From NCBI GenBank assembly GCA_003133205.1, contig PKWK01000009.1:41549-98892 (forward strand): a stretch of 57,344 nt of DNA, given 5' to 3'. This DNA is from Granulicella sp. GTDB lineage: Bacteria; Acidobacteriota; Terriglobia; Terriglobales; Acidobacteriaceae. This document shows positions 1-57,344 of the stretch, in pieces (the stretch's first letter is position 1; the number at the start of each line of letters is the position of its first letter). The notes beneath the pieces were generated by a model. The model was not told the DNA's origin and searched no databases. It worked only from the letters and a program-made list of their open reading frames with translations. A program made the position numbers and the translations under genes.

Positions 1-323
1 GTTCCAGCAGTGAGAACCGAGAATGGCAGCGAGGCGCCGGCCGATGCAACTGTAACGGGACTGCCGATTGGCGTGGCTCCATCCATCCATTGGACGGTGC
101 CGGTGGCGGTATTGGCTAAGGCTGCGGTCAAGGACGCCGAGAATGTTACTGACGATCCAAACACCGAAGGATTGAGGGAGGAGGTGGCCGTGACAGTCGG
201 CGTTGCTTTGTTGACGACCTGTATGAGGGTTGCTGTGGATTGGGCGATTGCTGCGGCAATTGCCACAACTCCAATCCACACCAACGGGGCTGAGTAGCGC
301 GTCTTACGAAGGAACCAATTCAA
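1..323 (-). CDS. Secreted Ig-like repeat protein, N-terminal part (cut by window edge)
   Basis: Reading the minus strand from a TTG at 323 gives a basic n-region (MNWFLRKTRY), a hydrophobic stretch (LVWIGVVAIAAAIA) and an AIA-QS cleavage site. This is a clear Sec signal peptide. It is followed by a Thr/Ser-rich beta-type sequence (TPTVTATSSLNPSVFGSSVT...GTVQWMDGATPIG), typical of bacterial Ig-like (Big_5/Ig_3) repeats, and the same style as the 2064-residue protein further right. An AAGGTGA Shine-Dalgarno lies 5-6 bases before the TTG. The frame stays open to base 1, so the C-terminus is outside. A promoter-like box sits about 110 bases upstream. The role is probably a surface or exported adhesin; the substrate is unknown. 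Confidence 0.8.
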   Translation of the reverse strand, partial: MNWFLRKTRYSAPLVWIGVVAIAAAIAQSTATLIQVVNKATPTVTATSSLNPSVFGSSVTFSASLTAALANTATGTVQWMDGATPIGSPVTVASAGASLPFSVLTAG

Positions 324-431
324 AGTTATTCACCTTTTCGCTATACCTAGTCCCTCGATACAGCGTCGTTCAGAAACCCTTGAATAGGTATCCTCGCAAC
401 TACGAGAGCAACGGCATTAGTCTTTGGCTAA

Positions 432-446
432 TATACCACTACCACT
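432..446 (-). promoter_or_regulatory. TACCAC box 1 (extended -10 promoter/operator element)
   Basis: On the minus strand this reads AGTGGTAGTGGTATA followed by TT, so it ends in an extended -10-like TGGTATATT. It points at the Ig-like gene starting at 323. It is one of at least seven near-identical copies in the window. The rest of 324-637 has no gene I can support. A weaker relative (CAGTGAAGGTATATT, 557-571, plus strand) could serve the coiled-coil gene at 638. Confidence 0.6.
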
Positions 447-637
447 ATTGACCGGATCGACTTTTATTATCGACAGCCACCATACCTTTTGTGAAATGGT
501 TACTTTTGTTGGTATCAAACTTTAGGCACGTAGCCAGATCACAGACCAAGCTGGCGCAGTGAAGGTATATTGACGTTGCATCAGTCGTGACTTCACAACT
601 GTGTTACTCTCTCAGCCCCTGCCAAGGAAAATAGAAA

Positions 638-958
638 ATGCCAGCCCAATTAGCTTCAAACACATCAAATCAAGACTCAATTGACGCAAGGCGCCAAAAG
701 CTCGAAGCAGCAAGAGCCAAGCTCGAAGCAGAAAGAGCTGAGCGAGACAATGTCCTGGGACCCCATCTGGAATTACTCGAAAGGATGAAGTCTCTGTTAC
801 CACCCGATAGCCCCGATCACCTCGCAATTCTTGGGCTCTTTCACCTAGTCAACATGACGCCGGTAGAGCAAGCGAAATCATCTGTTTTGCGCACCCAATG
901 GGAAATACGCCGGAAGCCCTTCGTTCTTGCCGAAATGAGAGCAATGTCGGCGGCTTGA
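638..958 (+). CDS. Small coiled-coil protein of unknown function
   Basis: The 106-residue product has a Lys/Glu/Ala-rich amphipathic helix at about residues 15-45 (RRQKLEAARAKLEAERAERD), predicted to form a coiled coil. A second helical part follows with hydrophobic residues LLERMKSLL and LAILGLFHL. An AAGGAAAA Shine-Dalgarno precedes the ATG. No catalytic motif or membrane segment is seen. It lies about 70 bases before the four-unit RHH-like gene on the same strand and may be co-transcribed with it. I do not recognise the family; a small adaptor or oligomerising partner is only a guess. Confidence 0.6.
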   Translation: MPAQLASNTSNQDSIDARRQKLEAARAKLEAERAERDNVLGPHLELLERMKSLLPPDSPDHLAILGLFHLVNMTPVEQAKSSVLRTQWEIRRKPFVLAEMRAMSAA

Positions 959-1024
959 CATGCTAATATTGGTGGGAATAGACAGTGGGCTGTGGGCAAT
1001 AGTTCCCTACGGCCCAGGGATACG

Positions 1025-1984
1025 ATGCCAATGCCCCCGCCAAAAACAAGCGAGCAAGCGCTATATATATACGTTAGCGAGAGCCTGCGGAACGCACTGA
1101 ATTCGCTAAAAAATGATTCTCGCCTGAAGTCGGCGAAGAAGACTCCTCGTATGACGTATCGCAAGCTGATGCGTCGAATGCTCGAAGAAGTCTCCGCCAA
1201 CGAAAAGCTTGAGGAGGCAATTCGGTCATATTTCCTCGATCACAGTTCTAGCCTTGCTGATAGCAATCAGACAATCAAGATCAGAATCTGTCAGGACGAG
1301 GAGACACGTGCGCTCGCATCCGCACTCGCGTTTCGCATCTGCGGTACTGGCAGCATGTCTGAAGTATGCCGCCTAATCATTCGCTATTACGTAGACCATT
1401 CATTGGCGCGCGGCCTAGTCTCTTCCCTCAAAGCGGAGTCCAATACGATTGCCGTGGCCACGGATCAACCGGAGGTGATGGCTGTCCCATTCATCAACTC
1501 CTCATATGTTGTGTTGATGAGAGAGAGAAAGGGCCTCACAGATCAGGACGGCAAAGTTGAATACATAACGACGAGTTTCAACCTTGATATCGAGACCGTG
1601 GATCTGATCGCGGAGTTGGTAAAGAGAATGCACGTAAAGTATCTTGCACTCACGAGCCAACTGATCGAACAGTATCTGGCGGACAGCAAAAGATTCAAAA
1701 TCCTTAGAGACTCCGATGTTTTGCTTGAAGACCCGCCCAGCTCAAGCTCTATCGTTGTGAAGAGGTTCAACTTCACGACAGAGACCAACGCATTGCTCGA
1801 GTATCTGTGCATCAACATCTTGGCCTCATCGAACAAGAGCGCGATGATCCGCGCTTTGATTAAAGTGGAAGCCGAACTCCAAGGCTTGCGTGCGACGCCG
1901 CAAAGCAAGCGTCATCACCGCCAGGGGCATTCATTGCCCCGCCTTCACACGCACGCAAGGCGACTTACGCGGACCGCCAAGTAG
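1025..1984 (+). CDS. Protein of four tandem ribbon-helix-helix-like units, putative DNA-binding regulator
   Basis: The 319-residue product contains four segments with the same pattern: a short beta strand, a helix, then a second helix beginning near a Ser/Thr cap. The visible units are roughly 15-60 (ALYIYVSESLRNALNSL...RKLMRRMLEE), 85-130 (IKIRICQDEETRALASAL...SEVCRLIIRYY), 180-225 (ITTSFNLDIETVDLIAEL...SQLIEQYLA) and 245-290 (VVKRFNFTTETNALLEYL...KSAMIRALIK). RHH repressors (Arc/CopG/omega type) normally have one unit and dimerise; four in one chain could form two pseudo-dimers. The start at ATG 1025 is chosen because AGGGA lies six bases before it; GTG 992 is an alternative. The C-terminal 30 residues are basic (KRHHRQGHSLPRLHTHARR). 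Its DNA target is inferred, possibly the repeated TACCAC boxes. Confidence 0.55.
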   Translation: MPMPPPKTSEQALYIYVSESLRNALNSLKNDSRLKSAKKTPRMTYRKLMRRMLEEVSANEKLEEAIRSYFLDHSSSLADSNQTIKIRICQDEETRALASALAFRICGTGSMSEVCRLIIRYYVDHSLARGLVSSLKAESNTIAVATDQPEVMAVPFINSSYVVLMRERKGLTDQDGKVEYITTSFNLDIETVDLIAELVKRMHVKYLALTSQLIEQYLADSKRFKILRDSDVLLEDPPSSSSIVVKRFNFTTETNALLEYLCINILASSNKSAMIRALIKVEAELQGLRATPQSKRHHRQGHSLPRLHTHARRLTRTAK

Positions 1985-1986
1985 GA

Positions 1987-2013
1987 TATACCAGTGCCAC
2001 TACGCGGTATAAT
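1987..2013 (+). promoter_or_regulatory. TACCAC box 2 overlapping a TATAAT promoter
   Basis: The box TATACCAGTGCCACT (1987-2001) is followed by ACGC and then GGTATAAT, giving TATACC...GGTATA as an inverted repeat. The perfect -10 hexamer TATAAT is at 2008-2013. Only seven bases separate it from the ATG at 2021, so the downstream mRNA may be leaderless. Read on the minus strand the box points into the RHH-like gene, so this copy may work as an operator rather than a minus-strand promoter. Confidence 0.55.
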
Positions 2014-2020
2014 CACGTCA

Positions 2021-2566
2021 ATGGACGTCCGTTTAACAAAAAACCCTAATCCGCAATCTCTATCGAACAGATCTGGGTACAGGTCTGCGAACGGCGCTCT
2101 CACCCCGTATATGCCGAGGCAATCCCAGTCACGTGCCAAGGATCCGTTTTGCTGCGCATACTGCGGATCGAGAGCCTATCTCAAGGCTTTTGCGACAGTC
2201 TACGGGAACGGCTCAATGATGGCTCGCTCGAAGCGCGGGTTGATTCTCAAAACCGGATGGTCACAGACATTCCGGCAAAGCATTGTGGCAGAGAAATGTT
2301 CACCGCCGAAGCAGCGGCTTGTGTTTTGGCGCGTCTCCGTGATGCTGCTCGGAGTTGGAACTCTCGCCGCGTCGACGATGTACCAACTCCGGTCAGAGAT
2401 ATCGGAAGTTGCCAGCGTTGTGTTTCTTTTCGGCATATTCATGGTCTTCGACGCTATCCGGTGGAACAAGGTGAAATTCCCGCTCCGCATGGCACGATGG
2501 GAAAACTCCTATCTATGCAGCCGCTGCTCCAAAGTCACGATCATCGAACCGGTCGCCGAACAATAG
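2021..2566 (+). CDS. Zinc-ribbon protein with two membrane segments
   Basis: The 181-residue product has a CAYCG pair near residue 45 and a CSRC pair near residue 170, together a likely four-Cys zinc site. Between them lie two hydrophobic helices (about 105-122, VSMLLGVGTLAASTMY region; 128-145, VASVVFLFGIFMVF). Both zinc-ligand parts would therefore sit on the same, cytoplasmic, side. ATG 2021 is preferred over GTG 1994 because the -10 element at 2008-2013 lies between them. No Shine-Dalgarno is visible, consistent with a leaderless message. Function unknown. Confidence 0.65.
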   Translation: MDVRLTKNPNPQSLSNRSGYRSANGALTPYMPRQSQSRAKDPFCCAYCGSRAYLKAFATVYGNGSMMARSKRGLILKTGWSQTFRQSIVAEKCSPPKQRLVFWRVSVMLLGVGTLAASTMYQLRSEISEVASVVFLFGIFMVFDAIRWNKVKFPLRMARWENSYLCSRCSKVTIIEPVAEQ

Positions 2567-2730
2567 GGAAGACTGCTAATCTCCGCAATAGACACGCCGC
2601 TCCTGCTCGCATATGGGGAGCGGCGCTGTTTGTGGGGATCACTCTCCACGAAGTAAGCCAGAGTCGTCTCGCATACGGGCAAAAGTACCGTGTCGCCTTC
2701 AATCGTTCCGATCGTTTCCATCGTCTGCAT
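2509..2730 (-). CDS. Possible small unknown protein
   Basis: A 73-residue reading frame on the minus strand starts at ATG 2730 with GGAG nine bases upstream (MQTMETIGTIEGDTVLLPVC...). Its 3' end overlaps the tail of the zinc-ribbon gene by 58 bases in convergent orientation. No domain is recognised. The alternative is that 2567-2904 is simply non-coding and carries only the hairpin at 2795-2823. Confidence 0.3.
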   Translation of the reverse strand: MQTMETIGTIEGDTVLLPVCETTLAYFVESDPHKQRRSPYASRSGVSIAEISSLPYCSATGSMIVTLEQRLHR

Positions 2731-2794
2731 GTTGTTTGCTCCATAATGCGTGGTTCTCAACGTGGTTGCCGGGTACTTATGCGCGAAGACAACT

Positions 2795-2823
2795 CTGCCG
2801 CCCTTTGATGAGGAGGGCGGCAG
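2795..2823. terminator. Strong hairpin between convergent genes
   Basis: A perfect 10-bp stem CTGCCGCCCT / AGGGCGGCAG encloses a 9-base loop. It lacks a T-run on either strand. Its position between the plus-strand gene ending at 2566 and the minus-strand gene ending at 2905 suggests a transcription barrier or mRNA 3' end. Confidence 0.4.
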
Positions 2824-2904
2824 GGAAGTGGTAAGCAGTGGCAAGAGGGGAACTGGCTAACATCGGGTGCGAGTGTCACCTCATTGTCGTCGAGTTGTTG
2901 TCTG

Positions 2905-5900
2905 TCATTTGTAGTTAGCGTCACCTCCGTAAACCGCTGTCAGCGAGTGCGAACCAACGATTAGATTCGCGGTGGTGTACGTTGCCACGCCTGACGCGTT
3001 CAAAGTCGGTGTTGCGAGCAAGGTTGCTCCGTCAGAGATGGCCACTGTGCCACTCGGCGTGCCTAAAATGCCGGCAGCGGTGAAGGTGAACGTCACGGAC
3101 TGCCCATAAGTGGAGGGGCTGAAGGTTGACGTCATGCTAACGGTTGCGGCGGTCCTCGTGATGACCTCCGACAGGGCAGCGGACACGGCCGGGGAATAGT
3201 CTGAATCGCCTCCGTAGCTGGCCGTAATGCTATGTGTGCCAGAGCCCAACCCGCTCGCAGTGTAGGTTGCAGATCCTCCCGACATTGTTCCGACTCCGAG
3301 GAGGGTCGCCCCATCGTAGAACGTCATCGATCCCGTCGACGCCGTCGCTGTGGCTTGCGCGGTGAATGTCACCGACGTTCCATAGCTTGCAGGATTTACC
3401 GACGATGACAGGCTGACCGTCGATGCGGCATTCGTGACTATCTCGGCCAGAGTGGCGGAAGTTGATGCTAAGGTGTTGGCGTCACCGCTATAGACCGCAA
3501 CAATTGAGTCGCTGCCAGCCGCAAGCGTTGTGGTGGTCAGAGTAGCGATACCGCCGTTGCCGGTCGCGGATGCTCCGGTCGTCGCAACGTATGGCCCAGC
3601 AGTCGCCGCCTGCTCAACCTGCCCGCCCCACAACTCGATGCTTCCTGCCGCGCCTGCGAGAGAGCCAAACCCTCCGACGCCGCCGATTACGACTGTATCT
3701 CCGCTGGATGGCGCGCCGGTGCATGTGAACCGCTGCCACGTCATTGTGAGATTGACGGAGCAGTTTGTATACGGGACATACCCTTGGTTGATAAGGAACA
3801 CGTTAGTTGCAAGAGTGCCGGATGGGACGCGAGCCCACACTGAGAACGTGTAGGGGACCGAAACAGTAGTAATCGGTGCTGCATCTACCTCATAAGTGTC
3901 GATGCCGCCTGGATAGTTATAGACAAACGCAGCCATCGACCCATCCGGAGCGAGATAGCTGTTAGCAGAATTCGACCCACCACCGGCAACGCCCCATTTT
4001 GTTGAGTCGACCGAATATGGAAGGAGGTTCGTTGTGGTCACTGTCGAAACAGTGCCGGATCCAATCGAAACTCCGTTGCTCGTGAAAGCAACTTGAGTCG
4101 TGCCCAATACGGGCGAGCCTCCTGTATCGACCAGTGCGGTGAATATTGTGCTCCCACCGTAGGTGATAGGGTTGGCACTCGCTGAAAGCTCTGTGACGGT
4201 CGGGGCAAGAGAAACCGCAAGCGAGACCGAATTTGAGGTGGCTACAGTGAAGTTGCTGTCTCCGCTGTACGCACCTGTGATGCTGTAGCTACCGTGAGGC
4301 CAAGATGCTCCGCCAGTTATTGACGCCTGACCGCTCGAGTTGACTGGCACAACGGTCCAACCCAATAGACTGGGGTTAATTGCGCCAGGCGGAGTCCATA
4401 GCAGTTGGATTGCCGCGCCACCGAGGTTCTGTTGGTATTCAACAACGATGGTATTTGTAGCACCAGCAACGAGAGTGATTTGCCCCGACTGCGTATATGC
4501 CAAATTCGAAGTGGCACCTTGCATACCGGAAAGATTGCTTACGATAGGTGTGCCATTGACATAAACACTTGCTCCATCATCTGAGTTCACTCCGATGGTG
4601 TATGCCCCACTGGCCGGAGAAACAAAAGTGCCAGTCCAACGCGCATAGATGCCGGTTGAATTGACCCCCGATGGTGCCGCAATTGCACCCGGCCACGGGT
4701 AGTCGATGATGTTGTAATCGATCTGCGCGTCCTGGGTTGTGGCGACCGGAGTGCCAGCTAAATCACCGCCCCCCGCTGGAAAAGGCGCGTTCCACCACTT
4801 GCCCGTAAACGAGGCCGACGAATAAAACGCGACGCTCCCGTCAGTTGCGGGAACAGTTGCCGTGCACGTCGTTGTGCTGCGTGGGACGATAGATGTTGGC
4901 GAGCAACTTAGTGTAACTGTTGGCGTCGACGGATTGATCGCCAACGTCGTGGTGGCGCTTGCTGCGCTGTAGTCGCTGTCGCCGGAATACGCCGCCGTTA
5001 TCGTATACGCACCGGCCGTCCAATCAGTAAAGCCGACCAGTGTAGCGTTGCCGCTTCCGTTCACAGGCTCCGTCCAAGGGCCGGGCCGGGTAGAGCCGCC
5101 ATCGAAAACGACCGTTCCTGTACCTGATGGCACGTGAGCCGTACATGATGTCACCGCTCCATAGGCGGACGGATTAGGGGAACACGAGACCGTGATCGCC
5201 TCCGTGGCGTCAGTGATCGTCTCAGTTACCGCCGCGGAAGTTGCCGCGTTGACGTTCGCATCGGCGCTCACAGCCGCTGTCATCGCATGAGTCCCAACTG
5301 CCAACGTCGAGACACTTCCAGTCGCGACACCGCCGCTTGCGCTGCGAGATGTGCCAGCCGTCGAGACGTAAGGTCCCGCCGTGCCCTCGTTCAATTGGGG
5401 CCCCCACAAGTAGACCGTCATGGGGGATGCCTGGTTATCAGACCGAATCGGGACATAAAAGCCCCCATTTGCGTTTGATGGGAACGTGCCTGAGACGGTA
5501 CATTGTTGCCACGTCGTCGTCACGGAACATCCGTTACCTGCCGCGAAATTCCCACTCCACGGCCAGTCCGCAAGGTAGAACGATAAATTCGAGGGCGCAT
5601 CGCCTCGCACCCAGAACGAGAACGTCATCGTTTTCCCGACTAAATTCGTTGTCGAGTCGGTGTAGCGTATTCCCGAGTACGTCCCGGTCGTTGATGGGAA
5701 GACAACGGTAGCCACGTCTCCCGGTAGACCGTTCGGCCCCGGCACGGTTGCCCGCGTCACACTGGTGGGGTTGGTTGCTTCCCAAGACCATTTTGTGAAG
5801 TCGCGAGAGAATGGAATGTAGTTCTCGGTGGTTGCTGACGTGGGCGCTGCGCTTGCGATATTGCCACCATCGCTCGCAAAGTTCACCGTGCCAGTAGGGG

Positions 5901-8900
5901 CGTCGCCGCCAGTGCTGATTAATGCTGACATATTGACAGCCGACCCGTAGGGCGTTGTCGCGGGGCTCACGGAGATCACGGAGATAGGTGTAGCCGCAAC
6001 TGCCGTCAAGTCGGTTGAACCCGATGCTGCCGCGTTGCTGCCGTCCCCGCCGTATGCCGCGGTGACTCTATAAACTCCGGGGCTGGTCACGTAGCTTCCT
6101 GCCGTTGCCACTGGCTGCGACATGGTTACTGCAGCCGTCGTGGTCGGAACGTATGGGCCGACAGATGAGGACGCCTCAAGCTGAGGTCCCCACACAAACA
6201 CCGTGTCGCCAGCCGCCTCGCCATAGCGCGGCAGGTCGTAGCGAGCAAACAGTTGTGTCGTTGTGAAGCCAGGTCCAAAGGATGCCGTGCATGACACTCG
6301 CGCCCAAGTGGAAGTGATGGGAACGTCGCATCCGTTGATAGATGACCAGTCCCCCGAAATCAGCCAAATTCGACCACCCTTGCCAATCGCGGCGCCTGCA
6401 CCTTTCACCCATATCGAGCCCGTGTAAGTCTGGCCGGAGATGTTCCCGGTGTTTGCGACCTGGTAGAACTGATTGTCCCCACCGTTAGAAACAAGGCTTG
6501 CGGCGGTATTAGTGCCATCGGGAGCTTGCCCGGCATTTAGAGTCAGCGCTTGAGCATTCACGGCCCAACCGCTGGACATGCCGTTAGACTGCAGCACCAG
6601 GTTGGTTGTGCTCACTGATTGGAGTGGCAGAGTCCCGTAGTTGGTCGCTCCATTCGCAAATGCTAGTGTGCCCGTTGGACTGTTCGCACCGAATACCTGG
6701 GCCGTCACGCCGTTGGCATTGCCTGCGGTTACTGGGGCTAACGAGAGGCTCGCTGTGGACTCGAACTGATTACCAGCACTCCACATCAAAACGCTGGGCG
6801 CCGGGGTAATAATCAACGTCGTCGAAGCGCTTACGGGGTTGTTATTTGAATCCCCCTCGTATGCGACGCCGATCGTGTACGAGCCAGCGGAATATCCGGC
6901 AAAGCCACCAGCAGAGGCCGTGCCTCCACTCAGAGTGTTGGTCGTCCACGCGGTGCCATTGATCGTCCAGACCACTGACCCCGTGGCGCCCCCGCTAACC
7001 GTTGTCGTACACGTCGTTGTCTGTGAGCCATAGGTGATCGGGTTCGGTGAGCAGGAGACGCTCACGGTCGGAGTAATGTCATTTACCACCTGGCTAAATA
7101 CGGCGCTGGTTGTTGCAACATAGTTTGAGTTGCCACCGTAGACCGCCGTGATTGAATGGGTCCCGGGGGCCAGGAAACCTGTTGAGTATGTCGCTATCGA
7201 ACCAGAGATGGCTTTGGTCGTGAGGAGGCTGCCCCCATCCCTAAACTGAACAGTGCCTGTTGGATTCACCCCGCTGCCCGTTAGTGTCGCGGTGAGGATA
7301 ACGGCTGAGCCATCAGCGCTGGGATTATTATTCGATGTCACTACCACCGAGACCGGCCCGAGTGGCGCCGTGAGGGCGACTGTGGGCGACTGACTGCCCG
7401 TATGAGATGCGTCATCTGGAAACGACGCAAGCACATTATGGACACCTTGAGTTCCGGTCACTGCAATCGAGCCAGCGCTGAATGGTGCGGTTGACGTTCC
7501 AAGCAGTATCGAGATCGTGTTCACAGATGTCGAGTCATTAGGTATTGCTAGATCAGTACGCCCATCTCCGTTGAAGTCTCCGGCGGACACCCAACCCGGG
7601 TACTTGCCACTTGGGAACGCCGTGGACGTATTGAATACGCCAGTGCCGTTCCCGGGATAGATCGTCACGGTACCGGTGGATGCGTAGTTGATTACCGCTA
7701 AATCAGGGTTGCCGTCTCCATTTAGATCAGCGACAAGAACCGCAAGCGCGCCAGCCGCAGGGTATGTGACTTGTGGCTGAAAAGTCCCGTCACCATTGCC
7801 GATGTAGACCGATACCGTATTGTCGGAATAATTAGCGGATACCAGATCAAGCTTACCGTCGTTATTCACGTCTCCCGCGGTGATGCCATCTGGCCATCTG
7901 CCGGCTGCATAGGTGACTTGCGGCTTAAACGTCCCATCGCCATTGCCGATAAAAACTGATACGGTGCCATCAGTGCCATTAGTGACAGCCAAATCCTGAA
8001 TGCCGTTTCCGACAAAATCGCCGCCAGCGATTGCGGTGCCGTGCGTGCCCGTGGGGTAGCTGACCGTCGGCTGGAACGTCCCGTCCCCATTGCCAAGCAT
8101 GATATTCAGCGTGCTCTGTGAATTATTGACTAGGGCTAGATCGAGAAAACCGTCTCCATTAAAGTCGGCCACTACAATTCCGGTCGAACCCCCTGTAATC
8201 ACATAGCTGACCGACGACTGAAACGTCCCGTCGCCGTTGCCGAACAATACCGAGACACCAGTTGTGGTGGCAACTGCCAAATCTAGATTTCCATCGCGAT
8301 TAAAGTCTCCAGCTAAAACCTGGTAGGGATTGACTCCTACCGCATAGGATGTCCGCGCGCCAAACGTTCCGTCACCATTGCCAAGAAACACCGAGACCGT
8401 GCCGTCGTAATAGTCGCACTCCGCTAAATCTAGGATGCCATCTCGGTTGAGATCCCCCACAGTACTTCCAGTTGGGGCATTTCCTGTAGCGTATGGAACC
8501 GGCGCGGCCCACCCAGTGCTATTAGATCCTAAAACCGCCAACCCTATATTTGCATTGCCATTCGTTGTATCGAGAAACGAGACGGTTCCCGACACGAGAT
8601 TTAGGCCAAGACCGCCGACAGTCCCAGTTAGAGTGTAGTTCCCCATCACCCCGGTCTTGCCGAGCGATGTCACGCTTGCATAGGAGGGAAGCGCCGTGAC
8701 CGCGACGCTGTTTGTCAACGAGGCGCTCGCTGCGTTGGCAGAAGTTGCAACAAACTGAGCCTGGATGTTGGCCACTCCAGCGCCAAACATCATTCTCAAA
8801 ATTGCAGTGCCCGATGTCGTAAGAGACGCCGTCCCGTACAGGCCAACACCTTGACTGCAATGGGGCGCAGTTGCGTTGCAAAAGAGCACCAACCCCGTGG

Positions 8901-9099
8901 TAACTGGAGACGGGTTTGTTACTGTAGCTGTGAGGGTTACAGTTGTTCCGGTCGCGACGTTATTGCTCGGACCAACCGCCAAGGTCGTCGTTGTCGGCGT
9001 CGCAGCGATCGCCGGCGCTACACAGAGCGCTAAGAATATCCCACAAGTGGCTGAAACAGATCGAACTCGCTCAACAAGGGTGGCATGAACTGGTCGCAT
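2905..9099 (-). CDS. Giant secreted FG-GAP / Ig-like / PA14 multidomain protein
   Basis: The 2064-residue product opens with a Sec signal peptide (hydrophobic core GIFLALCVAPAIA, cleavage AIA-AT). After one Ig-like region come at least seven FG-GAP/VCBS repeats at about residues 198-533, each with a DFNGDG..DLA calcium-loop motif and a LGNGDGTF signature; these probably form a beta-propeller. Ig-like (Big) repeats follow to the end, recognisable by GTHSITAVYGGD-type endings. Three lectin/CBM-like modules of about 150 residues (about 833-990, 1093-1253, 1690-1840) share the phrases TNL..S, W..C and VYLWGPQ. One PA14 domain (about 1446-1576, YARWTGTFVSPASGAYTIGV, DDGASVYVNG) is present. The chain ends right after VYGGDANYK with no anchor or autotransporter domain. 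It is probably an extracellular adhesin or polysaccharide-binding protein. The ATG has AGAGGAG upstream, and TACCAC box 3 lies about 50 bases away. Confidence 0.85.
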   Translation of the reverse strand: MRPVHATLVERVRSVSATCGIFLALCVAPAIAATPTTTTLAVGPSNNVATGTTVTLTATVTNPSPVTTGLVLFCNATAPHCSQGVGLYGTASLTTSGTAILRMMFGAGVANIQAQFVATSANAASASLTNSVAVTALPSYASVTSLGKTGVMGNYTLTGTVGGLGLNLVSGTVSFLDTTNGNANIGLAVLGSNSTGWAAPVPYATGNAPTGSTVGDLNRDGILDLAECDYYDGTVSVFLGNGDGTFGARTSYAVGVNPYQVLAGDFNRDGNLDLAVATTTGVSVLFGNGDGTFQSSVSYVITGGSTGIVVADFNGDGFLDLALVNNSQSTLNIMLGNGDGTFQPTVSYPTGTHGTAIAGGDFVGNGIQDLAVTNGTDGTVSVFIGNGDGTFKPQVTYAAGRWPDGITAGDVNNDGKLDLVSANYSDNTVSVYIGNGDGTFQPQVTYPAAGALAVLVADLNGDGNPDLAVINYASTGTVTIYPGNGTGVFNTSTAFPSGKYPGWVSAGDFNGDGRTDLAIPNDSTSVNTISILLGTSTAPFSAGSIAVTGTQGVHNVLASFPDDASHTGSQSPTVALTAPLGPVSVVVTSNNNPSADGSAVILTATLTGSGVNPTGTVQFRDGGSLLTTKAISGSIATYSTGFLAPGTHSITAVYGGNSNYVATTSAVFSQVVNDITPTVSVSCSPNPITYGSQTTTCTTTVSGGATGSVVWTINGTAWTTNTLSGGTASAGGFAGYSAGSYTIGVAYEGDSNNNPVSASTTLIITPAPSVLMWSAGNQFESTASLSLAPVTAGNANGVTAQVFGANSPTGTLAFANGATNYGTLPLQSVSTTNLVLQSNGMSSGWAVNAQALTLNAGQAPDGTNTAASLVSNGGDNQFYQVANTGNISGQTYTGSIWVKGAGAAIGKGGRIWLISGDWSSINGCDVPITSTWARVSCTASFGPGFTTTQLFARYDLPRYGEAAGDTVFVWGPQLEASSSVGPYVPTTTAAVTMSQPVATAGSYVTSPGVYRVTAAYGGDGSNAAASGSTDLTAVAATPISVISVSPATTPYGSAVNMSALISTGGDAPTGTVNFASDGGNIASAAPTSATTENYIPFSRDFTKWSWEATNPTSVTRATVPGPNGLPGDVATVVFPSTTGTYSGIRYTDSTTNLVGKTMTFSFWVRGDAPSNLSFYLADWPWSGNFAAGNGCSVTTTWQQCTVSGTFPSNANGGFYVPIRSDNQASPMTVYLWGPQLNEGTAGPYVSTAGTSRSASGGVATGSVSTLAVGTHAMTAAVSADANVNAATSAAVTETITDATEAITVSCSPNPSAYGAVTSCTAHVPSGTGTVVFDGGSTRPGPWTEPVNGSGNATLVGFTDWTAGAYTITAAYSGDSDYSAASATTTLAINPSTPTVTLSCSPTSIVPRSTTTCTATVPATDGSVAFYSSASFTGKWWNAPFPAGGGDLAGTPVATTQDAQIDYNIIDYPWPGAIAAPSGVNSTGIYARWTGTFVSPASGAYTIGVNSDDGASVYVNGTPIVSNLSGMQGATSNLAYTQSGQITLVAGATNTIVVEYQQNLGGAAIQLLWTPPGAINPSLLGWTVVPVNSSGQASITGGASWPHGSYSITGAYSGDSNFTVATSNSVSLAVSLAPTVTELSASANPITYGGSTIFTALVDTGGSPVLGTTQVAFTSNGVSIGSGTVSTVTTTNLLPYSVDSTKWGVAGGGSNSANSYLAPDGSMAAFVYNYPGGIDTYEVDAAPITTVSVPYTFSVWARVPSGTLATNVFLINQGYVPYTNCSVNLTMTWQRFTCTGAPSSGDTVVIGGVGGFGSLAGAAGSIELWGGQVEQAATAGPYVATTGASATGNGGIATLTTTTLAAGSDSIVAVYSGDANTLASTSATLAEIVTNAASTVSLSSSVNPASYGTSVTFTAQATATASTGSMTFYDGATLLGVGTMSGGSATYTASGLGSGTHSITASYGGDSDYSPAVSAALSEVITRTAATVSMTSTFSPSTYGQSVTFTFTAAGILGTPSGTVAISDGATLLATPTLNASGVATYTTANLIVGSHSLTAVYGGDANYK

Positions 9100-9150
9100 G
9101 TACTGAGACTCCTCTTAACGTGCGATCAGACAACCGCTCGCCAACCCAAC

Positions 9151-9165
9151 TATACCACAGCCACT
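9151..9165 (-). promoter_or_regulatory. TACCAC box 3 upstream of the giant secreted protein
   Basis: The minus strand reads AGTGGCTGTGGTATA followed by GT, giving the -10-like TATAGT. It points at the gene starting at 9099, whose Shine-Dalgarno is about 45 bases further on. I see nothing else in 9166-9395. Confidence 0.65.
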
Positions 9166-9395
9166 TGTTAGCGAGAGGCAAAGCTGCGTCCACTGATAGA
9201 AAAGATATACATTTGCCACGGTTGCCGGCTTATAGAGATAAAGGACGTGAAGTCGTCTTGTCCATAATGGAGATGCAGATAGAACGAGGCAGGGCAACCG
9301 AAGCCGCCCTACCGCTCCTACGTGTACTGGTGAATGGTTTAACTGCGTAAGTCGGGGAACACCTTCTCGTGTCGGTAATCGCGCAATGTGAAGAT

Positions 9396-9947
9396 TTACT
9401 TCAGGTCGAAGTCGCCCGCTTTCGCCAGGCTCCAAGCTGCGCCCCACATGGTGAAGAGCTTCTGCTGCTCTGGAGAGTCGGTAATCTCGGACGGGTTCGT
9501 CAAACCGAGATTGTCCGACGCCTCACTCATCGCCATGTTGGCATCGCAGTAGTCGTGACTCGCGCAGACCAGTAGATCGCCCGCTTCCCGGTGCTGTTTG
9601 TTCTTGGCGACAACCTCGGCCATGTGCTCAGGTATCCACTGCCGCAGGACGCGTCCGAACTCGATTGCCAGCAGATGGGTCAGAAAAGCGTCGGCGATGG
9701 CGCCAGCGTCCTCAGACTCGTCGTCAATGAGCGTGTCAAACGAGTACACGGGGTCGAACCCTTCCGAATGCTGCTCGCGTGTCGGATAGTGATCCGCCAC
9801 CCAGGTGTCGTCAAGATTACCCAAGAGATAAACGTCGCCGCTGGGTGCCGCAATATCGATGAAGCCGGGATACTCAACAGAGGTGACGAGTTTTGTTGCG
9901 CGTTGGAGGCCGGCGGCAACGTTCGAAACCGTGGGGAAGTCTGACAT
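9396..9947 (-). CDS. Acidic protein of unknown function
   Basis: The 183-residue acidic, probably cytosolic product has no membrane segment. It contains a strand-rich start (VEYPGFIDIAAPSGDVYLLG) and a helical middle (AFLTHLLAIEFGRVLRQWIPEHMAEVV). ATG 9947 is chosen because AAGAAAG lies nine bases upstream; ATG 9956 would leave no spacing. No catalytic signature is recognised. It is the last of a minus-strand run of small unknowns (9.4-11.3 kb), with about 190 bases between it and the next gene. Confidence 0.65.
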   Translation of the reverse strand: MSDFPTVSNVAAGLQRATKLVTSVEYPGFIDIAAPSGDVYLLGNLDDTWVADHYPTREQHSEGFDPVYSFDTLIDDESEDAGAIADAFLTHLLAIEFGRVLRQWIPEHMAEVVAKNKQHREAGDLLVCASHDYCDANMAMSEASDNLGLTNPSEITDSPEQQKLFTMWGAAWSLAKAGDFDLK

Positions 9948-10138
9948 GCTCGGCATCTTTCTTGGCTACGGTTGGGGGCCATGTTGGCGTTTAGCGATTC
10001 GCAGTCGGAGCGTTTGCCCGCATAGGCCACGCTGCCGGTCAAGCCGGGTGTCGAGGGTATTGCAAACATTACAGCCCCTTGCGCTTGTACGACTTCCTCT
10101 GCGCGATGCACTACCTCCGGCTGCGACTCGATAGCGCA

Positions 10139-10477
10139 CTACTCGCCGCGGTCAACCTTGAACGACTCGAACGTGTGCCCACCTGCGAACGGGTTGACGG
10201 CTGCGGGGTTCTCTGGCCGAGAAGCGAGCTTCAATGCACTCACCACAGGCCAGTAGTGCCTCTTGCCCTGCTTCTGCTTGCCGGTGGTGACCTCAACAAT
10301 GTAGCTAGCATGATTCCGTCCGAAGCCACATCCATTGAGACCCGGGCGCCCTTCCGTAGACGGGCGAGTATCTGGCGGCACCACTTCAATGATTGTGCCA
10401 ACCTTCGTCTTCGCCGATCCCTGCGCCTGGCTGCGCCACGTCACCAGATTGCCGATACTGAATGCTTCACTTGCCAT
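10139..10477 (-). CDS. Small basic protein of unknown function
   Basis: The 112-residue product begins MASEAFSIGNLVTWRSQAQG and continues with KTKVGTIIEVVPP, which looks like an SH3-like beta-barrel opening (nucleic-acid or protein contact). The KQKQGKRHYWPVVSALKL stretch is basic. A GAGG Shine-Dalgarno is placed for ATG 10477, so the longer frame back to 10528 is not needed. Sixteen bases separate it from the upstream gene, so both are likely in one transcript. Function unknown. Confidence 0.6.
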   Translation of the reverse strand: MASEAFSIGNLVTWRSQAQGSAKTKVGTIIEVVPPDTRPSTEGRPGLNGCGFGRNHASYIVEVTTGKQKQGKRHYWPVVSALKLASRPENPAAVNPFAGGHTFESFKVDRGE

Positions 10478-10493
10478 ACCAACAGCCTCATTT

Positions 10494-10829
10494 CTATACA
10501 CGTTGAACTGGCTCCAACTGCGAGCCATGTGAACCGTTTTCTTTGGTTAGGAGGGCTCGCCTGCAATTCAACCATTTCGGCGTAATCATCAGGTGCCCCA
10601 TAGGGTGGTACATTGACTCCAGCAACCCCGTGGCCCGAGTCAACTGAACCTGGATGTCAATGGCGGCGTTCTCGGCGAAGTATCGCCCCGGCTGATTATC
10701 CCAGTCGATTACCAGCGATGAGCGGTAGCCATCCGGTTTGTTGGGGTACATGCGGAAAGCAACGGCCAGTCCCGCCTTCCTACGTTCCTCGCCGTCCACT
10801 ACTTCGCATTCCTCTTCTTTGTTCGCCAT
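10494..10829 (-). CDS. Small unknown protein
   Basis: The 111-residue product has a very acidic start (MANKEEECEVVDGEE) and a central mixed alpha/beta part (GLAVAFRMYPNKPDGYRSSLVIDWD). The ATG follows an AAGGGG Shine-Dalgarno at good spacing. It sits 24 bases downstream of the next minus-strand gene and 16 bases before the one at 10477, which suggests one operon. No family is recognised. Confidence 0.6.
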   Translation of the reverse strand: MANKEEECEVVDGEERRKAGLAVAFRMYPNKPDGYRSSLVIDWDNQPGRYFAENAAIDIQVQLTRATGLLESMYHPMGHLMITPKWLNCRRALLTKENGSHGSQLEPVQRV

Positions 10830-10853
10830 CGCAGCCCCTTTCGACTGTCCGTT

Positions 10854-11270
10854 TCACCAAAAGCCGTAGCGTTTTCTGAACGGCGTACAGACTTCCTTAT
10901 CCCATAGATCGCAGGATACTTCGGCGGCTGACTCCAGGGCCGCATCAGTCTCGCGGACGCCTGTTTGCTTGTATCCCATGACCCCGTGGTATTTCGGTAG
11001 GTCACTGAGTCCATTCGGCGCGAAAGTCTCGACCATCAACATACCGAGACCTGCGTCCGGACACGGATCGCGGTAATCATTGAAGAGGGGGTGGATGTGG
11101 CCATGGTTGTTCGGATCTTCAGCCTCAAATTCCGCATCGCCGCCGCGCCCGGCACAGTAGCGGTCCAGTATCTCCAGGGACGTTTCGGTAGGAAGACGCC
11201 GTTCGTACGCTACCTGCACCGTGCAACCGATTTGCCTGCCAAGATCGTGATTTCCCACCATTACCTCCAA
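10854..11270 (-). CDS. Unknown protein with unclear start codon
   Basis: From TTG 11270 this gives 138 residues, with acidic patches (DAEFEAEDPNNHGHIHP) and scattered cysteines. The frame stays open upstream for about 20 more codons (ISQLIGGASVNGIGGDYIAAL) with coding-like composition. That stretch contains no ATG, GTG or TTG, so the real start may be a rare codon or the 5' end may have mutated. ATG 11261 has GGAGG only two bases away, too close for a normal start. No family recognised. Confidence 0.5.
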   Translation of the reverse strand: MEVMVGNHDLGRQIGCTVQVAYERRLPTETSLEILDRYCAGRGGDAEFEAEDPNNHGHIHPLFNDYRDPCPDAGLGMLMVETFAPNGLSDLPKYHGVMGYKQTGVRETDAALESAAEVSCDLWDKEVCTPFRKRYGFW

Positions 11271-11381
11271 GGCTGCTATGTAGTCTCCGCCGATTCCATT
11301 TACGGAAGCGCCGCCGATAAGTTGCGATATCTCATGGCACTACTTAGTGTGGCACAAGGTTGTGTGATATAAATATGTGCT

Positions 11382-12578
11382 ATGAAGAATCCCTTTGAAT
11401 TCGGTCGCGAGTTGGGCATTGGTGAACTTGTGGACCGGCACAGCGAAGTCGCCGAAGTTGAAGACGTTATCCGAAGTGGCCGCAAGCTGTTCCTGATCGG
11501 GCCTCGCCGTTTTGGCAAAACCTCGATTCTCAAAGCAGCCGAAGACAAACTCCAGATGACGAATTCAGTCGTGCTGCGCCTCGACGCAGAAGGCTACCCT
11601 ACTCTAGAGATGCTGGTTAATGGAATCGTGGCAGGTGCGGCCAAGCACCTCAAGAGTGGCGTGGAACAGGCTGGTGAGCAGGTACGCAAATTCTTCTCGC
11701 GATTGCGTCCGGAACTGGACTTCAGTCTCTCAGATAGTGCATGGACAGCTAAGGTCAGTGTTGGTTCTGCATCCGAAGATAGCGGCGGTGTCGTGCTGCT
11801 GGTCGAAGCCCTCAACGGGCTGGAAGCGCTTGCGAAAGCACAGCCTCCCGGACGCTCTGTGGGTTTAATTATTGACGAGTTCCAAAAGGTGATCGAACTC
11901 GGAGGGGGCACGGCCGAAAGTCAGATCCGCGCGGCAATTCAACGGCATAGGCGAACAGGCTATGTGTTCGCCGGGTCGAAGACTCAGATGCTAACCGCAA
12001 TGACGATGGATGCGTCTCGTCCCTTCTACAGACTTGGAAGTGTTTGCTTTCTCGGCCCCGTGCCGAGACCTGACTTTCAGGCTTTCCTGAGTACACAGTT
12101 TGCAGACACCGGATTCAGAGTACGGAATCCTTCGGCGATTGACCTTATCCTCGACCTAGCTGAAGATGTCCCCTACAACGTGCAGATGTTGGCTCATGGT
12201 TGCTGGGACCAACTTCGAGACAGGGTTTACATCAAGGAAAATATTCTGACAGAGGAAGTAGTTAGGCAGGCGCTTGATCTGCTGGTACGGCGATATGATC
12301 CTTTCTACGCGCAGCTTTGGACGGCACTAACTTCCATTCAGCAAAGAACGCTGCTAGCAGTCGTTCAGCAGCACGGAGTGAAACTCCAATCGATGAAAGT
12401 TGTGCGCGCTCTCGGCAGAGGTCCATCAACGGTCCGCAGATCCCTGGGAGCCATGATCGATCGGAACATTCTGCGCGAGGACGAAGCTGGGAACGACATA
12501 CGAATGCGCTTTGAAGATCCATTCTTCGCCCACTGGATCAGACTGTTCGCAGCAGAACGGTCCTCCTATCCGTACTAA
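11382..12578 (+). CDS. AAA+ ATPase (archaeal/STAND-like) with C-terminal winged helix
   Basis: The 398-residue protein has a P-loop IGPRRFGKTS at residues 39-48, a Walker B GLIIDEFQKV near 162-171, and a sensor-like FAGSKTQML near 200. Residues about 300-390 look like a winged helix-turn-helix (QRTLLAVVQQHG...RALGRGPSTVRRSLGAMIDR). This architecture matches the ATP-binding family PF01637 and its AAA relatives, often solitary in mobile regions; their client is usually unknown. A -10-like GATATAAAT lies just upstream. A weak Shine-Dalgarno suggests low or regulated translation. It is followed by a strong hairpin at 12589. Confidence 0.8.
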   Translation: MKNPFEFGRELGIGELVDRHSEVAEVEDVIRSGRKLFLIGPRRFGKTSILKAAEDKLQMTNSVVLRLDAEGYPTLEMLVNGIVAGAAKHLKSGVEQAGEQVRKFFSRLRPELDFSLSDSAWTAKVSVGSASEDSGGVVLLVEALNGLEALAKAQPPGRSVGLIIDEFQKVIELGGGTAESQIRAAIQRHRRTGYVFAGSKTQMLTAMTMDASRPFYRLGSVCFLGPVPRPDFQAFLSTQFADTGFRVRNPSAIDLILDLAEDVPYNVQMLAHGCWDQLRDRVYIKENILTEEVVRQALDLLVRRYDPFYAQLWTALTSIQQRTLLAVVQQHGVKLQSMKVVRALGRGPSTVRRSLGAMIDRNILREDEAGNDIRMRFEDPFFAHWIRLFAAERSSYPY

Positions 12579-12588
12579 GCATGGTTGC

Positions 12589-12624
12589 CTCTATTTTTGG
12601 CGTGTGCGGCGCCGACAAATAGAG
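12589..12624 (+). terminator. Long hairpin after the ATPase gene
   Basis: An 8-bp stem CTCTATTT / AAATAGAG holds an inner 4-bp stem GGCG / CGCC. It starts 10 bases past the stop codon of the ATPase gene. There is no T-run after it, so termination is inferred from position. Confidence 0.45.
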
Positions 12625-12683
12625 TGTTAACCGTTATCAAGTGATCCAGCATCCCGTTGGCGGCAGAGTCTTTCGAGTACGGA

Positions 12684-12718
12684 GGTAGCCCAGCCAAATA
12701 TCGACCGGGCTGCCTTTG
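12684..12718. terminator. Second hairpin between convergent genes
   Basis: GGTAGCCC pairs with GGGCTGCC (one G-U pair) around a 15-base loop and is followed on the plus strand by TTTG. It lies just beyond the 3' end of the minus-strand ligase gene and may stop transcription from either side. Confidence 0.4.
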
Positions 12719-12734
12719 TATCCGACAGATGGAA

Positions 12735-13847
12735 TTACGCAATTGGCTGCGTTGCCTTATGTTTCAACTTCGCAGCATCGCAGTCGGCATCCGTAACGTC
12801 CGTCCTTGCTCCCAAGTCCTCCGGCTGGTATAGGCTGCCGCCTGCAGCGACGTAGAGGTATTTGATCTCCCTAAACGTGCCCAGTGCCGGGAGCGGCCCT
12901 TTGCAAGTGATGTTGCCTACACTCTTCCAGACACCAGCATCGAGAACTTCAACGCCGAAGCTGTGTGCTGAATCGTTCTTCAACTTTTGGGAAACCCGCA
13001 CCGTTGCACTTTTCCAAAATTTGAGCTTTCTGTTGACCCCAGCTTTGCCGGGCATATAAGGCTTGCGGCGATGCTTGAAGACAACGCCCTCTATGCCACG
13101 TTTTCGAAACGTGGCGAGCGCGGCTGTTTTGTCTGCGGTGCCAAGATACTCCCTTGACAGCCGAATAAATGGGCCATCGACGATCAAGCGTTCGAGCTGC
13201 TGTCTCCGGTAGCTCTGTGCGTGCTCACGGTAGTCCTCACCTTCGAACTCCAGCAAATCGTATACGACGAATGTGCCGAATTCGAACTCACCGTCAAGCC
13301 AGATGTTTCCGCACCCAAGGCCGCGTACCGCATTCTCCACCTCAACCGGGACCGGGATGAAGCCTCCGAGACGGTTGTAGGCAGCGCAGACGCCAGCGTC
13401 AAGGTTCACAGACAACCTGGTGCCGTCGAACTTCTCCTCGAGGGAATACTGATCGTCTTGAAGGTATCGGTTGGTCTCGCTCTCGCTGATTGGTTCCAGT
13501 AATTCGGGAAAGAAAGCAGGGAAGTGAGCCAACTCTGCGCTCACTACCGGCTTCGATGTTGCCGCCGCGGCGCCGGTGATCACGTAGAGACCAGCGCAGC
13601 ACGAACAGGGGATGGTGGTCTTCTCGGTTACGAGTTTGTTGTAGAACTTCTCGGCCGCTTCAAGCGTTACTGGCTTCAGCGTTCCCTTGCCGGGTTTCTG
13701 GATGCTGCCTATGGCTCCGTAGGTGGAGGTGACGACGTACGCGAACGCACTCAGCAAGGTGCCATCCACTGATTCGATCGACGCCGCATAGGCCTTGCTG
13801 TGTTTGTGGTTGGCCAACGTGAGTGCGATGCTTTTGATAATTGCCAT
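12735..13847 (-). CDS. ATP-dependent polynucleotide ligase with WGR-like N-terminus
   Basis: The 370-residue protein carries nucleotidyltransferase motif I EEKFDGTR, with the predicted AMP-accepting lysine at residue 139. Motif III is LDGEFEFGTFVVYDLL, motif IV GVVFKH and motif V KLKFWK. This is the ATP-dependent DNA ligase core, which seals nicks through a ligase-AMP intermediate. Residues about 15-80 (ESVDGTLLSAFAYVVTSTYG...LEAAEKFYNKLVTEK) resemble a WGR-type domain. Two cysteine pairs (CSCC) follow near residue 80. ATG 13847 has AGAAAGAAG upstream, so the in-frame ATG at 13877 is not needed. No Ku or primase partner is seen nearby; a phage/plasmid-type repair ligase is the best reading. 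Confidence 0.8.
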   Translation of the reverse strand: MAIIKSIALTLANHKHSKAYAASIESVDGTLLSAFAYVVTSTYGAIGSIQKPGKGTLKPVTLEAAEKFYNKLVTEKTTIPCSCCAGLYVITGAAAATSKPVVSAELAHFPAFFPELLEPISESETNRYLQDDQYSLEEKFDGTRLSVNLDAGVCAAYNRLGGFIPVPVEVENAVRGLGCGNIWLDGEFEFGTFVVYDLLEFEGEDYREHAQSYRRQQLERLIVDGPFIRLSREYLGTADKTAALATFRKRGIEGVVFKHRRKPYMPGKAGVNRKLKFWKSATVRVSQKLKNDSAHSFGVEVLDAGVWKSVGNITCKGPLPALGTFREIKYLYVAAGGSLYQPEDLGARTDVTDADCDAAKLKHKATQPIA

Positions 13848-13902
13848 ATTTGAAAACTTCTTTCTTGGTGTGTGCATGATTGTTGCTGGCCGGCATCATA
13901 TC

Positions 13903-14379
13903 CTAACGCTGCTGCGCTGGATTTCCGACATGGGTCGAATGTTCATCTATTTTCTGCAGTAGATTCCGAAGTCCCTCGATATCGATGCCCGCTTGCTCTA
14001 AGAACCAGGTAGCGGTTGAAATATCCAATTCCTTCGCCACGTTTGCCATGCGAACGTATGCCTCTGGTGATGGCTTCGAGCGACCGCTTTCCCAATAGAG
14101 CGCGGCAATCCGCCCGACCCCCATCTTGGCCGCGAAGGCCACCTGACTCAAATCCATTGCTCTGCGGAGGGCATGAATCCTTTTACACACCTCAGTTCCG
14201 AGTGTCGGAGTTCTGATTGGTCTGTGAGTGGTAGACTCCGTGTCGTCAGTAGTCAACTGAAAGTCGTCGCTCCGGCTGCCCAGCTTGATAGTGAGGCCAT
14301 GCTTGAGTCCTACTGTCGCCAGCGCGGACTCGATCTCGGCCCTTAGCGGCAGTAGTAGGGCGTCTAGGTCAATTGTCAT
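13903..14379 (-). CDS. XRE-family helix-turn-helix regulator
   Basis: The 158-residue protein has a classic HTH at about residues 70-125 (VCKRIHALRRAMDLSQVAFAAKMGVG...YWESGRSKPSPEAYVRM). The SQVAFAAKMGVG helix and the E-G-K/R-P turn are typical of Cro/CI-like regulators. The N-terminal 60 residues are of unknown fold. ATG 14379 has GGAGAAAG upstream. It lies 55 bases before the ligase gene on the same strand and may be co-transcribed with it, perhaps as its regulator. Confidence 0.75.
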   Translation of the reverse strand: MTIDLDALLLPLRAEIESALATVGLKHGLTIKLGSRSDDFQLTTDDTESTTHRPIRTPTLGTEVCKRIHALRRAMDLSQVAFAAKMGVGRIAALYWESGRSKPSPEAYVRMANVAKELDISTATWFLEQAGIDIEGLRNLLQKIDEHSTHVGNPAQQR

Positions 14380-14461
14380 CAGTTTCTGCTTTCTCCAACG
14401 CCGAGGCGAAGGAAGCACTATTTGAGTGCCTTTTTGTCGGGCCGCGCAAACTGTGGTGTTA

Positions 14462-14914
14462 CTAAATTGAGGGGAAGGTCACTTCGGCATACATGTCGGG
14501 ATCGACTACAAAGCCGTGAGGTCCTCGCGCATCGTAATCGGCTTCCGGAACGAGAAAAGTCTTCGTCTCGCGTGCCGGCGCCGACGAATTGCATGGGCCT
14601 CGGCCTCCGCGCACGACGACAACCTGAACCATACCGGGGGGAACGCCTTCCTTCCAGCCGCCCGACGCGCAAACACCGATGAGATCGTTTTTATGCTTCT
14701 CGTTGAACGCACGCTCATCCTTGACATACGATTCACCGGGTTCGAGGATCACGCCGAAGTGCTGCTCGTAGATATCCGGCTCATAGTGCCGAACCGTATC
14801 CTTCGCGTGTTCGAGATCCTTCGACGTGAACCGATAGGGAAACGCCAGTGCTACGAGAGCCCATGCGCAGTCTTCTTCGTACCAGCCTTCGGGGTAGCGC
14901 AGATAGTCAGGCAT
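14462..14914 (-). CDS. Unknown protein
   Basis: The 150-residue product begins MPDYLRYPEGWYEEDCAWAL and has a helical part (RFTSKDLEHAKDTVRHYEPDIYEQHFG). Its tail FVVDPDMYAEVTFPSI looks beta-rich. It is acidic and has no membrane segment or recognised motif. The first 64 bases overlap the 3' end of the small gene at 14851-15075, so the two are probably translationally coupled. Confidence 0.65.
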   Translation of the reverse strand: MPDYLRYPEGWYEEDCAWALVALAFPYRFTSKDLEHAKDTVRHYEPDIYEQHFGVILEPGESYVKDERAFNEKHKNDLIGVCASGGWKEGVPPGMVQVVVVRGGRGPCNSSAPARETKTFLVPEADYDARGPHGFVVDPDMYAEVTFPSI

Positions 14915-15075
14915 CGCCGCATTGAGGCTATGGCGATGAAAGCCGCCATGTCATCGCTGACGGCGTTGGCAACTTCACTACCTATGGCGTCCACCACTAA
15001 ATTCAAGACTTCTCCGGTGTCGACGTCCTGTGTTATCACGTGGTCGAATGGGGCGTTGATCTCTGTTCTTATCAT
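14851..15075 (-). CDS. Small unknown protein
   Basis: This 74-residue protein starts MIRTEINAPFDHVITQDVDTG and has a hydrophobic middle (VANAVSDDMAAFIAIASM). ATG 15075 has AGGA six bases upstream; ATG 15081 is an alternative. It overlaps the following gene by 64 bases in another frame. No family recognised. The stretch 15076-15227 before the divergent H1-like gene holds no gene I can support. Confidence 0.5.
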   Translation of the reverse strand: MIRTEINAPFDHVITQDVDTGEVLNLVVDAIGSEVANAVSDDMAAFIAIASMRRCLTICATPKAGTKKTAHGLS

Positions 15076-15227
15076 TTGCATTCCTATTGCTTGGTGTCTA
15101 TTGCTGTGGCGGCAGCTACATCGCGTGTGGGGCGGAGCGATGCTGCAGCTCCCCTACAGGAATCTGCCAACTTTGTTGGTCATTCAAGGGGAGTTGTGCG
15201 GTATTCTCAATGGCGGAGGATTGATAT

Positions 15228-15674
15228 ATGGATAGGGTAGAGATTATTAGGCAGATCGACGTTGAGATTTCACGTCTTCAGCAAGCGAGGGCACTTTTGT
15301 CTGAGTCCGACTCGGGTGAGGTAAAGAGAAAACCTGGACGTCCCAGTGGAAGGCGTGTGGTGAAGAGTCTCCCCGTCGCGCTACCGCCCAAGGCAAACAC
15401 TCAGCCACGCCGCAAGATGTCTACTGCGGGGCGCGCAAGGATTGCGGCGGCGATGAAGATGCGCTGGGCAAAGGTGAGGTCTGCTGCTAAGAAAGCGACC
15501 ACATCAGCCACGAAGGCCACGCAGAAGCCGCTCGTAGCTGCCGTACTCCCCAAGACAAGCGCCAAGAAGACAGCCTCAAAGAAGGCAGCGACCAAGGCGA
15601 CCAAGGCGAAGAAGAGTCCGGCGAAGAAAGGGAGTCCGGCCCAGACTGTGGCTCCGAGTACTCCCAGCGCCTAA
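15228..15674 (+). CDS. Histone H1-like basic nucleoid protein
   Basis: The 148-residue protein has a short helical N-terminus (IIRQIDVEISRLQQARALL), an AT-hook-like KRKPGRPSGRR near residue 35 and a conserved RKMSTAGRARIAAAMKMRW block near residues 62-80. A long Lys/Ala/Thr tail (AKKTASKKAATKATKAKK) follows. This is the layout of bacterial H1-like DNA-binding proteins, which coat or compact DNA. A GGAGGA Shine-Dalgarno gives a firm start. It is a single-gene unit between a divergent operon and a convergent gene, closed by the hairpin at 15712. A role in replicon packaging is an inference. Confidence 0.8.
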   Translation: MDRVEIIRQIDVEISRLQQARALLSESDSGEVKRKPGRPSGRRVVKSLPVALPPKANTQPRRKMSTAGRARIAAAMKMRWAKVRSAAKKATTSATKATQKPLVAAVLPKTSAKKTASKKAATKATKAKKSPAKKGSPAQTVAPSTPSA

Positions 15675-15711
15675 AGCATCCAATCGTTAGAAATAGCGAT
15701 CTACACAGCAA

Positions 15712-15757
15712 TGAGGCCCAACAAAGAAGAGGTAGTCTCCTTCTAAGTTGGGCCTCA
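15712..15757. terminator. Bidirectional terminator hairpin
   Basis: An 11-bp perfect stem TGAGGCCCAAC / GTTGGGCCTCA encloses a second pairing AGAAGAGG / CTCCTTCT. It lies between the convergent 3' ends at 15674 and 15773. Confidence 0.6.
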
Positions 15758-15772
15758 CGCGCTGCAGTGTCC

Positions 15773-17059
15773 CTAGTTAGCCAAAGAAGCGGCCACTTCA
15801 GGTACAGGAAGTGTCGCCGCCGCCACCGCTTGCAAACCGTTGTCAGCCACAACGTTGGGCTGCATCGTTAGCGCATTGCTGTCAGCCACCCACAACTTCA
15901 CGGTGAGCCATACCCCTCCGGGACCGGTCTGGACGCTGGGAGTGTCCCCAACCTTGACCGTGAGAGTTTCCTGCGCTGAGCATTCTTGGCGAGCAAATGC
16001 CGCGTAGGCCTGATGCGCGTACTCGCCTTGGCAGGCAACCAGCGTCTGCGGTGAGACGTTGGGGTTCTTTGCCACGACCTTGAGCAGCTTGGCGTTTTCG
16101 TCGTGGTCAGCCATCCACGCGAGCGCAGTTGCCGGGGTGTAGATGTTGCCGGCCACGGCGATGCGGACTTCGAGTTCCTCATCCTTTGCCATCTCTTCCA
16201 ACGTGATCGGGTTAGTGGTCCAGGAAGCGATTGAGCGGCGAAGGCCAGTTTTGTCATCTTTCGAGGACGCCAACCACTTCGTGACCTTGCTGGGCGCACC
16301 CAGAGTACACGCGAGTTGATAGGTATCCACCGTTGTTTCGAGCGCCAGCGCCTGTGCAAGGATGTTCAGCAACAGTGACGGTGTCAACGGGTTTTTCGCC
16401 AAGGCCTCCACAACCCTCCGCGACTCATCAAACGCAAGTTTGGTAAGCGTCGGGACAGGCGTGCTTGGGTTGCGCGCCACGGAACAACGGACTGCGGAGT
16501 CTCCATTTCCGGCCAGGTCGGCCAGCAATGTCGGAGGCATGTTCACGTTCTTAGCCAACTCCGAGAGAGATGTAACGCCGTCTTTTGCCATGAGTGCGAG
16601 GAGGTCCGAAGGCGTAACCGGATTCGCACCGACGCTCTGGCGCACAACCGGGTCCGGATCGGACGCCAAGGTGGTCAACAACTCAAGCGACGCGGTCGGA
16701 TTGCCGGCGACGGACTCGCGAATTTGCGAATCCGCACGACTGGCGAGGGAAGTCAGAGTCACCAACGGAGTATTAGCGTTGAGTGCGACTACCAAGCAGA
16801 CTTCTACGGTGTCGCGCGCCAACATAGCCAGCGCCGCCGGAGATGTTTTGGCGTTCTCGGCTACGGACAGACGCACATCGAGCTTAGGGTCTCCTGCAAG
16901 CAACGCGAGACTTTCAGCCGGCGTACCAGGATTGGCCGCGGTTGCGCCGCGCACTTGAGTTGACTCATGTTTTGCAAGCGCTGCCAAAACTTCGGGGCCA
17001 GCACTTGGATCTTTCGCTGTCTTTAGCGACACACGTTGCTGCTGCTGTTTCTCTGTCAT
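15773..17059 (-). CDS. LRV/HEAT-like repeat scaffold protein
   Basis: The 428-residue protein consists of roughly 24-residue repeats ending in patterns such as VRxSVAxNPxTPxxLLxxLA (for example VRQSVGANPVTPSDLLALMA). At least ten copies cover residues 20-350. This fits the leucine-rich-repeat-variant (LRV) or HEAT solenoid, a protein-binding scaffold. The last 60 residues (VQTGPGGVWLTVKLWVADSN...) differ and may be a small beta domain. ATG 17059 has GGAGG at ideal spacing. It has no signal peptide. Partner unknown. Confidence 0.7.
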   Translation of the reverse strand: MTEKQQQQRVSLKTAKDPSAGPEVLAALAKHESTQVRGATAANPGTPAESLALLAGDPKLDVRLSVAENAKTSPAALAMLARDTVEVCLVVALNANTPLVTLTSLASRADSQIRESVAGNPTASLELLTTLASDPDPVVRQSVGANPVTPSDLLALMAKDGVTSLSELAKNVNMPPTLLADLAGNGDSAVRCSVARNPSTPVPTLTKLAFDESRRVVEALAKNPLTPSLLLNILAQALALETTVDTYQLACTLGAPSKVTKWLASSKDDKTGLRRSIASWTTNPITLEEMAKDEELEVRIAVAGNIYTPATALAWMADHDENAKLLKVVAKNPNVSPQTLVACQGEYAHQAYAAFARQECSAQETLTVKVGDTPSVQTGPGGVWLTVKLWVADSNALTMQPNVVADNGLQAVAAATLPVPEVAASLAN

Positions 17060-17130
17060 TACTTCCTCCGTCGATTGCCTTGGCACATCCGATTACGGCA
17101 AATCACTTTCACTAGCCCAGTTTATCAGAA

Positions 17131-17147
17131 GGTGGCACTGGTATAGT
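17131..17147 (+). promoter_or_regulatory. TACCAC box 5, promoter of the secreted protein at 17224
   Basis: The plus strand reads GGTGGCACTGGTATAGT, with TATAGT as the -10-like end. This is the only clear copy oriented on the plus strand, and the gene it faces is also on the plus strand. Confidence 0.65.
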
Positions 17148-17223
17148 ATAAGAGGATTGAAACGGGCCATTCTGAACGAGAATGGCATATTCGGTCGATG
17201 AAAGTAGTTTCTGGAGCCTTCTA

Positions 17224-18234
17224 ATGCGTATGTCTTTTTCCAAGTTATCCCTGAAGCTGAAACGGCAGGGCATGTATTTCCTCGTCACGGCCGTGGCGCT
17301 TACAACCCCGCTGGCGGGCGTCCTACCTAGCGCCCATGCTGTTGGGCTGTCAGCGGATGCAAAGGCTGCTATTCCACATAACGTGCAGCAACTCATCGTC
17401 GTCGACTATCGAGCCATGCAGACCTCTTCGGCCGCTATGAGTCTTCGGGACCGCGTGATGCCGCCTGAGTTGAAGCGGCTGGAAGCGGCATTGATCAACT
17501 CCGGACTGAAGGTGGACCAGGATGCGGACGCACTGGAGTTTGCGGCGTTCCGGGCGCCAAATCCGGATGGCAAGGGTGTTGATGTAGACCGGATCGTGGG
17601 AATCGCACAGGGGCAGTTCCACACGGTGGCGATCCTGGCGAATTTTGCCAAGAGCAAGACGACGCCGACAATGGTGCGTAACAACAGCATCTACGCAATC
17701 GGTTCGGGTCTCAATGTGGTATTTCTGAATCAGACGACGATGGTGTTCGGCGATAAATCGTCTGTCCGCGCTGCGGTAGATGCCCGCGACGGGTTCGCGC
17801 CGAACTTCTTGACCGACAGCGACCTGGTAGCTCAGATGGGCTCGGTGGACTCCCATGCTGTCTGGAGCCTGCTGGACGCCAAAGGCACGCAGTACATGAT
17901 GAAAGGCATGATAGGAGAGGCCGCACAGCTTGCCGACTACGACACGGTAAAGAAGTTGATGCGCGGATCGAGCTACACCATGGACTTCGCAAATGGCGTG
18001 AAGTTCAACATGGCTGTGAGCATGTCGGATACAGTGACGGCCGCAACGTGCGCAACGCTGATGAAGGGCGTGCAGGTTCTAAAAAAGGCACAGGGCACGC
18101 CTCTCGAAAAGACCGCACTCGACCAGACCAAGATTGATTCGTCTGCCGGGACTTTGACGATGGCTTACTCGTCCTCGGATAGCGAGTTTGCCAGTCTGCT
18201 GACGTCGTCGCTCTTTCAGTCTGCCGTCAAGTAG
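17224..18234 (+). CDS. Secreted protein of unknown function
   Basis: The 336-residue product has a Sec signal peptide: basic SLKLKRQ, hydrophobic YFLVTAVALTTPLAGVLP and SAHA-VG cleavage near residue 39. The mature part is a mixed alpha/beta sequence with VPHNVQQLIVVDYRAM-like start and SSYTMDFANGVKFNMAVSM near residue 250. The style resembles secreted acidobacterial proteins of unknown role. ATG 17224 follows TGGAG at normal spacing; ATG 17182 in the same frame would put 14 extra residues before the basic n-region. The box at 17131 is its likely promoter. Confidence 0.75.
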   Translation: MRMSFSKLSLKLKRQGMYFLVTAVALTTPLAGVLPSAHAVGLSADAKAAIPHNVQQLIVVDYRAMQTSSAAMSLRDRVMPPELKRLEAALINSGLKVDQDADALEFAAFRAPNPDGKGVDVDRIVGIAQGQFHTVAILANFAKSKTTPTMVRNNSIYAIGSGLNVVFLNQTTMVFGDKSSVRAAVDARDGFAPNFLTDSDLVAQMGSVDSHAVWSLLDAKGTQYMMKGMIGEAAQLADYDTVKKLMRGSSYTMDFANGVKFNMAVSMSDTVTAATCATLMKGVQVLKKAQGTPLEKTALDQTKIDSSAGTLTMAYSSSDSEFASLLTSSLFQSAVK

Positions 18235-18247
18235 CTCGCGTGGACAT

Positions 18248-18282
18248 GGCGCGACGATCACTGGATGGTGAACCGTCGCGCC
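18248..18282. terminator. Terminator hairpin between convergent genes
   Basis: A perfect 9-bp stem GGCGCGACG / CGTCGCGCC contains an inner TCAC / GTGA pairing. It separates the plus-strand gene ending at 18234 from the minus-strand gene ending at 18292. Confidence 0.55.
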
Positions 18283-18291
18283 AGATGTGTA

Positions 18292-18573
18292 CTAGGCGCA
18301 CTTACCCCCGCCAAGCAAAACCGTCTGCCCGCAGGTTGACACCTGGTGCTGCTCTCCTTTTCGGGCTTGAATTGCAGCCGCATGCTCCGTGATTTCTGGC
18401 CGCAGTTCGGCCGGACAGCCCTTGCGGAACTCCAAGACAAGCGAACTGTAAGGCAAGAATGCCAAGGTATTGTAGTCTCCGTGTTCCTCGTGGTGCCGAT
18501 CAGCATATGAGATTCCACAAGGGAATACGCCGATGAACAGGCGTGGCCCCTTCTGTTCCTGATTGTTCTTCAT
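18292..18573 (-). CDS. Small cysteine-containing unknown protein
   Basis: This 93-residue product begins MKNNQEQKGPRLFIGVFPCG, with HHEEHGDYNTLAFLPYSSL in the middle and two cysteines near the end (TCGQTVLLGGGKC). GGAG lies before the ATG. The gap to the upstream gene is 16 bases, so it is likely the last gene of a minus-strand operon that starts near 22.3 kb. No family recognised. Confidence 0.6.
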   Translation of the reverse strand: MKNNQEQKGPRLFIGVFPCGISYADRHHEEHGDYNTLAFLPYSSLVLEFRKGCPAELRPEITEHAAAIQARKGEQHQVSTCGQTVLLGGGKCA

Positions 18574-18589
18574 GGTGACGCTCCAATTC

Positions 18590-19459
18590 TTACGCCTGCT
18601 GATAGTAGACGGCTTCGAGGGCCGCTGGAGGTGTAGACTCCCCGGCCTCAGCGAATTCGTGCGGTTTGATCCAATTGTTCCGTTGCGGAATCAGGTGAGC
18701 GTCGTAGTTGGTATAGGGCTCCCCGACTAGGCGCGTCATAACCGTGTCCGAACCGATGAACAGAACGCGAACTCTCTGTGCGCCGCCTGGGGCCGTCTTC
18801 CAAGTCAGTTGGGTATCCACGGTGAGCCAAGGTAGCGAGAGCTTCGCGGTGAGAGGTGCCGGCGCCGTCCACAGCTTCGGTTCGCCGTGCTTCGAGATAT
18901 GGTCGAGTTGAGTCCGCCAGAAGATCTGGCCGTATGACCCATCTCCCGGATAGCGTTCTCGCGCGGTCACGAGCTGGGCGAACTGCTCCGCAGTCACGAG
19001 TGGCTGCACCTGGTCCCTGATCGCCGTCGCCTTTAGAGCGGATTCATGACGGGTCTCAAGGTGGGCTTCACCCACTTCGCGCGCTCCATCAACCCAGTCC
19101 TGCGCATCCCGGGTCGTTAGTTCGACCTGATCTGCGAAGAGTGGAACTTTCTGCTGGATTCGCTTGCGTTCGTTGACCACGGATCGTGCGCTTTTTGCCT
19201 CAGCCTCAGCTTGCGACAAGAGGCAGGGAACTCCCACCCACGAATCACCGCGGCGGATGTCGAAAACTGCACTGTCCTCGCGGACTCCGATCGCTCCATC
19301 CTCGGCAGTGGTCGTGCCTTCGCGTCGGATGATTATCTCCCGTGTTCCCGGCTCGCCCTCGCCAACCTCGAGTACGCGGCCGTGAAAGCCCTGCAGCTTG
19401 AGAGAGCGAAACATGACGCCGATCTCATCGCCTACCCGTATGTATGTCTTCACGTCCAT
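18590..19459 (-). CDS. Unknown protein with beta N-terminus and coiled-coil centre
   Basis: The 289-residue protein has a beta-rich start (YIRVGDEIGVMFRSLKLQGFHGRVLEVGEG), which looks like an SH3/KOW-like barrel. A helical, charged middle follows (about residues 80-165, EAEAKSARSVVNERKRIQQK), then a C-terminal half with RVRVLFIGSDTVMTRLVG. An AGGAG Shine-Dalgarno supports ATG 19459. It has no signal peptide or membrane segment. Function unknown. Confidence 0.65.
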   Translation of the reverse strand: MDVKTYIRVGDEIGVMFRSLKLQGFHGRVLEVGEGEPGTREIIIRREGTTTAEDGAIGVREDSAVFDIRRGDSWVGVPCLLSQAEAEAKSARSVVNERKRIQQKVPLFADQVELTTRDAQDWVDGAREVGEAHLETRHESALKATAIRDQVQPLVTAEQFAQLVTARERYPGDGSYGQIFWRTQLDHISKHGEPKLWTAPAPLTAKLSLPWLTVDTQLTWKTAPGGAQRVRVLFIGSDTVMTRLVGEPYTNYDAHLIPQRNNWIKPHEFAEAGESTPPAALEAVYYQQA

Positions 19460-19488
19460 TTAGTGCTCCTGAGATAGAAGGCAGGCCG

Positions 19489-19518
19489 CCGCACTGCATT
19501 TGATAAAACACAGTGCGG
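19489..19518. repeat. Inverted repeat between minus-strand genes
   Basis: CCGCACTG pairs perfectly with CAGTGCGG around a 14-base A/T-rich loop. It sits in the only sizeable gap (94 bases) between the genes at 18590-19459 and 19553-19807. It could be an internal terminator, a processing site or an operator; no T-run follows. Confidence 0.4.
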
Positions 19519-19552
19519 AAGGATGCCCATGTTGGCGTCGTAATATGGCGTT

Positions 19553-19807
19553 TTAGTTAGCCGGGCCGCTGCGTGCCGTTCCGCGCGGTCGCCCATCTCC
19601 CAATCTCTCTGCAATATTGTCCGTTGAGACTGCAATCTGGGATTCGAGTTCGCCCTCTATAAAGAGGCGACCTTTCAGGCGCACACACCTCTGCTGGGCT
19701 ACTAATGGGACAACCTCAAACCCGAGCGCCACCAGGTCCGGGATTTGCGCCCAACATGGGGCAGGGTGACCTCGCAGAACATGAGGTAGCCCACGTCTGC
19801 AGTTCAT
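19553..19807 (-). CDS. Small unknown protein
   Basis: An 84-residue product with a coding-like core (LVALGFEVVPLVAQQRCVRLKG) and an acidic stretch GELESQIAVSTDNIAERLG. GAAAG precedes the ATG directly. It is in line with neighbouring minus-strand genes. No motif recognised; moderate trust that it is real. Confidence 0.45.
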   Translation of the reverse strand: MNCRRGLPHVLRGHPAPCWAQIPDLVALGFEVVPLVAQQRCVRLKGRLFIEGELESQIAVSTDNIAERLGDGRPRGTARSGPAN

Positions 19808-19868
19808 CTTTCATTGAGGGCCGTGGTCACTTCAACCGAGGAGGTTCATAGCGCCTGCGATGCGCGAT

Positions 19869-20210
19869 CTAATGAGGTAACGCGCTCAACCCGGTATTAG
19901 CCAAGAGAAGATAAATACCAACCCCGACGGCTCCTGCGACTTGGCAGGCGAAGACGTGCTTCGTGTTCGATGGTTTGTTCCGGAAGGTCGACGCCAACAT
20001 CACAATGCCGGCGCCGCCAGCCATGAGACACCCAAGGATGTAGACCCAGCCGAGGACAAGTCGGGCGTTGCGACTAGGCTCGAAGGAGCTTACGCTGAGC
20101 GCGTAGGCACCAGCTAAGGCTGCAGCCGCGAAGCAGGGAAGCAACATCTGCGCGTTCTTTCGCACAAACCCTTTGGACTCATTACCCTCGGTCACGTTCT
20201 TGTCGGCCAT
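19869..20210 (-). CDS. Small membrane protein
   Basis: The 113-residue product has a charged N-terminus (MADKNVTEGNESKGFVRKNAQ) followed by three hydrophobic helices (LLPCFAAAALAGAYALS; VLGWVYILGCLMAGGAGIVML; VFACQVAGAVGVGIYLLLANT). It is probably an inner-membrane protein. ATG 20210 is chosen because the longer frame to 20420 runs through a hairpin and has a non-coding look. Function unknown. Confidence 0.6.
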   Translation of the reverse strand: MADKNVTEGNESKGFVRKNAQMLLPCFAAAALAGAYALSVSSFEPSRNARLVLGWVYILGCLMAGGAGIVMLASTFRNKPSNTKHVFACQVAGAVGVGIYLLLANTGLSALPH

Positions 20211-20286
20211 GGCAGACTTGGATGCGTCGTTGGGCCAGCGGGTCAAATTCTTTTGCGAAGTGGAAAAGATTTGCCCATAACGGTTG

Positions 20287-20324
20287 TCCTGCGCCCAAGT
20301 CCCCTTGTGAGGGTGGGCGCAGGA
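20287..20324. terminator. Hairpin downstream of a 49-residue gene
   Basis: A 10-bp stem TCCTGCGCCC / GGGCGCAGGA lies 50 bases past the stop of the small minus-strand gene at 20375-20524. It has no T-run, so a partial or processing role is possible. Confidence 0.4.
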
Positions 20325-20374
20325 CTGGTGCAGATCAGGCCGACACGGGCCAGAGCCTCCAGCCGACAGTCGGG

Positions 20375-20524
20375 TCAACTTCGACGGTCGACAGCAGTAG
20401 GGGGACCCTTCGCGACGCAAGGCGCGTCTTCGACCGCAACCTCTTCGTAGTACCGACGCGTGGATCCAAAGATAAGCCGCTTGCCGCTGATAAAAGCCTT
20501 GTCGCCGTGATTGAATCTCATCAT
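20375..20524 (-). CDS. 49-residue unknown protein
   Basis: From ATG 20524 (ATGATG; GAGAG upstream) the minus strand codes for MMRFNHGDKAFISGKRLIFG and then STRRYYEEVAVEDAPC..., ending in DRRS. The first 35 residues look like a small beta barrel with an FISGKRL turn. It lies 69 bases after the gene at 20594-20998 and in the same orientation. No family recognised. Confidence 0.45.
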   Translation of the reverse strand: MMRFNHGDKAFISGKRLIFGSTRRYYEEVAVEDAPCVAKGPPTAVDRRS

Positions 20525-20593
20525 AATTACTCTCTATGACAGCGAGGGAATCCTGCAGCCAGATGCCGGATTACGCCCTGGCCGCGGTTCTTA

Positions 20594-20998
20594 TTACGGA
20601 TGTGGATTTGATCGGTGCGCTTCCACCAGTTTCAATATCGCCCGGTCTGTGCCCACGTACTCACTTGGTCGTTCTGAGGCTATTTCTGCGCTCCAGATTA
20701 GCGGGTTGATAGAACCGACTTCGCCCGAGGCATAACGCACTTGCACACTTGGGCCACCATCGTGATTAAGAGCATGTCCGATGATCTCTCCCCACCCCAC
20801 AAGGATGCATGCGCCCATCGTTGCACAGAGATACTTACCAACAGGGAACTCACTTGAAGCCCAGTCGATCACCGCCTTTTGCACCCCGGCATAGGATGCA
20901 CGGGCGACGCGCCTACGTTCGTTCTGCTCTCTTTCCAAGGCTTCAAACCGCTGGTTTATGCCAGGTATGCCAATATGTCCAGCACGCGTCGTTTTCAT
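20594..20998 (-). CDS. Unknown protein
   Basis: This 134-residue protein begins MKTTRAGHIGIPGINQRFEA with a basic helix (EREQNERRRVARASYAGVQKAV). A hydrophobic part follows (KYLCATMGACILVGWGEIIGHAL), then a strand-rich tail (SVQVRYASGEVGSINPLIW). Its ATG overlaps the TGA of the upstream 50-residue gene (ATGA), a sign of translational coupling. Function unknown. Confidence 0.65.
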   Translation of the reverse strand: MKTTRAGHIGIPGINQRFEALEREQNERRRVARASYAGVQKAVIDWASSEFPVGKYLCATMGACILVGWGEIIGHALNHDGGPSVQVRYASGEVGSINPLIWSAEIASERPSEYVGTDRAILKLVEAHRSNPHP

Positions 20999-21147
20999 AG
21001 GTCAGGTCCTTTTTTGACTATTATCGGCAGAATCCTCGGAGGTGCTCCGATGTCTGACGTGTACGAGTTCGCACCGTGACCAATCACGTTCCGGCAGCGG
21101 TCGTGTTTCCCATTGATGGTTTTGGATACGCTGAATAGCGTTGCCAT
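20995..21147 (-). CDS. 50-residue unknown protein coupled to the next gene
   Basis: ATG 21147 is preceded by GAGG at good spacing. The product begins MATLFSVSKTINGKHDRCRN, continues with VIGHGANSYTSDIGAPPRIL and ends in KKGPDL. Its stop overlaps the start of the 20594-20998 gene by four bases, which supports a real gene. No motif recognised. Confidence 0.5.
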   Translation of the reverse strand: MATLFSVSKTINGKHDRCRNVIGHGANSYTSDIGAPPRILPIIVKKGPDL

Positions 21148-21193
21148 CGCATGACCTCGTTTGAGAGCCGCCGAAAGCGCGGACTAAACAATC

Positions 21194-21736
21194 CTAATAC
21201 TTAACGCTGGACGGCTTTGTGACCAGCTTAATTCCGTACGTTTTTCTGAAGTATCGGATTGCTCGACGCCCGTACTTAGCGTACAACTCCTCAAAGCTCA
21301 AAGTTTGCGATTCGTACCGATCTGTATCAATGAGCGTGCCATCGGCGCGAAGAGCGTCAACCTCGAGGGTCGACACTCCGAGCCGAAAGTTCAACCCGCA
21401 AACACGGATAGATTTCTCTGCCATAATCTTCTCCTTCTCGTTGCTTGTGCCGCCAACGGTTACGCGGCCTTTGCCTTTTGCTAAATAGGCAATTTTTGCC
21501 ACATACGCGGTGTACCAGGCTGTCTTAGCCTTTGGGTGGAGCTTGCCCAAGTTCTGCTGCCGAACACAGGTAGGGCAGGAATAGTCGCCTCGGCGGTCGA
21601 AGCACCAGCTCGCGATCGACATCCCTTGCGGGCACTGTAGCTTTTCCAAAGGCGACGCACATCTCGGACACGTCGGATCGTCCGGCGTCGGATATTTCTG
21701 TATCGATTCCCCGTTCGGGCCTGTTGTGTAGAGCAT
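21194..21736 (-). CDS. Zinc-finger protein of unknown function
   Basis: The 180-residue protein has CPRC and CPTC pairs (about residues 22-25 and 56-59), giving a likely zinc ribbon, plus further Cys. Its C-terminal half (FEELYAKYGRRAIRYFRKTYG) is basic and helical. An AAGGAGA Shine-Dalgarno supports ATG 21736. It follows the HNH protein by 14 bases, so the two are likely co-expressed; it may bind nucleic acid, which is an inference. Confidence 0.65.
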   Translation of the reverse strand: MLYTTGPNGESIQKYPTPDDPTCPRCASPLEKLQCPQGMSIASWCFDRRGDYSCPTCVRQQNLGKLHPKAKTAWYTAYVAKIAYLAKGKGRVTVGGTSNEKEKIMAEKSIRVCGLNFRLGVSTLEVDALRADGTLIDTDRYESQTLSFEELYAKYGRRAIRYFRKTYGIKLVTKPSSVKY

Positions 21737-21750
21737 GCGTCTCCTTCGGT

Positions 21751-22344
21751 TCAAGCTGCTTCTTTTCGCTCGATTTTGGCGATGTTGTGACATGGCCGGC
21801 AGAGGTTGAGTAATGCGTCCGGGTGATCATCGCGCTTTCCAGCGCCGCGGCCGTGGATGTGGTGGCTGTCACCTTCCGGCGCCGGCGTCGGGCATCTTTC
21901 GCAAATACCCTTGGACCTGAGTCGGATGGCTGCCTGCGCCCTTGCCCACGCCGCATCGGTCAAACAGATTTCTCGCCGACCTCGTGGATTGGTGAGGTCC
22001 GGAATGAACTGGACTCCGTTCACCACTTCCCATTTGCCGTTACTGTCGATGGCGCGATGTGACTTCCGTTTAGCTTTTCTCGCCAACCGTTTCGCTTCCG
22101 CGGCGACGTAGTCTGCTGCGGTCTTTGCCACGAAAGGCGGAAATGGAGCGACGCGGATATCTAGTACGTGAATGGGCGCGCTAGGAGGCTTGTGGGCGCG
22201 TGCGATTGGCTTGCGTGGCACCAGCGTCAGTGCGGAGGGCTTGGCGCGTCTCAGAGGCTTCCATGTGTCTTTCCTCCTGATTGCCGTCCTCTTGATTCCT
22301 TTCGGCGCTTTCTTCTCCGTCTTCGGAGGTTTTGGGAATTGCAT
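21751..22344 (-). CDS. HNH endonuclease-like protein
   Basis: The 197-residue protein has a basic N-terminal half (KKAPKGIKRTAIRRKDTWK...) and a C-terminal HNH module: CERCPT, then DSHHIHGRGAGKRDD, then LLNLCRPCHN. The two CxxC pairs hold zinc and the HH is the catalytic pair of the beta-beta-alpha-metal fold. HNH proteins of this size nick or cut DNA and are common in phages and plasmids. A GGAGG Shine-Dalgarno supports ATG 22344. A terminator-like hairpin lies just 18 bases upstream, so read-through may be controlled. Confidence 0.8.
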   Translation of the reverse strand: MQFPKPPKTEKKAPKGIKRTAIRRKDTWKPLRRAKPSALTLVPRKPIARAHKPPSAPIHVLDIRVAPFPPFVAKTAADYVAAEAKRLARKAKRKSHRAIDSNGKWEVVNGVQFIPDLTNPRGRREICLTDAAWARAQAAIRLRSKGICERCPTPAPEGDSHHIHGRGAGKRDDHPDALLNLCRPCHNIAKIERKEAA

Positions 22345-22361
22345 CAGCGTCCTCCGTTGTT

Positions 22362-22394
22362 GCAAAAACAAACGCGCCCGTTGATCTGGGCGCG
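22362..22394 (-). terminator. Terminator/attenuator just before the HNH gene
   Basis: On the minus strand a 7-bp stem CGCGCCC / GGGCGCG with an 8-base loop is followed by TTTGTTTTTG. It ends about 18 bases before the HNH start codon, so it may act as an attenuator. Confidence 0.6.
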
Positions 22395-22445
22395 GCTTCC
22401 GGTCACAGCCGGTTTAGAGATGAAGAATCGTTGTAGGTGGAGAGG

Positions 22446-22479
22446 TTAAATAGAAACGCGACCCAGATTGAGGGTCGCG
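22446..22479 (-). terminator. Rho-independent terminator of the dinG operon
   Basis: On the minus strand an 8-bp perfect stem CGCGACCC / GGGTCGCG is followed by TTTCTATTT. It lies about 32 bases beyond the last gene (ending at 22511) of the operon led by the helicase. Confidence 0.7.
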
Positions 22480-22510
22480 CGGGATTCAATAAGAGGCGAG
22501 GTGAGTCTGC

Positions 22511-22807
22511 TCAGACTTCGAGATGCGTCAGTAGCTCAGTGCGGATAGTGCAGCCCGCTGGAACGCCGTGGCGGCCGGATTGCCACTGCACTTGAACCTG
22601 GCCATGGAAACCACTCTCCCAATTCGGGCTCAACTTCAGTTCCACGGTGTGGCATCCAGCGTCTTTGCAAAGCTGCAGCACTTTGCGGCACAACTCAGTG
22701 ACGGAAGCGGGAATCACTGGAGTCTGGAGTACGGCCAGATTGCAGGTAATGCACTTCAGGGTATCGGCTGCCGGCCGCGGATGTTGGCAGATACAAACTT
22801 CGCTCAT
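22511..22807 (-). CDS. Small cysteine-rich protein
   Basis: The 98-residue product has CICQH near the start and CITC near residue 20, a likely zinc site, and an alpha/beta C-terminus (VTELCRKVLQLCKDAGC, VQVQWQSG). AGGAGA precedes ATG 22807. The start overlaps the stop of the upstream gene by four bases. It is the last gene of the dinG operon. Function unknown. Confidence 0.65.
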   Translation of the reverse strand: MSEVCICQHPRPAADTLKCITCNLAVLQTPVIPASVTELCRKVLQLCKDAGCHTVELKLSPNWESGFHGQVQVQWQSGRHGVPAGCTIRTELLTHLEV

Positions 22808-23109
22808 GGGTTCTCCTGCGCGAGGAGTGTCTCGCTCTCGTTGTGGGGACATTCCCCTTCGTCGAAATCGAACAGATCAACCGCAACGCATGAGTGTTTT
22901 CGACCACCGACGATGGGTACATATTTCAGGTTCTGAGTAATGCGGTGGCAACAGCGACATTCAACCTCAGCTTCAAAAACTGCCTCGCTGCGAACCTTCA
23001 CTATTCGATCAAGTCCAGCCTCGTAAATATGCGACTGCCTTGCGCGGTCACAGCAAAGCGCCCACTCTGGAAGCTGCTCAACGGTCTTTTGGCGCGCTCG
23101 AATTATCAC
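22804..23109 (-). CDS. Cysteine-containing unknown protein
   Basis: This 101-residue product starts at GTG 23109. It contains ECRCCH near residue 52, further Cys pairs and an acidic end (DLFDFDEGECPHNESE). It follows the preceding gene directly and overlaps the next by four bases. No Shine-Dalgarno is obvious, so translation probably depends on coupling. Function unknown. Confidence 0.6.
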   Translation of the reverse strand: MIIRARQKTVEQLPEWALCCDRARQSHIYEAGLDRIVKVRSEAVFEAEVECRCCHRITQNLKYVPIVGGRKHSCVAVDLFDFDEGECPHNESETLLAQENP

Positions 23110-23111
23110 TC

Positions 23112-23294
23112 TTAGTCAGTGCTCGTCCCGCCGCGATCCACCATCGGGCTATCAATCGGATCCACAGGCGTTTTCTCGGGTAACACGACCTGCACGAAAA
23201 CCACGAAGCTCGATGACGGGCTAGCAACGCTAGTTGGTAAGGGATTCTCGCTATCCGGAGTGGAAGCGTTCTTCATATCTGCCATAAGGCCCAT
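23112..23294 (-). CDS. Small unknown protein
   Basis: A 60-residue product (MGLMADMKNASTPDSENPLP...) with a short hydrophobic stretch (SSSFVVFVQVVLP). It lies inside the tight dinG operon, 31 bases after the previous stop, and its own stop abuts the next start. GAAAG lies just before the ATG. No family is recognised. Confidence 0.45.
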   Translation of the reverse strand: MGLMADMKNASTPDSENPLPTSVASPSSSFVVFVQVVLPEKTPVDPIDSPMVDRGGTSTD

Positions 23295-23325
23295 GCTTTC
23301 ATTGGTGCGGTTGACATGCGTTGGC

Positions 23326-23493
23326 TCACCGATCCGGAGACAACGATGTGCTTATCGACTTTCCAATAGGCACCGAATTGGGCGATTCGTAGACGGCAAA
23401 CGCCAAAGCGACCAGCAGAGCCAAAGATAGGAGCCGCCACCGAGTCAGCACGGTGCGATGCGGGAGGGATTCGGAAATGAGATTGTTAGGCAT
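23326..23493 (-). CDS. Small single-pass membrane protein
   Basis: The 55-residue product has one hydrophobic helix (LLSLALLVALAFAVY) after a basic HRTVLTRWR segment, so it is probably membrane-inserted with the N-terminus inside. ATG 23493 has GAGGA upstream and overlaps the stop of the DUF1643 gene by eight bases. Function unknown. Confidence 0.5.
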   Translation of the reverse strand: MPNNLISESLPHRTVLTRWRLLSLALLVALAFAVYESPNSVPIGKSISTSLSPDR

Positions 23494-24121
23494 CAAACAT
23501 CCTCGATTGCTCACGTGGCGGTATAAACGCTGGAAATAGAGGTGGCTGTTCTGGCCCCGACGCACCGCTGAAGGCGCGCCAAAGGATTGGCTTCAACGTG
23601 CTCAAGAGGTAGAGAGGGTGCCACGGGGCGCCATCCTTGGAGAGCTTGAGAACGTATAGAGGCCGCGTGCCGCCACGGGATAGCAGTCTTGCAACTTGCG
23701 GACCTCTATCCCTGAGCGACTTGTGCGGCGAGCCATAGGCCATGACAATCAAAGTTGCTCGGTCGGCCATCTCAACGAGGTATTTGTCATTCTCTGGCCC
23801 TATAGGGTCAGGTGCCGTGACCAGGCGCTTCTGGTCGGTGGCTCTGTACGCGCATGAATTTCCCACCCACAGGGATCCGTAGCCCCACGCCATCGCATAG
23901 CGACAAAACTTCGCAACCGTGGGGTCATTGCCCGTTATGGAAGCCGTAGAGGGATTCATCATGACCGCCAACACGGACAGAAGAGAGTCATCCCATGTAC
24001 GACTGAGCGTGTAGCGATACTCCTCGTTTGCGCCGCCAAAGACGGCCGTGCTGCGCATCCAAGCCGGAACGGGGATCAGCGTCTTGCCACCCACATCATG
24101 GGTGGGGGAAGCTAGGGACAC
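23486..24121 (-). CDS. DUF1643 family protein
   Basis: The 211-residue product contains the hallmark of DUF1643: RYTLSRTWD, then VMMNPSTASITGNDPTVAKF, then GYGSLWVGNSCAYRATD, then DNDKYLVEMA-like and VMAYG. DUF1643 proteins are common in phages and plasmids; their activity is not established. GTG 24121 is chosen as the first start that keeps the upstream overlap short (10 bases with the gene ending at 24112); the next GTG in frame lies further down. It sits in the middle of the dinG operon. Confidence 0.8.
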   Translation of the reverse strand: MSLASPTHDVGGKTLIPVPAWMRSTAVFGGANEEYRYTLSRTWDDSLLSVLAVMMNPSTASITGNDPTVAKFCRYAMAWGYGSLWVGNSCAYRATDQKRLVTAPDPIGPENDKYLVEMADRATLIVMAYGSPHKSLRDRGPQVARLLSRGGTRPLYVLKLSKDGAPWHPLYLLSTLKPILWRAFSGASGPEQPPLFPAFIPPREQSRMFDA

Positions 24122-24477
24122 AGAACTGCCGCCAATTCCTCGCGCGACGTAATTGGCTTGTCCGGCGCATCGCCGAATGATGCAACCAAGCGAGTCCCTA
24201 ATAGCATGATGAGTTGTATGGCCAAGATTGGCGCCGACAGAACGGGGAGAAAGATCGAAAGAATCATCGCCAATCCAGGCTCGTAGCCGGTTCCTTTCAA
24301 CATCCCGTATGCAACAAAAGAGAGCACAAAGAGAGACCACGCGCAACACGCCAAAAACAGGATCGCAATCGGCCTGACGCGATCTGTCCGAATTTCAACA
24401 TCGCGCCAGTCAATCTCATAGTGACGAGCGAGCTTCGAGAGTATCTTCTCTACATCTGATTTCAGCGTATTGCGCAT
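24112..24477 (-). CDS. Membrane protein of unknown function
   Basis: The 121-residue product has a charged cytosolic start (MRNTLKSDVEKILSKLARHY) and two or three hydrophobic helices (IAILFLACCAWSLFVLSFVAYG; GLAMILSIFLPVLSAPILAIQLIMLLG). The ATG has TAGGAGAACGGA upstream. It overlaps the dinG stop by 16 bases and the DUF1643 start by 10. Function unknown. Confidence 0.65.
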   Translation of the reverse strand: MRNTLKSDVEKILSKLARHYEIDWRDVEIRTDRVRPIAILFLACCAWSLFVLSFVAYGMLKGTGYEPGLAMILSIFLPVLSAPILAIQLIMLLGTRLVASFGDAPDKPITSREELAAVLCP

Positions 24478-26516
24478 TCCGTTCTCCTATCGTCCCTTTG
24501 ACTGGTACATTCGATTACTGCGGGTGGATTTACCTCGCCTCGCCCCATAAATCTTTGAACATCTGCAATGTCATTCGTTATGCGGTACGGCGGCAGACTC
24601 TCGATGAATATGTTCCCGTAGGTTTGGTGCTGGATGCGCCGATCAAGCATGACCAATACACCGCGGTCGGTAGTAGACCGGATGAGCCTGCCAAATCCTT
24701 GCTTGAGGGCAATGGCGGCCTTGGGAACCTGACAGTCGAAGAATCCGCTGCCTCCGCTATTCTCGATCGCCTTGACGCGGGCCATGAGGACTGGATCGCT
24801 GGGTACGCCAAACGGAAGGCGGTCGACAATCACGCAACTCAACTGCTCGCCTTGTACGTCGATGCCTTGCCAGAATGATGAGGTACCAAAGAGAACCGCG
24901 TGCGGTGTCGTTCGGAACTGGTGAAGAAGCTCATTCCTCGTTGTGGTTCCATGTAGGAGCAGCGTATACGGCAGAACATCTTTCAACGCGAGGTGCATCT
25001 TCTGCATCATCTCGTAGCTGGTGAACAGGCAGAAAGCACGCCCCTGGCAGATTCGAAGGACTTCTGCGATATGCGTCTTTGCGGCGTCAAAGAAACCGTC
25101 GTCTCGCGGATCGGGAATGTCTTTTGGCACATACAGAAGCGTCTGCGTTGGGTAGTCAAAGAGGGATGGGACGATGATCTCTTCAGCCTCAGCTATTCCG
25201 AGCGCCTTCCTGAAGTGAGTGAACCCCTTTTGAACTGCGAGTGTCGCCGAGGTAAGGATCGTCGTATCGTATGTCTCGAACACGTTGACAGCCAGAATTT
25301 CAGACACGTCGATGGGCGTGGCCTGAATGAAGGTGTTCAGGGCGTTACCGTGGCCAGAGAGCCGCCGTTCTATCCAGAAAACGGCCGAGTCGGACGTTGA
25401 TTCGACAAGAAAACGAAGCTCTGAAAAGAGTTGGCCGGTTCTCTGGACAAGCGAAGCGGCGGACTCATCATCCTGGGCAACCGACTTGAGAACGCTATGA
25501 AGAAGTTGCAAGGATGACAGTACGCCCGAATAGATCTCATTCCGCGCAACGACAAACTCTGGCCGGCCGTCAAACGCTATCCGAGCTGGCTCTTTCTTTC
25601 CCGGCATTGCGGCCCACAATAAAGCGAATCGCTCTACAACCGTTGCGGCTACCTTGGAGACTTCTGCGCGGCGGTCCGCGTCACTCGTCCCCTTGCGGAT
25701 GTCCCACATGAGATCCTCGACTCTTCGGTTGCTAACGGCCACGCCGAAACAATCAGAAGCAATCTGCTCCAATTCGTGAGCTTCGTCGAAGACAACGGCA
25801 CTGGCAGGAGGCAGAACCGCAGCGTCCGGCGCCTTCATCTTGATTTCGAGGTCGGTAAAGAAGAGGTGATGATTGATGATGACGAGATTGCTTTCTGCCG
25901 CGCGCCGCCGCATCTCCGAAACGCAACAGTCGAGAAAATGAGCGCACTCTTTGCCAACACAAGCGTCTGTGCGGGCGTCGATCCTGCCCCAGAGAGTGCT
26001 TTTCTCGGGCAAGGATGCAATCTCCGCCCGATCGCCCGTAGCCGTCGTCTCGGCCCAATCCTGAATGATCTTGAAGTGAAGGGCTTCCGCCCCGGAGAGC
26101 GACGCCGGGTGCAGGTCTTGGAGTTTCTGCCGACAGAGGTAGTTGCTTCGACCCTTCATGTAGCAGATATTGAGAGGCCCAAGAATTGACTCCAGAAACG
26201 GTACGTCCTTGTAGAACAACTGCTCCTGCAGACTCTTGGTCCCGGTAGACAGAATGATTCGTCTGCCGGTGAGCATAGAGAAGCGCAACGTTGGATAGAT
26301 ATACGCTAGCGTCTTTCCTGTGCCGGTTCCGGCCTCTACGACGAGGTGTGTGCCCTCGATAAGCGCCTTCTCAACGCGGAGTGCCATCTGAAGTTGTCCG
26401 GATCGATACTCGAAGCGGAGACCGCTTGCCTTGGCAAGCACGCCGATTGGCGAAAAGAACTCTCCCACGCTGGGCATGACCATCTTAGTCCGCGCGAGAG
26501 GGATGTCTGGCTTCAT
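24462..26516 (-). CDS. dinG: DinG/XPD-type iron-sulphur DNA helicase
   Basis: The 684-residue protein is a superfamily-2 helicase. The P-loop VEAGTGTGKT is at about residues 60-69. Four cysteines follow (NYLCRQ, then DACVGKEC and FLDCC), matching the Fe-S cluster of the XPD/DinG family. The DEAH box VVFDEAHE is near residue 250, with later motifs TSATL, GTSSFWQGIDVQGEQL and QGFGRLIRS. Such enzymes unwind DNA 5'-3', including R-loops and repair forks. ATG 26516 is preferred over the frame's first GTG at 26540, since the box and -10 element lie between them; eight bases separate TATATG from this ATG, so the message may be leaderless. It leads a seven-gene operon. Confidence 0.9.
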   Translation of the reverse strand: MKPDIPLARTKMVMPSVGEFFSPIGVLAKASGLRFEYRSGQLQMALRVEKALIEGTHLVVEAGTGTGKTLAYIYPTLRFSMLTGRRIILSTGTKSLQEQLFYKDVPFLESILGPLNICYMKGRSNYLCRQKLQDLHPASLSGAEALHFKIIQDWAETTATGDRAEIASLPEKSTLWGRIDARTDACVGKECAHFLDCCVSEMRRRAAESNLVIINHHLFFTDLEIKMKAPDAAVLPPASAVVFDEAHELEQIASDCFGVAVSNRRVEDLMWDIRKGTSDADRRAEVSKVAATVVERFALLWAAMPGKKEPARIAFDGRPEFVVARNEIYSGVLSSLQLLHSVLKSVAQDDESAASLVQRTGQLFSELRFLVESTSDSAVFWIERRLSGHGNALNTFIQATPIDVSEILAVNVFETYDTTILTSATLAVQKGFTHFRKALGIAEAEEIIVPSLFDYPTQTLLYVPKDIPDPRDDGFFDAAKTHIAEVLRICQGRAFCLFTSYEMMQKMHLALKDVLPYTLLLHGTTTRNELLHQFRTTPHAVLFGTSSFWQGIDVQGEQLSCVIVDRLPFGVPSDPVLMARVKAIENSGGSGFFDCQVPKAAIALKQGFGRLIRSTTDRGVLVMLDRRIQHQTYGNIFIESLPPYRITNDIADVQRFMGRGEVNPPAVIECTSQRDDRRTECAIR

Positions 26517-26524
26517 AGTTTCAG

Positions 26525-26556
26525 CATATACCAGTACCACTATGCAGTGGTAGTAT
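26525..26556. promoter_or_regulatory. TACCAC box 4: palindromic operator between dinG and a divergent frame
   Basis: Box TATACCAGTACCACT (26527-26541) is followed by ATGC and AGTGGTAGTATTAG, making the near-perfect palindrome TACCACTATGCAGTGGTA. On the minus strand the box gives the -10-like TATATG directly before dinG. This copy shows both half-sites most clearly. Confidence 0.65.
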
Positions 26557-26595
26557 TAGCGTAATTGAATTGCTTGCTGCTGACGAAAGGCTCAC

Positions 26596-26754
26596 ATGTT
26601 TCCTGCACCAGCGTCCAATACTCCCAATATGACAAGACTCGGAACTGGTTGGACGTGGCCCGTCCGTCCTGCAGCTTCTGAAATATCCCTGTCGGCACCG
26701 ACAACCGTTCTGCCGGTGTTTGATGTGAAGCGTCCCGACAGGGAAGACTTATAA
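26596..26754 (+). CDS. Possible 52-residue protein divergent from dinG
   Basis: After GAAAGG at good spacing, ATG 26596 opens a 52-residue frame (MFPAPASNTPNMTRLGTGWT, WPVRPAASEI..., ending KRPDREDL). It starts about 40 bases beyond the palindromic box 4. A competing minus-strand frame (26592-26801, overlapping the end of the next gene) covers the same DNA, so the strand is uncertain. Confidence 0.35.
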   Translation: MFPAPASNTPNMTRLGTGWTWPVRPAASEISLSAPTTVLPVFDVKRPDREDL

Positions 26755-26779
26755 TCGTCCTGCTTGACCGGGGGAACCC

Positions 26780-27082
26780 TCAACCTATCGCTTCCTGCCA
26801 TTTGCTTTCTACCCCCACCGATTTATGCACTGTCCACTCCATGCCGAGGATGCGAGCACAATCGTTCCCAATCAGGAGCCAGCCGAAATCGTCGCCTGAT
26901 CGCGGGTAGCGTCCAATATCATCCGGGTGGACAGCTTCCATATCGCGGGTCACATATACCCTACGTACGGGCTTGCCGGGGTCCAGATCCTTTTGACATT
27001 TGACACAAAACCGTTTTGTGCGGGGTTTGCGCCTCGCGTCGTAGTCGATGAACTCTTTCCGAATCGGAGTTTCTTCCGGCAT
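26780..27082 (-). CDS. Small protein with a CxxC pair
   Basis: The 100-residue product begins MPEETPIRKEFIDYDARRKP and has FCVKCQKDLDPGKPVRRVYV, a half zinc ribbon, then DFGWLLIGNDCARILGMEW. GAGGTG precedes the ATG. It is transcribed away from the helicase-loader gene at 27210. Function unknown. Confidence 0.65.
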   Translation of the reverse strand: MPEETPIRKEFIDYDARRKPRTKRFCVKCQKDLDPGKPVRRVYVTRDMEAVHPDDIGRYPRSGDDFGWLLIGNDCARILGMEWTVHKSVGVESKWQEAIG

Positions 27083-27209
27083 TTTTCACCTCTGGGGATC
27101 TGCTTTTGATATAGCGAGTTACACTGAAAACGGTGCCAATTGAGGTACAGTGAGAACCATCAACTTCAGGCTCGGCAGGGAACGCCGGACCGGAATTGAT
27201 AGAGAGACT

Positions 27210-27977
27210 ATGGCCGAAGTCTGCAGCGTCTGTGATGGTTCGGGACTCCGCATCGTTCAAGAGAATGATCGCAACGTTGCGCGACCGTGTGAGTGTCGGC
27301 TTGCACAGCGGGCGGCGCGGATGCTCGAGCGCGCACGGATCCCCAAGCGGTACGAGCATTGCTCGCTGGATAGCTACGAGAGCAAGTTCCGCGGCGCCGA
27401 TAAAAGCCTTGCGGCAGCTCACATGAGGGCAAGGAAGTTCGTCGAAGGGTATCCCATCGAAAGCGCAGGCACGGGTTTGCTTCTCACAGGCTCCATAGGC
27501 GTCGGCAAGACTCACCTGGCCGTTGGCATTCTGCAAGCCGTGATCATGGAGCGTGGGGCTTCTGGACTCTTCTGGGACTATCGGGAGCTGCTGAAGGAAG
27601 TCCAGAACAGCTACAACCAGAACGTCCAGGCGACCGAGATGGAGATACTTCGCCCGATCTGCAAAGCGGAGGTCCTCGTGCTTGACGAGCTCGGCGCGGC
27701 CAAGCCGAGCGAATGGGTGTGGGATACGGTGGCCCAAGTTCTGAACTCGCGCTATAACGACCGTCTCACCACTATCATCACCACTAATTACGCGAATACC
27801 GCTCCACTTGGCGTAGACCCAGGATCGAACGGACAAATCCGAGCCTCGATGCGCGAGGAGACCCTCGGCGACCGCATCGGCGAACGCATGCGCTCGCGGC
27901 TGCAGGAGATGTGCGTGGTAGTCGAGATGCATGGTGACGATTTCCGTCAAAAAGTAAAACGTGCGAGTTTTGCCTGA
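27210..27977 (+). CDS. DnaC/IstB-like helicase-loader ATPase
   Basis: The 255-residue protein begins with a small Cys motif (CSVCDG...RPCECR, residues 5-29), as seen in DnaC/DnaI-like loaders. An AAA+ core follows: P-loop TGSIGVGKTH at 93-102, Walker B VLVLDELG near 152 and sensor I TTIITTNY near 188, plus an arginine-rich end (RIGERMRSRL). Such proteins load the replicative helicase or serve transposition; no transposase is adjacent, so loading at a plasmid or phage-type origin fits better. ATG 27210 has GAGAG upstream; an upstream GTG would add 20 residues lacking the conserved start. Confidence 0.8.
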   Translation: MAEVCSVCDGSGLRIVQENDRNVARPCECRLAQRAARMLERARIPKRYEHCSLDSYESKFRGADKSLAAAHMRARKFVEGYPIESAGTGLLLTGSIGVGKTHLAVGILQAVIMERGASGLFWDYRELLKEVQNSYNQNVQATEMEILRPICKAEVLVLDELGAAKPSEWVWDTVAQVLNSRYNDRLTTIITTNYANTAPLGVDPGSNGQIRASMREETLGDRIGERMRSRLQEMCVVVEMHGDDFRQKVKRASFA

Positions 27978-28045
27978 GCGCTGGCCCACATGTGTACGCG
28001 CGGTCACCTTTTGAACGCGCGGGCCTCGATATGATGAATGGCACC

Positions 28046-28303
28046 ATGTCAGACGACACATACGTCCGTGGGTTGGTACTAAGGACGGTCCAGATATTGG
28101 TGAGCCACCCAAAAGCAGTCGTTGTTGAATCCGATCGCGAAGCCGATACCGTCACATTCGTAATCTCAGTCGATCGCGATGACTTGGCTAAACTGGGCGG
28201 CAATGACGGACGGATTGCCCACTCGCTAAACATCCTTGTGGGTGCAATAGGCAGGAAGCTCGGGCAGTCAATGTCGGTTGAGATCGACGGGCGCCGCCGC
28301 TAG
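28046..28303 (+). CDS. KhpA-like KH-domain RNA-binding protein
   Basis: The 85-residue product fits the small KH proteins of the KhpA (YlqC) type: VRGLVLRTVQILVSHPKAVV, acidic strand READTVTFVISVDRDDLAKL, the GxxG-like loop GGNDGRIAHSL, then KLGQSMSVEI. KhpA proteins bind RNA, usually with KhpB, and influence cell division and translation. An accessory copy is unusual. It follows the helicase-loader gene by 69 bases, likely in one transcript. ATG 28046 is the start closest to the conserved region; others at 28031/28034 are possible. Confidence 0.75.
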   Translation: MSDDTYVRGLVLRTVQILVSHPKAVVVESDREADTVTFVISVDRDDLAKLGGNDGRIAHSLNILVGAIGRKLGQSMSVEIDGRRR

Positions 28304-28554
28304 ATTCTACCCGCAGCCTTTTGGTCCTCATGCGCGGCTCTCCAGCCCCGCGACCAGCCTGGACCTAGATTCCTGTTGGTTCGCCACACCTCTTCCAGCC
28401 GGGTCCACATCTGAGCGACGGTAGTGCTCTTGGTTTCAAGCATTTCTTCGTCCGTGCGTCCCTCGTAGGCGGCACAGTCCAGCCGATCCTGAAAGCCGAC
28501 CTCGTAATCGGCCAACTCCTCGTCTTCACGCTCGATGTCGTCTATGGAAGGCAT
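28300..28554 (-). CDS. Small acidic unknown protein
   Basis: This 84-residue product begins MPSIDDIEREDEELADYEVG and has a Trp-rich basic end (MWTRLEEVWRTNRNLGPGWSRGWRAAHEDQ). Its 3' end overlaps the KH gene by four bases in convergent orientation. The region 28555-28715 upstream shows no gene I can support. Function unknown. Confidence 0.55.
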   Translation of the reverse strand: MPSIDDIEREDEELADYEVGFQDRLDCAAYEGRTDEEMLETKSTTVAQMWTRLEEVWRTNRNLGPGWSRGWRAAHEDQKAAGRI

Positions 28555-28715
28555 ATACGGTATTGGCGAAGCCAGTTCCCATCATACTGGGCCACTCGAA
28601 ATTGGAGCAAGAAGCGGGTCGACTGGATACTGTTATTCTTGAGCCTGATAAAACCATGGCAAACCGTAAGCGAGTCACGACAATCGGGGGCGCCTTGTGC
28701 TGCGAGATCGCGAGC

Positions 28716-29048
28716 CTACCACCACTCCTGAGCGCCGCCGATCACTGCACGGTGTGAGCGTGTTTCCACTGTCAGCCCATTGTGTCCCCGGAATACACGG
28801 CGAATTGGATCTTTGGACTGAACACTTCCCAGAGCCCCTCCGCCGGGCGTAAACCATCGAAAGTGCTTGGGTTGTAGTAACCCGAATCCATGATCTGCGA
28901 TGATGAGCTTCCCTTGATCGAATACATCAACAATGGCCTCTAGCTTGCCCTCGAATAGCACATACAGTCGAGTATCTGTAAGGATGTAGCGCCTCGAAAG
29001 TGTTTCCTCTATTTGCTTCGGAACTGCGCCAACGTCATAGATACACAC
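28716..29048 (-). CDS. Small unknown protein after the J-domain gene
   Basis: A 110-residue product (GTG start) with RRYILTDTRLYVLFEGKLEAIV and KHFRWFTPGGGALGS; it looks beta-rich. It overlaps the J-domain gene by 40 bases in another frame, so the two are likely coupled. AGGGTGA lies upstream. No family recognised. As the last gene of the repair module it may be a dedicated partner of the J-domain protein. Confidence 0.55.
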   Translation of the reverse strand: MCIYDVGAVPKQIEETLSRRYILTDTRLYVLFEGKLEAIVDVFDQGKLIIADHGFGLLQPKHFRWFTPGGGALGSVQSKDPIRRVFRGHNGLTVETRSHRAVIGGAQEWW

Positions 29049-30934
29049 TGGCTCACCCTGGCGTCTACTTCGATAATCCGTCCGCTATACCCCGCGAGGT
29101 AAGCGTTTTGTCCAGACCTCGCGAAGTTCGCAGCATAGATCCAATCGGCCCCAAATGCCCCTCCGATTTGGACAGACATTAATAGAGTGACTGCCCTCCC
29201 GTCTTTCAAAGTGACTGAGGTGCGATGCAGCATCTGCTCGTAGCTGACTGCCTCCACCTCGGAACTTGATAGGTGCGATACGTCGAGACCGGTGAGCAAC
29301 TCCATTGCTGCCCCGAGTTCCTGAAACCTCTGCGTAAATTCAGGCCGTCCTTGATTTCGATCAGGATGCCAACGCATGGCTAACGCTCTATAGCGTCGCG
29401 TGATCTCATCGGGACTCACTGGCAGAGAAAGCTCCATCAATTTCAGCGCGGCGTTAACGTCAGCACTCACCCCAACTCTTGCGGACCTCTCTGACACGAC
29501 CTCCGTCCAACCTTCCTTAGTGGGGAATCTAATGCCCCAGGTGGGTCGCCCGGTCGCCACGTCATAGCACCAAGCTTCGTCTACGGCGGTCAGAAGATAT
29601 CTTCTCCGATCAGTGGTGAGCGCCACGCAGCGGACGTGACTCTTCAACTGACTGTCTGCGATGCCAAACCGTTTAGCCTGTGCCTGGTATTCGGGGAGAG
29701 TCTCAACGGACTCTTCTATGATAGGTTCGAGTAGTTCGGAATAACCATGAAGTATGCCTTCCGTCGACATGAAGAGGGCACCAGAACCGTCTCCGTTCAC
29801 GTCAGTTCGGTAGACATCGTATTTCAATCCCCGCTCCGCCACTTTCACCCCATCACTATTTGTGGTCATTGCGACCGCAGGTGCCTCCGGGAAATCCTCC
29901 CGCCTGCCTCTAGGATCGAGCCAAACCGTCGAGCCGACGGTAGCGAACATTTGACGATAAGCTGGATTTGGGCGGTCCAGTCCCGACAACTTTATCTCCG
30001 ATAGCAAACTCCATCCGCTACCTGAAACGATGAACCGAGGCATACCAGACCGATTGCTCTGCGCTTCTGAGTTTTCTTCGTGTGCACGTGCCGGAGTATC
30101 ACCCGTTCGGGCGCGCTCCTCCCAACCTATGGGGGTCTTCGGTAGTCGTATGTATGGCAGCTTTCCTACCTGCAGTAGCCGTGCCCGGGCAGCACTTCGG
30201 GATTGCGCGCTCCTAGCCAGAGTCACTGTACTCATGCCTGTCGAAGGAGCGCCCGAACTAGGTCGCTCCTCTGGAGCAACTGTACTGAGGTCGAAGCTCG
30301 CCGAGTAGAGACGAAAGGTTGGTGGCTGGCTGACCCTGCGAATGCGTCCCCCCTTTTCCAGCCAGGAAGCGAGTGCGCTGAGTCGGCGTCCATCTCCCGG
30401 AACAGACTGCTTGAGTTCGCTTTGTTTGATCCCGGGCTCACGTTCAATAGCAGCCACGATGCCTTCAACAAGAACCAAGTCCGAGTCGGCCTGCTCGGCA
30501 GTAGGCATCCATTGATTCAGTTCGGGAGTACCTAACAGCGTTTCCTTCAACTCTCGGATACCGCTCCGATCACCTATGACCGCCATTAGCGTGCCCCCGG
30601 TATGAACGGCGTGCGATGTCGAGATGTCAAAACTTCCGTACGCCCGTTTCATCTCGGCGACCACAGCAGGCATTAGTGGTAAGGTTCTTCGCGCGGCTCG
30701 TACAGCGCGCTCAAAATCACCCGAGGACTTGGCCTCCTCAATCATTCCGCTTAGCTTGAAGTATTCGTCGACAGCGGCTTTTCCCGACAGAACACACGTT
30801 CCTCGGCCCAAGTCTTGTTGAGCAGGATCCGGTTTTCTTCGGCCGGCTTCGGTTTTGCTTCGGGCGGGAAGATCATGCCTACGCGGTGCAGGGCTACTCG
30901 TCACCCCAAAAATCCGTTTCAAGAAACTCAGCAT
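29009..30934 (-). CDS. J-domain protein with winged-helix part
   Basis: The 641-residue protein has a DnaJ-type J-domain at about residues 498-550 (SPDEITRRYRALAMRWHPDRN...FQELGAAMELL). The HPD tripeptide that stimulates Hsp70 ATPase is intact. Residues about 150-205 (LVEGIVAAIEREPGIKQSELK...ASWLEKGGRIRRV) look like a winged helix. Residues about 385-480 contain repeated beta stretches (YDVYRTDVNGDGSGALFM...TTDRRRYLLTAV). No DnaK is encoded in the window, so it must recruit the host Hsp70. ATG 30934 has AAGGA upstream. It follows the AddA-like gene by 82 bases. Confidence 0.75.
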   Translation of the reverse strand: MLSFLKRIFGVTSSPAPRRHDLPARSKTEAGRRKPDPAQQDLGRGTCVLSGKAAVDEYFKLSGMIEEAKSSGDFERAVRAARRTLPLMPAVVAEMKRAYGSFDISTSHAVHTGGTLMAVIGDRSGIRELKETLLGTPELNQWMPTAEQADSDLVLVEGIVAAIEREPGIKQSELKQSVPGDGRRLSALASWLEKGGRIRRVSQPPTFRLYSASFDLSTVAPEERPSSGAPSTGMSTVTLARSAQSRSAARARLLQVGKLPYIRLPKTPIGWEERARTGDTPARAHEENSEAQSNRSGMPRFIVSGSGWSLLSEIKLSGLDRPNPAYRQMFATVGSTVWLDPRGRREDFPEAPAVAMTTNSDGVKVAERGLKYDVYRTDVNGDGSGALFMSTEGILHGYSELLEPIIEESVETLPEYQAQAKRFGIADSQLKSHVRCVALTTDRRRYLLTAVDEAWCYDVATGRPTWGIRFPTKEGWTEVVSERSARVGVSADVNAALKLMELSLPVSPDEITRRYRALAMRWHPDRNQGRPEFTQRFQELGAAMELLTGLDVSHLSSSEVEAVSYEQMLHRTSVTLKDGRAVTLLMSVQIGGAFGADWIYAANFARSGQNAYLAGYSGRIIEVDARVSQCVSMTLAQFRSK

Positions 30935-31016
30935 TTCAGAACGTCCTTCGGTGCCCGATTCGATGCTAACCGAGAGCCCAGTCGATCCGGCCCGGTCATC
31001 GGCTAGAAATATTGAT

Positions 31017-34000
31017 CTAGGTCTGCGGCATCCGCGTTACCGTGATGACGGTTCCAGGCGTAACCAGGACAATCAGCCCGCGCTCGACGTCTGTCATTTC
31101 GAGATAAGCGCCAACTTGTGCGCGATAGCGCTCGATCATTTCGGCGGATGGGGCAACGTCGCTCTTCCAATCCACTACAACCTGTGGCTCACCGTCCGGA
31201 CCGAACGCGATAGCGTCTGCAATACCTGCTGTCGCCTCTTCCTGTTGTTCCGTAACGACCGACGCGTAGACCGGAAACTCCGGCATCAGGCTTGGGCGCA
31301 GCGCCGCGATCTCCGGAAGGGCCAGCGCTCGCATAACGGTGGTAGTGAGTTCTGTGGGCGCGAGCCCCTGGGCCGGATCGTCGACTACGGGACGATTCAA
31401 TGCGCAAATCAGAGTAGCCGCGCGGGCACGGAGCGCCTTCTCGGTTTCTTCGGTTTCTCCGGTTAGGACTTCCTCTATGAGCTTGTGCAGCAAGAGGCCA
31501 CGCTCGCGGCCCCCCTGAACATTGATCGGCGGGTTTTCCTTGGCGGACTCGCCTTCGCGATCAGCTAGCAATATGCCCGGGACCTCTCGTTCCAGCACTG
31601 GCCCTGCCCCGAACTCATCCCTGCTTGGCACGAGCCAGACGATGTGTCGTTGCCGCGCAGCGATTGCCGCAGCTTCGGCGGCGAAGATCTCGCGGGTCTG
31701 GCCGTTCTCTTGAGCGGTCGCGCCGGCGCCGGTGTCGGCAGCAAAATGGCTGACATCAAGGCTGGGAAGGTCAGGAAGGGAGAGGTCGAGCAGCGAGATC
31801 CACGCGGAGCTTCTGGCGGCGACGTCCAATCTGGGCAGAACCAGCAGCTCTCGCGCGCGGGTCGCAGCCACGTACCAGAGACGGATCCGCTCGCGGTCGA
31901 GTTCGGTCTTTTCGGCATCGCGCGCGGTTTCATAGCCGTTTGGCTTGACGCCGAAGACGGGACAATAGAAGTGTCCGCTAGCGCGATCGGTGACGGCGTT
32001 CTCCGGCACCATGATCTGCGTCATGGTATTGATGGGCACGACGATCGGCCATTCCAAGCCTTTGGCGGCGTGCATAGTGTAAAGCGCCACAGCTTCTTCC
32101 TGAGCGTCCGGGCGGCCCTCGATAGCACGCGTTTCGTCGGTCCAGGCCGCGGTCATCGTCTCGGCGAAGGCGCGTAAGCCGCGCACCGCAAAGGACCGGC
32201 TAAGGGACAGGTAGAGATCGACATTGGCGAGCGCGCGTTCGGCCTGCCCGCGATGGCGCTCGAGGAGAATCGGGCGCATCCGGAGTACGTCGACCGCTTG
32301 CGATAGGAGGTCGTATGGCGTAGTGGCGTTGATCCGGCGACGCAACACCTGCAGTCTGCCGATCATGTCGCGAGCAAGAGGATGGCTTAAATGCTCGGGA
32401 TCGACGCCAAGATCGAGCCGCGGCAGAGCGTCGGGCATTGTCTCCAAGCGCGGCAACGCCCAGACGATATCAAGCAACTCCTCCTCGCTTAGACCAACGA
32501 GCGGTCCGCGTAGCACTGCGCCGAGTGCGAGCGTATCCCTTTGGTCCGCCAGGACGCGGGTGATTGCAATGAGATCTTGAATCTCTTGACGGCGGAACAG
32601 ACCTTTCCCGGCTTGGGTTGAGACCGGAATGCCGCGTCGCTCCAGCGCCTCTTCATAGCGCCACAGATCACTTCCCGTCGGCGCCAACAGGGCGATATCG
32701 CCGGGCCGGCATGGTCGGCGCTCGCTGGTTCTCCGATCAAAGATCGCATCGCTGCCGATGAGGCGTGCGCACATATCGGCGACGGCTTCAGCTTCGCCGT
32801 CCCGCCTCTGCTCCGCCGAGGCGTTGCCATTCTCGTCCGCGACCGCAACGTCAAGGGCAGCGACGCACAAACCCTCATCACGCTCGGAATGAAAAGCGTC
32901 CAACGGGGTGAAGCCTGGCTGACCGTTCTCGACCGAGAGAAGGGTTCCAAAACGCTCGTTCACGTACTTCAAGATCGGCGCACATGAGCGGAAGTTGGTA
33001 GAGATCGGCAGCACGCTTTCGGGGGCCTGGGCCAGGAAGGCCTCGCGCGCCTGAATATAAGCGGCGACGTCAGCGCCGCGAAAGCGATAGATCGCCTGTT
33101 TGGGATCGCCCACCAAGAACAGCGCGCCCGGCCGAATGCAGAACGCCGTCCAGTCGGCGCCACCCACCCCGGGCGGCGGTTCGCCACAAAGACGCCAGAA
33201 GATTTCGGTCTGAAGCAGGTCGGTGTCTTGAAACTCGTCGACGAGGACATACGCAAACTGGGCGGCAAGCGCGTGGCGTACGGCTTCGTGGTCACGCAGC
33301 AGATCGCGGGCGGAGAAGATCAGGTCATCGAAGTCAAGCAGCGCTGCAGATCGCTTGTAGTCCCGGAACCGGTCCATTACCGGTTGCACGAGGCGTACGA
33401 GGTCAGCAAGAACGCGCGCCGCAACCGCCTTCAACAGCCTTGTCCATGTCTCGCAGGAATTTGCATTGTAAGTCTCGGCTGCGGCATTCAGCCGGTCGCC
33501 ATCGGCCTTCGAGAGTCCCACCCGCTTGGCAGCTTCGCCCCATTTTCCCTTTTTCTTATAGGCACGGAAGCTCCCGGTAGCCGTGCAAAGATCAGGGTGC
33601 GGACGCGCGATCAACAGCCGAACGAGATCAACTGGTGCTTCGGCGGTGAGAGCAAAAGCGACGTCCTCAGCCATCTCGGAGAAACGCGCAGCCATCGCGG
33701 CGGTTTCCGGCTCATCGGCGGTGGCATCCCGCACGAAGGCGGAAAAATTATCTGCCGCCTGCCGAAAGGCGCTCACCAGCGGCGTCAAGGCACTCGGCTC
33801 GTCGACGGTCATCACGCGTCGTCCGCGGAGATGACGCAGGATGGTATGAATGAGATCGACGGTTTCGCCCGGCTCCCGGATCACCATCTCGGCGAGGAGA
33901 CTGCCGCCGTCGCCCGCCAGTTCCTCGCGGAGCCAGGTCTCGGTCGTCTCGACAAAAGCGAGATCGGATTGGTTGCGGTCCATCACCGCAGCCCCGGGAT

Positions 34001-34415
34001 CGATATTGGCTTCTACTGGATAAGGCTTGATCAGACCCTGGCAGAAGCCGTGAATCGTTGAACAGGTGATTTCGTCGATCGTTTCGCTGGCGACCGCGAG
34101 GTTCTGCCGATGCCGATCGGCGAGGCCGTTGGGCAAAGCAACACGCAACTCGGCCGGGATGCGCCCGGCGTTGAGTTCACCGACAAACTCACGCACTCGA
34201 ATTATGAGTTCGCTGGCCGCGAGCTCGGTGAAGGTCACCGCCGCGATCGTTTTGGGGGCTATGCCTTCAGACAACATTAAGGCGACGCGGCCGGCCATGA
34301 TCGCGGTCTTTCCCGAGCCGGCGCCGGCCTCGACCAGGAAGGCGCGATCATGAACCGCCATAGCATCGCGGCGGGAAGCGTCATCGGCGAGCGATTTCAT
34401 CGGCGTGGACATCAT
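31017..34415 (-). CDS. AddA-like UvrD helicase-nuclease
   Basis: The 1132-residue protein is a superfamily-1 helicase. It has the P-loop VEAGAGSGKT (residues 28-37), motif Ia VTFTELAASEL, motif II VLVDEFQDTD and motif VI RLWYVAATRARELL. The C-terminus has a PD-(D/E)XK nuclease (DAIAFGPDGEPQVVVDWKS). That is the AddA/RecB-like helicase-nuclease architecture, which resects broken DNA ends with a partner. Its start overlaps the stop of the AddB-like gene by four bases (ATGA). GC looks higher than in flanking genes (39 of 60 bases in one sampled line near 32,161). It probably forms a heterodimer with the AddB-like protein. Confidence 0.85.
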   Translation of the reverse strand: MMSTPMKSLADDASRRDAMAVHDRAFLVEAGAGSGKTAIMAGRVALMLSEGIAPKTIAAVTFTELAASELIIRVREFVGELNAGRIPAELRVALPNGLADRHRQNLAVASETIDEITCSTIHGFCQGLIKPYPVEANIDPGAAVMDRNQSDLAFVETTETWLREELAGDGGSLLAEMVIREPGETVDLIHTILRHLRGRRVMTVDEPSALTPLVSAFRQAADNFSAFVRDATADEPETAAMAARFSEMAEDVAFALTAEAPVDLVRLLIARPHPDLCTATGSFRAYKKKGKWGEAAKRVGLSKADGDRLNAAAETYNANSCETWTRLLKAVAARVLADLVRLVQPVMDRFRDYKRSAALLDFDDLIFSARDLLRDHEAVRHALAAQFAYVLVDEFQDTDLLQTEIFWRLCGEPPPGVGGADWTAFCIRPGALFLVGDPKQAIYRFRGADVAAYIQAREAFLAQAPESVLPISTNFRSCAPILKYVNERFGTLLSVENGQPGFTPLDAFHSERDEGLCVAALDVAVADENGNASAEQRRDGEAEAVADMCARLIGSDAIFDRRTSERRPCRPGDIALLAPTGSDLWRYEEALERRGIPVSTQAGKGLFRRQEIQDLIAITRVLADQRDTLALGAVLRGPLVGLSEEELLDIVWALPRLETMPDALPRLDLGVDPEHLSHPLARDMIGRLQVLRRRINATTPYDLLSQAVDVLRMRPILLERHRGQAERALANVDLYLSLSRSFAVRGLRAFAETMTAAWTDETRAIEGRPDAQEEAVALYTMHAAKGLEWPIVVPINTMTQIMVPENAVTDRASGHFYCPVFGVKPNGYETARDAEKTELDRERIRLWYVAATRARELLVLPRLDVAARSSAWISLLDLSLPDLPSLDVSHFAADTGAGATAQENGQTREIFAAEAAAIAARQRHIVWLVPSRDEFGAGPVLEREVPGILLADREGESAKENPPINVQGGRERGLLLHKLIEEVLTGETEETEKALRARAATLICALNRPVVDDPAQGLAPTELTTTVMRALALPEIAALRPSLMPEFPVYASVVTEQQEEATAGIADAIAFGPDGEPQVVVDWKSDVAPSAEMIERYRAQVGAYLEMTDVERGLIVLVTPGTVITVTRMPQT

Positions 34416-37072
34416 TGAGCCGCCCAGACTTCCGCCGTGGCTCCGAGACGCGCGGTTGCGGCGGCAATTTTGCGTTTGCAGTAAGCGGCGTTCGCGTTGG
34501 CCGGCAGTGCGAACGCGAAGTCGTCATAAGGCCCTCCCGTGTCGATCCCGATCACACCTCCGCCGGAGAGAAGGTTTGCTCTGGCTTCGCGCAGGTACGT
34601 GGCAACCTCGATGAGGGTCGCTTCCGGATCGGCGAGCCTTAAATCGAGCCCGTCCCGAAGATAGAGAAGTGAGGCGCTGATCTCGACATCATTACCGAGC
34701 ATCGCCTTGACCGCAAAGGCGTAGAGGCAGCGCTGCAGTTCCTTGCCGCCGTCGACGACAATGCTGTCCTTGGGCTTGCGCCCGGTCTTGTAGTCCCGCA
34801 CCAAAGCGCCCCGGCCGTCGCCAGCGATATCCAGGCGGTCGATGGAGCCTTTGATCCGGAAGCCCGCACCGGGAATCTCGACGCTTACCGTCGGGTCCCA
34901 GGGCGGAGTCACGTCTGCCTTGGCCTGTTCGCCGCCGAACGGGACTTCGCTATAGGAACGTGCGCCAGGCAGCACTTCATCGCTAAACGCGAGTGCGCAG
35001 CGACTCAGTTCCCGCGCATCGTCCAGCGTGCGCCCCCAAATGACGCTCGGCGGTATAGCACGCTTCATCTCCCAATCACGGGCGACATCAACGGCAGCGA
35101 GGTCCACCGCCGCTGAAATCTGCTCAGAACTAGCGGTGGTGAGCCCACCCGCCGACTCTAAGGTGTGCAGCGCCCGATCAAGGGTCAAATGGACGAGATC
35201 CCCAATCGCGAGGGCGTCGAGCACCAACGGTTCATTACCGCTCTCAGGCGCCCGCCAGTGGAGGCCGTATTGCCAGACAAATCCGAGCGGATTACGCAGG
35301 AGTTGCCGCAGTGAACTCGCCGACTGAGTGCGGCCAAGGATGGCGTGCATCACCGGATGATCTGCGCGAACCAACCCGTCGTGTGGGGTGATTTCCGAGC
35401 GCAGCCAGTCGCGCCAGGAGGAGGAGGCCGAGAGCGCCTGAGGCAGGCCGCGAAACTCCTGCGGTCGTCCCATCAGGCGGTCGGTTTCACTGAAGGCATG
35501 ATTAGGCACAGCATTGCGCCGCAGATAGGTTTCCATCGGCTCTCCCTGTAGCAGCGTGCTGCGGCCAAGGAGGCGGCCGTCGGTATCGCGCCGAGCCCGC
35601 GAAAGAACAACCTGCCGTTCGGTGGTGGCGAGAATCGTCGAGAAATCTCGGCGGTCCGCAGCACCAACTGGAAGGGGATCGAGTTCCGCGGTGGGAATGA
35701 TGTGGTCAGAAAGCAGCCGATCTTCGGAGATTCCTCGAGGCCAGCGTGAGGAATTGAGGCCTAGCAGCCGTACAAACCGGCGTGGTGAAGCCGCGAGTGA
35801 ACTCGCCGGCATCCAGGCGAGCGAGACGCAGGCATCTAGTCCGTCATCCTGCCTCAACGTCTCCAAAGTGAGGTCGAGGGAAGCAGCCGGACCGGCGAGC
35901 AAAGCCTTACGCCAGATCGACAACGCCCGACCGTGCAGCAGCGCCGTACCGATTGCGTCAGCCGCCTGCGCACCTTGGGCCAGCAGCGACACAATGTCCC
36001 GCAAAGCTGCTCCGTGATTGACTGCATCCGGCCAATCGGTGGCTGTTGTACGACCAATGAGCCGCGTCCAAGATTCAGGCGATGCCAGGGGGGCATCGGC
36101 CGGCAGGATACGAGTCCACCCTTCCGGTAGCGCCTGGAACGGCCCAGGATAGACGCTCAAGAGCGCCGACAGCCGGCGCATCCGCGTCTGCGACAGCCCG
36201 CGTAGCAGTATGTCCGCTAGTGCCGCTGTTGATTGCCCTTCCCGGCACGCCGTGATTTTTACGCCATGAACGAAATGGAGATCGATATTGGCGTCGGCCC
36301 GCAATGTCAGAAAGTGGTCGTCATAATCGGCCGGCGCGACGGAGGCGACAGCGATATCGCTTGGTTCAGCCGCCCCCGATGCCATCAACTCTCGCGCCCA
36401 GCGCAGGGCTTCAATAGCTTCATGAAAAGCAGTGGCCGCACTGACGGTGGCAATCGCCGGCGCTTGCGGTTCTGTGCTAACAATCTCAATTCGCTCGCCG
36501 TCGAGCCAATCAGGAACGGACCGCGGACCGGCGTTCCACCGCACCTGAACGCGCTCGGCCAGCGCATGTAGCAGGGGCCGCCAGCACGGCGACAACTCTG
36601 TGATGCCAACAATCTCAACTGGACCGAACAGCGTCTCGGCAAAGTCGAGCCGCTGCAAAGCCGCCGCGACAAGGTCGATGGGACGCAGCATAGCGGCTGG
36701 CATGGCGTGCAGAATAGCCTTTTCGAGGGCGGCGATCGACGCCAAGCGAGGATGCTCGGCGGCGCGTGCCTGAAGATCGAGCCCCGCGCGCCAGGCCTTG
36801 TGTAGCGTATCGACGGCGGCCCCTACCATACCGGGGAGGGCTCTCAGGGCATCGAGCTCGCCAAGCTCCGTCTCCGGCAAGCACGTCTGGACTATAGATC
36901 GTAGGGTCTCCTCAGCGACGGGCTGGGAAAGACCGCCGGCCAGTCGCGCTACGAGTTGCTCAAAGGTCATGATCTGCATGCCGTGGCGCCGCTCCCGCGC
37001 CGCGGCGAGTCGGATCTCGCGCATTGCGAGTCGACCGTGCGCGATGACTGTATGCCGTAACCGTTGTGTCAC
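34412..37072 (-). CDS. AddB-like PD-(D/E)XK nuclease
   Basis: The 886-residue protein has an inactive-helicase-like body and a C-terminal Cas4/AddB-type nuclease: IKGSIDRLDIAGDG, then LVRDYKTGRKP, with D and DxK residues near 740-760. The stretch LRQLLRNPLGFVWQYGLHW near residue 560-590 is also typical of AddB-like proteins. Together with the adjacent AddA-like protein it should process double-strand ends. GTG 37072 is chosen, preceded by a G-rich tract. It lies 82 bases after the SbcC-like gene. Confidence 0.8.
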   Translation of the reverse strand: MTQRLRHTVIAHGRLAMREIRLAAARERRHGMQIMTFEQLVARLAGGLSQPVAEETLRSIVQTCLPETELGELDALRALPGMVGAAVDTLHKAWRAGLDLQARAAEHPRLASIAALEKAILHAMPAAMLRPIDLVAAALQRLDFAETLFGPVEIVGITELSPCWRPLLHALAERVQVRWNAGPRSVPDWLDGERIEIVSTEPQAPAIATVSAATAFHEAIEALRWARELMASGAAEPSDIAVASVAPADYDDHFLTLRADANIDLHFVHGVKITACREGQSTAALADILLRGLSQTRMRRLSALLSVYPGPFQALPEGWTRILPADAPLASPESWTRLIGRTTATDWPDAVNHGAALRDIVSLLAQGAQAADAIGTALLHGRALSIWRKALLAGPAASLDLTLETLRQDDGLDACVSLAWMPASSLAASPRRFVRLLGLNSSRWPRGISEDRLLSDHIIPTAELDPLPVGAADRRDFSTILATTERQVVLSRARRDTDGRLLGRSTLLQGEPMETYLRRNAVPNHAFSETDRLMGRPQEFRGLPQALSASSSWRDWLRSEITPHDGLVRADHPVMHAILGRTQSASSLRQLLRNPLGFVWQYGLHWRAPESGNEPLVLDALAIGDLVHLTLDRALHTLESAGGLTTASSEQISAAVDLAAVDVARDWEMKRAIPPSVIWGRTLDDARELSRCALAFSDEVLPGARSYSEVPFGGEQAKADVTPPWDPTVSVEIPGAGFRIKGSIDRLDIAGDGRGALVRDYKTGRKPKDSIVVDGGKELQRCLYAFAVKAMLGNDVEISASLLYLRDGLDLRLADPEATLIEVATYLREARANLLSGGGVIGIDTGGPYDDFAFALPANANAAYCKRKIAAATARLGATAEVWAAQ

Positions 37073-37154
37073 GTGGCCCCCCCAAACTCCATCTGTTACG
37101 GTCGGTCCCAGAAGTCTACATAGAGAAAAGCCATGGAGGCAGCGTTCAAGTGCC

Positions 37155-39848
37155 TCAAGCGGATTGAGTGATAACGTTTAGACGATGACCGCCTAAACGG
37201 GCGAAAATCTCCCGGCGGCAAGTGAAAATCAGAATCTGCGTTCGGGTTGCCGCACGCGAAATAAGGTCGAACATCCGCTCCATCCGCTCAGGGTCCGAAT
37301 AGACAAGGGCATCATCCAGAATGACCATCGCGGGCTGACCGCCTTCTTTCAGAACGTCTGCAAAGGCGAGCCGCGTGAGCACGGCAATCTGTTCTTGGGT
37401 GCCTCCGGATAAGCCCGTGAATGATTCAGATTGTTGGGACTCACGCACGATGCCCGTGATTTTGAACTCATCGTCGCAGCTAATGGCCGCCCCAGGAAAC
37501 AGAGTTTGTAAATATGGAGTCACGCGACGCACTATAGGAGCTAGGTAGCGCTCCTTGGCCGCCCGTTCGGCAGTCTCAAGACTTTCCAACAGCAGTTCCA
37601 GAACCTTTATCTCTCGCACAAAACGCTGACAGGTCGCTTCGAGGGATTCAACCAGTCGCTGCGCGGACGAAACCTGCTCCTCAATGCCGACGCCTTCTTC
37701 GCGCTCGATTCGGCTTTCAAGAATCGCGATGTCCTGACTTGTTTGCTGGCGGTCGTCTGCATACATCTGCTTAGCTTTCTGATACCGGGCAATGCGTGCG
37801 TCCATCCCGGCGACAGTTTCCTCCGGTCTGTTCCTTTGCATCTCCTCGACAACGCCACGCTGGGCCAGTAAAGCCACGTTTGCGGTCTTGAGGCGCTCGG
37901 CAAGGGTTTCTGGAGTCTCTTGCAGAAGAAGGCGATCGCGCTCTCGCGTGCGCCTTTGCTGTTCTTCAACCGCCGCTTCCTTTTGGCTTTCCGCCTGCGC
38001 ATGAAGCCGGAGCAATTTACTGTGCTCGCGTTCGAGGTCAGCGATAGGTGCCCGTGCGATAGCCAGCTTGCTGGATGCGTCAGATTCCTCCTTAACTGCC
38101 TTTCTCAGGGCCTCGCTAGCCATGGCGAGTTTAGGAAGCGCCGAAATACCAGCAGTAGTCATACCGTCTTCGAGGGCAGTCGAGAGAACGGAAATATGAT
38201 TCCGGAGGCTCTCCAGACCCGCTTTCAGCTTTTGTGCGGAATCCGCGGGAGTGTGGGTTGCCACTTCGAGACGCGTCTGTTCGAGTTCACGCTCACATTG
38301 CTGGCGCGTGGCGAGGAGTGCCTCGGCGTGCTCGATGTCGTCGGCTGAGATCGATTGCAGCGCATTACGCAGAGCGCGGGCTTCGCTGACCTGGCGAGCA
38401 AGCAATGTTTCGCGGTCCTTGATGCCAGGCTGGATCTTGATGTCTCCTAACCCCTCGATTGCGATAGAGGCGTCTTCGATAACCGGAATCGTTCCATTTG
38501 AGGGGTGTTGCCCATTGACCTTGACGCGCGCAATCGCGTCAGGCAACAAGACGAAAGTGAGCTGCGTTGCCTGAGCTTCCAGTACAGCTTGGGTCTGGCG
38601 CAACTTTTTATCGAGGGAACGAACGTTGGTCAGGTCGGCCTCAGAGATCGAGGCTGAGGCTAGTTTTGCTGTAAGCGCGTTGACCTTGGTTTGCGCTGCC
38701 TCACCAAGCATGAGGCGCTCGTTGAGGGTCACGAGATTCGCCGATGTTGTAGCGAGGTCGACGACGGTTCGAGCGGTGCGTGCACCGGCCGCGGCTTGGT
38801 CATAATCGTTACTCAGAGCGGCAACGAGTTCTCGCTGCTGAGTCAACGCTAGTTCCGCCTCATGGTAGGCTTCGAATGCCGCGGTTTCCTGGTTGGCCAA
38901 TAGTGTAAGGGCATCTTCTGCGGCGGCGATTCTGGAGAGCAACTCGGCTCGGCTATCAACATCTCGAACGACATCGGCAACCCGGCTTTCGTAGAGACTT
39001 AAAGTAGCCGCAGCCGTGCGTTCTTGCTCCTCAAACCGTTGCGCTACGTCTCGCTTCTGTCCGGCCTCCGCAAGCAGGGTGTCCGTGCGCTCTTCTTCGC
39101 CAGCGGCCAACGCATCAGCGCGCCTTCGTCTGGCATTTTGGAGAGAGCGAACGTCCTGGACGAGTCGTTGCTGACGCCCTTGGATCTCGCTCAACTCCTC
39201 CTTCGCGTGCTCGAGTTCCTCAATCGTTTGTTTGTAGCGTCCTGCCGGTTTGCCGAGCCCGTTCCTGATCCTCGCGAGGTCGGCTCGCACATCAGCAAGA
39301 AGCATCTTCCCGCGTGTTCCACCGGCAAGTGCGCCCACTTCATCTTCTAAGCAGCCGTGGATAGTTTGACGGGCCGAATCGCTCAAGTCTGCTTGATCTG
39401 CCGAGTCTCGCTGGGTCACCCACAACGCCGCCCACATGCCCACATTTTCAGGCTTCGAGCCGGTTTTGCCAGCCTGAGTGAAATTCAGAATGTGCTGGAG
39501 ATGTTCCTCTGCGGCTTCGCCGTGGTGAATGGTGCCATTCGGCATCGTCAGCCGCGCATATGGCTCCTTATGCAAAAAACGCTTCTCAATTTTGTATCGG
39601 CCCGAGGAAAGCTCAAACTCTAACTCCACGGTTGGCGACGTCTTATTGGTCCAGTGCTGCATGGACGCTACGTTGGCAGCCTTTGAGACATGTCGCTCAA
39701 AGAGAACTCCCCGAATTGCGGCGAGCAACGTAGACTTGCCGAATTCGTTTCCCTCCGCGAGGACATTCACACCATCCGCTACGCCTGTGAGGATGATTGG
39801 ATCGGTGAACTTACGAAAATGCTCAATGCGAAGCGAACGTATCTTCAT
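37155..39848 (-). CDS. SbcC/YhaN-like SMC-type ATPase without zinc hook
   Basis: The 897-residue protein has an N-terminal P-loop variant (VLAEGNEFGKST), long coiled coils (about 170-420 and 460-760), an ABC signature SGGTQEQIAVL and Walker B MVILDDALVYSD near residue 850. In place of the CxxC zinc hook of Rad50/SbcC, a beta-rich module (about 435-485, VNGQHPSNGTIPVIED... IAIEGLGDIKIQPG) sits at the coil apex, as in YhaN-like ATPases. These pair with a metallophosphoesterase and act on DNA ends. Its ATG overlaps the stop of the SbcD/YhaO-like gene by four bases. Confidence 0.85.
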   Translation of the reverse strand: MKIRSLRIEHFRKFTDPIILTGVADGVNVLAEGNEFGKSTLLAAIRGVLFERHVSKAANVASMQHWTNKTSPTVELEFELSSGRYKIEKRFLHKEPYARLTMPNGTIHHGEAAEEHLQHILNFTQAGKTGSKPENVGMWAALWVTQRDSADQADLSDSARQTIHGCLEDEVGALAGGTRGKMLLADVRADLARIRNGLGKPAGRYKQTIEELEHAKEELSEIQGRQQRLVQDVRSLQNARRRRADALAAGEEERTDTLLAEAGQKRDVAQRFEEQERTAAATLSLYESRVADVVRDVDSRAELLSRIAAAEDALTLLANQETAAFEAYHEAELALTQQRELVAALSNDYDQAAAGARTARTVVDLATTSANLVTLNERLMLGEAAQTKVNALTAKLASASISEADLTNVRSLDKKLRQTQAVLEAQATQLTFVLLPDAIARVKVNGQHPSNGTIPVIEDASIAIEGLGDIKIQPGIKDRETLLARQVSEARALRNALQSISADDIEHAEALLATRQQCERELEQTRLEVATHTPADSAQKLKAGLESLRNHISVLSTALEDGMTTAGISALPKLAMASEALRKAVKEESDASSKLAIARAPIADLEREHSKLLRLHAQAESQKEAAVEEQQRRTRERDRLLLQETPETLAERLKTANVALLAQRGVVEEMQRNRPEETVAGMDARIARYQKAKQMYADDRQQTSQDIAILESRIEREEGVGIEEQVSSAQRLVESLEATCQRFVREIKVLELLLESLETAERAAKERYLAPIVRRVTPYLQTLFPGAAISCDDEFKITGIVRESQQSESFTGLSGGTQEQIAVLTRLAFADVLKEGGQPAMVILDDALVYSDPERMERMFDLISRAATRTQILIFTCRREIFARLGGHRLNVITQSA

Positions 39849-40978
39849 TGCGCCGCCGTGTGACGCATATGCAGGACGTACAGCCGTTGCAGGGCCTCGG
39901 CCGCAATGTCGCGGTCTTGGTTTTGGATATCTTGCGCAAGCCCTGAAAGTTGGTTCGCCGCCACCCGTACAAAGCCTACGTGGTCAATTGCCTCAAGTTC
40001 TGCCGCAGAGGGCTTTAGAAAAAGCTCGTCGGCGTTTAGTCGCAGTGCCCGCAACGCGCTCCCGAGAGATGTACTAATTCTCTGTTCAAAATAATCCCGA
40101 GCGGACAGGTCCAAGGTGCCACTGACCTTGAGTTGGAGGAGTACGCGGCTGAGGTCCGGATGGAGGCCCCGAATCTGCGTCTCGAGTGCGTCCACATCCT
40201 CAACGGAATTGACCATGGCAGACAATACGTGCCAGGTGAAGCGCCCTGAAACCAGTGGCGTCACAGTCGGAAGCGCCAGAGAGGTAACTTCGACCAGCAG
40301 TACGTGGCCCTCGGAATTATTGGCGTCAAAACGGTCTGGCTCGGGAGTGCCGGAGTACCAGGTTCGGTCGTCGATCCGGGTCATGCCATGCCAGTCGCCA
40401 AGCGCGAGGTAGTCCAGCTTAGCTGTTGCAGCGCGGTCCGCTGCCAAAAGGTTATTGGTGCTGGATTCAGTAGAGCCAAAGCTCCGCACTGATCCGTGGG
40501 CCAACCCGATGCGAATTGCGCCAGCCGGGGTCTCGGCATTATCAAACAGACCGGTTGGATCCCCGATCATGTGGCGCTGAGTCAAAATCGCGGGGATAAT
40601 CCATGCGGAGCCATCAGCTATGGGCCGGGGCTCCGTCGACGTATGAATAATCACATTCGGGGGTAATCCAGTGCGGACTAGCCGTTCCCAAGGTGAATTG
40701 GCGGTGTGAGCATCGTGATTTCCGGGTATGAGGTGCCACTCAATCCCGGGAAACTGACGCATGCGCTCGATCGGGCGAAGGAGTATATCGAGACCCGGAT
40801 ACGCGTTCTCATAGATATCACCGGCTACGAGTACGGCTTCCGCCTGTCTTGAGACAGCGAGCTCGCCTACGCGCGAGATAACTTCCAGGCGCTCGGCGCG
40901 CAGAATTGCCAAGGTCTCGTCGTCGACGAATCCGAAGGTTTTCCCAATTTGAAGGTCGGAAGTGTGGAGAAATCGCAT
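39845..40978 (-). CDS. SbcD/YhaO-like metallophosphoesterase (DNA exonuclease subunit)
   Basis: The 377-residue protein has the calcineurin-like nuclease motifs: HTSDLQIGKTFG (residues 5-16; Gln where DxH is usual), VAGDIYENAYP near 55, IPGNHDAHT near 92, IGLAHGS near 170 and LALGDWHGM near 205. YhaO/SbcD proteins cut DNA ends using two metals, with the SMC-like partner as ATPase. ATG 40978 is chosen because residues upstream in the longer frame (to 41065) are not conserved-looking. It opens the end-processing operon. Confidence 0.85.
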   Translation of the reverse strand: MRFLHTSDLQIGKTFGFVDDETLAILRAERLEVISRVGELAVSRQAEAVLVAGDIYENAYPGLDILLRPIERMRQFPGIEWHLIPGNHDAHTANSPWERLVRTGLPPNVIIHTSTEPRPIADGSAWIIPAILTQRHMIGDPTGLFDNAETPAGAIRIGLAHGSVRSFGSTESSTNNLLAADRAATAKLDYLALGDWHGMTRIDDRTWYSGTPEPDRFDANNSEGHVLLVEVTSLALPTVTPLVSGRFTWHVLSAMVNSVEDVDALETQIRGLHPDLSRVLLQLKVSGTLDLSARDYFEQRISTSLGSALRALRLNADELFLKPSAAELEAIDHVGFVRVAANQLSGLAQDIQNQDRDIAAEALQRLYVLHMRHTAAQ

Positions 40979-41084
40979 CGTGCTCAACAAGGTGCTCCAT
41001 ATGAAGCATATGCGCTTCTCGCTGCCTGTCGAGCCTTTATTTCGAACCTCGATCCAGAAACACAATATCTTGTGGTTGGTTCGG

Positions 41085-41279
41085 TCAAGCTACACCGGCT
41101 ACCAACAGAGCAAGCGACACTAGAAATGCCAGAACGACAGTCGCCATGAAGTGGTGGTGGTCGGAAAGAGCCGCTCTCCGCACTGCGATGCACGCACACA
41201 CATAAAGCACGACGAATAAGGAAAATAACAGCGACGGCCATTTTGTGCCGACGTTCTTTGTGCCAACGTTATTGCTCAA
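41085..41279 (-). CDS. Small two-helix membrane protein (TTG start)
   Basis: From TTG 41279 the product has 64 residues with an internal NVGTKNVGTK repeat, then two hydrophobic helices (SLLFSLFVVLYVCACIAV; MATVVLAFLVSLALLVAGVA). GAGGTG lies before the TTG. The helix pair resembles the start of the 42306-42719 protein (LLVLLYIFAGVALRAA), so they may be paralogues. Function unknown. Confidence 0.55.
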   Translation of the reverse strand: MSNNVGTKNVGTKWPSLLFSLFVVLYVCACIAVRRAALSDHHHFMATVVLAFLVSLALLVAGVA

Positions 41280-41289
41280 TACGCACCTC

Positions 41290-41670
41290 TTAGAGCCGGA
41301 GACCGACGAAACCGGCCACGTTCGAAAAGCCGTTCTTCTCCGCCCATTCACGAAAAAACAGATTGTCAGGAAAAGGAATAGGCCCGTTCATACCCGCGTC
41401 GATCCACTGATGGATAGTCACGACAACCTGCCCGTCGAATCCCGCAGTTCCGGAATTCCAAGCCCTTAGAATCCTCAGAGCTATAAGCATCCGCGCGGGC
41501 CAATTGGCGTCGCCGCCATGTACCTTCTCTACTGCGAGTACTGACTCTTTGCATTGGGAAAAGTAGGCTGCATCCTCAAGCCAACCCTGGCGGTCGGCTC
41601 CATGTTTGCTGTCGGCGATCCGCAGAGCATTTTGCTCGCGCTCTTCAATCCAATCAACTAGTGTGCTCAC
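41290..41670 (-). CDS. Unknown protein
   Basis: The 126-residue product starts at GTG 41670 (MSTLVDWIEEREQNALRIAD), chosen because a perfect AAAGGAGG lies five bases upstream. It is alpha-helical at first and later GFDGQVVVTIHQWIDAGMNG. No membrane segment. It ends 11 bases before the TTG of the small membrane protein. No family recognised. Confidence 0.6.
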   Translation of the reverse strand: MSTLVDWIEEREQNALRIADSKHGADRQGWLEDAAYFSQCKESVLAVEKVHGGDANWPARMLIALRILRAWNSGTAGFDGQVVVTIHQWIDAGMNGPIPFPDNLFFREWAEKNGFSNVAGFVGLRL

Positions 41671-41727
41671 GATCTCCTCCTTTGGCCCGTGCTTGCGCGC
41701 CACGGTCGAGAATGCTGTCTGACCGCT

Positions 41728-42261
41728 TCATCGTTCGATACTCCAACCTGGAACGATCTCAAACGCAATGAGGCTTATCGGGCAATTCGAGAAATCTGTC
41801 GCGCTTTGGCCAAAAAACTCGGCGGTTGTGAGTTGCAGCGCCTCGGCCATAGTGCTGGCTTGCGGAACGGCTAAATGGTAAGGGACGGTCTCGTACAGTT
41901 CGGGAATCGAAGATGCCTCGACTACCAGTCCGATCCTCCCCCAAAGGGCAGTATTGTTGCGGCCGTAGCCACAGCGCAATTCCACCACTCGACCTGAGCG
42001 GACGAGCTTCGAGGTCCACTGGCGCCGGCGCAGGCGAAGCTCCCAAGTCTTCGTCTGCAAAACAAAGCGATGGAACTGGCTTGAGCACATTGGTACAAAG
42101 AGACGATCTTGCTTCGTGACGCGTGGCGGCCCGGTGGGCACACTCACGGGCGACGGAATGCATTCCTCGGCCAACGGGTGACCGCAGTCGACACATGAGC
42201 CTGCGATGAATCGGTGCTCACCCGCTACCTTGATTGGTTCTCTGTAAACCGTTTGCTCCAA
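41728..42261 (-). CDS. Possible ASCH/PUA-like RNA-binding protein
   Basis: The 178-residue product contains CVDCG near residue 22. A basic beta region follows (LRLRRRQWTSKLVRSGRVVELRCGYGRNN), then GRIGLVVEASSIPEL and PISLIAFEIVPGW at the end. This order resembles the ASCH/PUA fold, which binds RNA or modified nucleotides; I rate that as a suggestion. TTG 42261 with AAGGG six bases upstream fits better than GTG 42282. It is followed by the 41290 gene. Confidence 0.5.
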   Translation of the reverse strand: MEQTVYREPIKVAGEHRFIAGSCVDCGHPLAEECIPSPVSVPTGPPRVTKQDRLFVPMCSSQFHRFVLQTKTWELRLRRRQWTSKLVRSGRVVELRCGYGRNNTALWGRIGLVVEASSIPELYETVPYHLAVPQASTMAEALQLTTAEFFGQSATDFSNCPISLIAFEIVPGWSIER

Positions 42262-42305
42262 GTTATTCCCTTCGATGATCACACTTTTGGAGCGAACGGG
42301 CGCTG

Positions 42306-42719
42306 TTAGACGTCGCGTGGCTCATTTATCTTGGTCAAGTCCCCGCTGTCAGCAGCTTTCTTCGGCGCTGACAATCTGGATGCTCCACTGATGAACGGCA
42401 GACCGGCGATAACAGCAATAACCAGAATGCTAGAAGCCACGGAATGAGGCATGCGCACCGCCGCGATAAACATAACCTGTACGGACAGGAGAATCAGAAA
42501 GCCGATCACCGTGTCTCGGAAGCTCAACGCCTCCAACCGCATGTGCAGCTTGATAAGCGCGCCCAATAGGACCGCCAGTGAGGTGACCATTGACACAACC
42601 CCAACCCAGTGGTGCCCGGTCACAATTGCGGCCCGCAGCGCGACTCCAGCAAATATGTAGAGCAACACTAAAAGCCGAAGGAGCCGTGAACCCCACTGTT
42701 TAGCTACGTGAATATCCAC
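42306..42719 (-). CDS. Membrane protein with about four helices
   Basis: From GTG 42719 (AGAGG upstream) the 137-residue product has hydrophobic helices at about 10-28 (LLRLLVLLYIFAGVALRAA), 37-55 (VVSMVTSLAVLLGALI), 70-88 (VIGFLILLSVQVMFIAAV) and 95-112 (SSILVIAVIAGLPFI), with a charged tail. The first two helices resemble the protein at 41085-41279. Function unknown. Confidence 0.6.
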   Translation of the reverse strand: MDIHVAKQWGSRLLRLLVLLYIFAGVALRAAIVTGHHWVGVVSMVTSLAVLLGALIKLHMRLEALSFRDTVIGFLILLSVQVMFIAAVRMPHSVASSILVIAVIAGLPFISGASRLSAPKKAADSGDLTKINEPRDV

Positions 42720-42799
42720 AACAACACCTCTTTCATCGACGTACAAATTGTCATAGCCACGCGTATGCGCCCTCCGCTTGGGCCGGCAGGAAGCCCAGG

Positions 42800-43252
42800 C
42801 TATAGTCCAGCCTGAATAGCCTTCAAGAGTTCAGCATTGGCGGCTGCCGCTTGTGCGGTCCTCTTCTCCTCTGGACTCGAGGGGAGCCATTTATTCGCCT
42901 CAAGGCGATCGACCGAACCCCGCAGTTGTGAGAGCGTGTCGGTCGAGCAAAGTGTATCCACCCACTGGAGGAAGTCTTCATTAACGAGTTCCTTTGCTTC
43001 AGCAGCAGCATTCAGAAGTCGCTCAATACCGGGACGCTCAGACTCTGGCGCGCTCCACCTTGCCAATCCGATCGTCCGGACGGCTTGAGCATATTGCACC
43101 TGGCAAGGGATTTCCCGCTGCTTCAGGGGGCGAATTGACGCCTGAGCAATAACCGACTGGACAGCTCCCAATCCAGCGCACAAAAGCACCGGCAGTAATG
43201 ATTGGCGGATGAATCCGAACAGCCACCGCAAGGCCCATTGTTTGTCGCGCAA
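42800..43252 (-). CDS. Secreted or membrane-anchored unknown protein (TTG start)
   Basis: From TTG 43252 the 150-residue product reads MRDKQWALRWLFGFIRQ, hydrophobic LLPVLLCAGLGAVQSVIAQA (a signal peptide or anchor), then a mostly helical periplasmic-type domain ending AANAELLKAIQAGL. The GAAAGAGGTGT leader before TTG matches the leader of the gene at 42719. Function unknown. Confidence 0.6.
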   Translation of the reverse strand: MRDKQWALRWLFGFIRQSLLPVLLCAGLGAVQSVIAQASIRPLKQREIPCQVQYAQAVRTIGLARWSAPESERPGIERLLNAAAEAKELVNEDFLQWVDTLCSTDTLSQLRGSVDRLEANKWLPSSPEEKRTAQAAAANAELLKAIQAGL

Positions 43253-43310
43253 AACTACACCTCTTTCACTAAAGTCCGCCCCGAGGTTGTCCACCACGGA
43301 GCGGCTTCGT

Positions 43311-43586
43311 TTACGCCCATTTCCCAGAGATGACGTCAAGCAACAATTTCCCGGCGTCCGCATATGTGCGAATGGGAACGGGCTGCATAGCCACGTTCAA
43401 TTTGCCGCCGACTTGTATCCGGACGGCAAATACGAGTTCTTCGAGTTCCACGGCCTCTTGCGGGGTCATCACGACGTGCATGCGGGCACCGCCAAGCGAC
43501 AATTCGTAGATTGCGTGAGGAGCCGTCGTGGCAGGAATTGCCACCTTCGCCGATGTAGAGACTGCGGGTGCTTCCAGGGTTGTCAT
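43311..43586 (-). CDS. Small unknown protein
   Basis: The 91-residue product begins MTTLEAPAVSTSAKVAIPAT. Its second half is alpha/beta (ARMHVVMTPQEAVELEELVF AVRIQVGG broken by a turn, then VPIRTYADAGKLLLDVISG). AAAGGA lies nine bases before ATG 43586. It lies downstream of box 6 by about 365 bases; it may be the first sure gene of that transcript. Confidence 0.6.
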   Translation of the reverse strand: MTTLEAPAVSTSAKVAIPATTAPHAIYELSLGGARMHVVMTPQEAVELEELVFAVRIQVGGKLNVAMQPVPIRTYADAGKLLLDVISGKWA

Positions 43587-43651
43587 CAATGTTCCTTTCT
43601 CTTTTCACTTCCTTGGTTTGTCCGTGGTGCTCATCGAGAAATTAGTTACAG

Positions 43652-43918
43652 TCAAGCATGGTCCGATTTGAAACTTAGTAGGAGTGCCGAATGCCCGGCG
43701 TCCGGAAACATTGGCATCTGATTCTGCTGGAGAGGCCCGCATACTACGTTGGCATAAGGCCTGACACGGAGGTCTCCACTCGGCGCCGTAGAAGTTGGTC
43801 GTATTTGGTGCATTCTCGACCCACGACATGCGTCACCAGCGATCCGCGGGTACGAAATGTAGCCAATCAGAACTAAGCGGTGCGAATAATGCAGTGCGCG
43901 GAAATTACCCGATGGCAC
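43652..43918 (-). CDS. Doubtful 88-residue frame downstream of box 6
   Basis: From GTG 43918 (CAGGAGA upstream, box 6 at 43951-43965) a minus-strand frame gives MPSGNFRALHYSHRLVLIGY and so on. On the opposite strand 43691-43876 also has a good start (TAGGAG before ATG; MPGVRKHWHLILLERPAYYV). Only one can be a major gene and I cannot choose firmly. Otherwise 43587-43950 is leader DNA. Confidence 0.3.
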   Translation of the reverse strand: MPSGNFRALHYSHRLVLIGYISYPRIAGDACRGSRMHQIRPTSTAPSGDLRVRPYANVVCGPLQQNQMPMFPDAGHSALLLSFKSDHA

Positions 43919-43950
43919 TTGGAACTCTCCTGACTAATTGAAATCAAGAC

Positions 43951-43965
43951 TATACCAGTACCATG
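43951..43965 (-). promoter_or_regulatory. TACCAC box 6
   Basis: The minus strand reads CATGGTACTGGTATA followed by GT, giving TATAGT as the -10-like end. It points to the minus-strand genes beginning at 43918 or 43586. Two bases differ from the consensus at its outer end. Confidence 0.55.
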
Positions 43966-43987
43966 CGTTAGACACTACAACTAATGT

Positions 43988-44374
43988 CTAGGCATAGCTG
44001 TAGCAATCTTCGTCATAACCGTTGTCGTGTCGCGTGCGTAGCCGTTGCGATTCCCGCTGTATCGCCGCTCCCCGCTGCGGTCCGAGCCGTGGAGGAGGCA
44101 ACGGTAAACACTGTGGGATATGGGATGCAAGGACGTAGCCAGAGGGAGCGTCCACTCGCTCGATGGCGTTCCGTTGCCTATTGCGAACGTCCGTTATTTG
44201 GCCCTTCAAGTGGAACTGTTCTTCCTTGGCTGCGCATGACCGGCACAGCTCGCCGTGGTTGGACTTCGAGAGGACACACCCACATGTAAGGTTGGCGCAC
44301 TTCCGAGGTGTGGGCTTGAGGCTCGGCCCCGACAGGTCGGCGAGACGTCCCATATCTAAAACAGCGCTACTCAC
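43988..44374 (-). CDS. Cysteine-rich (zinc-binding) unknown protein
   Basis: The 128-residue product has CANLTCGCVL and ELCRSC (residues 26-47), a probable zinc knuckle, then a basic helical part and a Tyr/Asp-rich tail (DNGYDEDCYSYA). GTG 44374 overlaps the upstream stop by eight bases, so it is coupled. It is the last gene of the rnhB transcript. Function unknown. Confidence 0.6.
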   Translation of the reverse strand: MSSAVLDMGRLADLSGPSLKPTPRKCANLTCGCVLSKSNHGELCRSCAAKEEQFHLKGQITDVRNRQRNAIERVDAPSGYVLASHIPQCLPLPPPRLGPQRGAAIQRESQRLRTRHDNGYDEDCYSYA

Positions 44375-44609
44375 TCTGGGGTACCGCCTTTTCTGTCAAC
44401 GCGTCCGTCGCCGGCGTTGTTTTTGGCTTCGGTTGTTCCATCTCCTCCACGTCATACAGCGGGATCTTTGCAAGGCGATGCTTGTTGGCTCCTCCGCCAA
44501 TCGGGCGGATTCTAGCGAATGGGGGTTCCAACTCCTCCAAATGACCACATCGCCAACCATCCCTGTAAAACCTTAGAACTGAACCGATGGCTGTCTCATC
44601 GAGTGGCAT
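44367..44609 (-). CDS. Small unknown protein downstream of rnhB
   Basis: The 80-residue product begins MPLDETAIGSVLRFYRDGWR, which looks like a small beta barrel (FYRDGWRCGHLEEL, FARIRPIGGG). The second half is Lys/Pro/Thr-rich and disordered. AGGAAC precedes ATG 44609, and it overlaps rnhB by 14 bases. Function unknown. Confidence 0.6.
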   Translation of the reverse strand: MPLDETAIGSVLRFYRDGWRCGHLEELEPPFARIRPIGGGANKHRLAKIPLYDVEEMEQPKPKTTPATDALTEKAVPQSE

Positions 44610-45303
44610 AGTGTTCCTGGCTTTCTTCTGTGGCGCATGTGGGTGGGACGTCGGCATGACTGCGCTTCAAGTTGCGGATAGGCGCGAAGCTGAAGCGGTG
44701 GAGCGGCGTCGGACCAAACTTCTGAAGTGCTGCAAGATGCTGGGCTGTGCCGTACCCCTTATGCGTGGCGAAGCCATACTCAGGATACTTCGCGTCGAGC
44801 TCCACCATGAGCTCATCCCTGGCAACCTTTGCCACGATAGAGGCCGCGGCAATCGAACAAGAGAGGGCATCACCGTGAAGAATTGAGGTCTGCGAGATAG
44901 GTATGTCGATCGATTTTGCATCGATGAGGAGATGGTCGGGCATGACGTCGAGGCCATGGATGGCTTCGTACATCGCCATTTCAGCCGCACACAAGACGTT
45001 TGACCTGTCGATTTCCGCGCTCGATACGTGCGCGACACTCCAGGCGATGGCGCACAACTTGATTTCCGCTGCGATCCGTATACGTTTTTTTGGGGAGATG
45101 AGCTTAGAGTCGCGGAGCTCGGTGAGCTTGCAATCGCGCGGAAGGATCACAATTCCGCCAGTTACAACGTGCGCCCAACTGCCGGCGCCGACCTCGTCAA
45201 CGCCCCCAATCCGTGTGGCTCCGGCCGCATAGGCGGCTTCTTCATAGTCAAAGTTGCAGACGAGAGAGCGTAAGAATGTGTCTTTCGATTGGCCGTGAGC
45301 CAC
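44596..45303 (-). CDS. rnhB: Ribonuclease HII
   Basis: The 235-residue protein has the RNase HII active-site layout: GVDEVGAG near residue 34 (first Asp-Glu pair), LRDSKLISPKKR near 65, LLIDAKSID near 125 and ILHGDALSCSIAAASIVAKV ARD near 145-165 (further acidic residues), then THKGYGTAQH. It cleaves RNA in RNA-DNA hybrids, removing ribonucleotides or primers. The first motif is altered from the usual G-x-DEAGRG (Arg to Ala), while the acidic residues remain. GTG 45303 has AAGGAT upstream. Box 7 drives it. A second copy beside a chromosomal one would fit a plasmid replication role. Confidence 0.85.
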   Translation of the reverse strand: MAHGQSKDTFLRSLVCNFDYEEAAYAAGATRIGGVDEVGAGSWAHVVTGGIVILPRDCKLTELRDSKLISPKKRIRIAAEIKLCAIAWSVAHVSSAEIDRSNVLCAAEMAMYEAIHGLDVMPDHLLIDAKSIDIPISQTSILHGDALSCSIAAASIVAKVARDELMVELDAKYPEYGFATHKGYGTAQHLAALQKFGPTPLHRFSFAPIRNLKRSHADVPPTCATEESQEHYATR

Positions 45304-45327
45304 AATGGTTATCCTTACTGAGCTAAC

Positions 45328-45342
45328 TATACCACTGCCACT
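45328..45342 (-). promoter_or_regulatory. TACCAC box 7, promoter of rnhB
   Basis: The minus strand reads AGTGGCAGTGGTATA followed by GT, giving TATAGT as the -10-like end. The rnhB GTG lies about 25 bases downstream with a Shine-Dalgarno between. It is an excellent match to the consensus. Confidence 0.7.
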
Positions 45343-45369
45343 GTGTATTAGATGTGACGGACGTCATAA

Positions 45370-45408
45370 TGTAGGGCAACGCGGTCTGTTGTGGCCGGCT
45401 GCCCTACA
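45370..45408. repeat. Inverted repeat upstream of the ParB-like gene
   Basis: TGTAGGGCA pairs perfectly with TGCCCTACA around a 21-base spacer. It lies between the divergent rnhB and ParB-like genes and could be a terminator-like hairpin or an autoregulatory site. Confidence 0.45.
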
Positions 45409-45516
45409 CATAGAAGTCCGCTTATGCTGCTAATGGCAAAAGCAATTGCGGAGAAAGCACTGTCTCCTCGACTTCGATCGGGATCTCAGGCTGGCGCCGC
45501 GCTCTCGTCTTCGTAA

Positions 45517-47118
45517 AGTCGGCCAGAACAATCTCTGTCACGACTGAGACGTTACCCTCCCACTCCTAACGTCCTCACCGAGTCCACCACCAACCCTCGC
45601 CGTATCTTCGAGGACGTAGCCCTAAGAGAGCTTGCCGAGTCCATTCGAGTCCAGGGCGTTCTTTCACCCTTGCTCGTTCGCCCTCTTACCGGGCAGAGCT
45701 TCGAGATCGTTGCAGGAGCCAGACGCTACCGCGCCGCTCAGATGGCCGAGGCCGCAACCGTTCCCGCTCGCATCGTCAACCTAACGGATGCCGAGGCGAT
45801 GGAAGCCGCGCTGATTGAGAACCTGCAACGCCGCGACGTTCATCCTTTGGAGGAGGCGCAGGGCTTTCATGCGCTCTTGAATCTGGAGGAACCGAAGTAC
45901 AGCATCGAACAGATCGGGGCCAAGGTTGGCAAGGCTCCGGCGTACGTCGCCAGCCGCGCCCGATTGACGGAACTTATCCCGGCAGTGGTCGAGGCGTTCT
46001 ATGCCGAGGAAATCGGAGTTGGACACGCCTTGCTTCTGGCGAAGCTCCAGCCAGCCCAGCAGGAAGCAGCCCTCAATAATTGCTTCCGCGAGGAGTGGAG
46101 CGGGGCAGGGGGGAAAGCCAAGCGCATCGTCCTTCCCGTCCGGCACCTTCAACACTGGATAGAGCACAACGTCCTCTTGCTCCTGAAACAGGCGCCGTTC
46201 AACAAGCGTGATGCCCAACTCGTTCCCGCCGCCGGAAGTTGCGTTGATTGCCCCAAGCGCACCGGACACAACAAGCTGCTTTTCGCGGATGTGAGCGGGA
46301 ACGCGGACGCTTGCACCGATCCAATCTGCTATGCCGCCAAGCTGGAAGTACACGTCCAGAAGGAGATTGCAGCCAAACCGGAGATAGTGCAGATCAGCAC
46401 GGCCTACGGCAAGACGCAGGATGGCAGCAAGATCATCACCCGTAGCAAGTACGTTGAGATTCGCGCGGACAAGCCGGACACCCCGGAGAAAGCGAAGCAG
46501 CCGGAGTTCAAGACGTGCAAGTTCATCGCCGAAGCCATCGTCTCCGAAGGCATCGACAAGGGCGAAGTGCGGAGGGTTTGTGCCGAAGCGGATTGCCCGA
46601 TTCATCACCCCAAGAAGCAGTCCACAAAGGCCGATGCCAGCTTCAAAGCCGAGCAGGACAAGAGCCGGAGAGAACAAGCACTGGCGAACGCTACCGGAAT
46701 GCGCGTGCTGCAAACCATCGTCGCCGCCGTTCCAGTTCGATTGATGAAGCGAGACTTTCTCTTCATCGCCGAACAGATGCTCCCGTTGCTTGACGACAAG
46801 CGGCTGGAGATGATCGCTCGGAACCGAGGCATCAGAGCGAAGGAAGGCGAAACCGCAGCCAAGCTGCTAACCGCATTTCTTCGTAAGGCCGAAGAGGGCG
46901 TTATGGGCAAGCTGATCGTCGAGGCTGTCATCCTGCTTTCGGCGAGCAAGCAAGCGGACGGAGGTAAGGTTCTCCGCGCCGCAGCCCAGGCGTATAAGGT
47001 GGACACCGATGCAATTGCCCTCAAGGTCAAGCATGAGTTCGCCGCCAAAGAGAAGGCGAGGTCCGCTGCAAAGATCGAACCGAAGCCAGTACCGAAGGCA
47101 TTGAAGAAGATCGCCTAA
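45517..47118 (+). pseudogene. ParB-like partition protein with damaged 5' end
   Basis: The open frame carries a ParB/RepB nuclease-like domain: NVLTESTTNPRRIFED, LAESIRVQGVLSPLLVRPL, GARRYRAAQ, ENLQRRDVHPLEEAQGF, followed by the HTH region YSIEQIGAKVGKAPAYVASR. A long C-terminal part has Cys pairs (CVDCPKRTGHNK, CTDPICYA) and an Ala/Lys tail. ParB proteins bind parS and help DNA segregation. The frame is open from 45517 but has no ATG, GTG or TTG before TTG 45670, which lies inside the conserved domain. An ATG at 45433 leads into a different frame, and a third frame (ISVTTETLP) holds residues that seem to belong just before NVLTEST. Two frameshifts near 45510 and 45560 would explain this. Product activity is doubtful unless a sequencing error is involved. 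Confidence 0.7.
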
Positions 47119-47135
47119 GAGCCACAACACTTGAA

Positions 47136-47169
47136 TGAGCCTGTCCTTCGGGACAGGCTCAGCTTTTTT
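47136..47169 (+). terminator. Strong rho-independent terminator
   Basis: An 11-bp perfect stem TGAGCCTGTCC / GGACAGGCTCA with a TTCG tetraloop is followed by GCTTTTTTG. It lies 18 bases past the ParB-like stop. Confidence 0.9.
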
Positions 47170-47197
47170 GCCAGCCCGTCTTTCCCACCCTGAAGGG

Positions 47198-47228
47198 CGC
47201 TCTCGCAACTGCGAGAGCGTCATTTTTT
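47198..47228 (+). terminator. Second terminator, likely intron target
   Basis: A 10-bp stem CGCTCTCGCA / TGCGAGAGCG is followed by TCATTTTTT. The group II intron begins a few bases beyond, as expected for class C introns that insert after terminators. Confidence 0.8.
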
Positions 47229-47637
47229 GGTACGCCGTGCATGAATGACAGCTTGGGGGTGTAAGTCCCCTTCACATCCTGATGGAGGAGAAGTGATAGC
47301 GAAGCGCAAAGGCGTCATCGCGAGGTGGGGTCTGGAGGAAGCGTGGAGCAAAGACGCGAGCCGATGGACAAGAACCGGATATGAGGCATACGGCGCTGGA
47401 CGAGCTGGCCAATGACAGCGAAGTCCACATCCATCAAGAGCGCTGGTTGTAGATTCGGCGGTTGCGCGTTGAAGGCGGTCATTCTTATCGCGGGAGGTCT
47501 GCTGCATGTCCCGGAACCGGGACTGAGGGTGGAGCGATCCACTCTGACCGTGCGGCAGGAGTCAGCAGCGGGCATAGTAGTCGCGCAAGCGGCGAAGGCC
47601 CAAACGGAAGGAAGCGGCAAGTAGGCGGCGCGACTCG

Positions 47638-49020
47638 ATGAGCGGCAAGCGGCAGAAAACCCAGCTTCGGCTGGCCTTTGGCGAGGAGGGGCGGAGTGAA
47701 GCTCCAATGGCTCCTGGCGGAGGGTCCGAAACGCTCACGGCGAAGCGCATGATCGAAACCCCGGCTAGTAACCGCGAACAACTGATGGAAGAGGTCTGCG
47801 AGCGAGAGAACTGCTTGCAAGCCTTGAAGCGAGTGAAGTCCAACAAGGGCAGTCCGGGCATCGACGGTATGACGGTGGATGCGTTGACTGTTTACTTGAA
47901 GGAGCACTGGCCAGCCATCCGCGAACAACTGCTTGCAGGGACTTACAAGCCGCAGCCGGTAAAGCGGGTAGAGATACCCAAGCCGGACGGAGGGGTGCGT
48001 CAGTTGGGTATCCCGACGGTGCTGGACCGGATGGTTCAGCAGGCGGTAATGCAGGTCTTGCAGGGCAGGTGGGACGCGGAGTTTTCCGAACACAGTCACG
48101 GGTTCCGGCCCGGACGCTCGGCGCATCAGGCGGTCGCCAAGGCTCAGAAGTATGTGGCCGAGGGACACCGCTGGGTGGTGGATCTGGATCTGGAGAAGTT
48201 CTTCGACCGGGTCAACCATGACAAACTGATGGCCGCCGTGGCGCGACGGGTCGCCGACAAGAGGGTGCTCAGGCTAATACGAGCGTTCCTTACGGCGGGC
48301 GTGATGGTGGAGGGGCTGGTGGGTCCGGTGGACGAAGGTACGCCGCAAGGCGGCCCTTTATCGCCACTGTTGTCGAACCTCGTGCTCGACGAACTTGACC
48401 GGGAACTGGAGCGGCGCAAGCACTGCTTCGTGCGCTACGCGGACGACTGCAACATCTACGTGCGCAGCCGCGCGGCAGGGGAGCGGGTGAAGAGGAGTAT
48501 TACCGGCTTCATCACGCGACGGCTCAAGCTCAAGGTCAACGAACAGAAGAGCGCGGTGGCTCGACCGGCAGAACGCAAGTTCCTCGGCTTCAGCCTGACC
48601 AACGCACGAGAGCCGAAGCGGCGTATCGCCGCCAAAGCTCAGATGCGGTTCAAGCAAAGGGTGCGGGAACTTACGGGCCGGACGCGGGGCATCAGTATCG
48701 AGCAGATGACCAGGGAACTATCCAGCTACTTGCGTGGTTGGAGGGGTTACTTCGGCTTCTGCGAGACGCCCTCGGTGCTGAAATCTCTGGATAAATGGAT
48801 ACGGCACAGACTGCGATCCGTGATCTGGAGACAATGGAAACGTGGACGGCTGCGCTTCCGGAAGCTGCGCCAAAACGGCGTGAGTCACGACCTGGCCGCA
48901 CAAACGGCCGGCAGTGCCCACGGCCCATGGCGCTTGGCTAACAGTCCAGCCATGAACCACGCTTTTCCGATTACTTACTTCGACTCGCTTGGCGTTCCAA
49001 GGCTGTTCGCTGGTCCATAG
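47638..49020 (+). CDS. ltrA: Group II intron reverse transcriptase/maturase
   Basis: The 460-residue protein has the RT fingers-palm (KSNKGSPGIDGMTVDAL; YKPQPVKRVEIPKPDGGVRQ; VVDLDLEKFFDRVNHDKL) and the catalytic FVRYADDCNIYV near residue 266. The block GTPQGGPLSPLLSNLVLDELD follows the usual order. A C-terminal maturase (X) domain is present (YLRGWRGYFGFCETPSVL). It splices the intron and copies it into new DNA sites. It is full-length with no frame break, so the element may be active. No HNH endonuclease domain is seen after residue 420, as is normal for class C. Confidence 0.9.
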   Translation: MSGKRQKTQLRLAFGEEGRSEAPMAPGGGSETLTAKRMIETPASNREQLMEEVCERENCLQALKRVKSNKGSPGIDGMTVDALTVYLKEHWPAIREQLLAGTYKPQPVKRVEIPKPDGGVRQLGIPTVLDRMVQQAVMQVLQGRWDAEFSEHSHGFRPGRSAHQAVAKAQKYVAEGHRWVVDLDLEKFFDRVNHDKLMAAVARRVADKRVLRLIRAFLTAGVMVEGLVGPVDEGTPQGGPLSPLLSNLVLDELDRELERRKHCFVRYADDCNIYVRSRAAGERVKRSITGFITRRLKLKVNEQKSAVARPAERKFLGFSLTNAREPKRRIAAKAQMRFKQRVRELTGRTRGISIEQMTRELSSYLRGWRGYFGFCETPSVLKSLDKWIRHRLRSVIWRQWKRGRLRFRKLRQNGVSHDLAAQTAGSAHGPWRLANSPAMNHAFPITYFDSLGVPRLFAGP

Positions 49021-49032
49021 CTCAATCCATCC

Positions 49033-49070
49033 GAACCGCCGTATGCGGACCCGCATGTACGGTGGTGTGG
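49033..49070 (+). ncRNA. Group II intron domain V
   Basis: The sequence GAACCGCCGTATGCGG, ACCC, CGCATGTACGGTGGTG forms the short domain V hairpin with a bulge, in the position expected between the RT stop and the 3' splice site. Domain V holds the catalytic metal site. Confidence 0.75.
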
Positions 49071-49096
49071 CAGGGGAGAGTGGGCGACCACTCCCC

Positions 49097-49384
49097 CTAT
49101 GCCGATCCCACCCGACGGGCTTGCATATCTTGCAGGAACTCTGAGGGTGAAGGCACATACACGAGAAGGAGAATTACCTCCAATCGGGCCGGTTCATCAC
49201 CGGCAGGGCCTGTGGATCGTTCAACCGATTTCGCACCGGCGTTGACGTCTGAGATCTCACTGGAGGAGATTATATTCGGAAAAGCAGAAAGACTCACACG
49301 AACACACGGCCACTCTTCAAACGTGACGTTCCCACAGCCATGAGCGACCGAGAATTTCCGGCCGTGATCGTCCCGCCAATTCAT
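49097..49384 (-). CDS. Doubtful small frame downstream of the intron
   Basis: A minus-strand frame from ATG 49384 (MNWRDDHGRKFSVAHGCGNV) runs 95 residues into the intron end. Only its first 75 codons are host DNA; the rest would come from the inserted intron. Box 8 lies 85 bases upstream. The competing plus-strand frame ending near 49343 also looks partly coding. I cannot decide whether either is expressed. The remaining DNA to 49632 shows no other gene. Confidence 0.25.
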   Translation of the reverse strand: MNWRDDHGRKFSVAHGCGNVTFEEWPCVRVSLSAFPNIISSSEISDVNAGAKSVERSTGPAGDEPARLEVILLLVYVPSPSEFLQDMQARRVGSA

Positions 49385-49467
49385 AAAATGTTCAGGTTTT
49401 CTTTGATATTTTGGAAAAAACCGAGAAGCCCCCGGTTTATGAATGGGTTGGAACAAAGGAAAGTTAG

Positions 49468-49485
49468 TATACGCCAGTACCTTCC
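49468..49485 (-). promoter_or_regulatory. TACCAC box 8 (degenerate)
   Basis: The minus strand reads GGAAGGTACTGGCGTATAC. Compared with the consensus it has two extra bases before TATA and a changed outer half. It points leftward toward the doubtful frame at 49384. Confidence 0.4.
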
Positions 49486-49632
49486 ACAACGTATGTGACC
49501 CGGGTTACAGCTAGCTCGTAGTGCGTTCTGCCAGTCTTCGGCAATCAGCATTCACTCTTGGAGTTCACCTCCAAACCAACGGATGCAAAGTTCTCACCGG
49601 TAACACTCAGAGCCCTCTGTGACTGGAGTGAC

Positions 49633-50562
49633 ATGCTTCCCAAGTCCCCTTCTCGTACTGTTCTAAGATTGATGTCGCTTCGTTATCTAGCGGACGCTCA
49701 TGTGTCCAGCAGTGGAAGGCGATCACGGTTCTTCAGCACCATAGCTCGCTGTCTTCAAATTGGGTTGCTTAGCTTGCCGGTGTGGTCCGCAGCGGCGCAG
49801 CAGCTATCAAGCCGGGTGCAGGGGGCTTCCGATCAAGAAGTTCCCATTCCCACTTCCAGTCACAACCCTTTGGGCTACTCGGATGCGAGCGCCCGAGCGG
49901 AGTTGACTGCGTACAAGGTAGCCACTGGCGGTTCTGGCTGGACTAGTATGACTGCGAGTGGCAAGATTTCTTACGATGGAACGGCGGAGACATTGCCTGC
50001 TTCCTTACTCATCCTTCCGGGCAATCGCGCCAAATTGGATGTGACGAAGCCAGACGGACATGACACTACTGTCTACAACGGAAACCGCGGCAGTATCACG
50101 CACAGCGGGTCAAAAAAAGTCCTGCTTGCCCCGCGAGGAGCTGCCTGCGGCTTTGCGCCGTTCGATCTTCCATTGCATGCTGCCCAGGGTGGCCAGCAAT
50201 TCTCCATCGTCGATCATGGTTCCATGTTGCTTGAGGGCACTACGCTTCGCCGCATCAGCGTCGAGGTGGCCATACCCCAAAAGGATCTCTTTCCTTATGA
50301 GAAAGAGGATCGTTCCGTTGTGGATATGTACTTCGACCCTGCAACACATTTGCTGATGAAGACGGCTTCTCTGGTGCCTATCCCAGGGAGTAGCCGCCCA
50401 GTTTTGTTGAAGGTAAACAACTATTCGGGGTACCAGCGCACGGGCCGATTTCTGCTGCCAACAACAATCGATGAGACCATCAACGGTCAGACAATTTGGA
50501 AATTGGTTCTCAGTTCGCTCGATGTTACCAAGGCCCCCGCCAAAGAGGACTTCGCTTTCTGA
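49633..50562 (+). CDS. LolA-like exported protein
   Basis: The 309-residue product has a long n-region and a hydrophobic core LQIGLLSLPVWSAAAQQ with a likely cleavage after AAA near residue 60. The mature part is a beta-sheet protein resembling the LolA/LppX fold: GGSGWTSMTASGKISYDG, LLILPGNRAKLDVTKPDG, SVVDMYFDPATHLLMK, RTGRFLLPTTIDETING. ATG 49633 has GGAG five bases upstream. It ends 13 bases before the Rhs gene, so they are one unit. It may act in outer-membrane delivery of the Rhs protein; that is inferred from proximity. Confidence 0.7.
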   Translation: MLPKSPSRTVLRLMSLRYLADAHVSSSGRRSRFFSTIARCLQIGLLSLPVWSAAAQQLSSRVQGASDQEVPIPTSSHNPLGYSDASARAELTAYKVATGGSGWTSMTASGKISYDGTAETLPASLLILPGNRAKLDVTKPDGHDTTVYNGNRGSITHSGSKKVLLAPRGAACGFAPFDLPLHAAQGGQQFSIVDHGSMLLEGTTLRRISVEVAIPQKDLFPYEKEDRSVVDMYFDPATHLLMKTASLVPIPGSSRPVLLKVNNYSGYQRTGRFLLPTTIDETINGQTIWKLVLSSLDVTKAPAKEDFAF

Positions 50563-50575
50563 GTAGGAGATCGAC

Positions 50576-53500
50576 ATGCGTCCACTTGCCTCGCTGATTT
50601 GCCTTGTTCTTTTGTCTGCGGTAGAGTTCTTTCATCCGGCTGGATCGGGTGCTCAGTCCTACCTGCAGGAGACTGGAAGTCCCGCCTTCGCGGTCAATAT
50701 ACCCGTTCCAAACGGCTACATCAACATCGCCAATGGCAACCTTCATCTCGAGTTTTCGCTCTCGACATTGAAGCAGCGTGGACAATTGTCGCTGAATGAA
50801 AGGCTGGTTTATGACAGCCGCATCTGGAAGATCATCCAGTACAACCACAATTACTGGTGGCCGTTGAACATCCCAAACTCTGCTGCGGGCTGGAGGTTTG
50901 TGAAGGGGAATGAGGCCGGAACGTTCGTCTATAACTACGTGTCTTCAAACTCTAATGACTGCGGAGACGGTAACTATTCGAACTATTACTCGTCTTCGAT
51001 GACATGGACCGATCCGAGCGGCACTGCCCATCTTTTTGACGCTCTTTACAATCAGTCCTACGAGTGCGACGGCTCATCAGGCCAATCTTTATCCGGAGGC
51101 TATGCCACAGATGCAAGTGGGTACCAGGTAGCCGACGATGGCAATGGCAACCCGGTCGTAAAGGATGGGGCCGGCACCGAGGTTTACCCTCAGGTCATTG
51201 ACCGCTTCGGGAACTACTACTCGCCCGACGGTGGTGCGGACCTCGTAGACGATCTGGGGCGAACTCCGGTCATTACTACCCAGACCGGCAACCAGACCTT
51301 CTACGATGTGCTCGCACCCAATGGCCCCATCTCGAACAACGGAACCCGTGTCCGGTACACAGTAACGATGGAACAATTGGCCCTGAACACCGGGTTTGGG
51401 CAGCAAGCAGTGGTGGAGTACCAGAACAACGGCAATCCTCCGGGAAGCAATCACCCGAACATATCGGCCATTCAGAGCATTCAACTGCCCGACGGATCCT
51501 CTTACCAGTTTAACTACGACTCGTACGGTGCCATTCAGTCGGTGACCTTGCCAACCGGCGGTTTAGTCAGTTACGGCTGGACGAACTTCCAGGACTCATA
51601 CCAGAACGTGAATCATTGGGTCGGAACGGAGACCATAGCCGGGGGTACGACCAACTTCACTCCGGCAGTGATCAGCAACTGCTCAAGCGGTGGGACAGGC
51701 TGCCAGGAAAATGTAACAATGCAGCGGCCGAGCGGAGATCAGACAGTCTATACATTGACGCTTCACAATGGTGCGTGGGACACTGCGACCACGGTCTATG
51801 CGGGTCCAGCATCGTCCGGTCAGGCGAAGCAGACCGATCAAACGACCTACGACTTTGCAACATTGTGCACCTACACTATGGTGTGCGGGGGTGCTCAGTA
51901 CATCACAAAGTCCAACGAAGTCACGACCCTTCCAGATGCGAATCTGGCGACGCAGGTGCAGACGTTTTATACAAACCCGCGATTGGGACAAATCACCTCG
52001 GTAGGTCAATGGGACTATTATCCTACCGGCTCCAATCCATCCTCCATTCCGACCCGGCAGACGAACTATCAGTATTCCGGCCTCGATTTGAGCTCCGAGA
52101 TACATCTTGACGTCTCCGGCAACCCAGCGTCAGCTACCACCTATACCTACACTCCCACGGCGACTGCTACTTCCGGCATTGTGGGCCATGGCACGGCAAA
52201 CGCGGGCGGCCCTTATCTTACCTCGGTAACAGCCAGCAATAACGCTCCCGCAGGATTGGTTACCAGTTCATACACCTATGAGGACACTGGCGCTCTCCTC
52301 ACGGCGCAGGACGCAAACAGTAATCCCGTGACTACGTACAAATACGATCCGACGCATACGTTTATGATCGAGGTCGACAAGCCGAACACGGCCACGTGGG
52401 GGACAACGTATCAGCATGTGAGCAAGGTCTCCGTTGACTCTAATTCGGGAGCCATCCTGTCCTCCGATGATGAAAACAGTGTGGCCCAAGGGCAGGCGTA
52501 TCAGGTGCAGTATTCCTACGAGCCAGTGGGGGGCCGCCTGCAGAAGATCACGTACCCCAAAGCGATGCCGAATGATCCGACGGGGGGCAGTCAGACCTAC
52601 GCTTATCCTAGCTCGAACGAGGTCGACGTAACGATTGCCCAGACTGCAACGGTCAACGTCACGACAACACAGATCGTGGATGGATACGGAAGAGCAAGCC
52701 AGACGATCTCGGGCTCAATCAGCTCAACCCAGGGTTATGATTCAAGCGGACGGCCATATAGCATCACCAATCCGACAAACGGTGCGGGAGCCACCAACGG
52801 TACGACTTATATGTATTACGACGCTCTCAATCGTTTGAGCTCGGTACAAAATCCGGACGGCAGCACGCGGACTATGCAGGTAACCGGGAATGCTGCACTC
52901 GCAACGGATGAATCAGGACACCAAGGCAAACAGGTGTTCAATGCGTTCGGCGAACTCACATCCGTCTTCGAATCAGACCCCAACGATGGTGCCTTGGGGC
53001 TTGAAACCGACTACCAGCGTGATGGATTGGGGAATGTAATCTGCGTTGAGCAGCATGGAAACACTGCCGGCACCGGATGTACCGCCAGCCCCTCTTCAGA
53101 CGCAACAAGCGCATGGCGGGTGCGCCGTTTCTTCTATAATTCGCTCTCTCAGTTGAAGGCCGCCGGCATTCCGGAACATACGTTTCTCCCATCTGCTCCC
53201 GCAAACCATAATTGTGGTATCGGCACGGGCGGAAACCAGTGGACGGATTGCTATTACTATGATCTCAATGGCAACCAGACGAGTAGCGTCGATAATCGTG
53301 GCGTGACTCGTGCTTTTACCTACGACGCTCTCAATCGACCACTTATAAAGACCTCTCCCAATGGGACAACCCAGGACTTAGCGTACGATGCAACCACGAA
53401 TGGCGTGGGCTACCTCGCATTTGGATCCAACGATGTCAACGCTGCGGCAGGCTACGGATACGATACTTTGGGCAGGCTTATCTCAGAATCAAGTTGCAGA

Positions 53501-55846
53501 CCAAGCAACTGTTTTGGGACTGGCTATGTCGCGATGACGGCAGCCTACGACCTGACGGGAAACAGAATCTCGATCACTTATCCGGATGGTCGAGTCGTCG
53601 CGAGCTCCTACGATATGTTGAACCGGCTGTCTACGGTTAATTACCAGCAATGGGGTGCAACGATCATTGGCTCAACATACTGGACGGCGGCTTCGTACGC
53701 TCCACCTGGACTACTGCAAACTGCGAATTATGGGAACGGGGTCCAGATGCAAGCCGGCTTCAACAGTCGCCTGTCTCTGACCTCGCTGAGCTACCAGTCC
53801 ACCAGTCCTACGCCGCCACAGACCCTCTTCAGCAAGAACTATCAATGGGATCAGAATGCCACCAATCTATTGGGCGAAATAGATCAAATCACCACCAAGC
53901 AAAGGCAGTTCGGGTATGACAATCTGAATCGACTCGTCTCGGCAGAGGACGTCGCGGTGACTGCCGCCGCAGCCACGGGTACGGTTGAGATCACCGGTTT
54001 TGAAGGGTTTCAGCAAGTATGCGATGGCGGCGGCGGTCTTAACACACAGGCTGTTCGCTCGCAGACAATGGCGCAGCCGCAGATGCCCATCGGCGGATGC
54101 ACAAACGTCTACGATACCGGATCGATCTATATCACGGTTGGTGGATACACGGTATCTGCTCCGTATCACAGATTCAGCACATCCATTGCCTTGGCCAATG
54201 CCCTAAATGCTCTTCTCAATGCCGGCGGCTCCCCCGTTGCTGCGACCGTAAGCGGTTCAACAATCACATTGACTGCGAAGACAGCAGGGCTGTCAGGTGA
54301 CTACCCTCTTTCGTATTCGACCGACGGAGACTTCGACGCAACCTTTTCTGGAAGCACCATGATGGGAGGCCAATCAGCGCAACCTATACCAGGAGGGCTG
54401 AATGATCAGTACGCTCTCGACGCCTGGGGCAATCTTAGCCAGATGGGAGGAACGAGCGGCGGCTTTAGCCAGCCGATCAATCAACAAAATCAGGTATCGA
54501 CCTTCTCCTACGACGCCGCCGGCCGGCTCCTGAACGACTATGTGACGAGTTATAGCTACGACGACGATGGCATGCTGCTCACCAGCAGCGACGGTACCTC
54601 CTATGCCTATGACGCGTTGGGCTTCAGGGCACAAGACTCCCAGGGCGGCGTCTCGAAGGAGTATTACTACTTCGGAGGGCAGCTCGTCGCCACCCTAAAT
54701 CCCGCGACAGCCGCATGGACGGACATGATCTATGCCGGTGACCAGAAGATTGCCGTGGTGGCCGGAAATCAGACCGCGCCGCCCGTTTACCTTCTCCCGG
54801 ACCATCTTGGATCCGAGGCCGCCTCGGTCGACAGCAACGGAAACCTGCTTGCCAGTCTGGACTACACCCCCTTTGGGCAGGTGATCTCAGGCTCCAGCAC
54901 GGACACATCGATTTTCACAGGACTCGAGCGCGACCAGTCCGGCCTCGATCATGCGACCTTCCGGCAATACTCCTCGAATACAGGGCGCTGGACAGTCCCC
55001 GATCCTAACGATGGAAGCTATCAGCAAAGCGATCCTCAGAGTCTAAACCGATACGTCTACTCAAGAAACAATCCCTTAGCTTTCACAGACCCAACAGGAT
55101 TACAGCAGGGAACTAATGGTGATCCTCCTATTTCAGGAGGAGGCGGAGACTGCCCGCTATGTGATGATTTTATAAACTTTGTTATTAATGGCATCGGCGA
55201 CCTGATAGGTCAAGCGCCCCAATTCACCGGAAACGCCCCGCAGCAAGCCCAAGGGAAATCTCTGCGGAGACAGATCACAAATAGAAATCCGAATGCTCCC
55301 GATAATCCCAACGATTCCATGGGCAGAGGATCGTCAGGAGGAGTATCGTCAGGATATTTTGGCGGAATCTTCTATATTAATGGAGATCCAAGTCATGCCC
55401 CAAACAAAGCTTGCAGCTCTCAACCTTCGACCGGTTTCTACACAAACAAGCAGTTTCAAGCCGACGCTGGTATTCTGAGCAACGAGTTGGGTGTACCCGC
55501 CAATTTGGTCATGACGGTGGCCGGAGCCGAGAGTACCTATGGAACATCACGATTCGCGACCCAAGGCAACAACTATTTCGGTATGCATGCTGGTGCCACT
55601 GGGTCGGTAGGACCGTTCGCAGGCAATCCCATCATGGCAGCGTTTCCGTCTGGTGATGGGTTCCTATTGTCCGGTCAGAGTTTTGTACATGCTGTAAGGC
55701 CCCTATTGTCCGGACTGAAGAATCCTGCTGATCCTACTCAGTTCTTTACCGCGATCCATGCGAAGTTCGGCGTTACAACGCCGAACTACGTACGCACAAT
55801 GGTTGGAAACGCAGGTATGGCAACCATTCGAATGCAGTGCCCATAA
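50576..55846 (+). CDS. Rhs repeat protein with Sec signal and glucosaminidase-like C-terminal effector
   Basis: The 1756-residue protein begins with a signal peptide (LASLICLVLLSAVEFFHPAG, cleavage near residue 27). From about residue 200 to 1510 it carries Rhs/YD repeats (for example YDALNRLSSVQNPDGSTR, YDLNGNQTSSVDNRGVTR, YDTLGRLISESS). These end in the hyper-conserved core block NRYVYSRNNPLAFTDPTGL near residue 1490-1510. After a Gly/Pro-rich linker, residues about 1620-1756 form a glucosaminidase-type domain (NLVMTVAGAESTYGTSRF, then QGNNYFGMHAG), with the Glu of AGAEST as likely catalytic acid. A non-YD insert (about 1140-1270, EITGFEGFQQVCDGGGG...) interrupts the repeats. Rhs shells enclose and release toxins; this tip should cut peptidoglycan. 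Confidence 0.85.
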   Translation: MRPLASLICLVLLSAVEFFHPAGSGAQSYLQETGSPAFAVNIPVPNGYINIANGNLHLEFSLSTLKQRGQLSLNERLVYDSRIWKIIQYNHNYWWPLNIPNSAAGWRFVKGNEAGTFVYNYVSSNSNDCGDGNYSNYYSSSMTWTDPSGTAHLFDALYNQSYECDGSSGQSLSGGYATDASGYQVADDGNGNPVVKDGAGTEVYPQVIDRFGNYYSPDGGADLVDDLGRTPVITTQTGNQTFYDVLAPNGPISNNGTRVRYTVTMEQLALNTGFGQQAVVEYQNNGNPPGSNHPNISAIQSIQLPDGSSYQFNYDSYGAIQSVTLPTGGLVSYGWTNFQDSYQNVNHWVGTETIAGGTTNFTPAVISNCSSGGTGCQENVTMQRPSGDQTVYTLTLHNGAWDTATTVYAGPASSGQAKQTDQTTYDFATLCTYTMVCGGAQYITKSNEVTTLPDANLATQVQTFYTNPRLGQITSVGQWDYYPTGSNPSSIPTRQTNYQYSGLDLSSEIHLDVSGNPASATTYTYTPTATATSGIVGHGTANAGGPYLTSVTASNNAPAGLVTSSYTYEDTGALLTAQDANSNPVTTYKYDPTHTFMIEVDKPNTATWGTTYQHVSKVSVDSNSGAILSSDDENSVAQGQAYQVQYSYEPVGGRLQKITYPKAMPNDPTGGSQTYAYPSSNEVDVTIAQTATVNVTTTQIVDGYGRASQTISGSISSTQGYDSSGRPYSITNPTNGAGATNGTTYMYYDALNRLSSVQNPDGSTRTMQVTGNAALATDESGHQGKQVFNAFGELTSVFESDPNDGALGLETDYQRDGLGNVICVEQHGNTAGTGCTASPSSDATSAWRVRRFFYNSLSQLKAAGIPEHTFLPSAPANHNCGIGTGGNQWTDCYYYDLNGNQTSSVDNRGVTRAFTYDALNRPLIKTSPNGTTQDLAYDATTNGVGYLAFGSNDVNAAAGYGYDTLGRLISESSCRPSNCFGTGYVAMTAAYDLTGNRISITYPDGRVVASSYDMLNRLSTVNYQQWGATIIGSTYWTAASYAPPGLLQTANYGNGVQMQAGFNSRLSLTSLSYQSTSPTPPQTLFSKNYQWDQNATNLLGEIDQITTKQRQFGYDNLNRLVSAEDVAVTAAAATGTVEITGFEGFQQVCDGGGGLNTQAVRSQTMAQPQMPIGGCTNVYDTGSIYITVGGYTVSAPYHRFSTSIALANALNALLNAGGSPVAATVSGSTITLTAKTAGLSGDYPLSYSTDGDFDATFSGSTMMGGQSAQPIPGGLNDQYALDAWGNLSQMGGTSGGFSQPINQQNQVSTFSYDAAGRLLNDYVTSYSYDDDGMLLTSSDGTSYAYDALGFRAQDSQGGVSKEYYYFGGQLVATLNPATAAWTDMIYAGDQKIAVVAGNQTAPPVYLLPDHLGSEAASVDSNGNLLASLDYTPFGQVISGSSTDTSIFTGLERDQSGLDHATFRQYSSNTGRWTVPDPNDGSYQQSDPQSLNRYVYSRNNPLAFTDPTGLQQGTNGDPPISGGGGDCPLCDDFINFVINGIGDLIGQAPQFTGNAPQQAQGKSLRRQITNRNPNAPDNPNDSMGRGSSGGVSSGYFGGIFYINGDPSHAPNKACSSQPSTGFYTNKQFQADAGILSNELGVPANLVMTVAGAESTYGTSRFATQGNNYFGMHAGATGSVGPFAGNPIMAAFPSGDGFLLSGQSFVHAVRPLLSGLKNPADPTQFFTAIHAKFGVTTPNYVRTMVGNAGMATIRMQCP

Positions 55847-55855
55847 GGAGTAACC

Positions 55856-56269
55856 ATGAGAGGGACGTCGTGGCAAGTAATCATCGTACTGACGCTCATC
55901 TTCGTTTCATATCTTCACGGTCAGGCCAAGAACGCTGGGATCACAGAAAGCCAGGCTCATGAACTTGCTCGAATGACAATGTTACCGTCTGGCCGGAATT
56001 TGCCTGACATGCGATTCAATGAGGAAGATGCACTTAAACCGGGCCCTTTCTACTGGTTTTCAATAACGGCGAGAGTTCCGGATGATGAGAGTCCGCTCTT
56101 GGGTGCATTTGCAGTCAACAAATTGAGCGGGGATGTGTGGGACGTTGTCTCTTGCAAGAGACTTGTCAACAAGGATGTCCTTTCAGCTCAAGCACGTCTT
56201 CGACATGAAATGCATACGTCTGAGAGTGTCTCTACAAGTCATTCGCACATAGCGCCATGCGCACCATAG
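55856..56269 (+). CDS. Exported small protein, candidate immunity protein
   Basis: The 137-residue product has a signal peptide (WQVIIVLTLIFVSYLHGQA). The mature part contains AHELARMTMLPSGRNLPD and PFYWFSITARVPDDE, ending with VNKLSGDVWDVVSCKRLV. It starts 10 bases after the Rhs stop with AAGGAG in place. A peptidoglycan-cutting effector acts in the periplasm, so an exported neighbour fits an immunity role. I do not recognise its family. Confidence 0.6.
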   Translation: MRGTSWQVIIVLTLIFVSYLHGQAKNAGITESQAHELARMTMLPSGRNLPDMRFNEEDALKPGPFYWFSITARVPDDESPLLGAFAVNKLSGDVWDVVSCKRLVNKDVLSAQARLRHEMHTSESVSTSHSHIAPCAP

Positions 56270-56783
56270 ATTTTCGTCGAGTTAAACACGGGAGCTGCCC
56301 CAAGTAACTGCACACAACCGAACGTGATCGACTTCATTCATGCACATCAAGACGATGCGAGTAAATTACAAACGAAGTATGGGGTTCAGGCCGACTATTT
56401 TTTGGGTCTTTCCGGTTGGGAAAGTCAATGGGGAGCGAATGGTTTCGCACAAAACGGAAACAACTTCTTCTCCCTACATGGAGGATCGACTGCCCCGTTT
56501 GCGAGCGGGCCTGCAATGAAAGCCGGAAGAGCAGATGAATGCGGGCGGAAACAACATCGCATACCCAAGCGTTCAAGCGTCCTCGCAAGCATGGACAGCT
56601 AATTGGGGCTCCTATTTAGCCGGTTCGCCCCAGAATCCCGGTCCGCCCCAGACCATTCAAGCGTATGCCGCCGCGCTGAACAGCAACCCGAATCACATGT
56701 ACAACAGTAATCCGGCCTATCCAGGCCAACTCGCTGCTCGATACAAGCAGCTAGTACCGTGGCCGCTTGAATGCGTAGTTTAG
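56270..56783 (+). pseudogene. Orphan Rhs-tip glucosaminidase fragment, frameshifted and IS-disrupted
   Basis: The frame after the immunity stop reads NTGAAPSNCTQPNVIDFIHA, then YGVQADYFLGLSGWESQWG and NGNNFFSLHGGSTAPFASGP, paralogous to the Rhs tip. It then shifts frame at about 56520-56545 to NAGGNNIAYPSVQASSQAWT and AYAAALNSNPNHMYNSNPAY, and ends where the transposase DNA begins (about 56750). It has no proper start codon. Such orphan tips are stored behind Rhs genes as alternative toxins; this one is broken. Confidence 0.7.
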
Positions 56784-57266
56784 TTTTAGGCGTGCCAGCT
56801 TTCTTGTGAACTTCCACTTGATGGTGATCTTGTGGCGGTTGGCGCTGCGATTCCAGGCTTTGGCTTGGCGGCGCAGTGTTGCGATATCCGCGATTCTGCG
56901 TTTTCCGAGGCACTGGCGGCTGAAGAGGCCAATCTCAATCTCGGCCTGGTTCTGCCAGCTTCCATGCTTGGGGGTGTAGTGGACGGTAAAGCGCTCCCAC
57001 AACCATCCGCCGTCCGTTTCGCCGAAGCGGTCCACCAACGCCTTGCGGGTATGGGTGCTCAAGTTATCCATGACCAGATGAATGGTGTGGGCAGCGGGAT
57101 AGTGCTCGGCGATGCCCAACAGAAAATCGGCAAACTCGGGCGACGAGCGGGTGGGCGTCACTTTGGTGAAATGGACCCCTGCCTTGGGCTCGATGCCGCA
57201 AAAGACATTGGCCGTGCCGCAACGCTTGTACTCATAATCCCGTCGTGCGACCTGCCCGAGTTGCAT
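56751..57266 (-). pseudogene. IS630-family transposase, C-terminal part only
   Basis: The 171-residue frame begins MQLGQVARRDYEYKRCGTAN and contains IHLVMDNLSTHTRKAL (DDE region) and VHYTPKHGSWQNQAEIEIGL, then LGKRRIADIATLRRQ. This is the C-terminal catalytic half of IS630-type transposases. The normal 150 or so N-terminal residues (helix-turn-helix and first Asp) are missing. The DNA to its right (57267-57344) does not continue the gene. Its 3' end cuts the orphan tip. Confidence 0.8.
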
Positions 57267-57344
57267 GGGAATTGATTTTGTCTACTTGATCTGGCCCCTT
57301 TTGATGGTCTGAATTGGCCCCACCCTGGGTTTGTGTTTGGTCAT
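57267..57344. other. Unassigned DNA at the right edge
   Basis: It contains the phrases GATCTGGCCCCTTTTGATGG and GAATTGGCCCCACCCTGGG, spaced about 27 bases apart; the repeated TGGCCCC looks like the end of another insertion sequence. There is too little sequence to identify it. Confidence 0.3.

Follow-up and report, generated by a model that had tools for sequence, protein, structure and literature searches.

SbcCD-type enzymes act on DNA ends, on hairpins and on ends blocked by protein, whereas AddAB needs a free end from which to degrade DNA. Motif I of SbcD normally reads D-x-H, and canonical AddAB carries an Fe-S cysteine cluster in AddB. According to the accessible text of PMC1533848, Bacillus subtilis carries addB-addA-sbcD-sbcC in one putative operon, and SbcC is not epistatic with AddAB, the two having distinct functions. 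The same two enzyme pairs stand side by side in the locus described here. In the B. subtilis operon, however, AddBA comes first, the products are housekeeping repair enzymes and no J-domain gene is named in the accessible text, whereas the proteins of our locus belong to divergent, defence-linked lineages. The joining of two nuclease pairs is therefore not unprecedented. A preliminary description of this DNA had called the two complexes normally separate, which does not always hold. It had also known of no described system with this gene set; we did not find the exact set elsewhere in the DNA examined, but the pairs themselves are already joined in B. subtilis.

Two families of defence systems also resemble the locus. 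Lamassu and DdmABC pair a Rad50-like ATPase with a nuclease, and Gabija combines a UvrD helicase with a nuclease. Lamassu is recognized by LmuB and the effector LmuA. The SbcC protein of the locus gave a weak LmuB match (2e-6), no other Lamassu model was among the listed PADLOC matches, and LmuA was absent from those matches (25 of 45 families being listed for AddA). The GajA-GajB pair of Gabija was not recovered either: GajA matches to SbcC were weak, GajB matches to AddA were generic to UvrD and none of the five genes has an OLD-TOPRIM domain in Pfam. We read the locus as a probable mosaic of two portable, defence-linked end-processing modules and a J-domain gene of unproven role, and we give this reading, made from sequence comparisons, a probability of about 0.55.

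The DNA analysed, referred to as the window, is a stretch of 57,344 nt from Granulicella sp. (assembly GCA_003133205.1, contig PKWK01000009.1, positions 41,549-98,892 of the forward strand), and the locus occupies positions 28716..40978 of it (Table 1). Open reading frames (ORFs) were called by a script, without a gene finder. Their coordinates bear out the minus-strand frames, the ATGA overlaps of SbcD with SbcC and of AddB with AddA, and the two 82-base gaps reported earlier. Pfam likewise recovered all of the proposed families: metallophosphatase, SMC/Rad50-like ATPase, PD-(D/E)XK nuclease, UvrD helicase and DnaJ. The two gap regions are dissimilar (best local match, 7 bases), so their equal length looks like a coincidence. 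The promoter scan gave 2 sites and the terminator scan 13, compared with 4.3 and 12.6 in shuffled sequences.

Table 1. Features of the locus, with positions in the window
Feature	Position	Strand	Length	Detail
SbcD/YhaO-like metallophosphoesterase	39845..40978	-	377 aa	Pfam Metallophos 4.2e-7
SbcC/YhaN/Rad50-like coiled-coil ABC ATPase	37155..39848	-	897 aa	Pfam SMC_N, SbcC_Walker_B
AddB-like PD-(D/E)XK nuclease protein	34412..37072	-	886 aa	PDDEXK_1 5.6e-20
AddA-like UvrD helicase, C-terminal RecB-type nuclease motifs	31017..34415	-	1132 aa	UvrD-helicase 1.2e-49
J-domain protein gene (J), two ORFs	28716..30934	-	641 aa + 110 aa	29009-30934 (641 aa); 28716-29048 (110 aa)

Judged by alignment to intact relatives, the number of genes is five and not the six first described, the 110-aa "small partner" being no separate gene. 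Close relatives of J are mostly ~735-747 aa long. The 110-aa ORF aligns over 107-110 residues to the C-terminal part of four complete relatives, and alignment A1 shows this part in 17 of its 18 rows. Since the 641-aa ORF ends early and the 110-aa ORF covers the missing end, the two are one J gene with a frame change in this contig, which also accounts for the lack of a family assignment for the shorter ORF. A six-gene operon is thus ruled out. The nearest relative, P0001 (95% identity), is the row that leaves the family consensus, near its own end. Neither this copy nor that of the window is clean, and the cause may be decay or sequencing error. Programmed frameshifting at the break was considered and is not favoured, because relatives read through in one frame. 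Other broken copies were seen at L020 (two frames) and at L034, which is the same as L105/L107 (a stop).

The J translation has a DnaJ domain at residues 499-548 (Pfam, 3.1e-11) with the HPD motif, as in class A/B DnaJ. The full DnaJ architecture is absent (TIGR02349, 31.7 bits vs a cut-off of 377.2), and a profile search of solved structures matched the family at the J-domain region only. Host DnaJ is required for sensing by bNACHT25, as stated in the accessible part of PMC12169576, and by this precedent a J protein could plausibly take part in defence. J here may act with host DnaK, and because the gene is frame-disrupted, such a role may have been lost in the window copy.

The AddA and AddB proteins have the domains of canonical AddAB, with UvrD and a RecB-type nuclease in AddA and PD-(D/E)XK in AddB. 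The AddA nuclease was judged from motifs; the Pfam listing for this protein shows no nuclease domain. GKT and DEFQDT of AddA are invariant where rows cover them, the nuclease D and DWKS do not vary among the rows that extend far enough to include them (22 of 33), and DYK of the AddB nuclease motif is present in 21 of 22 rows. AddB holds seven cysteines, no two of them at CxxC spacing. In SbcD, the motifs GD, GNHD and GDWH are invariant across 23 rows, and motif I reads D-x-Q (Q in 18 of the 23) instead of the D-x-H of SbcCD. SbcC keeps the Walker A GKST, signature and Walker B residues in 26 rows. It scored just below the SMC_N cut-off (38.3 bits vs 40) and just above that of SbcC_Walker_B (27.1 vs 27), and its similarity to Rad50 chains in the PDB was 1.9e-6. 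It matched no NCBIfam model and has no CxxC, and so lacks the zinc hook of SbcCD. PADLOC 2.0.0 (E 0.001) gave no match for SbcD, J or AddB, and its matches for SbcC and AddA were weak or generic (for AddA, among the 25 of 45 families listed).

An element-borne operon for double-strand-break repair or replication restart, like that of B. subtilis and keeping the host replicon intact, would also combine these enzymes. Besides the shared enzyme pairs, the damage sensitivity of sbcC and addAB mutants (PMC1533848, accessible part) and the co-occurrence of SbcCD with RecBCD/AddAB across genomes above expectation (PMC1193525, accessible part) favour it, as does the presence in the window of a ParB-like gene, RNase HII and an ATP-dependent DNA ligase domain. 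We nevertheless consider it improbable, since three of the proteins fall under the cut-offs of the repair families (AddA, 282.5 vs 860.75 bits for NCBIfam addA_alphas; AddB, 28.8 vs 299.6 for TIGR03623; SbcD, 52 vs 77.65 for NCBIfam sbcd) and since the nearest relatives lie in defence-type surroundings.

AddB matched 63 plasmid records, of which 40 were listed and some of these examined for context; it is 58-76% identical to the first 24. In total, 38 AddB loci were compared, 30 with at least 50% identity to the window and eight below 50%, which were counted apart. A named system was scored when two or more Azaca genes, or any of BREX, Hma, Shango, ThiF/multi-ubiquitin and HerA-SIR2, lay within 11 kb. 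Names came from PADLOC models, from record annotation and from tblastn to those reference proteins. Models labelled Zac, Sng, Hma and Bil belong to Azaca, Shango, Hma and Bil, respectively. Azaca and Shango are named as systems in the accessible part of PMC10952713. The references were drawn from the loci themselves (AddB loci supplied WYL and the helicases, L096 supplied GajAB, L011 SIR2-HerA, L016/L103 OLD and HEC-07, and L117 DUF4297), and only the PADLOC names are independent.

A named defence system was found near AddBA at 25 of the 30 loci, a count that, given this circular reference set, measures recurrence and is not an unbiased survey, as defence genes of other kinds at the remaining loci would have been missed. 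Azaca-type genes occurred at 17 of the 30 loci, with two or more at 12 of these. Other neighbours were a WYL regulator (16), a 1112-aa DEAD helicase (9), Hma (7), Shango (5), ThiF/multi-ubiquitin (4), BREX (3) and HerA-SIR2 (2). The five loci without a named system were L113, L116, L124, L128 and L133. Apart from L128, where WYL was accompanied by nothing more than a weak ZacC match, they showed none of these neighbours; the L124 sequence is 3.9 kb long. The annotation of L113 lists a row of methyltransferase, helicase, ATPase and restriction-endonuclease genes. At the eight loci below 50% identity, WYL was found at two, ThiF/multi-ubiquitin at one and nothing searched for at five.

The AddB proteins closest to that of the window (74-76%) are those of L083 and L010 (both WYL-AddB-AddA-Azaca) and L128 (WYL). 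The WYL-AddB-AddA-partner and related loci of alphaproteobacteria (L001, L010, L012, L083 and others) have an AddB 62-76% identical and the same AddB-AddA pair, and a co-oriented gene follows AddA as J does in the window. This gene can abut AddA, with 14 bases in L010, L012 and L109. In place of J, these loci have Azaca or a DEAD helicase as the partner (L087 has HerA-SIR2), and WYL, Shango or ThiF genes lie upstream where the window has SbcDC. The window holds none of the partner genes compared, a set that included WYL, BREX, Azaca and Shango and excluded Hma and Gabija. A search of largely non-subscription literature gave no paper that we recognized as reporting an AddAB-like pair within loci of Azaca, BREX or Shango, and UvrD, AddB, SbcC and RecB do not appear in the accessible main text of a paper on BREX-related systems (PMC12839542).

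The context of SbcC was compared at 23 loci, comprising 18 of the 51 matching Hyphomicrobiales genomes (mostly top-scoring), four plasmids and L103. A tree built from 36 SbcC proteins placed that of the window with L011, L096 and L103 (support 95/99). The group is small, with four rows only. All three relatives have an SbcD-SbcC pair, but none has AddBA of the window's lineage. Their neighbours are an adjacent SIR2-HerA in L011, Gabija in L096, and OLD, HEC-07 and J in L103. The searched defence genes thus occurred near all three relatives vs 3 of 20 other SbcC loci (L117; L118 with UvrD2 and BilD; L138 with one weak HerA match) and at none of the remaining 17 of 23, a contrast that is partly circular because several reference genes were taken from L011, L096, L103 and L117 themselves; other kinds of defence gene near the 17 would have escaped notice. 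In L117, which is a long branch of unsure position in the tree, SbcDC lies beside DUF4297-HerA. In L118, SbcDC follows an RR-hyp-UvrD trio and BilD; the same trio precedes AddBA in L002, L003, L108 and L110, with other genes between, so that SbcDC and AddBA can take up similar positions. In L011, a distant AddAB-like pair lies on the opposite strand, ~3.6 kb from SbcDC. Of the roles proposed earlier, phage defence is therefore the best lead, as both nuclease pairs fall in lineages found beside known antiphage systems.

L103, from Dadabacteria, is only the second case of J near the window's SbcDC lineage. At that locus J and the nuclease genes converge, unlike the co-oriented J of the window, and SbcD comes after a full-length HSP70 gene. 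This HSP70 is the sole full-length copy found in that MAG and may be the housekeeping DnaK.

The wider distribution of J bears on another explanation, that SbcDC, AddBA and J are three independently mobile cassettes that became adjacent without cooperating, J being an orphan that sometimes decays. The J loci span Acidobacteria, Dadabacteria, Nitrospira, Gemmatimonadota, Alphaproteobacteria, Desulfobacteraceae and others. We examined 27, namely 24 in GTDB contigs and 3 of 4 plasmid matches (Leisingera was left out); L036 is a C-terminal fragment, and L013, L023, L026 and L035 lie on contigs below 9 kb. Within the DNA examined, AddBA was present at none of the 27 and SbcDC at one. On the three plasmids, all from Rhodobacterales, J lies near ParB and replication genes, with no nuclease pairs in the stretch examined. 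In the phylum of G018, 3 of the 396 genomes searched carry J, two of them previously known. SMC_N was seen in 8 of 87 J neighbours within two genes vs 2 of 103 lying four to six genes from J; this weak signal was not built on, at least one and probably two of the eight coming from L016.

SbcC was found in 2 of the 19 genomes with J loci, once at L016 and once as a weak partial match. Among 397 Hyphomicrobiales genomes, AddB occurred in 12 and SbcC in 51, and the single genome with both (~1.5 expected if independent) has them on different contigs. In the class of G011, AddB was present in 7 of 381 genomes. Judged by the length of the longest contig of each cluster, no long contig was common to the listed relatives of J (120 of 127), SbcC (105) and AddB (120 of 1453); three coincidences among short contigs each involved J and SbcC. 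Neither SbcDC nor J was found at any of the 38 AddB loci. At the DNA level, a comparison with 72,556 plasmid records gave partial matches to the locus in 6, and none covers 80% of it. The search for a conserved gene order that had been proposed was run on the J loci, the AddB loci and the plasmid records, and the order was not found; the exact set of SbcDC, AddBA and J occurred at no other locus examined.

These distributions, the breaks in J here, in L020 and in L034, and a difference in GC between the cassettes all favour chance adjacency. The AddBA genes have a GC of 0.62-0.63 and a GC3 of 0.68-0.70, SbcDC a GC of 0.57 and a GC3 of 0.60-0.62, and J 0.56 for both; the GC of the window outside the locus is 0.558. 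The AddBA composition is consistent with a separately acquired cassette but is not decisive, because the ParB gene of the window also has a high GC3 (0.72). All genes nevertheless share one strand with short gaps, J occupies the post-AddA slot used by partner genes elsewhere, and SbcDC and J lie close together in a second phylum (L103). We hold mere adjacency to be somewhat unlikely for the locus as a whole. Neighbourhoods that place a gene here by chance, the outcome that would have counted against the preliminary description, were largely found for J, but not for the defence link of either nuclease pair.

The host replicon is probably mobile or accessory. Insertion scars were sought as repeats flanking AddBA and were rejected, as the two ~300-base flanks share no word of 10 or more bases. 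A phage origin was not supported, as AddB and SbcC were unmatched in 50,697 phage records. Pattern scans of IMG/VR, which for AddB and SbcC used single-protein patterns that reach close relatives only, gave no confirmed relative of these two proteins or of J.

For the mosaic of two defence-linked modules, the known activities of SbcCD and AddAB suggest a two-step attack on incoming DNA. The SbcC ATPase would clamp ends, hairpins or protein-blocked ends, consistent with the end-sensing role stated for Rad50 in the accessible part of PMC10586767, and SbcD would trim or open them. AddAB would then load on the freed end to unwind and degrade the invader DNA. Domains, catalytic motifs, a tight gene arrangement within each pair and defence-type neighbourhoods of both lineages were observed, and from this basis we infer the target DNA and the cooperation of the two pairs. 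The lack of epistasis between SbcC and AddAB in B. subtilis speaks against one pathway. It is also possible, though we think it quite doubtful, that SbcDC, AddBA and J form one composite defence complex in the intact relatives. SbcDC would open blocked or hairpin invader ends, AddBA would degrade the DNA and J would recruit DnaK to strip DNA-bound proteins, with AddBA and SbcDC being interchangeable modules that many defence systems borrow.

Since AddB was unmatched by any PADLOC 2.0.0 model, the AddB-AddA pair is a concrete candidate defence module. Should AddBA and SbcDC prove to be portable helpers common to Azaca, BREX, Hma, Shango and HerA-type systems, these modules could provide their partners with a DNA-degrading step and could account for part of the clustering of defence genes.

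The DinG-like helicase encoded in the window strongly matched the PADLOC type IV CRISPR DinG model, and no CRISPR-like repeat array was found in the region around its gene (window 17000-29000).

Features of the window outside the SbcDC/AddBA/J-domain stretch
Feature	Window position	Strand	Remarks
2064-aa protein	2905-9099	-	FG-GAP, PA14 and Ig-like repeats
DinG-like helicase	24462-26540	-	PADLOC type IV CRISPR DinG model, 1.7e-125
ParB-like protein	45670-47118	+	
Group II intron RNA, then reverse transcriptase/maturase	47314-49020	+	Intron RNA by Rfam
RHS-repeat protein, 1756 aa	50576-55846	+	Glucosaminidase-like region close to the end

A relative of the ParB-like protein is encoded upstream of the SbcDC pair, and divergently from it, in the Gabija-containing locus L096. 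A trio consisting of a response regulator, a 192-aa protein and a UvrD helicase was seen at five of the compared loci. In the AddBA loci L002, L003, L108 and L110, this trio precedes the multi-ubiquitin/ThiF genes, and in the SbcDC locus L118 it is followed by several small genes and BilD. Relatives of the window's J-domain gene also appear broken at two compared loci: the gene of L020 lies in two frames, and that of L034 (the same locus as L105/L107) carries an internal stop in its genome.
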